Source: Owenia fusiformis (lineage: Eukaryota; Annelida; Polychaeta; Sabellida; Oweniidae). Taken from it: a stretch of DNA of 64,000 nt. Below, one piece after another: positions 1-64,000 of the stretch. The stretch covers positions 32,243,375 to 32,307,374 of the forward strand of contig CAIIXF020000005.1 of assembly GCA_903813345.2 (NCBI GenBank). Reading direction: 5' to 3'. The position numbers and the translations under genes were made by a program. Every line of letters begins with the position of its first letter. The stretch's first letter is position 1. The notes under the pieces are model-generated. The model was not told where the DNA came from. It did no database searches and worked only from the letters and a program-made list of their open reading frames with translations.

Positions 1-2854
1 TTTTTTTTTATGTAGTAGGATTTATAACATGAACACAACATTCTTAAATAAATCCAATGAGCAATATAAATTACAAGTGTAAGAACATTGCATACTAGTT
101 TGCAATTAATCTAAGGCTTCATTGTCTTCTACAGTAAACTGAATCTGATCTACATACATCATTCCTGTTTGCCGAGCAGCTTACGACTCTACCATTTGTC
201 ATCCAAATGTCGAATGAGAATTACCGTGTAATGAGAAAATAGAAGAAACGATTTGTGGTCAACAGTATTCTCAGAGGGGTAATACCTTATAAGAACAAAA
301 GTCTTGGGTCTGATAACATGTAAATGAATGAAATGATCCGATACTTCATATACATGGAACATTTATATGTTGCGGATTAACAAATATTTCATGGACAAAG
401 AATCAATATGAAGCCCCGCATCAAGTATGATATGGCAATCATTACTATTTCTCGATTGGAAAGCTAATACTCAGACTCGAGATCAATAATCCCTACACCC
501 AAATAATATCTTTAGTTATATTTATTGTGAATACATCATACTATTATCCTCTCCATGTATATTTATATTTAACTATCATATTTTGAAACAGGGTTACATT
601 GTAATTAATCTACCTGAGCTTATATATACCTGTAGTTTTATAGAGACTTTCTTTTGATATGATATAGGATGAAATAATGTGATTTTGATACAAGGGACTT
701 AATGACAACAAGTAAATATTTTTATGCAAGGTTCTTCCTTGCATAAGTATGATATCTTTTAGTTTCATCTTAAAGAGATCAAACAACTGAAATCACATAT
801 CTTAGCATATACACAACAAGTACTATATATTCTGCTAGTGGTTTGTCACACTCGCAATGATTGTGACTCTACACTTATTTTCTTATTCGTAACCTTATCT
901 GCCAGTAAAGAAGGAAACAGCCAATATTTCACAGTCTTAACATTTGTATACGATGAGGTTCAATGCAATTAATTGTTGATTTCAAGATTTTTCTGTTATC
1001 TGTATGATAACAGCAAATAATAGTTCTGATATAAAGATCTGTTTCTTGCTAATTTCCTAAATTCTAAATTATCAGAGGCATTTGCATATGATTTTAACAA
1101 TAAAAATGATCAAACATATTTTCATATATCAATATCAATTGTTAGATATCGTGCTCTGTTGAAGTAAGATTCTACTTATATACTAGTATAAGCTGATTAG
1201 GTCTATTACATTTAATCACAATGCTTGAATATAATGATTAAATATCCGGTAATTGTAGCAAATTATGTAACATGATAGAAAAATATAAGCTGATTAATAA
1301 CTTGATTGTTATCATGGGATGAACTCAATATCATACAATTTCTTGTAATAATTATCGACACATAGATCAAATATCATAACTCATTCCATTCTGCTCAATC
1401 CCTTTGATATTGATGTCAGGTTATTCACTTCATTCAATCATGTTCAACTTGATATTTGATGTCAACTAGAAAAACAGCAACTCGACAGAGTACCAAATGA
1501 AAAACTGGGCAGTTCGGGTTAAAAGATTACATTTTTGCTAAAAATGGAGATTATTTTGAATCGAGTATCATACTGAAAATTTCTGCTGAAGCAGAGGTCC
1601 TATATCCTTTCAAAATCTTAACAAAATCGAACTGTCTGAGAGAGAGAGAGAGACAATAATCTCTCTTGAACAATGAACTTGTTTGTGATTCTGTTAACCA
1701 TACATATAATCCTCTACCCATGTCATCTTTGCAAGTAAAGCGTTTGGAATTAAATACACTCTTGAAATGGAACATTATACATAGAATATCAGATCATTTT
1801 GAGTGATATCATTTTTATCAATGAGTTGATATTAAATATCAACACATAGGTGAATGAAATATCACTAGCTGTTATTATACAAATAACATATTAATCATGG
1901 GATAATAAAATATATATTCAAACTATGTACCACAGAAATAACATAAGTAGTTTAAACTGTTATCGGGTGAAAACAATAAGTAGGGCTCGAGATGTGACAT
2001 CCTACGATCATCGAACCAACCTGGGATTTGTTATTTTTACAATAGGAAATAGACATATACAACTTATATATATTAAATTATGTATATGGAAAAGTCCCTA
2101 AAAACAACAGGCACATTTGTGAAAACAAACAGTGAAAATCGCCTGTTGCCTGCTGCCTATGAAACCCCTAAATTATAACTTACAACCAAGGAGTTATGCA
2201 AAGGCTTCTTATTGAAGAAATGTCTTTTGCAATCCAATATGGTGACGAGGTGTGCCTTTACGCATATATTTCACAACAGGAAGACTGGTAGAAATAGGTA
2301 TGACATATTTCCAATTATAAGAGATAACAGAACAATGGGAGATACATATATGAGTTGCCATTTCCATTATTGTTTAATAATTTCAGAATACAGTGAAGAC
2401 TAGACATGAGTACACCTTAGAATTGCAAATGAGAGAAAGTTGTTTTGTTGCAGCTGCCTTAATTCTTGCAATTCAACATGGCAAGTCAAAATATTTTTTT
2501 TGACGGATTAACACAGTTGAAATTGTTTTCATTAACATCTGCTTGGAATAGTTTGTACCATGAATCTAACACTGTTGAATTTTTTTCAATTATTTCTGAC
2601 TAAAATTTTGATTATTAATAGAATTCTTTAGTGTTAGATATGACCAATTAATGCAGTTTGATTATGTTCTGGGATGAGACCAAATGGCCTTGACATATTC
2701 AAAAATATTCACAAATATATATACCATATTTAAGCAGATATCTGACAAATAAACATATTTTTATCAATAAAATCCAGGTTTTAATCATTCTATTTGTGAC
2801 ATCCACTCAAAACCGATTCACTTAATTTCAAATTAGGCTTTGGATTTGATTATA
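1..2854. other. AT-rich intergenic DNA, no gene seen
   Basis: Only short open frames without domain-like composition are present. A short GA dinucleotide run lies near 1637-1654. I see no exon-like segment, RNA gene or long repeat. This could be intergenic DNA or the intron of a gene outside the window. Confidence 0.5.
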
Positions 2855-3424
2855 CAGCGTGGTCCAAAAAATCATTCACACTTTTGATAATGTACCATTT
2901 TCTATTGATAAGAAAATTTCACAATTTTTTTAATAGAACTGTCTTTCAAACATTAAAGTTTTGTGTGGTGTAAGTCTTTTCTCATACAATTATTTGGTGA
3001 GCACAGCTCAATAGTTTGTGATGTCCTTGATTTAAGCTACTTGATGCATAATCACTGTGGATGTTCATTGAAGTTGGTAAACCCTGTCCAACATGAAATT
3101 CTTCTGACCTCTGTTTTACATGTAATGTTACTTTACTCCATAAGTTATGGAGCGCTTCATTCAACTTATGAGACAAAAATTCATTTTAGGCGAAAGTGAG
3201 AAGTTGAAATTAATACTGTAAGCTATCAGTAAGATGGAGCAACTCCAATACTTCACTCGAATATGCAATTGTTACTTTCTCTGGAGACACATTTCTCCAA
3301 TCGTATGAACTGTACCTCACATGGCCCGCATATTCTCTTCACCACACGTAACTTAAAAATATGAAATTTTCCTATTAATAGAAAATTGTTATCAAAAGTG
3401 TGAATGATTTTTTGGATCACCCTG
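2855..3424. mobile_element. TA-flanked inverted-repeat DNA element (Tc1/mariner-like, non-autonomous)
   Basis: The left end (starting cagcgtggtccaaaaaatca) and the right end (tgattttttggatcaccctg) are imperfect inverted repeats of about 45-60 bp, and both are bordered by TA, the target of Tc1/mariner elements. The interior lacks a transposase; a minus-strand stretch around 2982-3176 has Ser/Lys/His-rich wording but no catalytic motif. It is probably a deletion derivative of the CAGGGTG-ended group that recurs in this window. Confidence 0.7.
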
Positions 3425-3426
3425 TA

Positions 3427-4859
3427 AATGCTTCTTTATAATCTTAAAACTCATGTTTGAATGGACTGGAACAGCCATCTAGAAACTGAAATTGATATGT
3501 CAAGACAACTTGACCCTTGAAAAAAGTTTGCTTGAAAATATTTTCTTTAACTGATTTTGCATCTTTAGTGATATAATACAAAATATTTTGCATTGGATAA
3601 AAAGAATTTATTAGTCTAAGACTCCATGGATTGCAACCGATTCGTTCCACTCAGGCCTTGTTTTCCAAACTTAGCACTCATGCTACACATTCATGCAAAG
3701 TTTGAAACAATATCTTTGTGGAATGATAATCAGTGCACTGAGTTCAGGGGTTAAGTGTTTACTTTAATCCTCAGTCTAAACATGACTTTTAAAAGATCAA
3801 TAGCTTACTTTGAATAGACCATCATACATTTCAGAAAAAAGAATAATCATCACTGCTCCACAGCTGGACGACGTTAGTATCATTCAAGATGGTTACAAAA
3901 TTCTTTCATTTCCAAAAATCCTCCGATTTCATTTAACAAAGTTGAATCTGGATTCCAAATATTTCGCCATGGAAACTAACAAAGTTATATTTAAACAGAC
4001 AAGATATCATAGGCTTTCAACATAACGATATTTAGATCTACTTTAGACTGCTTTTACTGTACAGCCAGGCTATGGAGTAGATAAAAACCTGATGGCATAC
4101 ACATCAGTTTATCTTCATACATGTATGTAAGTAGGCTGAATGATTAATTATGAGCATTTGAATATTTTCAGAAATTTAGCTTTTTGACTTTCGCGGTTTA
4201 TGCTGTCAAAACTATACAGCTAAAAGATAAGGAAATCACAAGAGAAATATACTCACCCTCTCCATTTGCATCAAAAGATGCTTTACTTTGAGAGTGGTTT
4301 GTCCCCATTGTGCACCCAATTTTGTCAGTATTTTAGGGTCCCGGGCTTGGTCCAAAATATTATTTGGACCTTTCCCCAGTTTGTGTTTGAAACTGTTTTG
4401 TTTTTAGGCAAGACAGATAAGGGTCCAGTCTACTCTGTGCAGTCCACTGCTGTGTTTGTAACTTCTAGAGCATCCTAATGATAGAATCAATATCCGTAAA
4501 GAACATCATAAATTGCATGTTTTGCATATATCTGCAGATGAATTGAATGAAGAACAAAATTCGCAAAATTCGCCAGATCTGTTTTTGTACTGAATCGTGT
4601 AATTATGCGAACGACCGAAAGTTTAAACGCAATTGCGTTCGGAATTTTTACGAACGTTTAAAGATTCTCTGAACTGAAGGAAGCGTTGGCCTAGATCATT
4701 TAAGCAGATCGTTAACAAATGATGTGGACAATTGCAGCCTTTGAGGGAATGGTTTCTTTACTGGCCCACCTTGGTAGGGGGAGGGGGGAGGGAGCTACCG
4801 GGCCGTAAATCATTCATCAAGGATCACTCTCGGTGATCACAGAAGTACAGTATGTAGGA
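3427..4859. other. Intergenic DNA, no gene seen
   Basis: Small open frames here (3810-4025, 4266-4478) have no recognisable domain and no convincing splice context. No structured repeat was found. Confidence 0.4.
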
Positions 4860-4860
4860 C

Positions 4861-4920
4861 CTGAGACCATATGTTAGTCTCAGCATGGGCTCTACCATCT
4901 GATAGAGCCCATGGTCTCAG
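4861..4920. repeat. Nested palindrome / cruciform-capable hairpin
   Basis: catgggctcta at 4884-4894 pairs perfectly with tagagcccatg at 4903-4913 across an 8-base loop. An outer pair ctgagacc (4861-4868) and ggtctcag (4913-4920) encloses it. Origin unknown; it may be the core of an old foldback element. Confidence 0.7.
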
Positions 4921-5063
4921 GCAGGACGACTTACTCAGGGATCACTGTTATATAAATATCCAATTTCACTGTTTGGGGAATTATGGAAATAGATTTTAAA
5001 AAGATGCAGAAAGTAGAATTCGTGTATGCTGAGAGACCGAATACGAGACGAGTCAACTTTATA

Positions 5064-5096
5064 GGCTACCCCCCCCCCCCCTCTCCCCCACCCCCA
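5064..5096. repeat. C-rich low-complexity tract
   Basis: A run of cytosines broken by T and A. It gives Pro-rich or Gly-rich shadow translations in both strands' open frames and should not be read as coding. Confidence 0.8.
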
Positions 5097-5270
5097 GCGC
5101 AAACCATCGCTTCGGACCTTAAAATCAGTGCTCCAGCTCGTACTTTTATCAAATCTACAATCTGAAATGAAGTACACAGACTTGGAAAACTCATTTAGAC
5201 CTTGTGAACAGCTACAAATAGTATAAGCCAAGCAAATAGGTGATTTTGCAGGTCGACAACTTGTTATGAT

Positions 5271-5408
5271 AATAGGGAGTTTAAGCATGCACTGTTTTTC
5301 ACAACCTAAACGCGAACGTAAGGCATTTAAGCGATGTATTTGAATGGGCGATTGGTAATACATATAGGTTGGCGTTTCGATTTTATATGCAAGCTTAAAC
5401 TCCCTATT
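5271..5408. mobile_element. 138-bp MITE with perfect 16-bp inverted ends
   Basis: aatagggagtttaagc at 5271-5286 is the exact reverse complement of gcttaaactccctatt at 5393-5408. No coding capacity. It lies inside a spurious 159-codon minus-strand open frame. Confidence 0.7.
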
Positions 5409-7426
5409 GTTCAAATGCCGGGATTTGGTACATGACTTGATGAATTGCTGTGGATGATTAAATGCACATACGTTGGCGCTAGTGTTTAACTCGGGCTCTC
5501 CTCCTCGGTTTAATCCACACTACCCTACCACGTGACCACATTTAAAAATGATACAGGGTACGGTTAAGTTGCAAATGGAGCGAGTATTCTCTATCTTTGT
5601 CCATTGGGCTTTTCTGGTAATAATACGTTGCAAACTGCTCGATGAATCTATACAATGTATAGTAGAACACTAAGAATATGTGTAAAATCTAGTATACATT
5701 CAGAACTATGGAAATAAACAAACGTCCTCCATTTGCAACTTCCCTGTAGCCTGTACTTCTTTTAGAGGAATACAGGATACAGTATGGGGGTATAGTAGTG
5801 TGTAATCACACAAAAGAGCCTTGTACTTAAAATCATCCACAAATCATTGCACTTTAATTTGGGTTTACTACCGTGTCTTTGCATATAATTAAAATTGCAA
5901 TTACACGGATTCCATAAAACCACGAACTCCAAATTGCATGTTTCATGCGAAAAATTGCTTCATGTGTGATGTAGTTTGCTATATTTTGCCATTTGTGGTG
6001 ACATATTGTTATCTCAAACTTTTTTGTGAACCTGGCGGATGGCGTCTGTAAAAAATAGCAGGTGGTGACATTTTGCATGTTAATGTCTTTTTAATTATTG
6101 TGAATAACCCAAGTTACATCGTAAATCTGTAAAACCACTTTCACCATTCTATAATATGACGTTATGTTTGATTTCTTTCCCATTGAGGTATTAAATATGA
6201 CAATAAAACGTTCCAATGGTGGGTTATATGATGGTGTGTGTTTGAAATTTTAAATCATCATAGCCTAATCATGTACACTCGTAACATCGAGTTAAAAACA
6301 TCGTTTTAAAAAACATGACACTACATGTAGCAAGGGTCACAAAGAAAAAACAATAAGCGTATATGTATGCAGTGTACTACCTCTTAGTTGTTTTACACCT
6401 TTACCCCAGTCTGTTTGACGATATATCAATAGATAATTAATTCTGAATAAAGATCTATCTTTTTGATTTATGTTCAACAAAGATACATGTAATCCACAGT
6501 TCTATCATCTTTAAATGACAAATTGCAAATTTCTCATTGACTTAATGAATTGAGGATTAAATGTTAACACTTATTGAAAGTGCAGCATTATCATTAAACT
6601 CGTTATTTTTTGCTTATGACTCGATTATGACTCGATTATCTTCTCATCTCACTTTGATGAAATGTAGCTTCATTAAAAATTACAAGTGAGGTAAAATATA
6701 TTGGAAACCCGATACCCTCTCCTCTTATGGGACTTCTAAGATCTTTTTGATGGATTGGTAATGAAGACAGTGTTAATGACAGTTTAACATTACAAATATG
6801 ATTTCTATCCTTTGGTGGCCCTTGAAATTAAAAGGGGGATGTTAGACCCCAATTTTGAAATTCCTGAATTAGGCCCAAAATTGTCAGTTTGTAATAAATT
6901 GCCCAGTTGATGTGGGGGGCAGATTTGGGGCCCAGTTTTTTCGGGGTCCGCTCTAATGCAACGCATAAGTTACTTATATACCATCGACTACTGACATATA
7001 TTAAGTATTAACACATTACACGATGCTTCAAATCAAAAACAATTATATATTAATCGTTTTGAATAAGAAATTTGACGTTCGTAATTTTGAAGTAATAAAC
7101 CTCAACTATAAAACGGATCCACTGTTTTGTTGTAATTAATGAAAGATTTCTTTTGTCTTCTACAGTGTCGTTTGATTATTTATTGATTAACTATAAACTG
7201 CAAGAATAATTGGAAATACATATCTTGCATACCTGAAATATTGATAATAATTTATTTGTCGTTATAGTAACTTGTTGATGGCAGCCATATTGGAATTTAA
7301 ATTTTTTCAAAAAATCAAAAATATTATTACTCTGCAGCAAAACAATGCTTAAGCTGAATAAGACAAACGTCCAACATACCTTAGATACTATGTCATAGGG
7401 TTCTCATCAATAACTGAATTTCAACA
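5409..7426. other. Upstream flank of the LRR gene
   Basis: AT-rich DNA without recognisable exons. It should contain the promoter and 5' UTR of the LRR gene that starts at 7427, but I see no convincing TATA box or initiator, so no promoter is called. It holds one short transposon copy (5994-6090). Confidence 0.4.
5994..6090. mobile_element. Short copy of the GTCACCAC / GGTGGTGAC element family
   Basis: It opens with gtggtgacatattgttat, includes ggcggatggcgtctgtaa and ends with caggtggtgacattttgcat followed by gttaatgtc. The same landmarks in the same order bound the much longer copies at 14043-14563 and 54066-55803, so this is a deleted relative lacking the internal repeats. Confidence 0.6.
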
Positions 7427-7675
7427 ATGATGAATCAAAGTGAACACAGTGGAGAATCATTTCCACAAAATTCTGCAAGCGAAAATCAAAATGTCAAGAA
7501 CACCGGTGGGACAATGTCAGCTCAGTCACCCACAAATAATCTAAGGAGTAAACAAAATGAACGTATTCTAAGGTTAATTCAAGAGGCAAAACAAAACTTC
7601 TCCACCATATTAGATTTGAGTAAAATGGGACTTCGCAAACTGCCCTCTGAAGTCTTGGAGTTGACAAATTTGCAG
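7427..7675 (+). CDS. LRRC27: LRRC27 exon 1 (start codon, first LRR)
   Basis: Encodes residues 1-83. It starts at the first of two adjacent ATGs, with in-frame TGA twelve bases upstream. It ends ...LTNLQ at cag|gtaggc, phase 0. The ILDLSKMGLRKLP segment is the first leucine-rich repeat. Confidence 0.88.
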
Positions 7676-10600
7676 GTAGGCCTACATGTTGCGATCTTAT
7701 TAAAAAATATATCTTACAATGACTTACAATGATGCATCAGCGTAATGGTTAGAAATCACCTCTGATTTAAACGATCTTTGATTTTCAATACTATGGGGTG
7801 CCTAACCAAAGCAGTTTGGCCCAGTGTTCTACTCCTGACGTCATAGACTGGGCCAAAGTAGGTCCAATGCAAAAAAGGGTGGATTTACTTCGGAAAAAAC
7901 ACACTGGTTATAAACTTATAATACGTGCTGATAAATGAATAAACATCATAAAAAACACTTACGTGTTTGTTCCTTGTATCAAATTTTGTATTTATATTAG
8001 GTTTCCATCGCTGGATGACGGCTAATAAATAAGAACGAAACGATTAAACGCAGCAAAAACAAAAATTCTTCTGCAATCTGTTCGTGATCTCGTAGAATAT
8101 TGAGAAGTCTTGGCTGCATATTTCGTTCAGTACTACATTCGGTCAGTTCACCAAATTGAAAAATCATATGTAATGTCCACCATATTTCTTTCAAGTCTAA
8201 ATACAACACAGATACGTCTGATTTATAAAGTAATCTACATTTTGATAACAAATCTGCTGAAGAAATCGTAATCTTTGGAATGTATTGATTATCAGGAAAT
8301 GTATTTTCGTTCCATGAAAGTTAAACAATTATCGCGTCACACTTGTGTTACATCATCACATCACATGACTTTATTCGGTGCGGAGAACTGACGAAAATAT
8401 TGACGAAATGTTGTGCCCATTGCAACATCAATATAACAAACAAAACACCACACTTACGTGTAAGTTATATACTCTTGATTTCAAATAAATACTTGGGTTT
8501 ACATAGAGCCCGATGTTTTGGTTGGGTGGCTAATAAGGAATGAATAATTTTTGCATTGGACCTCGTCTGGCCCAGATCTACGACATCGTGAGTGGATAAC
8601 TGGGCCAGACAGGTTGGGTTATGGTTTGCCCTGCCCCGGCTCTGATATTCAAAATTAAAAACTTTTTGAATCTTAGTCTTAACTTTGGATTTGCAGATAA
8701 GTCTCATTCTATTTTTATAGACTAATGTTAACTTGTAATTGCATCATTTTTGATATTGATATATGAATCAAAAAAGTATTTTGGGATCACTGTTCCCTAG
8801 TAGTTATGAAAAGTTATGATTTTTCTTCATAGCACTTATCCGAACACCTCCCAATATATTATCTACCATTAACTTACCTGTTCATAAAACCTTGAAATGT
8901 AAACACCTGCAAATCCGAACACTTTTGGTCTGTCCCAGAGACGTTCAGATTAGACAGGGTTTACTCCAATTACTGCATCGCCAATCTTATGTTTTCTATT
9001 TCAGTATTTGTACCTAGAAGGAAATGAACTGACTTGTCTTCCTGAGAATTTTTTTGATGCCCTGCCGAAACTACAGTGGTTGGATTTACGGCGTAACTAT
9101 ATCATTGCCATCCCAAGCGTGTTCCTAAGTCGCCATGAAAATTTAAGGAACATCCTGCTAGAAAACAATGAACTTAGAACACTTCCTTTAGAGTTAGGTA
9201 TGTCTTCACTATTTTCACCATATCTTTTTCATTCTATTAAAGGATCTACTCCATGATATTTGCCACATTTGTACATCATTCAATTTCCTACAGGTCTACT
9301 ATATTTCATGACCATCAGACTGATAGTCACAATGTTACCACACTTTCAACAATATGCTCCAGTAGCCACTATTGCGCTGTAGGCAAACCTGTACACATCG
9401 TCCAAATTGCAGTACTGTCAACCCCCAAAGATTTTCTCGCGGGACAGATTTTTAAGACCCTGTGCCAAAAATTCGCGGGATTTTGCGGGACATCCACCTA
9501 AATTCGCGGGATTTCGCGGGACATTTAAGGGATTTGCGTGATTGCGCTAAAAGGTCAAATTTTGATCAAATTCGCGGGATTTCGCGGGACCATTCGAGGG
9601 ACAAACACGTTACTTGCGGGACAGTTAACAGGTTAACCACCAATTGCAAAGACTTCATAGAGGGATAATTTTTTTAGACAAAGTGCCTTAAATTCGCGGG
9701 ATTTTGCGGGACATCCACCTTTTGCGGGATGTCGCAGGACATTCAAGGGATTTTTTATGTAAAAGTACTCTTGAATCAAACTTTCAGATACTGATTTATC
9801 AAATATAATGCACTTAACTCAAGTAAACGTCAACACGATTCCACACAATACGCATAGAACTATTATTAAACTATCAAAAAAACACGCTTTAGGTGTGAGT
9901 ACCGTAATCCGACACGAAATTCAAAAACTTATTCTTGCACTTATGGCGTTCGTGACCAACTATGAAACATTTACCCCCATAGTGTTATATATCAAAATGT
10001 ACCTATTCATATAGGGGTTCGATTATTCTACATCAAATTATAGGGAGTCAGGTTTCTTTTCGAGATATCAGTGTCCATTTATTGGAACTCGCGTTTGCTA
10101 ACATTTGTTCAGTTCTGAGATGAAGGCTGTGACACGCGTAGTAAAAAGGCCAACGTTGGAACTAATCGTGACATACATCCCTATTTCCGTAATTAAAATG
10201 AAATTTGCACTCTTCCTCTTTATTTTGATACCAAACGGCATGCTAGAAGCCAACTATGGTGTTATTTGGATCAAAATCATAGTTTTACAAGTTAAGTGTA
10301 CTATGCTCTTTCCAAAAACAGTCTCCGATGATCTGATGCACTGGGAGTTCGGCAGCACTTTTCAAATTAAGTAAGCTTGACTCCTCAAAAGTGCAAAAAG
10401 CTTAGCTTCTTATATCACAAGATAATCACAATTATTTAGCCTCGGGGATTGTTACAAATTTGAAAATTCGCGGAGGTCAAAGCCGTCATTTGCGGGAATT
10501 CGCGGGACATTGCGGGACACGCGAATAAGCCAAATTTTGGTCAAATTCGCGGGATAATCCCGCCATTCGCGGGACACTTGACAGCTCTGAAATTGTCTGT

Positions 10601-13600
10601 ACCTGACTTCAACCTGTGGGGATGTGCAGAAATAGAGTGCACAAGAATGACCTCAGGACAATTGCAGACCTCTAAAGGGAGATCATCTGTGTCTTTCAGG
10701 CCATACCTGCCAAGGAATACAGTTGGATCATTGACAACTTGTGCAAGCTTGCCCACAGCGTGACAATGGCCACACCTGTGGCGTGTTTTCAAAGTGCTGT
10801 AACATTGCAACTTTCAGTCTGATGGTCATGAAATATAGTAGCCTGGTAGGAAATTGAATGATGTACAAATGTGCCAAATAACAGCATGTAATTCTGAAAA
10901 AGAAAGATATGAGGAAAATACAGGGTTGCCATTTTTTTTGAAAAAAAGGATTAGAATTGGCATGAATTAAATGTATCCTATTCATAACATACATGTACAA
11001 CTATTTTTTATTTTTTCAGGTCTTGTTAAGAATCTCAGTGGACTCAACATAAACAATAACCCATTAGAATTCCCTCCTCCTGATGTCCTTGAGAGAGGAA
11101 CCCAAGATCTTCTGAAATATCTGCGTGATACTCTACATGCAAAATCACAAGGGAAATTACCTATAAATACAGGTAATCTTTTTATTTAATTTCCTATTTC
11201 CGAGAATGAGCAATTATATTAGAGTTACATACTTTCAAGCTCATGACTAAAGTTACAATACTATTTTTGTCGTTTTCTTTACTATAGTATGCTTTTACAT
11301 TCATTAGTACAGGTAATATGTAAAACAATTGAACTCTTCAATTTATTGCACACATGTGCTTTAATCTGTTGCTCCCCAAAGGCTTCTGTGAGGAGAATTT
11401 GTGAAGAGCTGAATTTTCCAAGATTTGACTCTACTAGTCTATTACTGTTAAGAATTTAAAGTTTACAAAATAAATTCGAAAATCTAACAAGTTACTGTGT
11501 ATATTACTTTTCCAGATTTGAGAATTCATGAGTTGAGAATAAGTGAGGAAGGCGACTCACATTCATATATGGAAAATGTCAAAGATCAGAATGGTATAGG
11601 TGGCGCTGAAGAATGGGAACAACAGAATCCTGAGATGGACGATTTATCGAAGCTGAAATCAAGTCATCGTAGAGCTTCCCTTGAATCTGATGGCTCACTT
11701 TCCTCATATGATTCCCAAAGTATGCTCAGCCATGCTAGAGATATCTCAAGTGCTAAATATTATAATGACTTGAATCCAATGACTTCAACAAGATTTAACA
11801 CAGAAAGACATGACCTAGGTGGTCCAGGGACATTGAAGTTATCATTGAATAAACCTACAAACTATGATGACATACGGAAAAAGCAATATGAAAAAATCAA
11901 AAAAGCTGGTGCTTTAGGAGTATTAGAAAATTCAATGGATAGGTAGGTTCATTGTTAATCATTAAACTGTTTTGTGTTGGACATTGTACAGGGTGACCCA
12001 AAAAATGCAACCCTCCATTCAATATTTTTCTTAAATGGAGGTAAATTGCTCTGAGATTTGGCACACAAGGACTTCATTCAATGTGAGATCATTTGGCAAA
12101 GTTTTAATAATCATGGTCTTATATTGATAAAGTTATGGTTGTTTCAAAATATGCTCCAGATGTCGTCAATTTCACTGAAAACAAACTTGCAATGTTCAAG
12201 GAAAACTGTTCATAACACGGATGCATTCTTCCCCATGGGTATGGCTCAAATTTTTGCAGCCATTGCTTGTTGGAGTTCCGCAATTGCAGTAGGGTTATTT
12301 TCATACACATTATCCTTTAAATAACCCCATATATAGAAGTCAGGGGCATTGAGATCAAGACTGTGGGATGACCATGGGTTCTCCGTCCTAGGAGAGATAA
12401 TCTTCTCATAGAAATGACTAGTGAGCCAGGCTATGCTATCATAAGAAGTGTGAGGAGTAGCTCCATCCTTCTAGAACCACTGTTCTTGTCTATTGAAGCC
12501 TCTATGTTAATTTAGAACTGCCTAGAACTTCCTTGGAACGCCAATATTGCGCTGTGTGTTAACAGTAACAGTGTTGCCATTATCAACCTCAAACCAAAAG
12601 GGGCTGATGATTTCATGTTTGGAAATTGGCAGCACAAGCTGTGCATTTAACAGAATGAAGGGGCCTTTGAAGCACTTCATCTGGAATTTGTGATCCAAGA
12701 ACACATTATTGCTTGAGTTTACATGTTCAGAAAGAAGGGAATGTGATTCATCCGAAAACCTAACATTGGAAATGGACGACATTTGGAGCATATTTTGGAA
12801 CGACCATAACTCTATCAATATAAGACTATGATTATTGAAACTTTGCCAGAGGATCCCACGTTGAATGAAGTCTTTTTGTGCCAAATTTCAGAGCAATTAA
12901 CTTCCATTTAAGAAATACATTGAAGAAATGGAGAGTTGCATTTTTTGGGGTCACCCTGTATCTGTATTCACTCTTCACTGGTCAGTATCAAGCAAAGTAA
13001 AGATAATGGCAGTAACTTTCGCATCCAAGATGGCGGATAGTAATTTTTGTTTTCATCTCCAGAGTTCTCATGTCATATAAAGTTAGATTTAGTTCAAATA
13101 TCAAAGCATAGGCTAGTTTAATTCGATAAAAACTAAAAATATCGAAATCGACACTTACAGTCCTCCATCTTAGATGCGAAGGTTACGGCTGTTACCTTCG
13201 ATTGATATTGACCAGTGATATTAGTGGCCAAAAACAGTGATATTCCTAGCATTAGATCAAATGGTTGTGTTGCACCCTGTTCAAAATTGCATTCTGCTTC
13301 AAAGAAAATCTGCTAGTTCACTGTCAAGATGAAATATTGAGATATTTTGATCAAAATAAGTATTTTGAGCCTACATTTAGAAAAAACACTGAAAAATTAG
13401 GTTTTATTGTAATAAAACAACAATATGGAATATATATTAATTGAAAAGTTTTATATTTTTATTTCAAATATTTAAAACATAATCTAGGGATTATATAGCC
13501 ATAATTATTTCAGAAAAAAGAAATTAAAGAAATTGCGTAAAGTCAACAAGTATCCAAAACCTCCACCTATTGAGAGGATTGAAGAGAAACTAATGGAAGA

Positions 13601-16600
13601 AAGACGGCAGATTCGGATGAAAGATCTGAGAGAAAAACAGAATGCAATAATACAGAGAAAAAAGTAGGTACAATCAACTATTCAGAATTCTAACTATTTA
13701 GAATTATTACAAAATGCATGTAATAATATTCGCTACCTCCCATTAACAAGGGAACATATTGATATATGGATTGGCAATAAGAGGGTAAATTATAGGGTAG
13801 CAATTATAGTATTTGAAGCATCACATTGAGTGGAAGGGGAGCAGTATCATTAGCCTGGTGTTTCATATTTGTTGAATATAGTCTGTATTCTACTCCATCT
13901 ATTACACCATACAATGTTTTTCAGAGATAAAGACTTGCTGAGTGGATGGAGGGATGAAACTAAACAACAGCAGCGTAAACTACAATTTGATGCTATGAGA
14001 AAGGGCCCACCAGGTATGTGCCGAGTTGCTTGAATACTGTTTTTATGTCACCACAACAAGGAGTGACACAAGTGTTATAGTCTCCAACATCAGGGCGCAG
14101 TAACCAAACTGCATGCATACTATGCACACAGTTTGAAACACTGACAAACTGCAAACTGCGCGCATATCAACATTGCATCATACATACAAGTTGGAGTTTG
14201 TGTTTTCAAATGTCATTTTAAGACATTCATTCTGCACTTATTTATAGTTTCATACGTCCATACGGTGGCGATTATATGATCCATGTGATTTTGAAAACTA
14301 TGCCCAGATTAATGTAGATTTTAAAATATGAGCAGATTGATAAAAAATTCATCGTTTTTTTCCATTTTTGACAAATAAGTTGATGTCACAATTTTCAAAG
14401 AAATAGAAAATACTTGGGTTTTGGTTCACATGTAAATTTTTACATATATTTCACGTACAATACAAAATATTTTGTTTGGCATTTGTTGCAACTGGCAGCA
14501 GTGGTTCGGTGTAACAAATGGTGTCTGTAACAATTGGCGGTGTTGACATTTAATGCCTTGTTGCAGTTTGGATGTGATACATCTATACATGTAGTTAATT
14601 ACAATTTCAAAGCTTACAGTAACAAATACTAGAATGTATAATTGATTGTTGTAATGAGGAAAACTGAATAGAGATCTTACTTTTTCCCAATCTGATGTAA
14701 ATGTAATTTCTAATTTGTTTCAATGTGAAATTATGTCACTGTCCATTTATGCTCCACTATTTACTTTCTGCAAAATGCAAGAATCTACAAAAAATGCACA
14801 AGCTGTACAGTGTACATCATGTACACATAAGTTAACTAAATGTATTCTGTACATATCTGTTAAATAGCATAAATGCATTTTTTAATTTTAGAGTTCCTTG
14901 AACCAGTTCGTAAAGCTCCATTTGATATTGATCAGGATCACATAAAAATTCCAACAAATGAGCAAAGAATAAAGGTAACTAATTATATATAAACTGAAGT
15001 GAATGCATTTGTCATGCAGTAAATATTATACATTTTTGTAGTTTGTAGTTAGTTTAATCTAGATTAAGTTATTTTTTGTATATTGTACATTGTACTGACT
15101 AATATGTCATTGTCAAAGAGTCAATAAATGATATACAGGGTGTCAAATAAGTCCCGTCCCCCCTGCTACAGCTAAAATCTTAACAGACGGTACCTAGTGT
15201 GATATACCATTGGAAAGATCATCCAAAGTTATGTTAACTCACCAACTCTCAAGTATTTTGGATGAAATTTACCTATATTTTTATTATGTCTTTTATAGTT
15301 AACGTGCCCTCCTTTAAGTAGCTTTTTTGTGTCAAAATGACAAGGATATGACCTCAGAAAAACGTCAAAAAGTTAATCTTTTTCGCATTCCACTTGTTAC
15401 AAAAAGGTTTTCACCACTTTCCTTGCACCTCTATTTTCTATACATGTAACCCTATCCAGAAATTGGTAAAATTCATCGCCATAAACATATTTAGTCATCT
15501 TTTGGTCCCTTGACCTTTCTTATACCCGATTCTTAAAATCCTGCCAAATAAGCCAAATTGCCATGTTTCTAGGCATATGGTCACCTCAATTGATACAATG
15601 TAAAAATTTGTGAGATTGATTGACATGTGTCAGATATACGACAATCAACGTAACTTTGGAAGACCTTTCCAATGATATATCACACTTGGTACCAAATATC
15701 TTGGTTTTGGCTATAGAGGGGGGGGGGACGGGACTTATTTGACACCCTGTATATATGCCAAAATCAAAGAAAGGGGCCTGCTAGGCTAATCAGTTAATTG
15801 TGTTCTGTTGTGCATGTACTGTATATGAAGTGTCTCATTTATAACATTATAAGAATAAAATATTTGATAAAAAGAGGTTTTGCACAACCACTTCAGCTCA
15901 ACATGTCTAAATTCCATAACGCATTCACCAGATTCATGCGTAGCAGTTCAAATAAAATGAGATGCAGTTGTGGATAGGATACCTTTTAGCTATAACCCAT
16001 TGTGTAAAATCTCTCCAATGTTAAATACATGAATACAAGTGACCGTTCCTAGCTTGACCCTGCATGAAGTCCAACTTCCCATTTCAGGAAGAGGTCAAGG
16101 CCACACATGAGAAGATCCGAAGAGCTGCCTCTCCAAACACTATACAGAAATTAGAAATGGAAAGGTCAGTTTACTAATTCTAATACTGCACTTAGTTATT
16201 GACCCATCCAGAGGTCGACTGTTCAAATAATATCCCTACATTAATATGATGTGATATCATCCCCAAACACTATATAAACTAGCAATGCAATGCAATTCAT
16301 GGACCGACTTCAGAATGTTTTTCAACTTAGGTGCTAGCAATGTACATGTATCTCGGATTTCCAACGTATGATGTGTTCATATTGAAAATCAAACTGGGAA
16401 ACGAGTATGGCTAGCAATATGCAAATCACCTTGACATTTGATGCCAAATACAACTTGCAAATGTCATACCATGATCCAGGTTAAAGTGTTTGTGGAACTG
16501 GTTTTGTTGCTAGGTACTGTGTTATATAAACATTTTGATTTCATTTTGTGGTTCATTCAATACCCTTGTTTGTTGTATGCTTGCCTTAAATCTTAGCTCA

Positions 16601-19600
16601 AACCCCCAAAAATAATTGTATTTTAGGAGGATGCGAGATAACGAATTAAAAGAAAAATTGAAAAAGCACTCAGAAAAGATGGCAGAGAGGCGGTCATTGC
16701 CTAAAAAGAGTCCACAAGAAGAAATGCAACTGGCCCAGAGGGAATTGGAAATCGTATGTATATTCACAATTAACAACATTATCAAAGCAGTCACATTTCA
16801 AATGCAATTTACATTTGCTTATTTTTTTGACTTCATGGATTTATTTTGCTTCTTAGAAGTTTAATTATTAGATTTTAACTAGGGTAACTAAGTATTCCCT
16901 ATTCTGCAGAGTAACCATTAGTAAGATTGTTTTATAGTTTATCGCATGATTTTGCCAGTATTAGTGAAATAACCAGTATTGGTATCAATATACATCTATT
17001 CAGTGTAATGAATAGATTTTAATGTTATTGGTTATTTCACTCATATTTGATATCAGCAAAAGTTGTTATATGCATTATATAGATTTTATACCATGATACT
17101 GTTACTTCCTGGTGAATAACACCATGGAATATAATCGATATTGAAAAAACCTCCTAAAAATTTGTATTTACCTAGTCATCTCATTTTGGAATCATACACA
17201 CTTGGCCATCCCCTTATTGGAATCATATTCAACTGGTCATCTTTGTTTTTCATTCCTTAACATTTACTTTTTCAAAAACATTTATTTTTCAAAAAAATAT
17301 TTTTTTAAAAGGATTAATTTTTCTATTACTTTTTCAAAAAGTTCTCATCATCTCAAGCTCCATTGCTTGAAAAATGTTCACTTTCTCAATTTTTCAAAAA
17401 TGTTCACTTGTGCATAGTTCTTTCTGCGATATTAATTTAGATCATCACTCAGTCATTCAATATCATGGTATAAAATGCTTATTTCCTCTATTATCTGATT
17501 TATCTTGATATCATATTTATCAACTCATTGCAATCAATATCAAATTATACCATGCTTGTACTCACAATTTTACAATAAAATTAAGCTTACTCATGTGGAT
17601 ATTGATACCAACTTACTGATAAAAAGGATATTACTCAAAATCACATGGTATATCATACAATACTCTACAATACTTATTATATAGGTGAAGAGACTGCAGA
17701 AAGAACTAATTGGCAGATACAATAATTTACATCATTGGACCCAAGGTTTGGATTTGAATATTGTGAACAAAGATTGTGATCCTCTAATACCCTCTGCTTA
17801 ACCCTGATTCATTTTTTATTTCAATTTTAACACATATGGTAACCAAAATCTGACAAAACTGACATGTTACTCGTGTGCATTAGCAGTTTATTTTAAAGGG
17901 TCCTGTTTTCGAAACACTGGTCATGATGATGAATGTTTATATGGAAGAGATCAAATCAAAGAATTGAAGCTTTGAGGGTGTTTTGCTTTTGCTGCCCAGT
18001 TTCTACCAAAATGATGTTGTGAAAATTTAATGTAATTTGTCTGAAACATGGTGGAGTGAATACTAGCTGCGAGTAGAAATAATCTTGATTTACATCATTA
18101 GATATTCAACATTTAGTTAAATGGATATGTTATTGAATTCTACAATGTAAAATTGCACCTAGAAATGTGGTTTAAAGATGTTTTTACTAACTTTGAAAAT
18201 TTAATCTTCTAGGTCGGGGAGATTCCCCATAGACCCCATGTCACAAATTCATAAAAAGTGAAACATCTTTTTTTGTGTTGGGCAGATAATGTTTTCTTTC
18301 ACTGGACATACTTTTGTTTGTATAACTATCAGACACATAAGGATTATATTAAAATTGATCCACTTAGACTGATAATATTCAAGTTTAAGGTAACTTTATT
18401 ATATACCTGTCGTGCTAATTAACCCGAATCTGCCACCTGGTGGTGAAACTGGTAACTACCTACTCGCATCTGGGTAATTGATGAGGAGTCTTTTAGTTGT
18501 TTGAAATAGATTCATGTTTGCCTGCTTTGTTATTCTCCATTTCAATATCTTAAGTAAAGCTTTTATGGAAATTCACAAATTCGCAAATGCTTTAGAGTGG
18601 TTGCTTACACCATCCACGCAAAATTATTATGCAAAATGATTTCTAAGATAGGTTTAACAATATTGGACCCTTTATATTATATTATTATTTTATGAAACCT
18701 TAATAGTCTTAAATATAAGAAGTAGGATAATTCTTTCTTGTATAAGCATATAGTTGTCTGTCAGTTTCTCACTATTTCTATTCCTCTGTTTGTTGGATAA
18801 CCAGAACTTTAGGCCATATTACTTGCATAAAGCAGTTGTATTGTATGCTTGATCAATGAATGGAAACTATAGTTACTTGTGTAAATAATCTTATCAGTTG
18901 TGTTGTATCTTGAGGGGCTATCGAAGTCAAGGCTCTTATGGGTTAGCACAAAAGGACCATATCAATGTCAATGTATAACATTCAAGTGAACTGAAATGTT
19001 CAAATCAAAATAAATAGGATTGTTGGATAACCAGAACTTTAGGCCATATTACTTGCATAAAGCAGTTGTATTGTATGCTTGATCAATGAATGGAAACTAT
19101 AGTTACTTGTGTAAATAATCTTGTCAGTTGTGTTGTATCTTGAGGGGCTATCAAAGTCAAGGCTCATATGGGTTAGCACTAAAAGGACCATGTCAATGTA
19201 TAACATTCAAGTGAACTGAAATGTTCAAATCAAAATAAATAGGATTGTTGGATAACCAGAACTTTAGGCCATATTACTTGCATAAAGCAGTTGTATTGTA
19301 TGTTTGATCAATGAATGGAAACTATAGTTACTTGTGTAAATAATCTTGTCAGTTGTGTTGTATCTTGAGGGGCTATCAAAGTCAAGGCTCATATGGGTTA
19401 GCACTAAAAGGACCATGTCAATGTATAACATTCAAGTGAACTGAAATGTTCAAATCAAAATAAATAGGATTGTTGGATAACCAGAACTTTAGGCCATATT
19501 ACTTGCATAAAGCAGTTGTATTGTATGTTTGATCAATGAATGGAAACTATAGTTACTTGTGTAAATAATCTTGTCAGTTGTGTTGTATCTTGAGGGGCTA

Positions 19601-22600
19601 TCAAAGTCAAGGCTCATATGGGTTAGCACTAAAAGGACCATGTCAATGTATAACATTCAAGTGAACTGAAATGTTCAAATCAAAATAAATAGGATTGTTG
19701 GATAACCAGAACTTTAGGCCATATTACTTGCATAAAGCAGTTGTATTGTATGCTTGATCAATGAATGGAAACTATAGTTACTTGTGTAAATAATCTTGTC
19801 AGTTGTGTTGTATCTTGAGGGGCTATCGAAGTCAAGGCTCATATGGGTTAGCACTAAAAGGACCATATCAATGTATAACATTCAAGTGAACTGAAATGTT
19901 CAAATCAAAATAAATAGGATTGTTGGATAACCAGAACTTTAGGCCATATTACTTGCATAAAGCAGTTGTATTGTATGCTTGATCAATGAATGGAAACTAT
20001 AGTTACTTGTGTAAATAATCTTGTCAGTTGTGTTGTATCTTGAGGGGCTATCGAAGTCAAGGCTCATATGGGTTAGCACTAAAAGGACCATGTCAATGTA
20101 TAACATTCAAGTGAACTGAAATGTTCAAATCAAAATAAATAGGATTGTTGGATAACCAGAACTTTAGGCCATATTACTTGCATAAAGCAGTTGTATTGTA
20201 TGCTTGGTCAATGAATGGAAACTATAGTTACTTGTGTAAATAATCTTGTCAGTTGTGTTGTATCTTGAGGGGCTATCGAAGTCAAGGCTCATATGGGTTA
20301 GCACTAAAAGGACCATATCAATGTCAATGTATAATATTCAAGTGAACTGAAATGTTCAAATCAAATCAAATGTTCATTGAAGGTCCATTTTTAATATCTT
20401 ATGTTTTATTTTATTCAGGTGATACAAACATTTTTATTATAAGTTTATCATTCCAGGTTCTGTTGAAAGTATGATTGTTACATAGAGTGCTGGCTTCCGA
20501 TGCCAATGCATTACTATTATCTCAGCTTAACACACATTCTACCTTTCTAGAATCATTGCAGGTCATTGACAGGATACATCAGGCCCATAGCCATCTTTTG
20601 CCAAGGGGGGTCACAAAATCACTGTAAAAGTGCTCAGAATTGTGAAATTCTTTGCTAGAGGGGGTCACTTGCACCCCTTGAACCCCCCCCCCCCCCCTGG
20701 CTACAGGCCTGTCTTGAAAGAGAATTTAATAGCTATCAATGTATCCTGCTGCTGACAATGCAATGAGAGTAGACCTTTCATAATTAGCTTACATCTACAG
20801 GGTGCTCACTAAATTATGACACTACATTTCCCATTTTAACACATTTCCACCAGTCTTGCAGTTGACAAGAAATGCAGTCTAGAGTGTACAGTGCATACTT
20901 TCATTTCTCAAGTATTCAAACATTTTATTATTTCAATTTATCCTGCTGTCTACTTTGGTTTCAATATCTGGTCCAACAATTTGTAGTGACATTCATAGAA
21001 CATAAATAGAGGGACCAGTCATCTTCTTGGATGCACATGCTTACCTTTTCTTGCATTTTATTATGTTATTGGTCATTGAAATATTTGTTTTTGCAAGCTC
21101 TCAGATCAAACTTGTGAATGGTGGCTGTTGATGAGTTGTCTATTGAAAGAAGCTAATTTATTGATGGAAAACAGCATCAGATAATTGTAATTTATCAGAA
21201 TTCAAGAAAATGTGGCATCTTTCATAGTTAATGTTATTCTTAACATTGTTTTGGTCATGTGCATTGAAAGTTGCTATACATATCCACTTTTACATATTCA
21301 ATTTTACCTGAAATCTGTCAAAATGGGAGACCTTATCTTGAGTCATTCCTTATGAACACCCTGTATTGCATACCTTGTTAGCGAGCATACATTACACAAT
21401 TTTGGCCATTATATAAAATTGATCCCTTTCTTAATTTCTAACCATCTTGATTTTAAAACATTGTTTATCAGACTGAGAATACAAGCCCATTAACGCTGTT
21501 GAAATGTATATGTTTATTTTATATTTCTATGTATAGTTGGTTTTTACTCAGGACAACTCGGACCCAAGACATCTCGGACCCAAGACAACTCGGACCACTT
21601 TTTGAAATTTTTGATTTTTATCATTATATTTGGTTTTAATTATTTTTTATGTTTATTTTGACATATATTATATATTGTGAATTCATATAGTATGTTAATT
21701 TGATGAAATTGTTTTAAATTAATGTTTTGATGAGAGTTAAGAAGTAAGAAATTATTGAAGCTAAAGACCCAAGACAACTTGGACCACTTTTTGAAATGAT
21801 GGTTTTTATCATTGTATGGGGTTCTAATTTTTTTGTTTAATGTTTTTTATGACATATACGTATTATATATTGTGAATTCATATATTGTGTTAATTCGATT
21901 AAATTGTTTTAAATTAAATCAACTATAACTTCAAAAAGTGGCCCGAGATGTCTCGGGTCTTCAGCTTCAATATTCTCTTACTGGTCTTACTTCATAACTT
22001 TCATCAAATAAGTCAAATTAAAACATTTTCATCAAGTTAAAACAAAATATGAAGTCACAATATATAATATATGTATTAATTTTCATAAATGAAAAAATAA
22101 AACCTCACATAATGATAAAGATCATAATTTTAAAAAGTGGTCCGAGTTGTCTTGGGTCCGAGTTGTCCAGGGTCCGAGTTGTCCTGGGTCCGAGTTGTCC
22201 AGTTACCGTATAGTTGATATACAAGTTGACTGAAAGACATATGCTGAATTATGTATTATTTTAACCTAGTTAACAAAATCAATGTAAAAAAATTTACATT
22301 TTGGTTTTCTATCTAGATTTTACACTGTGCAGTTTACCAATTATGTCTTGTATTGGTGTTATTATGATTTTTAACATGCCTTTATTAAACTAATTTTATC
22401 TTTTATTATCAAATCCCTGGTTCACAATTCCACCTCAAAAATGAAGATGATTCATAATTTTAGTGATGTAAACAAATAAACAAACAAGCGAACAAATAAA
22501 TGAATAAACAAACTTGCACAATTAGTAAGAATAAAACTGATATTTTCCTCATATGTATTTTCAGGCTAATGAACTGCAGCAACAGTTAGCAAGGCGCCGT

Positions 22601-22723
22601 AAAGAATTGGAGTATCGCTTCCAAGCCTTCACTGGAGATACTGTCATACCTGCCAAGGTCAATCATAGGACAGTGGTGTCAAACAATAATAAATACTCAA
22701 AGAATCCAAGAGTACTCAAATAA
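7427..22723 (+). CDS. LRRC27: Leucine-rich repeat-containing protein 27 (LRRC27) homologue, multi-exon gene
   Basis: Coding exons by splice consensus and frame: 7427-7675, 9005-9197, 11020-11172, 11516-11942, 13514-13663, 13925-14013, 14892-14974, 16088-16164, 16627-16753 and 22565-22723, about 568 codons. Human LRRC27 is about 530. An in-frame TGA at 7415-7417 supports the start ATG. Residues 1-58 are polar. About four LRRs follow (roughly 61-153), with LxxLxLxxNxL wording (LYLEGNELTCLP, LDLRRNYIIAIP, LLENNELRTLP, LNINNNPLEFPP), then a helical cap (LLKYLRDTL). A Ser-rich linker with RRAS and a long Lys/Glu/Arg-rich coiled-coil region follow. Two tail segments, KEKLKKHSEKMAERRSLPKK and ELQQQLARRRKELEYRFQAF, fit the conserved LRRC27 C-terminus as I remember it. 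No signal peptide or membrane segment is visible, so it is probably an intracellular scaffold; its biochemical role is poorly known. The only non-obvious joint is exon 9 to the 3' end, where an extra exon at 17685 competes. Confidence 0.88.
7808..8612. mobile_element. Inverted-repeat element in LRRC27 intron 1
   Basis: The left arm (about 7808-7885, tggcccagtgttctactcct ... ggtccaatgcaaaaa) matches the reverse complement of 8550-8612 (tttttgcattggacctcgtc ... ctgggcca). Weaker complementarity continues inward. Each arm carries its own tggcccag/ctgggcca palindrome. No transposase frame is visible. Confidence 0.6.
9005..9197 (+). CDS. LRRC27: LRRC27 exon 2 (LRRs 2-4)
   Basis: Acceptor ttctatttcag at 9004, donor g|gtatgt at 9198. 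Enters in phase 0 and leaves in phase 1. It encodes YLYLEGNELTCLPENFFDAL and onward through LRNILLENNELRTLPLEL, which continues exon 1's LRR register without a break. Confidence 0.9.
9257..10881. mobile_element. Element with long (about 170 bp) inverted arms and CGCGGG-motif core, LRRC27 intron 2
   Basis: 9257-9430 is a diverged inverted copy of about 10700-10881; both contain tttgtacatcattcaatttc and tatttcatgaccatcagact in opposite orientation. The middle (9430-9740 and 10460-10580) is peppered with attcgcgggattt and gcgggac words. The right arm, read on the minus strand, carries a Cys/His-bearing open segment (RHRCGHCHAVGKLAQVV) and a splice-acceptor-like tttcctaccag, so the arms may descend from a coding exon. 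It is nonfunctional here. Confidence 0.6.
11020..11172 (+). CDS. LRRC27: LRRC27 exon 3 (last LRR and capping helix)
   Basis: Acceptor ttttttcag before 11020, donor g|gtaatc at 11173, phase 1 in and phase 1 out. Joined to exon 2 it reads LELGLVKNLSGLNINNNPLE, then FPPPDVLERGTQDLLKYLRD, the final LRR and C-cap typical of the family. Confidence 0.9.
11516..11942 (+). CDS. LRRC27: LRRC27 exon 4 (Ser-rich linker)
   Basis: Acceptor acttttccag before 11516 and donor ag|gtaggt at 11943; phase 1 in, phase 2 out. This is the largest exon, about 142 residues. It is acidic and Ser-rich, with RRASLESDGSLSSYDS, which contains a basophilic-kinase-type RRAS site. It ends in a basic helix (DDIRKKQYEKIKKA). 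It is predicted to be mostly disordered. Confidence 0.88.
11989..12958 (-). mobile_element. Mariner-like element with long inverted repeats and transposase remnant, LRRC27 intron 4
   Basis: Bounded by TA at both sides; ends cagggtgacccaaaaaatgc and its complement. The inverted repeats run about 190 bp. Minus-strand pieces are recognisable as the C-terminal part of a mariner/IS630-type transposase: ISPFWFEVDNGNTVTVNTQR (around 12540-12620) and SLDLNAPDFYIWGYLKDNVY (around 12290-12350), where DLNAPDFYIWGYLKD corresponds to the family's DLxPxDFFLWGYLKD motif. Stops and frameshifts break it, and the N-terminal half is replaced by the repeat arms, so it is a dead or non-autonomous copy. Confidence 0.85.
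12977..13218. repeat. Short inverted-repeat element, member of a family (second copy near 44873)
   Basis: The left end cactggtcagtatcaag and the right end cttcgattgatattgaccag are inverted, and each is followed inward by a version of ttcgcatccaagatgg. The middle carries ctccagagttctcatgtcat. The same sequence, in reverse arrangement, reappears at 44873-45037 and 45289-45343. Confidence 0.65.
13514..13663 (+). CDS. LRRC27: LRRC27 exon 5 (coiled coil)
   Basis: Acceptor attatttcag before 13514 and donor aa|gtaggt at 13664; phase 2 in and out. Encodes a highly charged segment, KKLKKLRKVNKYPKPPPIER then IEEKLMEERRQIRMKDLREK, matching the helical middle of LRRC27. Confidence 0.87.
13925..14013 (+). 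CDS. LRRC27: LRRC27 exon 6 (coiled coil)
   Basis: Acceptor tgtttttcag before 13925, donor g|gtatgt at 14014; phase 2 in, phase 1 out. Encodes DKDLLSGWRDETKQQQRKLQ then FDAMRKGPP. Confidence 0.87.
14043..14563. mobile_element. Copy of the GTCACCAC element family, LRRC27 intron 6
   Basis: Starts with ttatgtcaccacaacaagga and atagtctcc, and ends with ggtgtctgtaacaattggcg and gttgacatttaatgccttgt, matching the order of landmarks at 54066-55803. The interior is unrelated to the long copy's tandem array. Confidence 0.5.
14892..14974 (+). CDS. LRRC27: LRRC27 exon 7
   Basis: Acceptor tttaattttag before 14892, donor aag|gtaact at 14975; phase 1 in, phase 0 out. Encodes FLEPVRKAPFDIDQDHIKIP then TNEQRIK. 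Confidence 0.85.
15136..15749. mobile_element. TA-flanked inverted-repeat element, LRRC27 intron 7
   Basis: The left end cagggtgtcaaataagtccc and the right end gggacttatttgacaccctg are inverted, with about 110 bp of arm (including tgtgatataccattggaaag near the left). TA lies on each side. No transposase frame. It belongs with the Tc1/mariner-like CAGGGTG group. Confidence 0.75.
16088..16164 (+). CDS. LRRC27: LRRC27 exon 8
   Basis: Acceptor cccatttcag before 16088, donor ag|gtcagt at 16165; phase 0 in, phase 2 out. Encodes EEVKATHEKIRRAASPNTIQ then KLEME. Confidence 0.85.
16627..16753 (+). CDS. LRRC27: LRRC27 exon 9 (conserved C-terminal coiled coil)
   Basis: Acceptor ttgtattttag before 16627, donor atc|gtatgt at 16754; phase 2 in, phase 0 out. 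Encodes RMRDNELKEKLKKHSEKMAE, then RRSLPKKSPQEEMQLAQREL and EI. The KxxEEMxxAxxxLEI pattern is one of the most family-typical parts of the protein. Confidence 0.9.
16958..17640. repeat. Palindromic AT-rich element with low-complexity core, LRRC27 intron 9
   Basis: Several inverted pairs can be seen: agtgaaataaccagtatt with aatgttattggttatttcac, and ataccatgata (17090) with tatcatggtat (17459). The core, about 17260-17410, is a run of tttttcaaaaa words. Probably a decayed inverted-repeat element. Confidence 0.4.
17685..17802 (+). CDS. LRRC27: Optional LRRC27 exon: candidate alternative 3' terminal exon
   Basis: Acceptor cttattatatag before 17685, then an open frame in the phase left by exon 9: VKRLQKELIGRYNNLHHWTQ, GLDLNIVNKDCDPLIPSA and a stop at 17800-17802. 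The downstream splice candidate gtttgg (17746) would leave phase 1 and force an immediate stop in the last exon. A weak in-phase donor att|gtgaac at 17763 would make it an internal cassette instead. Because exon 9 also joins the last exon directly in frame, the simplest reading is an alternative end. It could also be a decoy; confidence is moderate. Confidence 0.4.
18063..18476 (+). repeat. Dispersed repeat, plus-oriented copy (partner at 35223-35672)
   Basis: Shares with the reverse complement of 35223-35672 the landmarks gagtagaaataatcttgatt, ctaggtcggggagattcccc, tgttgggcagataat, ataactatcagacac and ccacctggtggtgaaactgg. About 400 bp, diverged. No coding content seen; probably an interspersed transposon family. 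Confidence 0.75.
18791..20363 (+). repeat. Seven-copy 225-bp tandem repeat (satellite) in LRRC27
   Basis: Copies begin with tgttggataaccagaacttt at 18791, 19021, 19246, 19471, 19696, 19921 and 20146. The copies are nearly identical; differences are single bases and a six-base duplication (tcaatg) in the first and last. Such homogeneity implies recent expansion or gene conversion. The array lies in the long intron before the last exon, downstream of the optional exon. Confidence 0.95.
20583..20712. mobile_element. Short relative of the G/C-tract element at 23836-27833
   Basis: Begins caggcccatagccatctttt followed by gccaaggggggtc, and ends in a C run followed by ctggctacaggcctg. The opening closely matches 23836 (caggcccataagacactttt ctccaaggggggtg). 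It appears to be the same terminal sequences with almost no interior. Confidence 0.5.
20798..21363. mobile_element. TA-flanked inverted-repeat element, LRRC27 intron
   Basis: Ends cagggtgctcactaaattat and the complement of attccttatgaacaccctg, flanked by TA. The inner arms (cccattttaacacatttcc and the complement of atctgtcaaaatgggag) are weakly inverted. No transposase motif. Confidence 0.6.
21548..22203. repeat. Four-block inverted structure built from a CGGACCCAAGACAACT word
   Basis: Left edge: repeats of caactcggacccaagac. Inner blocks: gacccaagacaacttggacc near 21766 and its inverted partner near 21935-21962 (agtggcccgagatgtctcgg). Right edge: repeated gggtccgagttgtcc. All four blocks border an agtttttgaaat-like stretch. 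The two halves are therefore inverted copies of one palindromic module. Confidence 0.7.
22565..22723 (+). CDS. LRRC27: LRRC27 terminal coding exon
   Basis: Acceptor cctcatatgtattttcag before 22565. It reads only in phase 0: ANELQQQLARRRKELEYRFQ, then AFTGDTVIPAKVNHRTVVSN, NNKYSKNPRVLK and TAA at 22721-22723. Phase 0 matches exon 9 directly. The ELQ...RRR...FTGD wording fits the tail of the family. Possible poly(A) signals aataaa occur at 23245-23250 and 23334-23339. Confidence 0.85.
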   Translation, partial: ANELQQQLARRRKELEYRFQAFTGDTVIPAKVNHRTVVSNNNKYSKNPRVLK

Positions 22724-23835
22724 TGTTGTACTACTGTATACTACTTGATCTGAGAAATGTGTTGTTCAAAAATGGTGCAAAAATAGAAAGGCTTCATTAT
22801 GATTTTGGATAGTCTAGCTACAATCCCCTGTGACCACCCCCCCCCCCCCCAAACTACACAGGTATGAAAACTTCTCATATAGGAGAGGAGATGTGTAGTG
22901 GGGGCACAAAGACTTGTAGCTAGACTTGATTTTGGATTTTGATATTTATGAGATTGAGGATTTTGAAAAAACTATAGTTGGATGATTAGCAAAGGATGAT
23001 GGATAACATGCGAAATGAAACCATTCCCTCAATATCACAGAGACTGGAATTCAATTTCATGAAGTTGGAAATTTGACAAAATTTAAGCAACTGTACTTCT
23101 GACTTGCAATGCATATTTACCATCTCAAATACAGGATGGGCCAAAAAATGTTACCCTTATTATATTAGGCCTATATTATTACAATTAGAATTGGTAGCTT
23201 TTTTGTTCCACCCTGTACATTGTCTCCATAGAAATTCATGAATGAATAAACCCAAGAGATGAATTGAATAATGAAAATAACTAGTTTAAGTTTTACTTTT
23301 TTCAATATTACAAGGTAGGCTATGTCTTCTATCAATAAACCTTTTAGAAACTATGATATAAGAGGGGTTATCCAAGAGTCTTGGACATTCCCCTCTAACT
23401 TTGCTATTTTTAATGAAACAATTACATGAAACTTTCAAATAAAAAAGATCAGCATCTTAACAACTTTGTGTATAAGTTTCACCAAAACACAATTAATTGG
23501 TTGCTTGGTAATAAAGAAAGTAAACAGACATGGTTTTACGTTCAAAATTCAAGAAAGTTGCCATGTGCAAATACAGTTCTGGATGGCAAGGTCCCTATAT
23601 TAAAAACTATCTAGAAAAATAGATTTCTTCATGAAGCTAATACACAAAGTAGTCAGGTTGTTGTTCGTTATTACTAGAAAGGTTAAAATAATTTTATCAA
23701 AAATCAGCAACAAAATTAGATCAGGGCGTCCAAGACTTTTGTATCGCCCCTCGTATTATTTGCTAGATTGATGATGGAATTGGTTAAAATTTTCAAAATT
23801 AGCAATGGGTATTAGGGTTAATCCTATTTTACTTC
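22724..23835. other. 3' flank / 3' UTR of LRRC27 and intergenic DNA
   Basis: No other exon seen. Holds a C run (22838-22851), a mini inverted-repeat element (23132-23215) and two aataaa words that could end the LRRC27 transcript. A 62-codon open frame at 23426-23614 has no recognisable content. Confidence 0.5.
23132..23215. mobile_element. 84-bp miniature TA-flanked inverted-repeat element
   Basis: caggatgggccaaaaaatgt at the left and the complement cttttttgttccaccctg at the right, TA on both sides. It is just two termini with about 40 bp between, an extreme deletion derivative of the CAGGGTG group. Confidence 0.55.
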
Positions 23836-25125
23836 AGGCCCATAAGACACTTTTCTCCAAGGGGGGTGCGGTTTTAATTAAAGAAAAAAAAGGTCAATGT
23901 TTTGCCGCGTAAATCAAATTGCGTAAGTCAAAGGGGGGGGGGGGGTCGGTTACTCCCTATATTGGGGTCACTCAGCCTATTTTGTAGTATTTTATTGTTT
24001 TCGTATTGTTTTTAGACGAAATATTGTATGAGCAATTTGGAGAAACACTGGAATAGGGGAAGGATGTACTCGAAGGGCATGAATGTCCGAGAACTTTTAC
24101 CAGTTCAAGATCACATTCAGTGATTTCTGGACCCTTTCAAGATGTTTTATATTAATTGAATAGAATCTTTTTATAAGAAATTCAAATTTTTTCAATCAAT
24201 TTGTTCTTAGGGAAACGAGGGGGCAGCAAGGAAAATTTTACTTATTCAAGATGCTGTCTGGCTAATTCTGAGCACTTTTAATGTGTTTGAGTAAATTAAT
24301 TCTTTAGTTTTTGGGGTGGGCTGCCAGAAATTTTCATGTTTTTATGATTTCATTATGTCACTTGGTGACTTCTAGGCACTTTTAAAGTGTTTAAAATTAA
24401 CAAATGCAACTTCCAAACTTGTGAGGAGTGACCCACTCCCCCTAGAAAATTTTACACTTTTGAGATGCTATTTGGTGCTTTCCGGGCACTTTTAACTTTA
24501 AAATTCTTTTTGGGGGTGTCAAAGAGAATGAGAGAGTGAAGTGGGGTGGAGTGCCAGAGGGGGAGCAAGGGGTTGTCCCCAAGAAACATTGACCATATCA
24601 AGGTGCCATATGATGATGTCTGGGTACTTTAAAAATGTCTGAGACAATACATGAAATTCAGAATTTTCTCAATTGTTTTGTGGGGGATGTGAGGGGGTGG
24701 GTGGCCAACTCTTCTAGAAAATTTTACATTTTCAAGATGACATTTGGTGCTTCTGGGCACTTTTGAAGTGTTTGAGTCAATCGAAAAAAAAATTGAAAAA
24801 CAATTACATTTTTTCAATTTTTTGGGGGGTGTCAAAGGGGGGTGCCAGAGGGGGAGCAAGTGTTTGTCCCCCATATCTCCCACCCCAGAAACATTGACCA
24901 TATTAAGGTGTTATTTGATGAAGTCTGGGCACTTTAAAAGTGTCTTAGACCATGCATGAAATAAATTCAGAATTTTTGTGAATTGTTTTGTGGGGGATGT
25001 GAGGGGTGGCCTACTTCCCTAGAAAATTTTACAATTTTAAGATGCTATTTGGTGCTTTCTGGGCACTTTCGAAGTGTATGACTCAATAAAAAAAATTGAA
25101 AAAATCACAATATTTTGGGGGATGT

Positions 25126-27121
25126 TTTTTTTTTTTTCATTTCTCATTTATTCCAAATATAACATAAAATACATTACAATATTATTGCCTACGTTTTTCA
25201 ACATTGTCGGCAATATACAAAACATATAAAAATGGAAACAATGAAAATACAATAGATAAGGTACATAATATTAATGGCAGGGAATGTTAGAGGCTTTCAG
25301 GGGGGGGGGTTAATCTAAAATATCAAGAGCCTGGCAGATGTAATGGCTAACTATATGAATAATTTGTTCATTATCAGTTACAGTGAGATTTCTGTCTCCA
25401 AATAATAAAAATTGAATTTTTTCATGAGAGTTTAAATTTTGGAAACGATTGAAAAATCCTAAGGTTTTTAGTCCTGCTAGGAGAGTGCATCTTTCTTGTT
25501 GCAGCAGAGGGCAGTTTAATAAAAAGTGATGCGTTGTTTGTTGTATGTCACCACATACGCAGAAAGGGTCATTTACTGTCACAAAGTTATGGGAATATAA
25601 ATGTGCTTTTAGAATCAGTCCAGCTCTAAATCTATTGAACAGAATTTCAATTTTCCTTGGCATTGTCATATTCATTTTAGTAGTGGATACTCTGGAGTCA
25701 GGGCTCATATTTCCTCTTACTAACCTTTTAAATCTAGATATTGGTTGGCCTTTCCTGTCCTCATATGGTATGTCATCCCACAGGGTCATAGCCCTGATAA
25801 TGGTCGACTTTTTGAACGAATTACTGATTGGAAAGGGTATTCTATAATGCCTTGGTTGTCTTAGGGGCCGATTTGGAATATTCTCGTATGAACTAACTAA
25901 ATCACAAATGAAAGGAGGGAAACAATGGTATCTAGCCTTGAAAGCAAAAATTTTAAGATGTTCTTCTCTCCTGGAAGCTAACGTTTTCCAGTTGAGTAAT
26001 GATAAAACTTTCGATGTGTTTGAACCGTGTATTGCTCCTGACACATGGCAAGCTGCTTGATAATGAAGTCTATCCAATGTTAATAGTTTTGAAGTTGATG
26101 CCTTATCATATATTGTATCACAGTAGTCGAAATGTGGTAGTATAAATGAATTATATATATTCTCTAGGTATTTACTGTTTAGCATTTTAGTTAACTTTTT
26201 CAATGGTCTCATGAGAGAGATTACTCTCTCTATGAGTTGGTCAACATGTGAATTAAAGTTAAGATTTTGATCAAGTACTAAGCCCAGGTGTTTGTGTTTG
26301 GTGCAACTAGGAATCACATCTCCTCCTAGTTTTAAAGGGACTGGCTCTTGTAATAGTCTTCTATTTCCTGATACAAAGGTTAAGTCAGCACTTTTTTGTG
26401 CCTTAAAAGTCATCTTCCAAGTCATGGCCCAATTTGCCAAAATGTCAAGATCTCTTTGAAGTGGTTGGTGAATGTTTAAAATCTGATCAAAACTGTCATG
26501 TGCACTATAAATAGATGTATCATCAGCAAAAATAAATGTTTTGGATAGGAGATCATCTGGTAAGTCATTAATGTAAATTAGAAATAGGAGGGGCCCGAGG
26601 ACTGATCCTTGAGGTACACCTGCATTGATTTTATAGTTATTTATATTGTGATCATTGTTATTATTATTGATATTTGTTCCATTATTAAGATTTCCATAAT
26701 TTTCAGAAGACCAATCAGATAAGCTGTTGTTGACTTTGGCTCGAACCCTTCTGTCTTTTAAATATGATGTCATTAGCTGTACAAAATTGAAATTACAACC
26801 ATAGCCTTTAAGTTTCTGTATAAGTAATCTATGCGGGACTAAATCAAAAGCGGCTGTTAAATCTAAAAAAGCTGAGCGGACATATTTATTATTATCTATA
26901 TTTTCATGGATATTGTGAACAATGTTAATTAACTGGTTAACGGTGCTGTGCTTCGGGAGAAAACCACTCTGGAATTTGTATAAAAGGTTGTGTTGAAGCA
27001 GATGAGCCAAAAGATGTTTGTGAATGATGGTTTCAAGAACTTTCGAAAGGTTACTTAAGAGTGTCACCGGTCTATAGTTGCTGACAAGTTCCCTGTCTCC
27101 TTTTTTATAAATAGGAACTAT
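25126..27121 (-). mobile_element. 5'-truncated non-LTR retrotransposon (LINE), with poly(A) and 9-bp target duplication
   Basis: On the minus strand the element ends in a poly(A) tract (T run at 25126-25137). gggggatgt flanks it on both sides (25117-25125 and 27122-27130), in the middle of the G-rich repeat, which supplies the empty-site sequence. The 5' end is cut inside the reverse transcriptase domain, the usual result of incomplete target-primed reverse transcription. The intact frame suggests a recent insertion. Confidence 0.9.
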
Positions 27122-27133
27122 GGGGGATGTCAA
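25310..27133 (-). CDS. LINE reverse transcriptase ORF, N-terminally truncated (CR1/Jockey-like)
   Basis: 607 codons without a break. The first four residues (MTSP) come from the flanking host repeat, so the ATG is not the element's own; LINE sequence begins at IVPIYKKGD. Reverse transcriptase motifs follow: NYRPVTLLSNLSKVLE (about 19-34), motif A FLDLTAAFD (89-97, D91), GVPQGSVLGPLLFLIYINDL (172-191) and the catalytic FADD (202-205), then HLGLVLDQNLNF. The C-terminus has a Cys/His knuckle, CVCGDIQQTTHHFLLNCP, as in several non-LTR clades. An Asn-rich insertion (about 149-167) sits between motifs A and B, probably a simple-repeat expansion. Endonuclease and ORF1 are absent, so it cannot move alone. 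The exact clade needs a phylogeny. Confidence 0.93.
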   Translation of the reverse strand: MTSPIVPIYKKGDRELVSNYRPVTLLSNLSKVLETIIHKHLLAHLLQHNLLYKFQSGFLPKHSTVNQLINIVHNIHENIDNNKYVRSAFLDLTAAFDLVPHRLLIQKLKGYGCNFNFVQLMTSYLKDRRVRAKVNNSLSDWSSENYGNLNNGTNINNNNNDHNINNYKINAGVPQGSVLGPLLFLIYINDLPDDLLSKTFIFADDTSIYSAHDSFDQILNIHQPLQRDLDILANWAMTWKMTFKAQKSADLTFVSGNRRLLQEPVPLKLGGDVIPSCTKHKHLGLVLDQNLNFNSHVDQLIERVISLMRPLKKLTKMLNSKYLENIYNSFILPHFDYCDTIYDKASTSKLLTLDRLHYQAACHVSGAIHGSNTSKVLSLLNWKTLASRREEHLKIFAFKARYHCFPPFICDLVSSYENIPNRPLRQPRHYRIPFPISNSFKKSTIIRAMTLWDDIPYEDRKGQPISRFKRLVRGNMSPDSRVSTTKMNMTMPRKIEILFNRFRAGLILKAHLYSHNFVTVNDPFCVCGDIQQTTHHFLLNCPLLQQERCTLLAGLKTLGFFNRFQNLNSHEKIQFLLFGDRNLTVTDNEQIIHIVSHYICQALDILD

Positions 27134-27833
27134 GGGAGGAGGGGGTGCCAGAGGGGGAGATGGAGTGGAGATGCAAGAGGGCGAGTAAGTGTTAGTCTCC
27201 CAGAATCATTGACTATATCAAGGAGCTATTTGATGATGTCTGGGCACTTTACATGTGTCTGAGATGATACATATTTAAATTCAGAACTTTTCAATTGTTT
27301 TGTTTTGGGTGGGAGAGGAGGCCCACTCCCCCTAGAAAATTTTACAATTTTAAAACGCTATTTAGTGCTCTCTGGGTACTTTCAAAGTGTATGAGTCAAT
27401 TAAAAACTTGAGAAAATCACAATTTTTTTCAATTTTTTGGAGGGGTGTCAAGGAGGAGGGGTGCCAGAGGGGAGGTGGGGTGGGTTGGGGATCCCAAAGG
27501 GGAGCAAGTGTTAGTCCCCCAGAAACATTGACTATATCAAGGTGCTATGTGATGATGTCTGGGCACTTGGGCACTTTAAAAGTGTCTGAGACAATACATA
27601 GAATAAATTCAGAACTTTTCCATTGTATTGAGGGGGGTGTGAGGGGTGACCCACTCCCTCTAGAAAATTTTACAATTTTAAGATGCTATTTGGTACTTTC
27701 TGGGCACCTTAAAAGTGTATAAGACGATGAAAAAAAAAATTACCAAAAATTATATTTTAAAAAAATTTAATTTTTTTTGGGGGGGGGTGTCATAGGGGGG
27801 TGCGGTCGCACCCCCCCCATCTGACGGCCCTGT

Positions 27834-29398
27834 ACTTGGACACATTGCTACCTTCAACCTAAACATCAATTTAGCCAATATACCATACATGTAGCTTCTT
27901 TGATGTACCTAAAGATGACAGGGTTTTTGAAAAAATTTAAGAAAATGGTCCATCTATAAATCGGCTATAATATGAATGAGTTTCAACATCATGATAAACC
28001 ATCACATTTCATTTCATGCTCTATCAAAATATAAATCAGTATTATGGGTTAAATTTAGTGATCCAAGAGAGCCCAGATTTCAGGTATTTTTGATCTTTCA
28101 TCTAAGTTTACGTTTTTTCATCTAATTAAGTGTCAGTAAAGTAATTGTGTAATTATCAAAAGGCAGTGACAATAGGATACAGCTATTATGAATGTATGCA
28201 TCATGATAATCCATGACATCTCATTTCTTCTCAGCCCTGAGATGTTTCAGGTGAAACAGAAAGATGCTATGAGTATCAGAATGGAATGTATGGACATTAA
28301 CGGCAATAATTATGTGATAATCACCACAAATTATGTGAGTTGAACATTTCATCAGAGAACTGTTATTCTACCATACCCTGGGCACGTTCATTTAGAGATT
28401 CATTTGTCAACTTTTTCTTCAAAAAGTAAAAGCACATGTATTGACTTCTTGCGTAAATCGTATGATCCTTTCATGCATTTTGTCCATTTTACAGACGTGA
28501 TTTATGCCATTTTAGAAGAATCCACATGTGACATATATAACATAAAATTTTTAATCTAAATATGTACGATATGACATACAGATCGACTTCACATGCATCA
28601 CACGATCAGATGGCTGCATGGTTCCAACAATTCAACATCGACGGATCCAGCAGCTTTGCATACACAATCCATGCGTGAAATAAACGTTTTACATAATAAA
28701 GATGTCGCACGTGTCAGTCCAAAAATAAAAGTTGAACAAATGTAAAAAATATTGTTCATTTAGTCAATCATAGTCATTGCTAGACAGTTAAATCAATGTA
28801 AATTGATAAAATGCTCGCTTGGATATGATCGTCAATGTCAATGTGGTCTAATGCACGGGGACAGTGTGAACAAGCTGTTCAAAAATGCACCATATCAGCT
28901 TCATGAAACGTTGTCCCAGGCACTTTGATGTCATGTTAAATTATATAGCAACCATAGCTCTACAGTTAACAACTTTTCATAAATATTTTGAAAAAGTTCA
29001 TAGTCCCGATACTTGAAAGTACATTTAGGGAAAATTTGACCACGATCGGTGCTGAATTAACAAAATTGTAAGTTCTGATACTTTTATGACACCCTCTTAC
29101 CATTAGCATCGTACTTTCGGGACACCCTGTACTATTATCGGCTCTACTTATTTGTATACATACAGCTAATCAGCAACTTTGAAGAAGGGTAATATTGTTT
29201 TTAATTCCAATCAATGTTGTCTTGCTTCACACTTCAAGACCCCTTCCCCTACTTTAACAACAGATAATAAAGCAGATAGGGTGGGGTCCAGGGTCTCGAA
29301 GTAAGACTACAATATAATGCAAAGTACGCATTGGAATCCATTTAAACAGCGCGTCCTTCATGTCTGAGGTAACTCAAGAAAAAATATCACAGTAAGTT
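27834..29398. other. Intergenic DNA with a dispersed-repeat fragment
   Basis: No exon recognised. 28212-28288 shares about 75 bp with 31348-31424 (see that pair). A solo terminal-like gacaccctgta occurs near 29120-29131 without an obvious partner. Confidence 0.4.
28212..28288 (+). repeat. Dispersed repeat fragment (partner at 31348-31424)
   Basis: Shares ccatgacatctca and then tttcaggtgaaacagaaaga, tgctatgagtatcagaatgg with 31348-31424. After the shared ...agaatgga the two diverge exactly where the MITE at 31427 begins. Confidence 0.75.
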
Positions 29399-29923
29399 TT
29401 ACATGTTTTTTTTAACAGCATTCCAAATGCATTGCCCATTTCTTATTAACTTCTGTATGAAAACTACTTGATTTATTAAGTGGACGTCCAGAGTTTTTTG
29501 ACTTAATAATGTATTTAAATATTTCTTTATCTCAATTTTAACAATAATTTTTACTATCACACCAGTATCAGATATCAAATTCCGAATCGTAAGATAAACG
29601 TAACACTCATGCATGTTAATTGGAAATATTGCTTCCAACACTTTACTAGTACACTCCTTATCCCTTCGAAGTAGGCGATTGATTAAATGTAATGAAACTA
29701 TCATAAGCCTAACGTTAAATATAACATTTATGTGATTCATATTATCAAGTATTTGAAGACCTACGGGGATAGCATAGGTGCCATTGTACTGATAATTGGA
29801 TAATAATATAATTCTGATATTGAATATATCCATAGAGACGCCTATAAACGATCGTTCTGATTCAGTTATTGTTTGGGAACCTTGATCTTCATGTGGCAGT
29901 ATCAGAGGAGTTTCTACTAACAT
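29399..29923 (-). CDS. Hypothetical 174-codon ORF, unrecognised
   Basis: Single-exon open frame beginning MLVETPLILPHEDQGSQTIT with an in-frame TGA nine bases upstream, ending in KKNM. It is rich in Ile, Leu, Val and Asn, without signal peptide, clear membrane helix or known motif. It is the longest frame outside the LINEs, which in such AT-rich DNA is unusual but can happen by chance. There is no splice or promoter support. It may be a short intronless gene, a fragment of an unrecognised transposon protein, or noise. Confidence 0.2.
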   Translation of the reverse strand: MLVETPLILPHEDQGSQTITESERSFIGVSMDIFNIRIILLSNYQYNGTYAIPVGLQILDNMNHINVIFNVRLMIVSLHLINRLLRRDKECTSKVLEAIFPINMHECYVYLTIRNLISDTGVIVKIIVKIEIKKYLNTLLSQKTLDVHLINQVVFIQKLIRNGQCIWNAVKKNM

Positions 29924-29999
29924 GCTGAATCAGCCGTATTGGGAGTAATTACATATTGAATGCATTCAACTGATTTGAAGTAGGTCATCCCCGGGAGGT

Positions 30000-30400
30000 C
30001 ATCTACATCTAGTTTATCTGCTACAACAGCAGCGGCTGTATATCCGCACAAGGGTTTGTATATTTGCTATATCTGTTATGGCTTGTATATCAGTTTTAGT
30101 CTGCATATCGACTGCTTGATTTGTGCTACTAAACGTTTGCATGCAATTGCATATCTGCTGCAGCGTATCCAGTACAAGCTTCTATACGTGATAGGCCTAC
30201 AGCATCTATACGCGTTATATCTTCCACAGCTTTTATATGTGTTACAACATATATATCTCCTACAACTCTGTTGTCACACTTGTATATCTGCAATAACTTT
30301 AATTTTATATCTCCCATAGTTTTTACATCTCCTACAACATTTATATCTCCTACACCTGGCTGTTTACTTATCTACTACAGTTCGTATCTAACGTTTGTAA
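30000..30400. repeat. Degenerate TATATCTCCTACAAC repeat region
   Basis: Variants of tatatctcctacaac, catatctgctgcagc and tatatctgttatggc recur irregularly about every 20-35 bp, thinning out after 30360. An old, decayed minisatellite. It explains the Leu/Tyr-rich open frames on both strands at 30056-30319. Confidence 0.6.
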
Positions 30401-30490
30401 CTTTATATTTTATATAAACTCGATTTTCGATTGTCAATTGCTTATTTTTGGAATAATCTACGATTATTGATGAAACAAAAGAAAAAAGTT

Positions 30491-30572
30491 TATCATTTGC
30501 ATTCGTTCGACTTTTCTTTTTAAAAGAGAGCTTCGTCTTCGGTAGTTTATAACTAGACTCTGCACGCAGTGT
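30491..30572 (-). mobile_element. 82-bp micro-element, copy 1 (minus orientation), 9-bp TSD
   Basis: Reverse complement of the unit at 37499-37583: tttgcattcgttcgac, agagagcttcgtcttcg and actagactctgcacgcag are shared. The direct repeat aaaaaagtt flanks it at 30482-30490 and 30573-30581. Confidence 0.7.
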
Positions 30573-30582
30573 AAAAAAGTTT

Positions 30583-31426
30583 GGTTTATCGACATTTTAC
30601 TTTTCGAACTCTTAAAAACAATGTTTTAAAGAAAGTTTAAACCACTTTGGCTTATACGAAGGTTGTATTATATAATTGGCTTCTATAGCAACACAGGGAC
30701 ATGATCGTGATCATGAAAAGCTTTAAAGTGTTATTCTATTTTTTTTAATTTTCAAAATATTTGGGAAATTGCTAAATTTATTCAGCATGGTGTTCTCCAA
30801 GTATAAATGATGACATTTAGAATTGTGATGTCATTATGCCACAGTTCAATAGTCTAGCTAACTCTCAAGTTCCTATTATAAGTGCACAAAAAGGTATTTG
30901 TTCATATTTTCAACTTTTTAATCGTTTTGATGTGACAAAAAGAACTGCCCCACCCTACCCTAACTCACCAACTTGATTTTATTATAACAGCAACACAGGA
31001 TTATCATGATCAGTTGAAATGAAGTTTTGTTGAATAATCAAAATACAAGATCATTCCTTAAAAAGTTGATGGAAAAATATTAAGTATTGATAAAGTTAAA
31101 ACAAATAGTGCATTACTTCAGGGACAACCCTCGTATTACTCAATGTTATCAAAATGTGGTTTCAATTTGAATTATCCCGACCGTCATATTGGCGATGCCC
31201 AAATTATTTGGGAGCCTGGGCCAGGATGAAGTATCCTAGATAGAAACTAGAAACATAGGATAGATCTGTTCTCGCACTGATTAAAATATGTTATGGTTAC
31301 ATCATTAGTCAAATTTTGTCCAAATAAGACAATACAGATATATACCATCATGATAAACCATGACATCTCAAATCTTCCCAGTTTCAGGTGAAACAGAAAG
31401 ATGCTATGAGTATCAGAATGGATAAA
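30583..31426. other. Intergenic DNA, no gene seen
   Basis: AT-rich; nothing recognised except the dispersed-repeat fragment at 31348-31424. Confidence 0.4.
31348..31424 (+). repeat. Dispersed repeat fragment (partner at 28212-28288)
   Basis: See the partner entry. Comparing the two gives the left edge of the MITE that follows. Confidence 0.75.
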
Positions 31427-31807
31427 CACTCCCCTCCATAAGTTTGGCAACCTCAGCTCCCTCATTGTGTTAAAGCCTCTTTATGTTTAAATTTTTATTT
31501 ACATAACCTGTGGAAAAAAACTTATAATATTGATGGAAATATAATTTGACTTCATTTCCAATGCCTCCAAATTTTCACATTTTTTTCCTTCAATTACAAG
31601 AAGTCGAAAATTGATGATAAATTTGATAAATTTTTGAAAATCGTCATTCCCATGTAAACCGATGGGAAATAGTGGGTTCGGGGCAAATCTGATATCTATC
31701 CAGTATATAACCTCGCTGGTTATGTAAATAAAAATTCAAGCACAAAGAGGCTTTAATACGTAGTTAAATGAGGGAGCTAAGGTTGCCAAACTTTTGGAGG
31801 GGAGTGT
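31427..31807. mobile_element. 381-bp MITE with about 90-bp inverted ends
   Basis: Left acactcccctccataagttt ggcaacctcagctccctcat and right atgagggagctaaggttgcc aaacttttggaggggagtgt are inverted copies. The homology continues through ttttatttacataacc on both sides. No coding content. Confidence 0.8.
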
Positions 31808-32960
31808 ATTTATCACCAATATCTAATTGCTAAATGTTAAGGTTGCGCCATCATCTCGTTAACTAATCTTTTAATGATGAACTTGCACCATTATCTTATC
31901 CTCCAATGATGAGGTTGCAACTAAGCTTTTTAGGAGGTTGCACCATTATCCTGAAAAATCAAATCAGTACAATATATCTTCGGGACATTGACATAATTCC
32001 GAGGATATTCCCTGTTGAATCCTATCAATATGCAATCTAATTAATAAGTACTCGTATATAAGGAATATGAGCGATGAGACTCGCAGTCGTTGTCGAAGTA
32101 ATATTAGTCAACATGTCGAGATACTAGGGCGAGGAGTCTGATTGATCGGGCATGGCAAAGTGCGCAAGCGAATACAAATATTCCTCTTATATTGCCGGTA
32201 CTGCCATGATATGCGCACGACTGCACAGTAAAACTGGATGATATTATTTAACTAGTGTTATTAGGTACAGAACAGAATAGGAAGAATTGATCTTTTATGA
32301 TTATTGGTTATCATTATTTGAAATGGAATGAAGACAACACGCAATTCTGCTTTGGATGAGATGGAACATCGTAACACCGAGGCCAAGAATCGTATTTAGC
32401 ATCAATGCCTGAATGCACATTTTAAATATCTTTTAACATAACATCTGAGAAAATAATAGAAATTCTTGACGGAAGAAAAGATGGCAACTCAGCCCGATTG
32501 ACAATCTATATTTCCACTAGAAGTAATTGTAATTGAAATGAAGCATTGCAATCTATTCGTCTGCTGTTTCTTGCCATAGAGCAGCGCAAATCAGTTGATC
32601 TATCGAGACTGTGTTATATTACGCCTTCTAGCCAATGTAGACTAGTACTGCATGCATGAGATGGGGACAGAAACAACGTAGTCCTTCATATTGCTTGCAA
32701 TACACAAGGATCACACCAGGAAGTAAAAAGATGGATTAGTATATGGATTTAAAACACACATAAAGGAGAAGAAGAATGGAATATCACAATTTACAATTAG
32801 CTAAAAGATGCGGATCTATGGCAACGGGATGTAGTAACTAAGGTTGTGTATGGCTTTTATGGCATCAGCTTTCAACAAGAAACCGTGATCATGCCACAGT
32901 TGATAGCAATTAGGTCTCAAATGATACATGAATAATAAAAAACAATTTGATATTACGTGT
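31808..32960. other. Intergenic DNA upstream of the candidate exon at 33053
   Basis: A locally repeated ggttgcaccattatc-like phrase at 31844-31955 and otherwise unique sequence. No exon recognised. Confidence 0.4.
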
Positions 32961-32969
32961 TACATTTAC

Positions 32970-32982
32970 ACGTCACACGTCA
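32970..32982. promoter_or_regulatory. Tandem CRE/ATF-like sites upstream of the candidate first exon
   Basis: acgtcacacgtca contains, on the minus strand, two successive TGACGTG words, about 70-80 bp upstream of the ATG at 33053. TGACGTG is the core recognised by CREB/ATF/XBP1-class bZIP factors. Whether this is a promoter is inferred only from position. Confidence 0.3.
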
Positions 32983-33052
32983 GCACGTCTGATACAGACG
33001 AGTCGTTTGTAACAACCGTTCTTAATTAAAGAGGGTGGATTAATCGCGAGGA

Positions 33053-33172
33053 ATGCCTCTAGCGAGGGAACGAGCAGGCTCTACGGCATCCAAGACCAGT
33101 TGGAAGAGCAAGCCACCACCCGTCGGTGAAGAACCCCATAGTCGAGAACCAAGCCTTCTGTCTGCCGATAAG
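33053..33172 (+). CDS. Candidate first coding exon of an unidentified gene
   Basis: ATG in good context (gaggaATGcc), in-frame TAA twelve bases upstream (33041-33043), then 40 open codons ending at aag|gtaagc, an excellent donor, phase 0. The segment is clearly GC-richer than its surroundings and codes a polar basic peptide: MPLARERAGSTASKTSWKSK, PPPVGEEPHSREPSLLSADK. That looks like the disordered N-terminus of a signalling or membrane protein. I do not recognise it. No downstream exon can be named with confidence; the gene may continue far along the plus strand or beyond the window. Confidence 0.5.
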
Positions 33173-34654
33173 GTAAGCTACCGGGTCACACACCCGCGTT
33201 TAATGGTTTAATTACGTGATAATTATTTTACCATGGTTACTGTGGCGAGACACTGCCATGATTAATATCAGTAATTCAAAGAATTACTTTTTACACGTTT
33301 TAATCTTTTTTGCATGATTGAATTAAACATGAGGGCATCATAACAACCTTCGATGTAAATACATGATCGCGTATGGAAATGAACTACACAGGTGGTCGAA
33401 TTCACTGTACATTTTCTGCTTTGGTGCACAATGGTATTTTTAATTGTATTTTCCAAGGAAGTTTCAGCATTGGCCATAATGTGGCTTATGCTAAAGCTGT
33501 AATAATTCAACTATCACATACATGATGCATAGAGTGAATCAAGAAAACGGAACCAACAAAGTTTTGAATAATAGTCTCAGATAAAAGGTTAGGATTCTGT
33601 TTATTGGGTCACCCTGTACGTTATGTTCCAAGAAACGTGCACTATGATCACTATCTAAGTATAATGCCTTACCATGATGATTCCGCGTATTCGTCGTTAG
33701 CCACATCCGATATTACCAGAATGTCACAATATATGAAATAAGAGCATCTCGATGATGACGCAATCTTCCTAACTTTCCAATATACCATTTGAAAGGTGAG
33801 AAAAAAGCCTACGACGAATAATAGTTAAATAATTAGCACAAAACCAGATCCGTATGTAAAAGTTTTGAAAATTTGAAATCGAAATTTGAAATTGAAATAT
33901 GAAATATTTGAAAATATGTCAAGATTTATTTCTATTTAGTTTGACAAACGATGGAAAATTAATCCCAGCAAAGTGAGAGAATCATGTGAGAAGCATATAT
34001 ATAAGACCGACAACGTGTGAACGAAACGTTATTCTATGACATGTGCGCGAGTATGTGTGTTTATTGATATTTTATAATCTTGTGCGTACATGATATTAAT
34101 TCTATCAGATTTCATTTGATTGCAATTTGTTTCTTAGAATTACATGGATTGTCGGAATAGAGTCTTTGAAGATGCTATTGGCTATTGTTAGCTTAGATTC
34201 CATGTACATGGTCTACTATTAGACTGATCTACGTTAAAGACGCCGACGTCTTAACTCAATAGTTAATAGTAATAGAATGAAGCAGTTCAATTATACCAAG
34301 GCTACATGTAGCTTCTCCGAAACCTTATTTGGAAAAATGAATCCTCATTTGTCATTTCTAATCATTAATTCCAGAAAGCCCTTGTCCTCATTCGGCCGGC
34401 ATTCGGTCCTTTCCGATATTTCTAGATTCGGTACACGTGATTTCTCCATTCAACATGTCTCTTACCTCATCCACTGTCTGTTCCCTCACATTATTCCATC
34501 CAGAGGAGAGTATTGTCATTATTGTTGCTCGGTATGTTGTACTCTAACTATTCAACCCTTCGTCTGTTCCATCCCAATCTTCCCATGGCCCATAGACTGT
34601 GGCACTTATTCAGTACCACCCATTGTGGGATCCACTGTGTCTCTACCATCCCTC
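33173..34654. other. Possible intron of the gene starting at 33053
   Basis: AT-rich, no further exon seen. A lone gggtcaccctgtac, resembling one end of the CAGGGTG elements, is at 33605-33618 without a partner. Open frames at 34277-34815 overlap and lack domain content. Confidence 0.35.
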
Positions 34655-35900
34655 TCATACACGGTGTCCAGCCCAAACGCTCTTACATGCATGACGGAGC
34701 GTTATATTCACGCGGAAACGCTGTGGAGCGAAATAAAATGGCTGCTAATGAAGATCCCACTATGACCGTAAGTATTGTTTCACTCGTTTCTCTTACATAT
34801 CATACGTTATGGTGACATATTATGTATCATACCATGAACAATACCCTGAGCAAAGAACTTATTTATTCAACTTCTGGTGATAAACTGTTATTTGCTTGAT
34901 CAAAGTTCCATAGTGTAGATCGACTAACGAATCTGAAGTTGACGAATTATCCACAAATTACGAATTAAACTAGTATTTATATGAAAACGTCAATCTTTCT
35001 GTCAAAGTAGAAGATCACAAACTTGTATATTCTCATTTTCTAAAATCCCAGTCCAAGTCCATTACTTGTTCTCGAGAAATCGCTTGTTTTCCTCGAAACG
35101 CTCCGTCGATTTAGGACACAATTTTAGAAACGCTCTTACCATTTTGTTTTTGACCAGTAGAATGACAAATACGTTTATGAATTTTGATAACTAACTATAC
35201 TGCTTCATACAGCTCTTCCTAATTACCCAGATGCGAGTTGGTAGTTACCAGTTTCGCCACCAGGTGGCTGAGTCGTTGGAAATAACATGGCAGGGTATTA
35301 CAGAATTCCCTTAAACTTGAATATTCATCAGTTTAAGTGGTTCACTTTTCATATTACCCTAATGTATCTGATAGTTATACAAATCAAAATATGTCCAGTA
35401 AAACAAAATATTATCTGCCCAACACAAGAAAAGATATTTCCAATTTTGTGATTTTACAACATGGGGGCCATGGGGAATCTCCCCGACCTAGAAGTCACAT
35501 TTTCAAAGAAAATTAAATTTGATAATTTGATAAAGTTGATAAACTCTTTTTAAACCATATTTCTAGATGTAACTTTACATGTAGATTCCGAATATGACAT
35601 CAGATTGACTTAATTTTGAGTTTTTAATGACGTAAATCAAGATTATTTCTACTTGCATCTAGGCTATTGCTTCAAACGCCAATAGCCAGCCAAGTACAAA
35701 ATGACTATCGCATCCATCGAATGGTATACACGAAATAAGTAACTCATACTTCTTATTCCCATTATTGGGGAAATCGTCAGACGGCTCATCATTCCCGCCC
35801 GCCAGTTTTCCTACTCCGGAGCGTTTCTTTGTTTAGTTTCAGTGATGAAACGCTCCGTCGTGCATGTAAGAGCGTTTGGGTTGGACACCGTGTCATAGGT
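34655..35900. mobile_element. Composite with inverted ends enclosing a dispersed repeat
   Basis: Left (about 34660-34735) acggtgtccagcccaaacgc tcttacatgcatgacggagc and right (about 35815-35895) gctccgtcgtgcatgtaaga gcgtttgggttggacaccgt are inverted copies. Additional cgaaacgctccgtcg lies at 35095-35110. The inner part holds the reverse copy of the 18063 repeat. Confidence 0.6.
35223..35672 (-). repeat. Dispersed repeat, minus-oriented copy (partner at 18063-18476)
   Basis: Reverse complement of the repeat in LRRC27's long intron; shared landmarks include cagtttcgccaccaggtgg, attatctgcccaacac, ggggaatctccccgacctag and aatcaagattatttctact. Confidence 0.75.
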
Positions 35901-37360
35901 TTGAGATAAAGAGAGACTTGAATCAGAATGAGTATACGTACCTGCCAATCAACATCAACTAATATCCCATCTCCCCTTATTGATAACTTCTGCCATGGCC
36001 CGGGTACCCTGGACTTCTATCTCGATAGAGGTCCATGCTTCTGCGGTATCATGGGCGCTACAGAAAGCCCATGCCACGATAGTATGGAACTAATCAATCA
36101 CACTAAAGTGGCATCTGATGTATTCAGAGAACATTATTGTATTTTATTGATACGTTATAAGCTCCTATGTTAGTTACCCTTTGTTCCCATTCCGAAATCA
36201 TTTCCAGTTCCAATACTCCCACCTAATCAAGTTCAAAATAACATACCGTGAAAATATATATTTGTTCATCCGCATGCAATCGCTCTTTGTTGTATTCACA
36301 ACTTCTTTATAGTTAGAAATTTAGAAAAAAGTTCAGAATGACATTTTTTAATATCTTGGCCAAAAAGGAGAACAAGAAAATGTGTTAATCAACTTCCAAA
36401 GTTAATTTGCTCTAGATGCGAAATAATTGAAATGTTTCCAAATGTAACTAATTGTATTTTATTTATTTATCATACTTTTAATAGGAGACTAAACTTTGAC
36501 ATGTTTGAGGTTTAGATATAATTTCAAGTGATAATACCATATTACAACAACGACATCTTGCGATTTATATATCACTCATTTAACAATTTAGAATAGTCAG
36601 CATATTTTGTACATCACATTTAAAAATATGAGATGCCTCTCTTGTATGCTTTCAATATGTATATGAATTTTTCGTACATTACTTTGTAAATGTAGAAATA
36701 GTTTTAGTTAGTGTTAGTGAGTAGTTGTGACTAATGTAATCATGACAATATGTCAATAAAAGTTCTATATAATACACCATTTGGAAGACAAGTGTCTTTG
36801 GAAAGGAGCTCATTTCGTATCCTGAAAAATAATATTATAACATTTTGCAATACTCATAAATAGGGTACAAGGGGATTTTGAAATAGTTCCCTTGAAATGG
36901 GTTTTTCATAAAACATATACCACCCTAATTGGAATGGTTTATATGCATATATTTACCATATTTATTCTATATTTACCATCTTTAATCAACATAATGAAAA
37001 CATATATTCATTGGAGGTTTAAATATATTTTTTTCCACCCTTGGGTGCTATATTGTAATCAGTTTTTCAACATTACTCGTCATGTTCAATTTTGAGATAA
37101 GATTTCAGGTTTGACATAATTACTTGCTTCCAAGCCCCGTCAGCTGTTTATAGCATCTTAGTTATTGTTTTTCAGTATATTACAATTAATCATTATGCAG
37201 TTATGCTGTACAATAAAACTTTGACTGTGATACGGCTGATACTCTCAGCTTTCCAATGGTATATTGGGGCAAAGTATATCTTACTTTAACCTGACGGAGC
37301 ATCTTATATGTCTTACGGGTCTTACAGTAGCTCTAAAAGGAGGAAATATTTTGCAGTAGA
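35901..37360. other. Intergenic or intronic DNA, no gene supported
   Basis: An 81-codon frame at 35928-36173 is GC-richer than its surroundings, and on the minus strand it borders a cag|gtacgt donor-like word (near 35941), but frames on that strand stop before the donor. Nothing else was seen. Confidence 0.3.
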
Positions 37361-38210
37361 AGTAATTAAAGGTCCATGTGCAGTATGGCAAGCGATTTTA
37401 GACAGTCATATCTTTCACCATGGGTACTTTCTGGCCATCAATGCAGTTGTTTTTATCAAAACAATTTGCTTTCTTTCAAGCGAAATCCCCATGATAGTTA
37501 CCCTGCACGCAGAGTCTAGTTAAACTACAAGACGAAGATGAAGCTCTCTTTTAAGAAGTGAAGTCAAACGAATGCAAAGGGTACATGATAGTAAAATATC
37601 AATCCAACTCTCTGAAAAATTATGGATTAGGACCCCACCTTGGCACTTTTTTAGAAAATGTTAGGGTCATTTTCTAAAAAGAAGATCTTGTTTTTCTCAA
37701 TTTAAACATATTGAAAGTTTCTTCTACACTATATTATTATTAACATTTTCTGAAAAGGGGATGCGTATTGAAATGCGTTAAAGGTAAAAACCACATATCC
37801 CACGTTATTTTCCCATAGGGAAAACTTGTGCTATCCATTGTTGTCAGCATAACTTTTGGTCATCGAAAATTGATATCTTCAAAACTAGCCTTTAAATACC
37901 ATTCTAATTTTGAAGAAGTTTTAGACCCCTTGATGAATAATCTTTTCATGCAATAAAAACCAGAAAAAGAAGATCCTCTTTTGAGTAAATAGGTTCAACA
38001 TTATGAAAAAAATGTTGACATGGGGTCCCTATTCATAATTTATCGAGTTGTTCGATTGATATTTTTATCATCATGGGTACTTCACTTGAAAGAAAACATT
38101 GTTTTAATAAAAACACTGTATTTATGACTAGAAAATATTCATGGTTAAAGATATGACTTTCTAAAATCACTTGCCATACTGCACATGGACTTTTGAATTT
38201 AATAAAACTA
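37361..38210. mobile_element. About 850-bp palindromic element (long hairpin)
   Basis: ggtccatgtgcagtatggca near 37371 is mirrored by tgccatactgcacatggact near 38173. Complementarity runs inward through the tcatatcttt, tttctttcaag and aggacccca segments to about 37740 and 37890. The left arm is interrupted by the 85-bp micro-element at 37499-37583, so that insertion is younger than the palindrome. Confidence 0.75.
37499..37583 (+). mobile_element. 85-bp micro-element, copy 2, with 9-bp TSD catgatagt
   Basis: taccctgcacgcagagtcta ... aacgaatgcaaagggta, flanked by catgatagt at 37490-37498 and 37584-37592. The other arm of the host palindrome gives the uninterrupted sequence, so both the borders and the target duplication are directly visible. 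Confidence 0.85.
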
Positions 38211-38680
38211 TTTAGTTATTAAACATAAAACAATTAAAACAAAAAGCTACAACTTTTTTATAAATCAAATGTTGAAATTATCAAAACATTTAAAACCTTT
38301 TAATAACTATTCATTAACTCTATTTGCAACACATTTAATCCATCCGTACATTCCATGAAATCTAAATGATCCAATATGATCAGTTTATCGATAATCTGTG
38401 AACAGGTAAATATTAGAATAAAAAGTAAAAAGTGATTATTCATTGGAAAGCAATTGAAGTGCTAAATTAGTGGAAATATTGGTGGGATGATATTCTTTTG
38501 ATTGTATGTAGTAAGTGTGAAATTAATGTTCGGGTTTAGACTTCTAAGTCACCGATTTAGCTTTGAGATATATTACTTATTCTAACTTGAAAGCCAAAAT
38601 AAGGTTTGAAGATTCATAAGATATGTCATGACCAAAGTGAATAATATTTTACAATTTGTAAGTCCATTACGTCTAAGCTA
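38211..38680. other. AT-rich DNA, nothing recognised
   Basis: No exon or structured repeat identified. Confidence 0.4.
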
Positions 38681-39265
38681 ACTATAGACTCTATGTTTAG
38701 CCTTGATAATACGTCTAATAATCTGTTTATACACAGTGAGTGACTGACTCTAGCCTTGACAATAGATTAACGTCTAGCCTTGACATGGCAATAAATTAAT
38801 TACGTCCCCTTAACGATAGACTAACGTCTAACCCTGACTATAGACTCTATGTTTCACCTAATAATAGGCCTTTTTTGTCTATTGTGCCAAGCCTGTTTAT
38901 ACCTGGCTTTGAAAAGAGACTAACGTCTAGCCTTGACAATAGACTAACGTCTAGCCTTGACATGGCAATAGACTAACGTCTAGCCTTGACAATAGACTAA
39001 CGTCTAGCCTTGACAATAGACTAACGTCTAGCCTTGACAATAGACTAACGTCTAGCCTTGACATGGCAATAGACTTACGTCTAGCCTTGACAATAGACTA
39101 ACGTCTAACCCTGACTATAGACTCAATGTTTCACCTTGATAATAGGCCTTCTATGACTATTGTGCCCAGCCTGTTTACTGTACCAAGCCTTAAAAAGAGA
39201 CTAACTCTAGCCTCGACAATAGACTAACATCCAACCGTGACAATAGACTAACGTCTAACCTATGT
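38681..39265 (+). repeat. 24-bp minisatellite (actaacgtctagccttgaca)
   Basis: Units like caatagactaacgtctagcc ttga repeat, tightest at 38900-39110 and diverged at the edges. Some units carry a tggcaa insertion (catggcaatagac). A longer block, including tttcacct...aataggcctt...tattgtgcc...gcctgttta, occurs twice (about 38850 and 39130), so a higher-order duplication is superimposed. Confidence 0.9.
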
Positions 39266-40279
39266 TACATCAAGCTTCAGTTAGAGACAAAGTTATGCTT
39301 TGACTATACTATTCTGTCTTGCCTTGACTAAAACGATAACAGTAGAGCTTACGTATCCTTGACTACCAACTTACTGTATGTCTGTAAAATATTGCATTTA
39401 CGTAATAGTGTCGATAAGAAGGTCAATGAAGGACAGTAATACCTCAGTCACATTCGATCTCCGGCAACCGTACGGCGGCCGTAGCTTCCCAAAATTGAGA
39501 GAAATATGCAGCATGAAATGTAGGTATAAGCAGTACGATGCATGTTTTCTATACTATATCTAGTATCGATTTTGTGATGTTACGGGCGCCATACGCCCGC
39601 CTTAGAGCAAATGTGACTTGGGCTTGAGTCTCAATTCGTTTGGAGGTTAAGATGAACATTTCATCCGATGGTCTGTTGCATTATATTTAACAAAGCAAAG
39701 CTAGAGTCTAGTACAGTGACACTTAAAGGAATATTCCAACCCGATGCAAACATTCTTTTATATTGTATTGACTCTGGCTATTAGATTAGCTCCAGTTTGC
39801 ATGAAGTATTGGCGGCCATTTTGAATTGTTTAAACGTCCAGAATTACCAGATTGTTGATAATAATGATTATCGAGAGATAATTACTGAACTATACGTAAT
39901 AATTAACTTATCCAGAATATTGTATCAGTCTGAGAATCAATTCACTTACTAAACCCAGAGGAAGAATTGTTTTGTTAGTCAGAGGTTTTGACAATATCAT
40001 CAGATCATTGGACGAGTCCAATATGTAGTCTTGCATCAATTCTCTGAACCCTTCCCCCAAACCCCCTCCCCCCTCCCCCACCACATCCACTTCTGAAAGA
40101 GTTGGGGTAGTTAGGGGCCTATGGGTCACAAAGACTTAAAGCAAAACTAAGTATGGGGGATCTCAAGATAAAGAGTTCATTGGCATAATAGCATTGGCAT
40201 AATGATTATAACAACTATTCACATTGTGACGTCACTAGTACTACAAGTATCAAGAATTGGTGATACATCGGTCTGTAAA
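39266..40279. other. Unique DNA, no gene supported
   Basis: A GC-rich pocket with ccgtacggcggccg near 39468 and a C-rich run at 40050-40082. No convincing exon. Confidence 0.35.
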
Positions 40280-40359
40280 TACCCTGTACGAAGAGTCTAG
40301 TTAAACTACGAAGACGAAGCTCTCTTTTAAGAAGTGAAGTCGAACGAATGGAAAGGGTA
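40280..40359 (+). mobile_element. 80-bp micro-element, copy 3
   Basis: taccctgtacgaagagtcta, gttaaactacgaagacgaag, ctctcttttaagaagtgaag and tcgaacgaatggaaagggta. The flanking nine bases (gtctgtaaa and tctagtgaa) are only partly alike, so any duplication has decayed. Confidence 0.75.
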
Positions 40360-43300
40360 TCTAGTGAATGAACATTCGCAATTATCAGACACAACGCAAA
40401 CCCACACAGGAGGATGACGTAATACATAGTCTCTTGTGAGGAATTATTAGAGTCCTGCTGTATATCCCATTGTTATCTCAGTTATTTGAAGTCCATGCTT
40501 GAACTAAAATTGGGAAATATATCTTATTTCTGCTCAACATAAATGATTTTTACTTTATAATATTAATTACACATTCTGGTACAGAAAAAATTGCATTATA
40601 CAAATGTGAGCCGTCACGTTAACTTCACTATAAGCAATTCTATAAAAAAAACTTCTAGTTTGCGTAGCTGAAGATATGTTATAAATAGTCCTATTATCGT
40701 TTCACTTGAGTAAAATTAGATTGAGTTGAAAATGAAAATCACACTGATCTACATAACTTATTTCAGTTAAAATCGCTACAAAAAAACTCTTGTTAGGCCT
40801 ATATGTTACTTTGCCGAAAAGTTGTATAACTGCGATGGCTTTCTCATAATTTTTATGATCACTTTGTGGTACCAGAGTCCATGAAGTTTTGTAGTTTAAT
40901 AAGTATAATATGGTACCCTGCGTGCAGTCTTTTGAGAAGTGAAGTTGAACGAAAGTAAAGGGTAATAATATGGATATTTTTTTTCCTTTCGCCTCCAGTC
41001 ATAGAAACATTTTCGTAAGAATGAAGAATAAACACAACGTATCAATAATAACTGGAGTCAGTTCAGTGATTTGTGGTGTTGTTCTGGTTGAATATTTCCC
41101 TTGGGGTTTCTGGTCAATCAAAGAGCATCAATTGAGATAATGGTTGCAAACTTTGTTGCAGATTGATGCAGTTATGAATGCAGTCCGATTACCCATTGTG
41201 GGATCCACAGTCTCAACTAACCCTTGGAATGACTGATAAATCAGAATGCGATTACCCGTTCGTATCTGATATTATAAAACTATTAATTTATGGTTATCGA
41301 TTCACAACAGAAAACGCGAAAAAGAGTTACTTAGATAATTGGACATAACTCATTTTTGATGATCGTAATGATTGTTGTTTCAAATGCCCTAGATATATCC
41401 CACCCTATGCATATAGATTGCTCGAAAGTAATCGGCCGGGAGTACGGACGCGATGCGATAGGTTTGTTGAAATATAAATAACCTCTAACCCATTTTGATT
41501 CACAAAGTTTCAGTTGCTTCCATGGAAGTCGAAGATGCACTAACACACGATTTCGTTAACATTTTTTTTGTTGACTGAAGATCCAATTTGGTCCTTTTTG
41601 CATCAGAATACCATTCAAATTAAATCATTAGTCATGTAAGAAAGACACATTTTGGCTTGTGAGACTGTTCATTTTCTTTTCTTTTTTGTTATAAACGTTA
41701 TTCTAGTGAATAGCCAACATTTAAATATATCTGTCCACAGTTCAAGTTGGGTGGTGTTCACAGTTCAAGGTTTTTAAGCTTGTGCCGTAATGGAAGAAAA
41801 AATGGGACCAGAAAAAACGAGTACGGATAAGCGATATGTCCAGATGTACAATACACTAATTCAACAAAAGTTCATATTTTTTATTGCCCATACATATTTT
41901 TTCTCTTTTTTGTAAGGAAACTGTCACATAAAACAATGGATTAATTTTTCTAAGCATATAAGTCATATTGATGCTCAGGGTTTCATTTGTTCCAATCTCG
42001 TTCCTTGCGAAGAAGGTGAACATTAGTTTGCAATATGATCGACGCACAAACATGCGACACGATGGAAAACTTGGGACAAAAAAGTAGATCGACGTTGGGT
42101 CTAGAGTATTGATTAACAGAGTAATTCAAAAAATGAGTTCGTCGCTGATCGAATGCAATTTGAAATACATAAGCATATAGCGTGCAGGTCAGCTGGGAAT
42201 TTTGTACGTTTTTGACGCAACGTATATTTATATGTCTGACAACGTGCGTATGAGAAAGTGAATTATCTAGCAATAGATCAGCCCAGCTCACGACGAGACA
42301 ATCCAAAATTGGAATATCGATCTCACGCTTAACTTATAACCCAAGTTCAGCATTAGTACGAGTCACCTAGGGTCATAGAATTGTCATATTACGGCATATC
42401 GGTATCTTCTCTTAGCATTCTAAGACATCTGTTATTGGAATATTATAGAAAATAGGTAAACCATGGCAGCATAGATAATTGTATCATTCTGTTATAGTGC
42501 AATCAATCTAACAATAAAAAATAATGAGTAAGTGCATCGCTGAAGAGGTTAATATCTCGAAAACCATTGTATCTCATTTCTGAGCTGTTAAAGTTCTCAG
42601 TACATGATGGGGTTCTAAAAATTATGAGTGTAACTTTTTTCTATTGTCAATTGACATCATTAATTTGAGAAATACAATATAATGCGTTCTAAAGAGGATC
42701 TTGTGAGACGTGTTAGATACATGTAAGCTAAGAGGAATGCAACATTTTAAAAAGTTTTCAATCTAAAATTTGAAAAATATCAGTAATAGAATGATAGTCC
42801 GTTTATATACCCGTTCTCATAGTTTCATTTTACTTTTTAAGAAAGCGTATGTTCAATGTACTTGCCCATTTGAACAACATGTAGGCTCTGATCCTTAAGG
42901 TTATTCTTCAATGCACGAGACACGAGACTGCGCCCGTATACTTACATAATTTACGACAAAGAACGCGGAAATGAGCAGGAAGATTATAAATAGCTGATGT
43001 TGATTAATTATGGTAAACGCATAAACTCACCTTCACGTAAAGAATATGGGCGTTCGTATTTGTAGAGTAAAAGACTCGACTCTGATGACATCAGCATATA
43101 ACGTGCTGTCGTCACAACATACTGAACAGTCAATAAAGTTGGAGGTTCATGATATCAGGATGTCGAATTTAATTTATCATTCGCCCGCTTGATTATCGAG
43201 AAATATTAGCTACATTTCAGAAAAATCAAGAAGTAGGTGTATAAATGCATACATAGCCATTTCTATAATTTCTATAGCAATATCGTCAACGTTCAATTAA

Positions 43301-43603
43301 TTCATGCATTTGTGCTTTTGAGACAAAATAATAAAATCTTATAGTTAAAAAGAAAAGATCAAAGAGTATAAGAAAACACAGCCGGAAATAGAAACATCAA
43401 TTATCATTATTGAAATTGTACTTTATCAAATTCATTTCCTCCACATTGCCTCAAATACAAATCTTAATGTTTCCAATGACTTGGTCGAGGTTCAGTTAAC
43501 CTTTTTAGATTCATCAACTTATTAGCCTTTTCATAGAAAACGTGTCAACTATTTTTAAAGTCCTTATCAAAGTCTTTCTACTGCTGTGCTTTACCATCCT
43601 GTA
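40360..43603. other. Unique AT-rich DNA, no gene supported
   Basis: Apart from the micro-element at 40914, I see no exons or structured repeats. Small minus-strand frames at 41331-42306 have no recognisable content. Confidence 0.35.
40914..40964 (+). mobile_element. 51-bp micro-element, copy 4 (internal deletion), 9-bp TSD ataatatgg
   Basis: taccctgcgtgcagtctttt then gagaagtgaagttgaacgaa and agtaaagggta. ataatatgg flanks it exactly at 40905-40913 and 40965-40973. It lacks the tctagttaaactac...agctc middle seen in the longer copies. Confidence 0.8.
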
Positions 43604-43800
43604 ACGTGGTAAACACTTTGAAATGTATGGCATATTCTGCAGCTGAATATGCCATATTCACCTGTGAGAACGCGTTATGTAAGTACGCAAGACAGTTGCA
43701 TCGAGTGAATGAACGGGAAAATGTTTACTATATCAATGATTACTGAATCAACAATGCAGTTTATGTACATTGAATATATCAACTATTGTTATTCCCTGTC
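43604..43800. repeat. GCTGAATATGCCATATTC dispersed repeat, copy A
   Basis: Holds gcagctgaatatgccatatt cacctgtgag, tacgcaagacagttg and aatcaacaatgcagtt ... gaatatatcaac in the same order as 61010-61240. The centre is palindromic (gaatatgccatattc). Confidence 0.6.
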
Positions 43801-43991
43801 ATATTCCGTGACTAAGAAGTAACATTTACCGGCTTTGAGTTCGTCGACTGTAATCTGAATCATATACCCCGGCTGTACATCTCTCAAAAGTTCAATATTC
43901 CGGGCTTCGGGGAATGTTGCATGTGAAAGATGCACGGGTATTCATTTACCCTACTTTAAATGAAATGTGTATAAGGTGTGAGGTTCCATAT

Positions 43992-44033
43992 CCATCCGCC
44001 AAAAGGTATGACCCATCCGCCAAAAGGTATTAC
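43992..44033 (+). repeat. 21-bp tandem duplication
   Basis: ccatccgccaaaaggtat plus three bases repeated twice back to back. Confidence 0.9.
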
Positions 44034-44235
44034 CCCTATATAGTCCATTTAAATGACCTGTGATTTTGTCCTAAATAACGCCATAGTTGGCTTCTAGGGT
44101 ACCTAGTATGCCACTATTTGGTATCAAAATAAAGAGGAGGAGTTCAAATGCCATATGTCATGTATGTGCAGAGTAGTGTCCAGAATTTTCTGTTGGATTA
44201 CTGTACTCACACCATAAGGATTGAGTATTGAGATG

Positions 44236-44260
44236 ACAAACAAACAAACAAACAAACAAA
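44236..44260 (+). repeat. (ACAA)n microsatellite
   Basis: About six units of acaa. Confidence 0.9.
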
Positions 44261-44326
44261 CGTCATCAATGACGGCTTCAAAATTTTCCATACGATTCGA
44301 ATAATTTCATATTTCATTCTGACGTG

Positions 44327-45818
44327 TTCACGCCTAACCATCGCGTAAGCAGGCGTCAACGTACAGCGTCAAAAAATACAGTAGTACAGTTTTCTGTACG
44401 GTGACGAAAATTAACTGAGTTGAAGCAAAAACTATAATGAGGGTTTTAAAAATATTAATTATATGAAAATAAATACGATTTCGGGTGTAATAAAAACAGC
44501 ATTCTCTTAGGAATGGTTTTAACTTTCTAATTATGATAAAGGTTCTTCGAGCACTGCTCGGATTTTTTCTGACTGGATCGGCCCACATAATCGACTCGAG
44601 AGAAAAATGCTGTTTTTTCACTTTTCGTTTGGTTATTATTTTCCCTGTCGTCTGAGAGTATGGATTATTTTTATGAGAATATGTAATGGTTATCTACACA
44701 TTTTAGAACAGATGAATATTCGGCAAAAATCATTCAGTGTATTTATTCAAAAAAGATCAGAACTATACGGTGACGCATCAGCTGTACGGTGACGCTTCCT
44801 TAGATTTTATGAAGTGCTCGAAGCTTACTGTTCGAACAAGAGGTAAAGAAGCGTCAGATCTACATGTACATTATCACTGGTAAGTATCAAGCGAAGGTTA
44901 CAGCCGTCACCTTCGCATTTAAGATGGCGGACAGGAAGTATTAATTTCGATATTTTTAGTTTTCATGGAATTAACTATTTGAAAGTTGACGTAATGCTTT
45001 GGTATCATTTGAACTAAATCAGACTTTTCTCATATGACTAACAAAGATAGCCTACACAGCCATCTTTACCCAATGCAAGATATTGCATCTTTCATCCTAA
45101 AAAGTCACACGTGCAAGATGAGATTTACTTGTGACATCCCTTGTTTTAAAACATCAATAACATAGCAACAAGAGAGTTTTTGGTTACATGATCTTTACCG
45201 TATCATACATTTCCAGTAACCTTCCATTAAGCGGTGGAAGATATCGTTAAACTGTAGCGCCCATGCGCTATATATGAACAAATGATCATACTCCAGAGTT
45301 TCCATTTCATACAATCTTAGTCTCATTTAGTTCATCAAAGCATAGCGTCACCGTACAGCTGGTGCGTCACCGTACAAATTTGATCTTTTTTAAATATACA
45401 TAATGCATGGTTGTTTGCTGAATCTTCAACCGTTCTAAAATGTGTAGTCAACAAATACATATTCTCATAAAAATAATCCATACTCTCAGACGGCAGGGAA
45501 AATAATAACCAAACGAAATGTGAAAAAACAACCTTTTTTCACTTGGGTCGATTATGTGGGCCGATTCACTCAGAAAAAATCCGAACAATGCTCGTAAAAC
45601 GTTTATCATAATCAGTAAGTTAAAACCATTTCTAAGAGAATGCTGTTTTTATTTCACATGAAATCGTATTAGTTTTCATCAAATTAATTTTTTTTAAATC
45701 CTTGTCATAGTTTTTGCTTCAAAGCAGTTAATTTGCGTTACCGTACAGAAAACTGTACTCCGCTATTTTTTGACGCTGTACGGTGACGCCTGCTTTCGCG
45801 ATGGTAAGGCGTGGTGTT
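44327..45818. mobile_element. Foldback element with about 470-bp inverted arms
   Basis: 44327-44796 and 45344-45818 are inverted, moderately diverged copies over their full length. Matching marks are catcgcgtaagcaggcgtca with its complement, gtacagttttctgtacggtg, gagaatatgtaatgg / acatattctcataaaaataa and gtacggtgacgc. The outer and inner ends of both arms carry the word tacggtgacgc, as in elements whose termini are built from short direct repeats. The 547-bp spacer contains pieces of the 12977-13218 family. No transposase seen. Confidence 0.85.
44873..45037 (-). repeat. Truncated copy of the 12977-13218 element inside the foldback spacer
   Basis: tcactggtaagtatcaagcg, acagccgtcaccttcgcatt taagatggcgga, then aatttcgatatttttagttt, matching the end half of 13218-12977. 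A further fragment of the same family, ctccagagtttccatttcat ... tcatcaaagcata, is at 45289-45343, directly against the foldback's right arm. Confidence 0.65.
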
Positions 45819-46043
45819 AACCAATACCATAGCTTCTTATTTCACATCAAGATAAAGGAAGGTGTACGGGATATGCCTTAAAACATCACATAGAAGTGTA
45901 GTATTTGTAAAATAGCCGGTGAAATTCGAACAAACGAAGGGGGTAAACAAGAGACGTACTCATTTGAGATGTCTGTCATCTCTGAAGCTCTGGGGCTTTC
46001 CCTCTTCTTATACTCACCTGAATGATGTTTCATATACCCGCAA

Positions 46044-46235
46044 AATTAATAGCCGCGAAATTTGGAAAACTGAAGATTAGCGAGAATTAATAGCCACGAA
46101 ATTTGGAAAACTGAAGATTATCGAAAATTAATAGCCGCGAAATTTGGAAAACTGAAGATTAGCGAAAATTAATAGCTCCGAATTTTGGAAAACTGAAGAT
46201 AAGCGAAAATTAATAGCCGCGCGAAATTTCAAAAT
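46044..46235 (+). repeat. 41-bp tandem repeat, about 4.7 copies
   Basis: Unit aattaatagccgcgaaattt ggaaaactgaagattagcga plus one base; starts at 46044, 46085, 46126 and onward every 41 bp. Degenerates after 46235. Confidence 0.92.
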
Positions 46236-46974
46236 CACAATTAATTGCGAAATATAATAGCCTCCAATATAGTTAGTAAAAAGGGAGTACAATAAAAACT
46301 ACTTCATACTTCTGAATCTTGAATTGTGTTAAAAATACGACTGTATGTGTCATTTACTCATTTTCCATACAATGCCAAACAATATGAAATAATTACTTTA
46401 CTCGATATCTAGAATGAAGAAATCCGTTTTTATGATGACTAAATATTAGATGATTGCATTCCAAACAAAATGTTTTGAAGCCATATTTATCGGACACAAC
46501 TTAAACCCATTAGATTGGGGCCATCTATCGATAGTCCTGGAAGCCATTAAAGATCTAATAGCAAAGGTTTTGCAAAAATAAATCAATCCAGTGTAAAACA
46601 AATGTATGTATAATGAAGAAATAAATATTTAATGAAAAAAATAGATATGTGTTTGTAATATTGGTATTAACTTAAGATTAAAAAGTGTCACTATCTCTTT
46701 CATTTTTCAACAAATATAGGCTCACGTGACATATGACGCGGGGCAGTCAATTTTGATCTATCGTAGACAATATTAGTATCAAACTGCCGATATTTCAACC
46801 TCGTCTTGCGAGGCCATTTTTATTTGAAACATCTTGAATTTGGTGTCAAAATAAAGCTGGTCACGCCCACTTTCAGAGTTATCAATGAATCATTTACTAC
46901 GACTACTATATTCATTTAGGAGGCGTGTAAAGTTAACCAATCAGAAAGACAATTGCTCCATATATGACAGTTCA
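46236..46974. other. AT-rich DNA, nothing recognised
   Basis: No exon or repeat identified between the 41-bp array and the TTAA-bounded element. Confidence 0.4.
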
Positions 46975-46978
46975 TTAA

Positions 46979-49888
46979 GGGGACTCATCTCTAACCTAGC
47001 CGATTTGGGGGTACCCTGAACGCACTGTTTATGTTTCTTTTTTCGGAAGGGTTTCATATATGCTTTCATTTAATGTAAAAAACATTGAATGTACGCCATC
47101 AAAATATTTCACTCATCGTTTGAAAGATGGGTGTGACGTTACGGAAAAAACGCCTCAGTTTGCCCGCTTTGCTAGAATACGCTTGCTTTAAAAGCGACAC
47201 GTTCTTAACTTATCGATGATTGATAGGAATATCGTCACACGGCCACCAAGATAGTTTTTAATTTACTGCATTTGATAAACTGAAGTCCTTTGATGCCAAT
47301 TATTGTTCATGGGTACTAATAAAGCATAGTAAGAACAGCTTAGATAAAGGATTTTGACCCCTCACCCAAGTTCGGCAGTGCAATTGACGCCATATAAAAT
47401 ATTATTTGTATTCCAATTTTCATAAACTTTGACATTTTTTGAGGTAAAAACTACAACATTGACATATCGTTTTTATTGTTTCAAACAATAGTTCACGTAC
47501 CCCTAAATAACATTTGAAAATATAAAAAGGTTCCACCGTCGATTTTTTCTGTTATTTATATTTAAAATTTCGGCGTTTTCTGATATTTTTAAAAATTTCG
47601 TCAATTATCTCCAACAAGAAATGTTTATAGTGCTCATCGGTAGAGTTTCGCCATACGCGTATAAGACATATGAATCATTATACAATCGCTAAAAATGTCT
47701 TTGATTCACTTCGGTTTGATTATCTGAAGGGTTTTAGTTCGAAGAAAATTCGATTCGTGGTAAATAAAGCATTATTATACCAATCTTTGTAAAGACCTGT
47801 GACCCCTTACCCAAATTCGGCAGTACAATTGACGCCATATCAAATTTTGATTGACTTTCAATTTTCGTAAACTTTGACATTTTTTGAGGAAAAAACTAAA
47901 ACATTGACTTGTTGTTTTTATTGTTTTAAACAATAGATCACGTACCCCTAAATAACATTTGAAAATATAAAAAGGTTCCACCTTCGATTTTTTCTGTTAT
48001 TTATATTCGGAATTTCGGCTTTTTCTGATATTTTCAAGAATTTCATCAATTATCACCAACAAGAAATGTTTTTAGTGCGAAACGGTAGGAGCGTGTTATT
48101 GGACATGCGAATCATTTTACAATCGCTTAAAATGATATAAATGCTATGCCTTTTATTATCTGAATAGTTTGAATATCAAGAAAATTAAAATTAGGGTAAA
48201 TAAAGCATCATAAGACCAACCTTTGTAAATGGTTTTGACCCCTCACCCAAGTTCGGCAATAAAAATTACGCCATGTCGAACTTGAATCACCTTATTACCA
48301 CACACTTTGACATTCTTTGAGGAGAAAAATAAAACATTGACATATTGTTTTTATTGTTTCAAACAATAGTTCACGTACCCTTAAATAACATTTGAAAATA
48401 TAAAAAGGTTCCACCGTCGATTTTTTATGTTATTTATATTCAAAATTTCGGCGTTTTCTGGTATTTTTAAGAATTTCGTAAATCATCTCCAACAAGAAAT
48501 GTTTATATTGCTTACCGGTATAGTTTCGCCAAACGCGTATAAGACATGTGAATCATTATTACAATCGCTTAAAATGTTTTTGATTAACTTCATTTCAATC
48601 ATCTGAAGGGTTTAAGTCCCAAGAAAATTCGAATAAGGATGGATAAACCATTATTAGACCAACCTTTGTAAAGGCCTATGACCCCTCACCCAAGTTCGGC
48701 AATAAAATCGACGCCTTGTCGAATTTCAATTGCCTTGTTATTTCCATAAACTTTGACATTCTTTGGGGAAAAACTAGAACATTGACACATTGTTTTTATT
48801 GTTTTAAACAATAGTTCACATACCACTAAATAACTTATAAAAATATTTAAAAAGTTCCACCTTCGATTTTTTCTATTATTTACAACCGAAATTTCGCTTT
48901 TTCTGATATTTTTAAGAATTGCATTTATTATCTACAACGCGAAACGTTTATAGTGCGAAACAGTATGGTCTCGCTATTCGCGTTTTAGACATGTGAATCA
49001 TTATTCAATCGGTTAAAATGTTAACATAAGCTTACTGCATTTAATTATGATCTGAATAGTTTCAATTCCAAGAAAATTCAAATGAGGGTAAATAAATTAA
49101 AGTATTATAAGACTAACATTTGTAAATTGTTCTGACCCCCGGGGTTCTGGCCCCTTACCCAACTAGTTCTTGACGCCATGTCGAAGAATTTCAATCGCCT
49201 CTTTATATTTCAACGATAAACGTTGATATTACTTGACGTAAAAAATCGATGGTTAAACCTTTTTTATTTTAGATGTTATTAAGAGGCACACAATGCGGTG
49301 GCTATACTGTAGGCTAAAACGATTTTCTTATACATCAGTAATATATGGAAATACTAAACCATCATGATTTCAAAGGTAATTTATAAAGAAATCTTATATA
49401 AATTGCTCATACTAATGGTATTTAGCGGAAACGGCAAGTTACATATAGTTTGCCATGTCTGTAAAACATTTGCATGCTTGATATACTGCTGGAATACTAA
49501 CAAACTAAGCTTGAACGAATACAAGACAACAAAGCAAACACCCAAATTATGCAATTATTTGGGAAATCAGTGACGTATAGTTCAATGGTTTGTTTAATTG
49601 TTGACAGGGCAATGTGCCACTGACGTCACAGATAATTGTACCATATTCTAAGAATTCGTGAACAACAGTGTTATATGACGTCATGATAAAACAATGCTTC
49701 AAATGAGGAGCTCTTAGTTGCTATGTCGTTAAGTGTCATGTACCGTCATTCAGCGTCATTGAGATTTAATTAAAGAACACGGCTTAAACGTGAAGTTAAC
49801 AAACAAGCTTTTCCTTAATATGTTTATTTTCTATTTCTGTAATTGGCAAGTGTATTACCATTGTCGTAAGGGTTAGAGATGAGTCCCC
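46979..49888. mobile_element. 2.9-kb TTAA-bounded element with perfect inverted ends
   Basis: TTAA at 46975-46978 and 49889-49892 flanks inverted ends ggggactcatctctaacc (left) and ggttagagatgagtcccc (right), 18 bp perfect, 22 with the TTAA. A TTAA target duplication is the hallmark of piggyBac-type (also Kolobok-type) transposons. No transposase frame is visible: most of the interior is the tandem array at 47320-49250, so the element would be non-autonomous. Confidence 0.75.
47320..49250 (+). repeat. About 443-bp tandem repeat, 4-5 copies, inside the TTAA element
   Basis: Anchor acccctcacccaagttcgg occurs near 47357, 47801, 48238, 48681 and (diverged) 49150. Each unit also carries ttgttttaaacaatag-like words, cacgtacccctaaataacat, aaaaaggttccacc and tctccaacaagaaatg. 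Units differ by many substitutions, so the array is older than the 225-bp satellite. Confidence 0.9.
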
Positions 49889-49892
49889 TTAA

Positions 49893-52432
49893 CATATTCA
49901 GTGTTTACTATTGTTTTTCGCGTCATGACAACACGAGTAGTAACCAATCAAAATGCCGTATTTTATCACGTGAGTTCAGAGTGACATGCACGACATGTAA
50001 GTTTAGTCTGAGCTGATCGCGATGTTGAACAATTTCTTCTCGGAATTTGTCCAGAGAAAACAGCGATTCTAAATTAAGGTAGGATCTCCCATTTCTACCT
50101 GTACAAGTTTTAACTTATCTCTATCGAATCCTAAAGTTTTGGATGAAGATATGAAGCATACGTTTAAAAACGAAGCGATTAATTTGACGATCTGATTTTG
50201 CAATTTGCAATGGCCAATTTACTGCAAGTCTGCGTGTATTTGACAAGAGATAGCGCCAAGTCTTGTATCCGAATGCTTGTTAAGCCACTCAAAAACAAGA
50301 TCCATATTTTCTAAGTTTGATAACTTTGCAGAGAGCCCGTTTTCATAACCTGTTTTCCGCGTCTAAATTCAAACTGAGTAGGATTATAGGATCGCTGGGA
50401 TTCTCAGTCAATGGCAACGGGTCTTCATTCCAGAACGCACATTTTTTTAGTTGATTCTCCGTCATAGTACTTGTCTAAAGTCCATATCTGCTCTTTTACT
50501 GGCATACTTGGACATATTTCCCCTCCTTAAATTGTCCTCCTTAAATGGCACCCTCTCGCCGATTTATATATAGCCATTTCCCAGAACCCGGGAGTCAGAA
50601 TCGCTGATGTTTGCCATATTGAACATGTTGAAATATGTACTGTAATATCTGTAATACTAGGCATTGCCTGCTACGCGTAAGGGTCACGTGACTAGCGCGA
50701 TACAGGAATAATGGGGAATTTCGAAACAACAATTTTTGGGCACTTTTATTGCAAATTTCAGGTATTTATAAGTGTTTGTGGTATAAAATATAATCCACAG
50801 ACATAAATGAACATCCAAACTACATATTTTATTACGTTTTGGAGCCTTTTTTGCTTTTAAAATGACATCTTTAAAGTGTCACGGACATTTGTACAAATCT
50901 CTAAATCCTTTTTAGTTTTTTTTTCAATTACTCAATGCTATGAAATTGCTTGTTTGATCTACTTTTATCTATGGGTCTGTTATTTCTGAAGTGCTATTCC
51001 TTCCTGTTTATTGGATTTACAAATCGAATATATTCACCACGAGGCCCTGTGTTTGCTTTAATGAAGTGTTTCAAAGATATATGCGAGCCTTTATTCAATC
51101 AATGCATTGGATCAAAGAAATCATGTATTTGACAAATCTCAAGACATTCAACATTCCTTACAACCGAAGACCTTCACAGTTATTCTCTGAATTTATTGCT
51201 CTTCGCAGGAGAATAGAGATTCTATAATTCTTTGATATTATTTGATATTGTGAGATTACGTACGTCACGTCACGGTACGTCACATCATGGTAGCAGAATG
51301 GCAAATTGAATAACTTCCAATCTAGATCGAGATCTTAGTAATATTTGACGTCCAATTATGAATGCCTAAATATTCAGTATTTAGTCCCTATTCTCCAGGG
51401 ATGCGTTTACGTTGTACTAGGGAAATGACATATTTTTCATTCAAATGAAAGATAACAGCTTTTTACCAATATTTTTATAACTGTAACACGTAGCCAGGAA
51501 GGAGCTTGCCAATTTTTTGCAGAAAAATATTAATTCGGAAGTGTTTTTCAATGCCTCTACCATTTTTAGATTTTGCCCCGTCCCTGTGTAATCATTCTCG
51601 GGCAAGATACATATTAAGTTCTATACAGGTTCAGTTAGAGGTTTCGAAAAGTGAATAATGAAGAGTCTTCTTGTACAGAAATCAATGTCCTGTTGCCTGA
51701 GAGAGGAAAACATATACGAAAATACCTTTAGCTTGTTCATGATTTGGAGTGATTTGGGGACTTCGCAAAACAAATCTCCCCAACAACCCCACACATTAGT
51801 ATAGGTCACTGAATTTTCTAAATTGTCCTACATCGTACATGTATATATTAGGAACAATGAGAAAAAGAAATCGGGAAAATGCTTCGGTTCATGCTAATAA
51901 GTACAGTCTATGAGGTGAATGCCCCAAGGCAGGAGAAATGGATATATTTAACGTATTGGTTGTCAATCGTTAGCCAAAGGCTGAGCTCAGTACTAACGAC
52001 GAAAATAACGTCAGACGAAACACAATTGAATATCGGATTTCCTTATTGAATTAAAAAAGTAATTCAGATATGAATATTTGATTACATATAGCAAAGTAAG
52101 ATGATTTATTAATGATCCTTTAACAATATTGAATATTATTGGATTAATGGGCTTTTTGACATTTTGAGTATTTTGGTTTGTTTTTCGGGATTAGGAATTA
52201 AAGCTAATGAATGAATGGTTAGATGTTACATGTACTAGTGTACTGTAAGGTATTAGTTTTTCTTCATGCTCAGAATTGGTTGATTGCCATTCTGATACAG
52301 CAGAACTCCTCTTTACTAATCATTTGCTCTTGTTCAGAGTTAGTGGAGATCATGGCACCCACAATAATGGTATATCGATAGCATATATTGGACTTGGTTT
52401 CCATTGTTGCTCTTTGCGTTTTTTCATGTAAG
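49893..52432. other. Intergenic DNA, no gene supported
   Basis: Near 50027-50078 a short frame (MLNNFFSEFVQRKQRF) is followed by a donor-like gtagga; too short to call. Other frames (50950-51227, 51621-51809) have no recognised content. Confidence 0.35.
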
Positions 52433-52582
52433 GTCGTGGGGACATTAGAAGTAGGAACGCTGCCATTTAGTCATGTGATCGGTACATTGAAATTGCGAAG
52501 GAGGCACGTTCCGGGTATACCGTTCGCCCTTGGTACAAGCACAGTGCATTCAAGCTTCATTGATATCCGCTTGTACAATTAA
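52433..52582 (+). CDS. Possible 3' terminal exon, unidentified gene
   Basis: Acceptor-like tttttcatgtaag then an open frame with balanced codon use, VVGTLEVGTLPFSHVIGTLK, LRRRHVPGIPFALGTSTVHS, SFIDIRLYN, stop TAA at 52580-52582; aataaa follows at 52744. It enters in phase 0, the phase in which the exon at 33053-33172 ends, so the two could be joined, but they are 19 kb apart and the idea rests on phase alone. I do not recognise the peptide. Confidence 0.2.
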   Translation, partial: VVGTLEVGTLPFSHVIGTLKLRRRHVPGIPFALGTSTVHSSFIDIRLYN

Positions 52583-53112
52583 AGTCACAATTGTAATGGG
52601 TTGATAAAATAACAGACTGATTTGGATTATTATGGTCGATACTTCTAGTTTATTGATATCCTAGCATGTTAGTATATTTAGTTGTACTGTATATTGCAGA
52701 ACAACGCAGACTGTGAGTGTATTAGCAAACTAAATGGTTTTCAATAAAGATTAAGCGAAATTCTACAGATTATGCCATTTGCTATTGCTGATACAGATTC
52801 CGAGTACTCTGACTACGTTTTATTGAACATAATATCATTAGAATCGATGGAGGTAGAACATTAATACCTGAAACACTCGATGACGCACTTGATTAGCTGC
52901 TTGCAGAATTCACAAGTATTATATCTCTCTCGTCCAATGCATCAGTGGATTTCCTCTTAGATGTAATTCTAAGGCTAAGTGAATGTTAGGTCGTATACAT
53001 ACACCGATTCTAACTCATAAACATTTGCCAATAGGATGTTATAGACTCTTAGAATATCTTCAAAGAGTTTACAAAGCGTAAAAAGGATTTGCGATTTACT
53101 TATTTGAAAAGT

Positions 53113-53335
53113 TAACCTACATGACCTTGACCTTGCAAAACTTCACAATTACAAGAACGTGAAATACGTTTTGTACAATGCATTTTAACATGTTTTTGAC
53201 CTTGAACTTTGCTCATGACCTTGAACTGTCATGACTTCTTTATCTATATACATTGTCAAAAATTTTGACAAAACATTGACCTTGACAATGACCCTGACCT
53301 CTTAATGTGATCTTGATTTTAGGTGACCTTGACAT
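53113..53335. repeat. Scattered TGACCTTGA words
   Basis: gaccttgaccttgc, ttttgaccttgaac, catgaccttgaac, attgaccttgacaatgac and aggtgaccttgacataac occur within about 220 bp. Reverse-complemented this is TCAAGGTCA, the extended half-site of ERR/NR5A nuclear receptors, but a decayed simple repeat is the plainer explanation. Confidence 0.6.
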
Positions 53336-54065
53336 AACTGTACATGTTATCAGGGACTTAATTTAGCAATAGTATGACTTGTGATTCTACATCAAGATAA
53401 AGATGTAAGGAATTAGTGTGTGTGACTGGGATTAATCATACGAAACGTTATTTCCCCTCTAGGAGAGTTTTGCCAAGTTTCGTGAATCTGTAATGGTCGA
53501 GGAGAACTACGACTCTTTATAAAAAACGAGTTGCAGATAGGCTACTCGGGGAAAAATCAGATAATTAAAACTTCCCCGAGCTCCATTAAAATAATCTCTC
53601 ATACTTCTCATTCATGAACTAAACAGATTCCTGATAAGTACTTACTAGGATTAGAAGCTAGCTTTCACCCAGAGTTGCGGAATTAAGGTCACCCTCGATC
53701 CATTACTCACATTCAGCTGTTGATTGTGATAATGATTCACTTAACTCAGTTGTATTTGACTGGAGAGAAGCCTCAATTAGAAATATCTTCTAGAACGTCC
53801 AATTAAATATACTATCGAAATTACTTAGGAGAAATGCAGGCCAGACTTATTGTTTTTCTAGACCCTTTTGTTAAAGTATTTTTGGAATCAAAATCAACCA
53901 CCTTTATGTTACTCCTAACATGCCTTGAAGCAATCAGAGTGGCCACTGCATCTAAATATGGGTTTGGAGGAAAAGAAAATCTGGATTCCAAATATTTCGT
54001 CATGCGGTTCCGATTGTAAACAACTTCAAAGAAATGCTCAAACCGTCTTCACTTAGCTTATAGTT

Positions 54066-55803
54066 TTTATGTCACCACCAAAAGTGGTGACATATTGTTA
54101 TGGTCTCCGTTTTTTTTTGCGACGGCGGTTGGCGTCCGGCGGTTGGCGTCCGGCGGTTGGCGTCCGGCGTCCGGCGGTTGGCGTCCGGCGTCTGTAACAA
54201 TTTCTTACAACTTCCTATAACTTAACAAATACTGTTTAGACTGACTTCAATTTTTTTCTAAATCATCTACATGTTCTCAGAAGTTCAAATCTGACTTTAG
54301 ATTTGACATTTGACCTTCAATGACCTTCTCAAGGTCAAAAAGGTCTTTTTTCAACTTGCTTCACATTGACTAAATTTTTTTTCAAAATCATCTACATGTT
54401 CTCAGAAATTCAAATCTGACTTTAGATTTGACTTTAGATTTGACATTTGACCTTCAAATCTGACTTTAGATTTGACATTTGACCTTCAATGACCTTCTCA
54501 AGGTCAAAAAAGGTCAAAAAGGTCTGTTTTCAACTTGCTTCAAATTGACTAAATTTTTTTTTCAAAATCATCTATGTGTTCTCAGAAATTCAAATCTGAC
54601 TTAAGATTTGACATTTGACCTTCAATGACCTTCTCAAGGTCAAAAAAGGTCAAAAAGGTCTGTTTTCAACTTGCTTCAAATTGACTAAAAAAAAATTTCA
54701 AAATCATCTACGTGTTCTCAGGAATTCAAATCTGACTTTAGATTTGACTTAAGATTTGACATTTGACCTTCAATGACCTTCTCAAAGTCAAAAAAGGTCA
54801 AAAAGGTCTTTTTTCAACTTGCTTCAAATTGACTAATTTTTTTTTTCAAAATCATCTACATGTTCTCAGAAATTCAAATATGACTTTAGATTTGACATTT
54901 GACCTTCAATGACCTTCTCAATGTCAAAAAAGGTCAAAAAGGTATTTTTTCATCTTGCTTCAAATTGACTAATTTTTTTTTTCAAATTCATCTACATGTT
55001 CTCAGAAATTCAAATATGACTTTAGATTTGACTTGAGATTTTACATTTGACCTTCAATGACCTTCTCAAGGTCAAAAAAGGTCAAAAAGGTCTTTTTTCA
55101 ACTTGCTTCAAATTGACTAATTTTTTTTTTCAAAATCATCTACATGTTCTCAGAAATTCAAATCTGACTTTAGATTTGACATTTGACCTTTAATCACCTT
55201 CTCAAGGTCAAAAAAGGTCAAAAAGGTCTGTTTTCAACTTGCTTCAAATTGACCAATTTTTTTTTCAAAATTGTCTACATCTTTTCAGAAGTTCAAATTT
55301 GACTTTACAAGTTCTCAGAAGTTCAAATCTGACTTTAGATTTGACCTTTGACCTTCAATGACCTTCTCAAGGTCAAAAAGGTCTTTTTTCAACTTGCTTC
55401 AAATTGACTAATTTTTTTTCAAAATCATCTACATGTTCTCAGAAGTTCAAATCTGACTTTAGATTTGACATTTGACTTTCAATGACCTTTTCAAGGTCAA
55501 AAAGGCCTTTTTTTAACTTGCTTCAAATTTACTTAATTTTTTTTTCAAAATCATCTACATGTTCTCAGAAGTTAAAATCTGACTTTACATTTGACCTTCA
55601 ATGACCTTCTCAATGTCAAAAAAAAGTCAAAGAGGTTTTTTTTTCAACTTGCTTCAAATTGACGAATTCTTTTTTCAAAATCATCTACTTGTTCTAAGAA
55701 GTTCAAATCAAACCTTCTTAAGGTCAAAAGGTACTTTCCAACTTGCTTTAAATTGACCAAATTGTTTTAGGTGGTGACATTTTGTCATGTTAATGCCTTG
55801 TTA
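54066..55803. mobile_element. Full-length GTCACCAC-family element carrying an AGGTCA tandem array
   Basis: Opens with ttatgtcaccaccaaaagtg gtgac (a hairpin by itself), then a GC-rich block of ggttggcgtccggc repeats (about 54118-54192), then the array, and ends aggtggtgacattttgtcat gttaatgcc. The terminal atgtcaccacc/ggtggtgacat are inverted. Shorter copies are at 5994 and 14043. Confidence 0.75.
54225..55745 (+). repeat. 130-170-bp tandem repeat, about 11 units, each with clustered AGGTCA half-sites
   Basis: Unit wording: aacttgcttcaaattgacta, a T run, caaaatcatctacatgttct cagaaattcaaatctgactt, tagatttgacatttgacctt, caatgaccttctcaaggtca, aaaaaggtcaaaaaggtc. Units vary by internal duplication of the gactttagattt phrase. 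The spacing of AGGTCA words is described under findings. Confidence 0.92.
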
Positions 55804-55837
55804 AATGAAATTGACTTATTCCGCGTCTAAGCGTAAA

Positions 55838-57630
55838 CGTCTTCTACAATGCCCATGTGTTAATGTATATGTCTACAATGGCCATGTGAAAACTTCTATG
55901 TCTACAATGGCCATGTGAAAACGTCTATGTCTACAATGACCATGTGTAAACGTCTATGTCTACAATGCCCATGTGTAAACGTCTATGTCTACAATGTCTG
56001 TGTATAAACGTCTATGTCTACAATGACCATGTGTACACGTCTATGTCTACAATGCCCATGTGTAAACGTCTATGTCTACAATGTCTGTGTATAAACGTCT
56101 ATGTCTACAATGACCATGTGTACACGTCTATGTCTACAATGCCCATGTGTAAACGTCTATGTCTACAATGTCTGTGTATAAACGTCTATGTCTACAATGC
56201 CCATGTGTAAACGTCTATGTCTACAATGTCTGTGTGTAAACGTCTATGTCTACAATGGCCATGTGAAAACTTCTATGTCTACAATGCCCATGTGTAAACG
56301 TCTATGTCTACAATGCCCATGTGTTAATGTATATGTCTACAATGGCCATGTGAAAACTTCTATGTCTACAATGGCCATGTGAAAACGTCTATGTCTACAA
56401 TGACCATGTGAAAACGTCTATGTCTACAATGACCATGTGTAAACGTCTATGTCTACAATGGCCATGTGAAAACTTCTATGTCTACAATGGCCATGTGTAA
56501 ACGTCTATGTCTACAATGCCCATGTGTTAATGTATATGTCTACAATGGCCATGTGAAAACTTCTATGTCTACAATGGCCATGTGAAAACGTCTATGTCTA
56601 CAATGACCATGTGAAAACGTCTATGTCTACAATGACCATGTGTAAACGTCTATGTCTACAATGCCCATGTGTAAACGTCTATGTCTACAATGTCTGTGTA
56701 TAAACGTCTATGTCTACAATGACCATGTGTACACGTCTATGTCTACAATGCCCATGTGTGAACGTCTATGTCTACAATGTCTGTGTGTAAACTACTATGT
56801 CTACAATGGCCATGTGAAAACTTCTATGTCTACAATGGCCATGTGAAAACGTCTATGTCTACAATGACCATGTGTAAACGTCTATGTCTACAAGGCCCAT
56901 GTGTAAACGTCTATGTCTACAATGTCCGTGTGTTAATGTATATGTCTACAATGGCCATGTGAAAACTTCTATGTCTACAATGGCCATGTGAAAACGTCTA
57001 TGTCTACAATGGCCATGTAGAAACAACTATGTCTACAATGTCTGTGTATGAACGTAACGCCTATGTCTACAATGTCCGCGTGTAAACGTCTATGTCTACA
57101 ATATCTGTGTGTGAACGTCTATGTCTACAAGGCCCATGAGTTAACTAGAATGTCTCGAATGTTCATGTGTAAACGTCTATGTCTACAATGTCCATGTAGA
57201 AACAACTATGTCTACAATGTCTGTGTATAAACGCCTATGTCTACAATGTCCGTGTGTAAACGTCTATGTCTACAATGTCCGTGTGTAAACGTCTATGTCT
57301 ACAATGTCTTTGTATAAACGTCTATGTCTACAATGTCCGTGTGTAAACGTCTATGTCTACAATGTCCGTGTGTAAACGTCTATGTCTACAATGTCCGTGT
57401 GTAAACGTCTATGTCTACAATGCCCATGTGTAAACGTCTATGTCTACAATGCCCATGTGTAATGTAAACTTCTATGTCTACAATGTCCGTGTGTAAACGT
57501 CTATGTCTACAATGCCCATGTGTAAACGTCTATGTCTACAATATCTGTGTGCAAACGTCTATGTCTACAATGCCCATGTGTAATGTAAACAATGTCTACA
57601 ATGTTCATGTGTTAACGTCTATAACCTACA
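55838..57630 (+). repeat. 29-bp minisatellite, about 60 copies
   Basis: Unit gtctatgtctacaatggcca tgtgaaaac with variants cccatgtgtaaac, gaccatgtgtacac, tctgtgtataaac and tccgtgtgtaaac. Variants form higher-order blocks: between 55940 and 56210 a three-unit (87-bp) pattern repeats. Since 29 is not a multiple of 3, all three frames share the same cyclic peptide, which explains a string of 60-84-codon open frames; they are broken by unit variants and are not a gene. Confidence 0.96.
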
Positions 57631-58024
57631 ATGAACCTAATACGTTAAACTAATTTAGTCGCAGACTCGAATGAAGTTATATTATGTAAGTTGAGTTGAG
57701 ACGGAACTATTGATGTGAACTAACCTCATGAACATTTCATCCTGTTTATTACGACATGCTCTCGCGCTCTTAGCGATAAACAAACAATTTAGAAGTACTA
57801 AAGAATCGATTGAATTCCTTACCCAGTTCCTAATAGCTTTATCCTTGTAATTAGGATGTTTAGTAGTCAATTATACCATTGAAGTAATGCTGCATTATTA
57901 CTGATACATTCTGATACTCATCACGTCTTTCTGTTTTACTTGTATGCGGCTCAGAGGAATTGAGGTGTCATGGTATATCATGATTTGAAACATATATAAA
58001 TAGCTGTATAAAAAAGTTTAACTA
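57631..58024. other. Unique DNA, nothing recognised
   Basis: No gene or repeat seen between the minisatellite and the inverted-arm structure. Confidence 0.4.
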
Positions 58025-59199
58025 TTGTTAGATCGAAACAATATCTCGTCGCGTGAGAATAACTTTGTACTAACTGCCATTTTCCAAAAAATTGAGATAG
58101 ACATGGAATTTTACTATTTGAAACACAGGCTTTCATCTCAGATACATGCCCCATCTCAACTCCCTCTCATTAAGCTAGAATTCAGTGTGAAATTGTACCA
58201 TCTCCAGACAAACAGCTTATTTCTAATTTCAAATTGTCATATCTGATATCAACTGTTTCAACCAATCAACTCTCTAAGAATTGGTCATGTGACTTGCAAA
58301 ACTTGGAGTTATAACAATCTTATATTAAAACGAAGTATGCCAATATGCATGTTATTGTATCTAGAATGAAATAATGTTTTGTAACACAATACCATGCCAG
58401 TTTGCATGCCTGGCCTTTCATGTTTTAGTTTTAGAACTATTACAAGTAGATCAAAAAAATAAAATGATACAATATGTGTAATCCCATGCATATTCAAATT
58501 ATATGCCCTCAATTACTCTTTGTATTATGGATGCTCATTGGATTATTCATGGCCACATGATATGAAATAGAATTACTAATTTCCTCGAAAACCTAAATCC
58601 TTGCTACCAGGAAAGATGAAAAGTACAAATGACCAGTTAATTAGATCATGTGAGCAGTCAAAAGTACCCTTTATCTTCCCTGCTACCAGGTCTTATAGGG
58701 GTTTGAATGGCCAAATGCAATAGAAATGCATATACGAAGCTGTCATCATTAAATGTTGAAAATGAAAGACTACTTATTTGTTTCTTCAAATAGAGTACAT
58801 AATAATAGGTTATATACTAGATATAGTAATCAAAACAAATAGTAACTGTCATATTTTGCACTACATTGCTCAAAGGCAATCACTGTCTGTATACTATTGA
58901 AATCTCTTTCAAATGATGTTTTATAGTTAGTGGAAAAAAGATAAATCTATTTAAACTAGCTTTAACTTTTACTGACCATACACTATATCAATAAGGAGTT
59001 ATCTTTATGTTAGTATAGTCCCTTAAAACACTTATTTTATTTTCTCTTCATCTATGATTTACTTTGCGTTTTTCACTGAACATCTGGGATCTTTTTAGTT
59101 ATTTTATTACTAGTATGTTTTTCAGATTTGTCCTTTCTTTTGCATTTTTGGGATCATTGTTTTTAGATTTTTTTATTCTTTTTTTATATGTTATTTATT

Positions 59200-59720
59200 T
59201 CATAGTAAAATAGAATTATTACACACACATGTTGCGGCTTTGCAATGGAGCATTATAAGCCACAATTGAATAATAACAAGATTTAAAAAAAAAGAAAGTA
59301 TGACAATGGATTTGCAATAAACAAAATAATTATTGTGTACAAAATAATACAGTTGGTGGTGGAAGAAATACTTACACGCTTGCACACCTTTGAATAAAAG
59401 CTGAGGTGAGCCTTAAAATTTCAATATTAACCTCTTTTGGCAGACTTCTGTCTCAATACAAAAACAATGATAATTTGTCTTGCTGGTTTTTAAATGCTGG
59501 GTAATTAAAATTTAGAAGAGTAAGTGCATCCTCTAAATCTTTAAGATATTGTGATCTAAGGTTACAAGAGAACATGACATGAATGGATGTTTCATTGCTA
59601 TACCCACATTTGCATGTAGGGGATGGTACATTAGTAAAATTGTTTTTAGATCATCTACATTTTATTTTGGAAAAGTAACAAATTGGTTCAATTTCTTTAC
59701 AAAGAGCCACTCTTAGTCTC
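59200..59720 (-). pseudogene. Decayed LINE 3' end (C-terminal Cys/His knuckle)
   Basis: The minus strand from about 59642 to 59450 reads FTNVPSPTCKCGYSNETSIH, VMFSCNLRSQYLKDLEDALT, LLNFNYPAFKNQQDKLSLFL, Y, stop. CxCGxxxETxxHxxxxC is the same tail knuckle as in the intact LINE at 25310. Upstream only fragments survive (ALCKEIEPICYFSK). The region downstream (59200-59440) resembles LINE 3' UTR, including atgttgcggctttgca, comparable to tatgttgcggtttaac at 61711. Confidence 0.7.
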
Positions 59721-59929
59721 CACTTCTACAATTGCTTCAATTCCCAATTGTACTCCACAGAGTAGCAAACAACAGAAAATGAATGGATAATGATAGCTGC
59801 ATCCCAATGAACAAAATGTGATTACCTAAATCGAGGTTTCATCACTTTCATTAATCTAAAATGAATTAGAAATTATTTTTCTATTTTCAAATTTCTTCCA
59901 TGTGCATGTAATAAAAATTGGTTATGTCT

Positions 59930-60075
59930 TAGGCCCTAAGGATCTGAAACCTGCTGGTCAAAATGGAATTACGGACCAGTTGCAATGTTATTCTCCTATA
60001 CCCAGTGAAAAAATCAACTGGTCTGTATCAAAAATAACCTGATAATGACCAGCGGACCGGACCTTAGGGTCTACA
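59930..60075. mobile_element. About 145-bp MITE within the inverted-arm structure
   Basis: Left ttaggccctaaggat ... ctgctggtcaaaat and right ataatgaccagcggaccgga ccttagggtct are imperfect inverted repeats. No coding content. Confidence 0.55.
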
Positions 60076-60765
60076 TTGTAATGTGCTGGGAGGTTTAGGC
60101 TACAGGGTTTATACCGAGGGAAATATATATGTGGGGGACCGTATTGGCATCATTGGTTTCAATGCATTGTACTTCTGCCTTAGTTTCAAAGGCAATAAAT
60201 TCTTTTGAAGGGTGTCCTAAGATTCCAAAATTAAGAAATAATTGTACTTATTTGAGAAATTGATTTTAAAGTTTTATAAATTGAATTTTCTTTATTTTAT
60301 TAAATAATATTCTTTGGTTTTTGAAGATTTTTTTACAAAGCAAAACATTATTTTTCATTCTAGATACAATAACATGCATATTGGCATACTTTGTTTTAAT
60401 ATAAGTTATAACTCCAAGTTTTGCAAGTCACATGACCAATTCTTAGAGAGTTGATTGGTTGAAACAGTTGATATCAGATATGACAATTTGAAATTAGAAA
60501 TAAGCTGTTATTCCGGTGGGAAATTGTATCAACTCCATTTCCATAGTTTTAAAAAAGGATCTTGTAAATTGTTTCAAGGTATGATATTTCATATAAGATA
60601 TCTCTAGGGTGAGACCAGGTGACATACAAAAAATCAAGTTTCACATAGCAATACTAAGTAAGATACAGACCTCTAAACTTTCAAACCTTGATTTCTCAGT
60701 TCCGGAAAAATGTGAGATAGTACAAAGTTATTCTCATGCGACGATCTGTTATTGCTACTATCACG

Positions 60766-61009
60766 ATGATTTCATAATTTAGTTTACTCAAAACAAAATT
60801 AAATGTAAGGCGATTTCAGGATCTCAGATCTTATCCTAAGTGTGATCCCACTTTTCAGTTCCATTCCATACTAAGACTGTTAGAAAAACAAATATACCGC
60901 CATAGAGATTGCAGTCCCATTCAAGGACTAGTATCTTTGAAACAGTTTTCAAAAATTCAATTATTTCTCAGCCACTAGTTAAGCAGACTTTGAATTTTTC
61001 AGGATCACT
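60766..61009. other. Unique DNA, nothing recognised
   Basis: Short spacer between the inverted structure and the next dispersed repeat. Confidence 0.4.
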
Positions 61010-61240
61010 GGTCACTACGGTAATGCAGTAAACACGTTACAGATATACGGGTATGTCACATTTCGCAGCTGAAATATGTCATATTCGGCAGGTGAATAGG
61101 CCCGTGAATATGTCATAATCACTGCAAATAAAAGCGCGTTACAGAAATACGCAAGTCGTTTGAACGAAGGAAAAAAGTTTTTAAATTAGTGTAATGATCA
61201 TTGAATCAATAATACAGTTCATTGAATATATCAACTAATA
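61010..61240. repeat. GCTGAATATGCCATATTC dispersed repeat, copy B
   Basis: cgcagctgaaatatgtcata ttcggcaggtgaa, gcgcgttacagaaatacgca agtcg and attgaatcaataatacagtt cattgaatatatcaac align in order with 43604-43800. Confidence 0.6.
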
Positions 61241-61621
61241 CCGTTGAATAACATACACAAGTGGGTACATAGACCAAGGGAAAGTAATAGTAAGCTGTAT
61301 AAGAAGAGACAGGTGCACAAGTCTGACTTAGACCACTTGTTAAAATGGAGATTTCAACAATATTTATGTAGTGATCTGATTGGTCACTGCTGACCTCCCT
61401 GCTGACCTCCACCAGTGACAATTTCTGTACTAACCAACCAAATCACTTGTTACAAGTTTCATTTTGCCAGGCAATTGCAGATATCTATAGTTGTTGTTTT
61501 ATATGCAGTATTATATGCAGAAAAAACAATGATATGAGTTTGAAAACACTTTGAAGAAGGTTTTGGAGAGATTGGGGAATACAATTTGATACCAGTAAGG
61601 AGAACTAGTGCCAAGACTAAA

Positions 61622-62870
61622 CATTCAATTCAATTCAATTCAATTATTTATTTCATAATTCTTATATAATATACACTATAAAAACAAGCCGCTAGACACC
61701 CTAGTGGGTATATGTTGCGGTTTAACAGAAATCATTAAAATGACAACTAGACTACATATAAAAGAAAACACTTATATTATGTTACATGTAGGTATATAAA
61801 AATGGTATTAACAATTAATCTAAGAATGTACAATGTAAAAATGTTACAAAAATAGGTACCAGTATAAAATCAACAGTATAGTATGAAATTGGTATTATAC
61901 ATTATCGATAGATGAGTAGTTTTTTTATGAAGATTTGAAAATATTTAGAGTGGAGCATTTTTTAATATCATGTGGTAGAGCATTCCAAAGATTAGGACCC
62001 AGATAGCGAAGGGAAAGTTTGGAGCATTTAGGGATATGAAAATAATGTAATTGTCTTGTGTAATGATGATGAATATTAATGTTGATATCAAACAAGTCTT
62101 GAAATAGATTTTTTGGAAGACTGGGGTGCTTATTAAAGATTTTGTACATGAAGTGACCAGTACAATATCTGTTGACATCAAAAATATTTAATATTCTAAG
62201 ATCTTTAAATAGGGGAGCGGAGTGAGAAAGTCTATCCTTATTTAAAGCTAGCCTTAAGAATTGTTTCTGCAGTTTATGTAGACGATCATAAAATGATTTA
62301 AATGTGTTACCCCAGATTGTGTTGCAATAATTTAATTGAGAGTGTATCAATGAGTAGTAAATTGTTTTGAAACTGTCTATTTGAAGTAGATGTTTAATGT
62401 GATAAAGAGAACCAATGACGCGAGAAATCTTTGTTTCAACAGATTTTATGTGCTCTTTAAATTTCAAGTTTTTATCAATAATAATTCCAAGAAAGTCAAT
62501 TTTTTCCCGGAAATTTATGTTCTCATTGCGTATTTTGAAAAATTTTCAATCTCACTTGTGCACTTATCTCTTCTATATACAGCTTACTATTACTTTTTCC
62601 TTGAAACTGTCTATTTGAAGTAGATGTTTAATGTGATAAAGAGAACCAATGACGCGAGAAATCTTTGTTTCAACAGATTTTATGTGCTCTTTAAATTTCA
62701 AGTTTTTATCAATAATAATTCCAAGAAAGTCAATTTTTTCCCGGAAATTTATGTTCTCATTGCATTTTTGAAAATTTTTCAATCTCACTTGTGCACTTAT
62801 CTCTTCTATATACAGCTTACTATTACTTTTTCCTTGGCCTATGAGTGGGTAATTGCATTGTTTGAAGTTG
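61622..62870 (-). mobile_element. 5'-truncated LINE with (TTGAA)n tail, damaged
   Basis: On the minus strand the element ends in a pentanucleotide (attga)n tail (61622-61648), unlike the poly(A) of the other LINE; CR1/L2-type elements commonly end in such short repeats. It keeps only the region after the reverse transcriptase active site. A 234-bp internal tandem duplication (62369-62836) breaks it. Confidence 0.8.
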
Positions 62871-62890
62871 TGTAACACAGACAAACACAC
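61925..62890 (-). pseudogene. LINE reverse transcriptase C-terminal fragment, broken by duplication
   Basis: Upstream piece: FREKIDFLGIIIDKNLKFKE HIKSVETKISRVIGSLYHIK, the thumb-side FLGxxIDxxLxFxxHI motif of non-LTR reverse transcriptases. The downstream piece repeats HIKSVETKISRVIGSLYHIK and continues IYYSLIHSQLNYCNTIWGNT, LHKLQKQFLRLAL and LPHDIKKCSTLNIF. The duplication junction puts the frame out of register and reaches a stop (KEKVIVSCI), and another stop follows IFKSS. FADD and upstream motifs are absent. Nonfunctional. Confidence 0.85.
62369..62836. repeat. 234-bp tandem duplication within the LINE fragment
   Basis: gaaactgtctatttgaagta starts at 62369 and again at 62603; both copies end in tatacagcttactattactt tttcc. 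They are nearly identical, with a few substitutions and a one-base length difference near gcgtattttg/gcatttttg. Confidence 0.95.
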
Positions 62891-64000
62891 AATTTAAGGG
62901 AAAACATTACACATAAATATCCGAACCTACGTTCGTATGAGTGACTTTAAACCGGTTGATGAACCAAATCGACAATCGACAAACAAAGACCGGAAACAAG
63001 ACCTATAAAATCAGAAGTATTCTGGAATTGTCAATCACGATTTAAACATTTATGATACTTTCAGAAGTATCACTCAGCAATCACATGTATTTAAGTGCTT
63101 GACGTGCTGACGATTGGTAATCCAGCATAATTTTACATATTGAGTGGATCTCTAGACCAATCAAATTGAGGCTGTCTGTATCACGTTCTCACTTGAGGAA
63201 TATGTCATACTCATCGGCGGCTGAATATGCCATATTCCGCAGGTGAGTATGGTATGCTGAATCGCAAATACCGCACGGCCATAAGTAAATGGCATATTCC
63301 GCGTAACAACTACTGAGGTTAGATCGTAGATTTTAAATAAAGAAGGCTTACCATTTTTGTCCCTTGGGTATACACTTATTGTTCCTATTCAAGTTTCATA
63401 AGAGCTTTCAACATATCTTTCTTGATATGATTTACATGTAATGCATATATTTGTCATCTATGTAAATAAAGTACAATGTTACGTGTTATATCTTCATATG
63501 TATCGACTTGATGGATCTTTTTAAATGACTTCAAAATGCAAATATCTTATTGTGCTATTTATCGAGGAGATTGTTTCAATAATGATGTGGTATTCGTGGT
63601 TAATAAATGGATAAGTACTTCGTAGAAAAATCAGGACAGTTCAAGAATGTTCGATGTATCCATTCGAACAAATATGTTCAATGTGTCTGCTAATGGAAAA
63701 ATAAATGTGTTGACTAATGATTCAATACAGACGAGGAAAGGAATTGAACGATGTATTCCTTGTAAACTAATCATTATACACTACCACCACCATTAAAGGT
63801 TGAATCTGTTCAAGCGAAGAACCTTAAAACGAAAATTATTTCAATTTCAGAATATCTTAGGTTCATACCATTCCTTGTCATGTCCACTTTCTAAAAGTCC
63901 CCAAGGTGCATAGATTATTTCAGGGAAACTATATTTTTACCAAAACGTATGATTTGTCTATAAATGCGGTTATCATATTTATTTTGTATGTCGATTTCAT
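62891..64000. other. Unique AT-rich DNA, no gene supported
   Basis: Nothing recognised except a short palindromic stretch at 63190-63310 that shares gctgaatatgccatattccg with the repeats at 43604 and 61010. Confidence 0.4.
63195..63305. repeat. GCTGAATATGCCATATTC dispersed repeat, partial copy C
   Basis: ggcggctgaatatgccatat tccgcaggtgagtatgg, followed by a second aatggcatattccgcg at about 63285-63302. Same palindromic core as copies A and B. Confidence 0.55.

Follow-up and report, generated by a model that had tools for sequence, protein, structure and literature searches.

mJing was considered as a candidate very short MITE, one of the miniature non-autonomous DNA transposons. It was set aside as a counterpart of the elements described here because it belongs to PIF/Harbinger, and a text search of its description for a length returned none (PMC6850418; this and the other cited sources were available as excerpts, and statements drawn from them extend to those excerpts). 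MITEs generally measure 50-800 bp and carry terminal inverted repeats (TIRs) and target duplications (PMC6171319), the latter being 2-9 bp long in plants (PMC12595863). Duplications of 5-8 bp are given for hAT elements (PMC4482050) and of 8-11 bp for Mutator-like elements (MULEs), whose TIRs span 14-500 bp or are missing altogether (PMC6446971); arthropod MULEs have TIRs of 13 bp as a minimum (PMC13359780). A MULE-Mollusca group is listed, in the excerpt of PMC6446971 without a duplication length. One mollusc study reports MULEs in every genome it analysed, and its curated library contains 39 MULE versus 3 Merlin consensus elements (PMC10294476).

The window analysed here, a continuous stretch of 64,000 nucleotides, contains a family of very short sequences that resembles MITEs in general in its size, lack of transposase coding, inverted ends, target duplications and dispersal over unrelated sites, and that differs from them in lying at the bottom of the described size range, not outside it (PMC6171319). 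The 9-bp length of its duplications is shared, by description, with MITEAba12 of Acinetobacter, a bacterial MITE derived from an insertion sequence (PMC6382973).

Four related copies and their ends

Four copies at 30491, 37499, 40280 and 40914 had been proposed by a sequence-only reading of the window, and a profile built from the four as well as their alignment confirmed them:

30491-30573, minus strand: candidate MITE copy of 83 bp with diverged ends TACACT...ATGATA
37499-37583, plus strand: candidate MITE copy of 85 bp with intact ends TACCCT...AGGGTA
40280-40359, plus strand: candidate MITE copy of 80 bp with intact ends, without a perfect target duplication, possibly with a decayed one (two edits)
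40914-40964, plus strand: candidate MITE copy of 51 bp with intact ends, the shortest of the four by 29-34 bp

The profile recovered these four copies in the 64-kb window, and its next match had an E value of 6.5. With lengths of 51-85 bp, the copies have no room for transposase coding. The proposal that all four share their ends holds for three of them, in which TACCCT/AGGGTA is exact and forms an exact TIR of 6 bp, but not for the 30491 copy, which reads TACACT...ATGATA. All four can be aligned over their full length, with small gaps and, in the 51-bp copy, a deletion in the centre. In ungapped columns, the 37499 copy is identical to the 40280 copy at 75/80 positions and to the 30491 copy at 66/83, and the latter two agree at 65/80; the 40914 copy agrees with 37499 at 42/51, with 40280 at 42/51 and with 30491 at 39/51. 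Blastn values were ~5e-21 for 37499 versus 40280 and 9e-7 for 40280 versus the 37 bases common with 40914.

Following the first five bases, the copies continue with TGCACGCA (37499), TGTACGAA (40280) or TGCGTGCA (40914 and 30491), and these subterminal variants would be compatible with an ancestral TGCGCGCA in which two CpGs have decayed. When the 51-bp copy is split optimally against any of the other copies, it comprises 14 bp from the left end and 37 bp from the right. Inward of the exact 6-bp TIR, the left and right ends differ in sequence; in the fold of the 37499 copy, the TIR extends further only with bulges, and single-strand DNA folding of the four copies was no better than that of shuffled sequences (z of -0.16 to 0.66).

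A short and dispersed sequence of this kind could also have been cut from a longer repeat, or represent a structured RNA gene together with its retrocopies. Comparison of the 150-bp flanks between the four copies gave matches of 9-13 bases only (E of 0.12 or worse), and because the flanks are unrelated the copies are not pieces of a longer repeat. Furthermore, their ends are inverted, the folding z values lie near 0, and the window yielded neither an Rfam match at the gathering score nor a tRNA gene, which leaves this explanation very improbable. A search of the whole window for the 5' end with up to three mismatches found no standalone occurrence: its three matches all lie inside known copies, and the 40914 copy is without part of that stretch. 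The TACCCT/AGGGTA pair at 5521-5560 and the wider pairs at 16561-16886 and 43947-44101 were rejected as copies, as they have no 9-bp repeat and are absent from the profile and blastn matches.

Target-site duplications and the host palindrome

The copies at 37499, 40914 and 30491 are flanked by the following direct repeats:

37490-37498, plus strand: left target-site duplication CATGATAGT of the 37499 copy, perfect (9/9)
37584-37592, plus strand: right target-site duplication CATGATAGT of the 37499 copy, perfect (9/9)
40905-40913, plus strand: left target-site duplication ATAATATGG of the 40914 copy, perfect (9/9)
40965-40973, plus strand: right target-site duplication ATAATATGG of the 40914 copy, perfect (9/9)
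30482-30490, plus strand: target-site duplication AAAAAAGTT next to the low-coordinate end of the 30491 copy
30573-30581, plus strand: target-site duplication AAAAAAGTT at the high-coordinate end of the 30491 copy, its first A doubling as the element's last base if the family TA end is kept

Three perfect duplications had been claimed. Perfect 9-bp repeats at exact TACCCT...AGGGTA ends were found for two of the four copies (37499 and 40914), whereas the third, AAAAAAGTT at 30491, is perfect only with the shared A, that is, with the element taken one base shorter, and is one edit off with the family TA end. Loss of one A from an A-run would explain this discrepancy. The 40280 copy has no perfect repeat, and its best alignment, TCTGTAAA versus TCTAGTGAA, requires two edits. 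By chance, a perfect 9-mer repeat occurred at 21 of 191,340 window placements (spacings of 51, 80 and 85), or about 1 in 9000. A second sample of 85,040 window placements contained 37 perfect repeats, 158 with at most one edit and 1136 with at most two, and the repeat at 40280 is therefore at most suggestive. A set of 100 first-order Markov surrogates yielded 11 similarly spaced TACCCT/AGGGTA pairs, none of which had a 9-bp repeat, as against four pairs of that size range in the real window, two of them with such a repeat.

The 37499 copy is inserted in a palindrome (37368-38194), the arms of which match over 93 nt at 83% without gaps and over about 240 bp with gaps. The opposite arm was aligned across the insertion point:

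37962-38199, minus strand: opposite palindrome arm in which the 37499 insertion is absent (empty site), 79% identical over the junction, with one target copy

The sequence-only reading had noticed an empty site here, and the alignment confirms it: read from 38199 to 37962, this arm aligns straight through the insertion point and contains a single, slightly different target copy. The best interpretation of the arm is the target as it was before the 37499 copy inserted. Its single target copy supports insertion with target duplication. A family of micro-elements with 9-bp target duplications, as originally suggested, is borne out by the repeats, the empty site and the surrogates.

The same arm bears on a different delimitation of the copies, in which a TA-duplicating (Tc1/mariner-type) element would run from CCCTG to AAGGG and the outer 9-mers would be coincidental. 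TA...TA ends are present in three of the four copies, and in diverged form in the fourth. However, such an element needs an empty site consisting of 9-mer, TA and 9-mer, while the empty arm holds one 9-mer-like stretch and therefore speaks against a TA duplication, provided that this arm has not lost a 9-mer. In addition, a perfect 9-mer repeat is expected at only about 1 in 9000 placements, yet is present at two copies, and a Tc1/mariner-type element is hardly credible here. A hAT element was rejected as well, as the duplication is 9 bp long and is neither extendable nor shorter at the fixed ends in two intact copies.

The window contains additional repeats. A long inverted repeat at 58037-60753 resembles a TIR or foldback element; its arms at 58204-58315 and 60405-60516 are 97% complementary, and additional arm segments pair 58319-58371 with 60353-60405 and 58037-58083 with 60707-60753. 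Another palindromic element is the inverted repeat at 44329-45813, with 290-nt arms that are 86% complementary. Perfect 8-bp repeats, AGTGGGTA, were identified at 61268-62843, where the terminal 12 bases are inverted at 11/12 positions, representing either a TIR element or chance. Tandem arrays include a 29-bp array at 55843-57622 (61 copies, 86% matches), which adjoins a 136-bp array at 54453-55709, and a 225-bp array at 18790-20365 (7 copies, 98% matches).

Probable MITE family and candidate transposase sources

The four copies very probably constitute a family of MITEs, a reading based on their relatedness despite unrelated insertion sites, on nearly invariant ends, on varied 9-bp duplications and on one empty site. 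Their size, lack of coding capacity, inverted ends and 9-bp duplications (perfect in two of four copies, one edit off in the third and doubtful in the fourth) agree with this assignment, and the copy number is four in 64 kb, counted in this window. Counting against it are the missing perfect duplication at 40280, the ambiguous one at 30491 and the negative window searches for a transposase and for a longer element described below.

In such a family, a DDE-type transposase supplied from another locus of the genome would bind both element ends, cut the element out and join it to its target with a 9-bp stagger, the fill-in of which would generate the duplication. As the ends share only TACCCT exactly, recognition would therefore have to rest on the tip together with inner sequence that differs between the two ends. 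The 51-bp copy would derive from an internal deletion before or after insertion, and this deletion may postdate insertion. The earlier concern that elements this short leave almost no room for binding sites poses no real difficulty, as the 51-bp copy keeps about 14 + 37 bp of ends. That the elements are a pair mobile at 51 bp with unlike ends, near the smallest eukaryotic cut-and-paste substrate and possibly of an undescribed superfamily, is considered improbable.

A Pfam scan covered 27 of the 28 stop-to-stop open reading frames (ORFs) of at least 90 aa in the window (all but 30133-30417). No transposase was identified among these 27 ORFs, and the matches listed below the cut-offs also included none; matches above the curated cut-offs were limited to reverse transcriptase and leucine-rich repeats. 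The 98-aa ORF spanning the 40914 copy (40702-40998) had no Pfam match. A 631-aa open frame on the minus strand (25310-27205) contains an RVT_1 domain (E of 1.6e-30) and lies amid degenerate repeats of 24.4-27.7 kb. Open frames at 7418-11946 (plus strand) resemble exons of a leucine-rich-repeat protein, with LRR_8 in 8954-9256, and we take them to be reminiscent of LRRC27. At 61925-62893 (minus strand), two frames with a common stretch, a 179-nt direct repeat (62367-62545/62601-62779, 97%), have the appearance of a non-LTR reverse transcriptase tail, with no Pfam match above cut-off.

No longer element with the family ends was found within the 64-kb window. A search of the window for other elements of up to 3 kb with 9-bp duplications and at least 10 of 12 TIR bases matching returned none, with a filter that is too strict for the family itself. 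When 6-bp ends starting with TACC or TACAC were combined with 9-bp repeats over distances of up to 12 kb, only the 37499 and 40914 copies were recovered in the window; the only further pair obtained with 8-bp repeats allowed, at 58196-61883 (TACCAT/TACTAT), was taken as chance. Exact family patterns had 0 matches in public viral contigs (three patterns) and prokaryote genomes (two patterns), where animal DNA is not expected and a negative result carries little weight. Matches were present in 22 phage records; the 20 listed matched over 18-25 bases only, with a best E of 0.7, and were taken as chance.

If the copies are MITEs, the source of their transposase is most likely a MULE, a moderately confident assignment that follows mainly from the duplication length. 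The 9-bp duplication lies inside the MULE range of 8-11 bp, 9 bp is common in MULEs, and MULE families without TIRs occur (PMC6446971). In contrast, the exact TIR of 6 bp is shorter than the minima of 14 bp (PMC6446971) or 13 bp (PMC13359780) and would be atypical for a TIR MULE. Another or an undescribed DDE superfamily with 9-bp duplications and TACCCT ends is a possible, less likely source. A 6-bp exact TIR is too little for a superfamily call, and literature text searches for six element strings, and for TACCCTG together with transposon terms, returned nothing; however, no positive evidence points to such a superfamily, and MULEs are widely distributed, with TIRs that vary (PMC6446971).

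A source in the Merlin superfamily, which has an IS1016-like transposase, would also accommodate the 9-bp duplications, as Merlin duplications are 8-9 bp long (PMC4482050, PMC8101967), and one Merlin family with very unequal TIRs has been reported (PMC8101967). However, the Merlin families described in the excerpt of PMC8101967 all start with 5'-GG, whereas the present family starts with TACCCT in three copies and TACACT in the fourth. Furthermore, Merlin elements are sparse in molluscs, a point that counts only if the host is a mollusc, as the look of other repeats in the window might suggest; automatic libraries nearly restrict mollusc Merlin elements to cephalopods, and an ORF search recovered 63 elements, in addition to the 3 curated ones (PMC10294476). 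Merlin is thus regarded as a quite unlikely source. The preference of the sequence-only reading for a MULE over mariner or hAT was reasonable in view of the duplication lengths and of an empty site that disagrees with a TA duplication, but it had left Merlin unweighed, though the 5'-GG ends of that superfamily are absent here.

Place among described elements

In the excerpts available, the literature on the shortest MITEs, bivalve and oyster MITEs, 9-bp duplications, Merlin and Mutator elements and animal MULEs does not describe the element. The family may already be named in RepBase or Dfam. It fits a known kind of element, the MITE, at its lower size limit, and is striking only for its small size and unlike ends.

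The default of MITE Tracker is a TIR alignment of 10 nt, and the exact 6-bp TIR of this family falls below it (PMC6171319). So short an exact TIR may be overlooked by MITE finders with this 10-nt minimum for the TIR alignment, and such elements may therefore be undercounted. Should the 51-bp form itself be mobile, it would set a bound on the DNA that a eukaryotic transposase needs, at about 14 + 37 bp of element ends.
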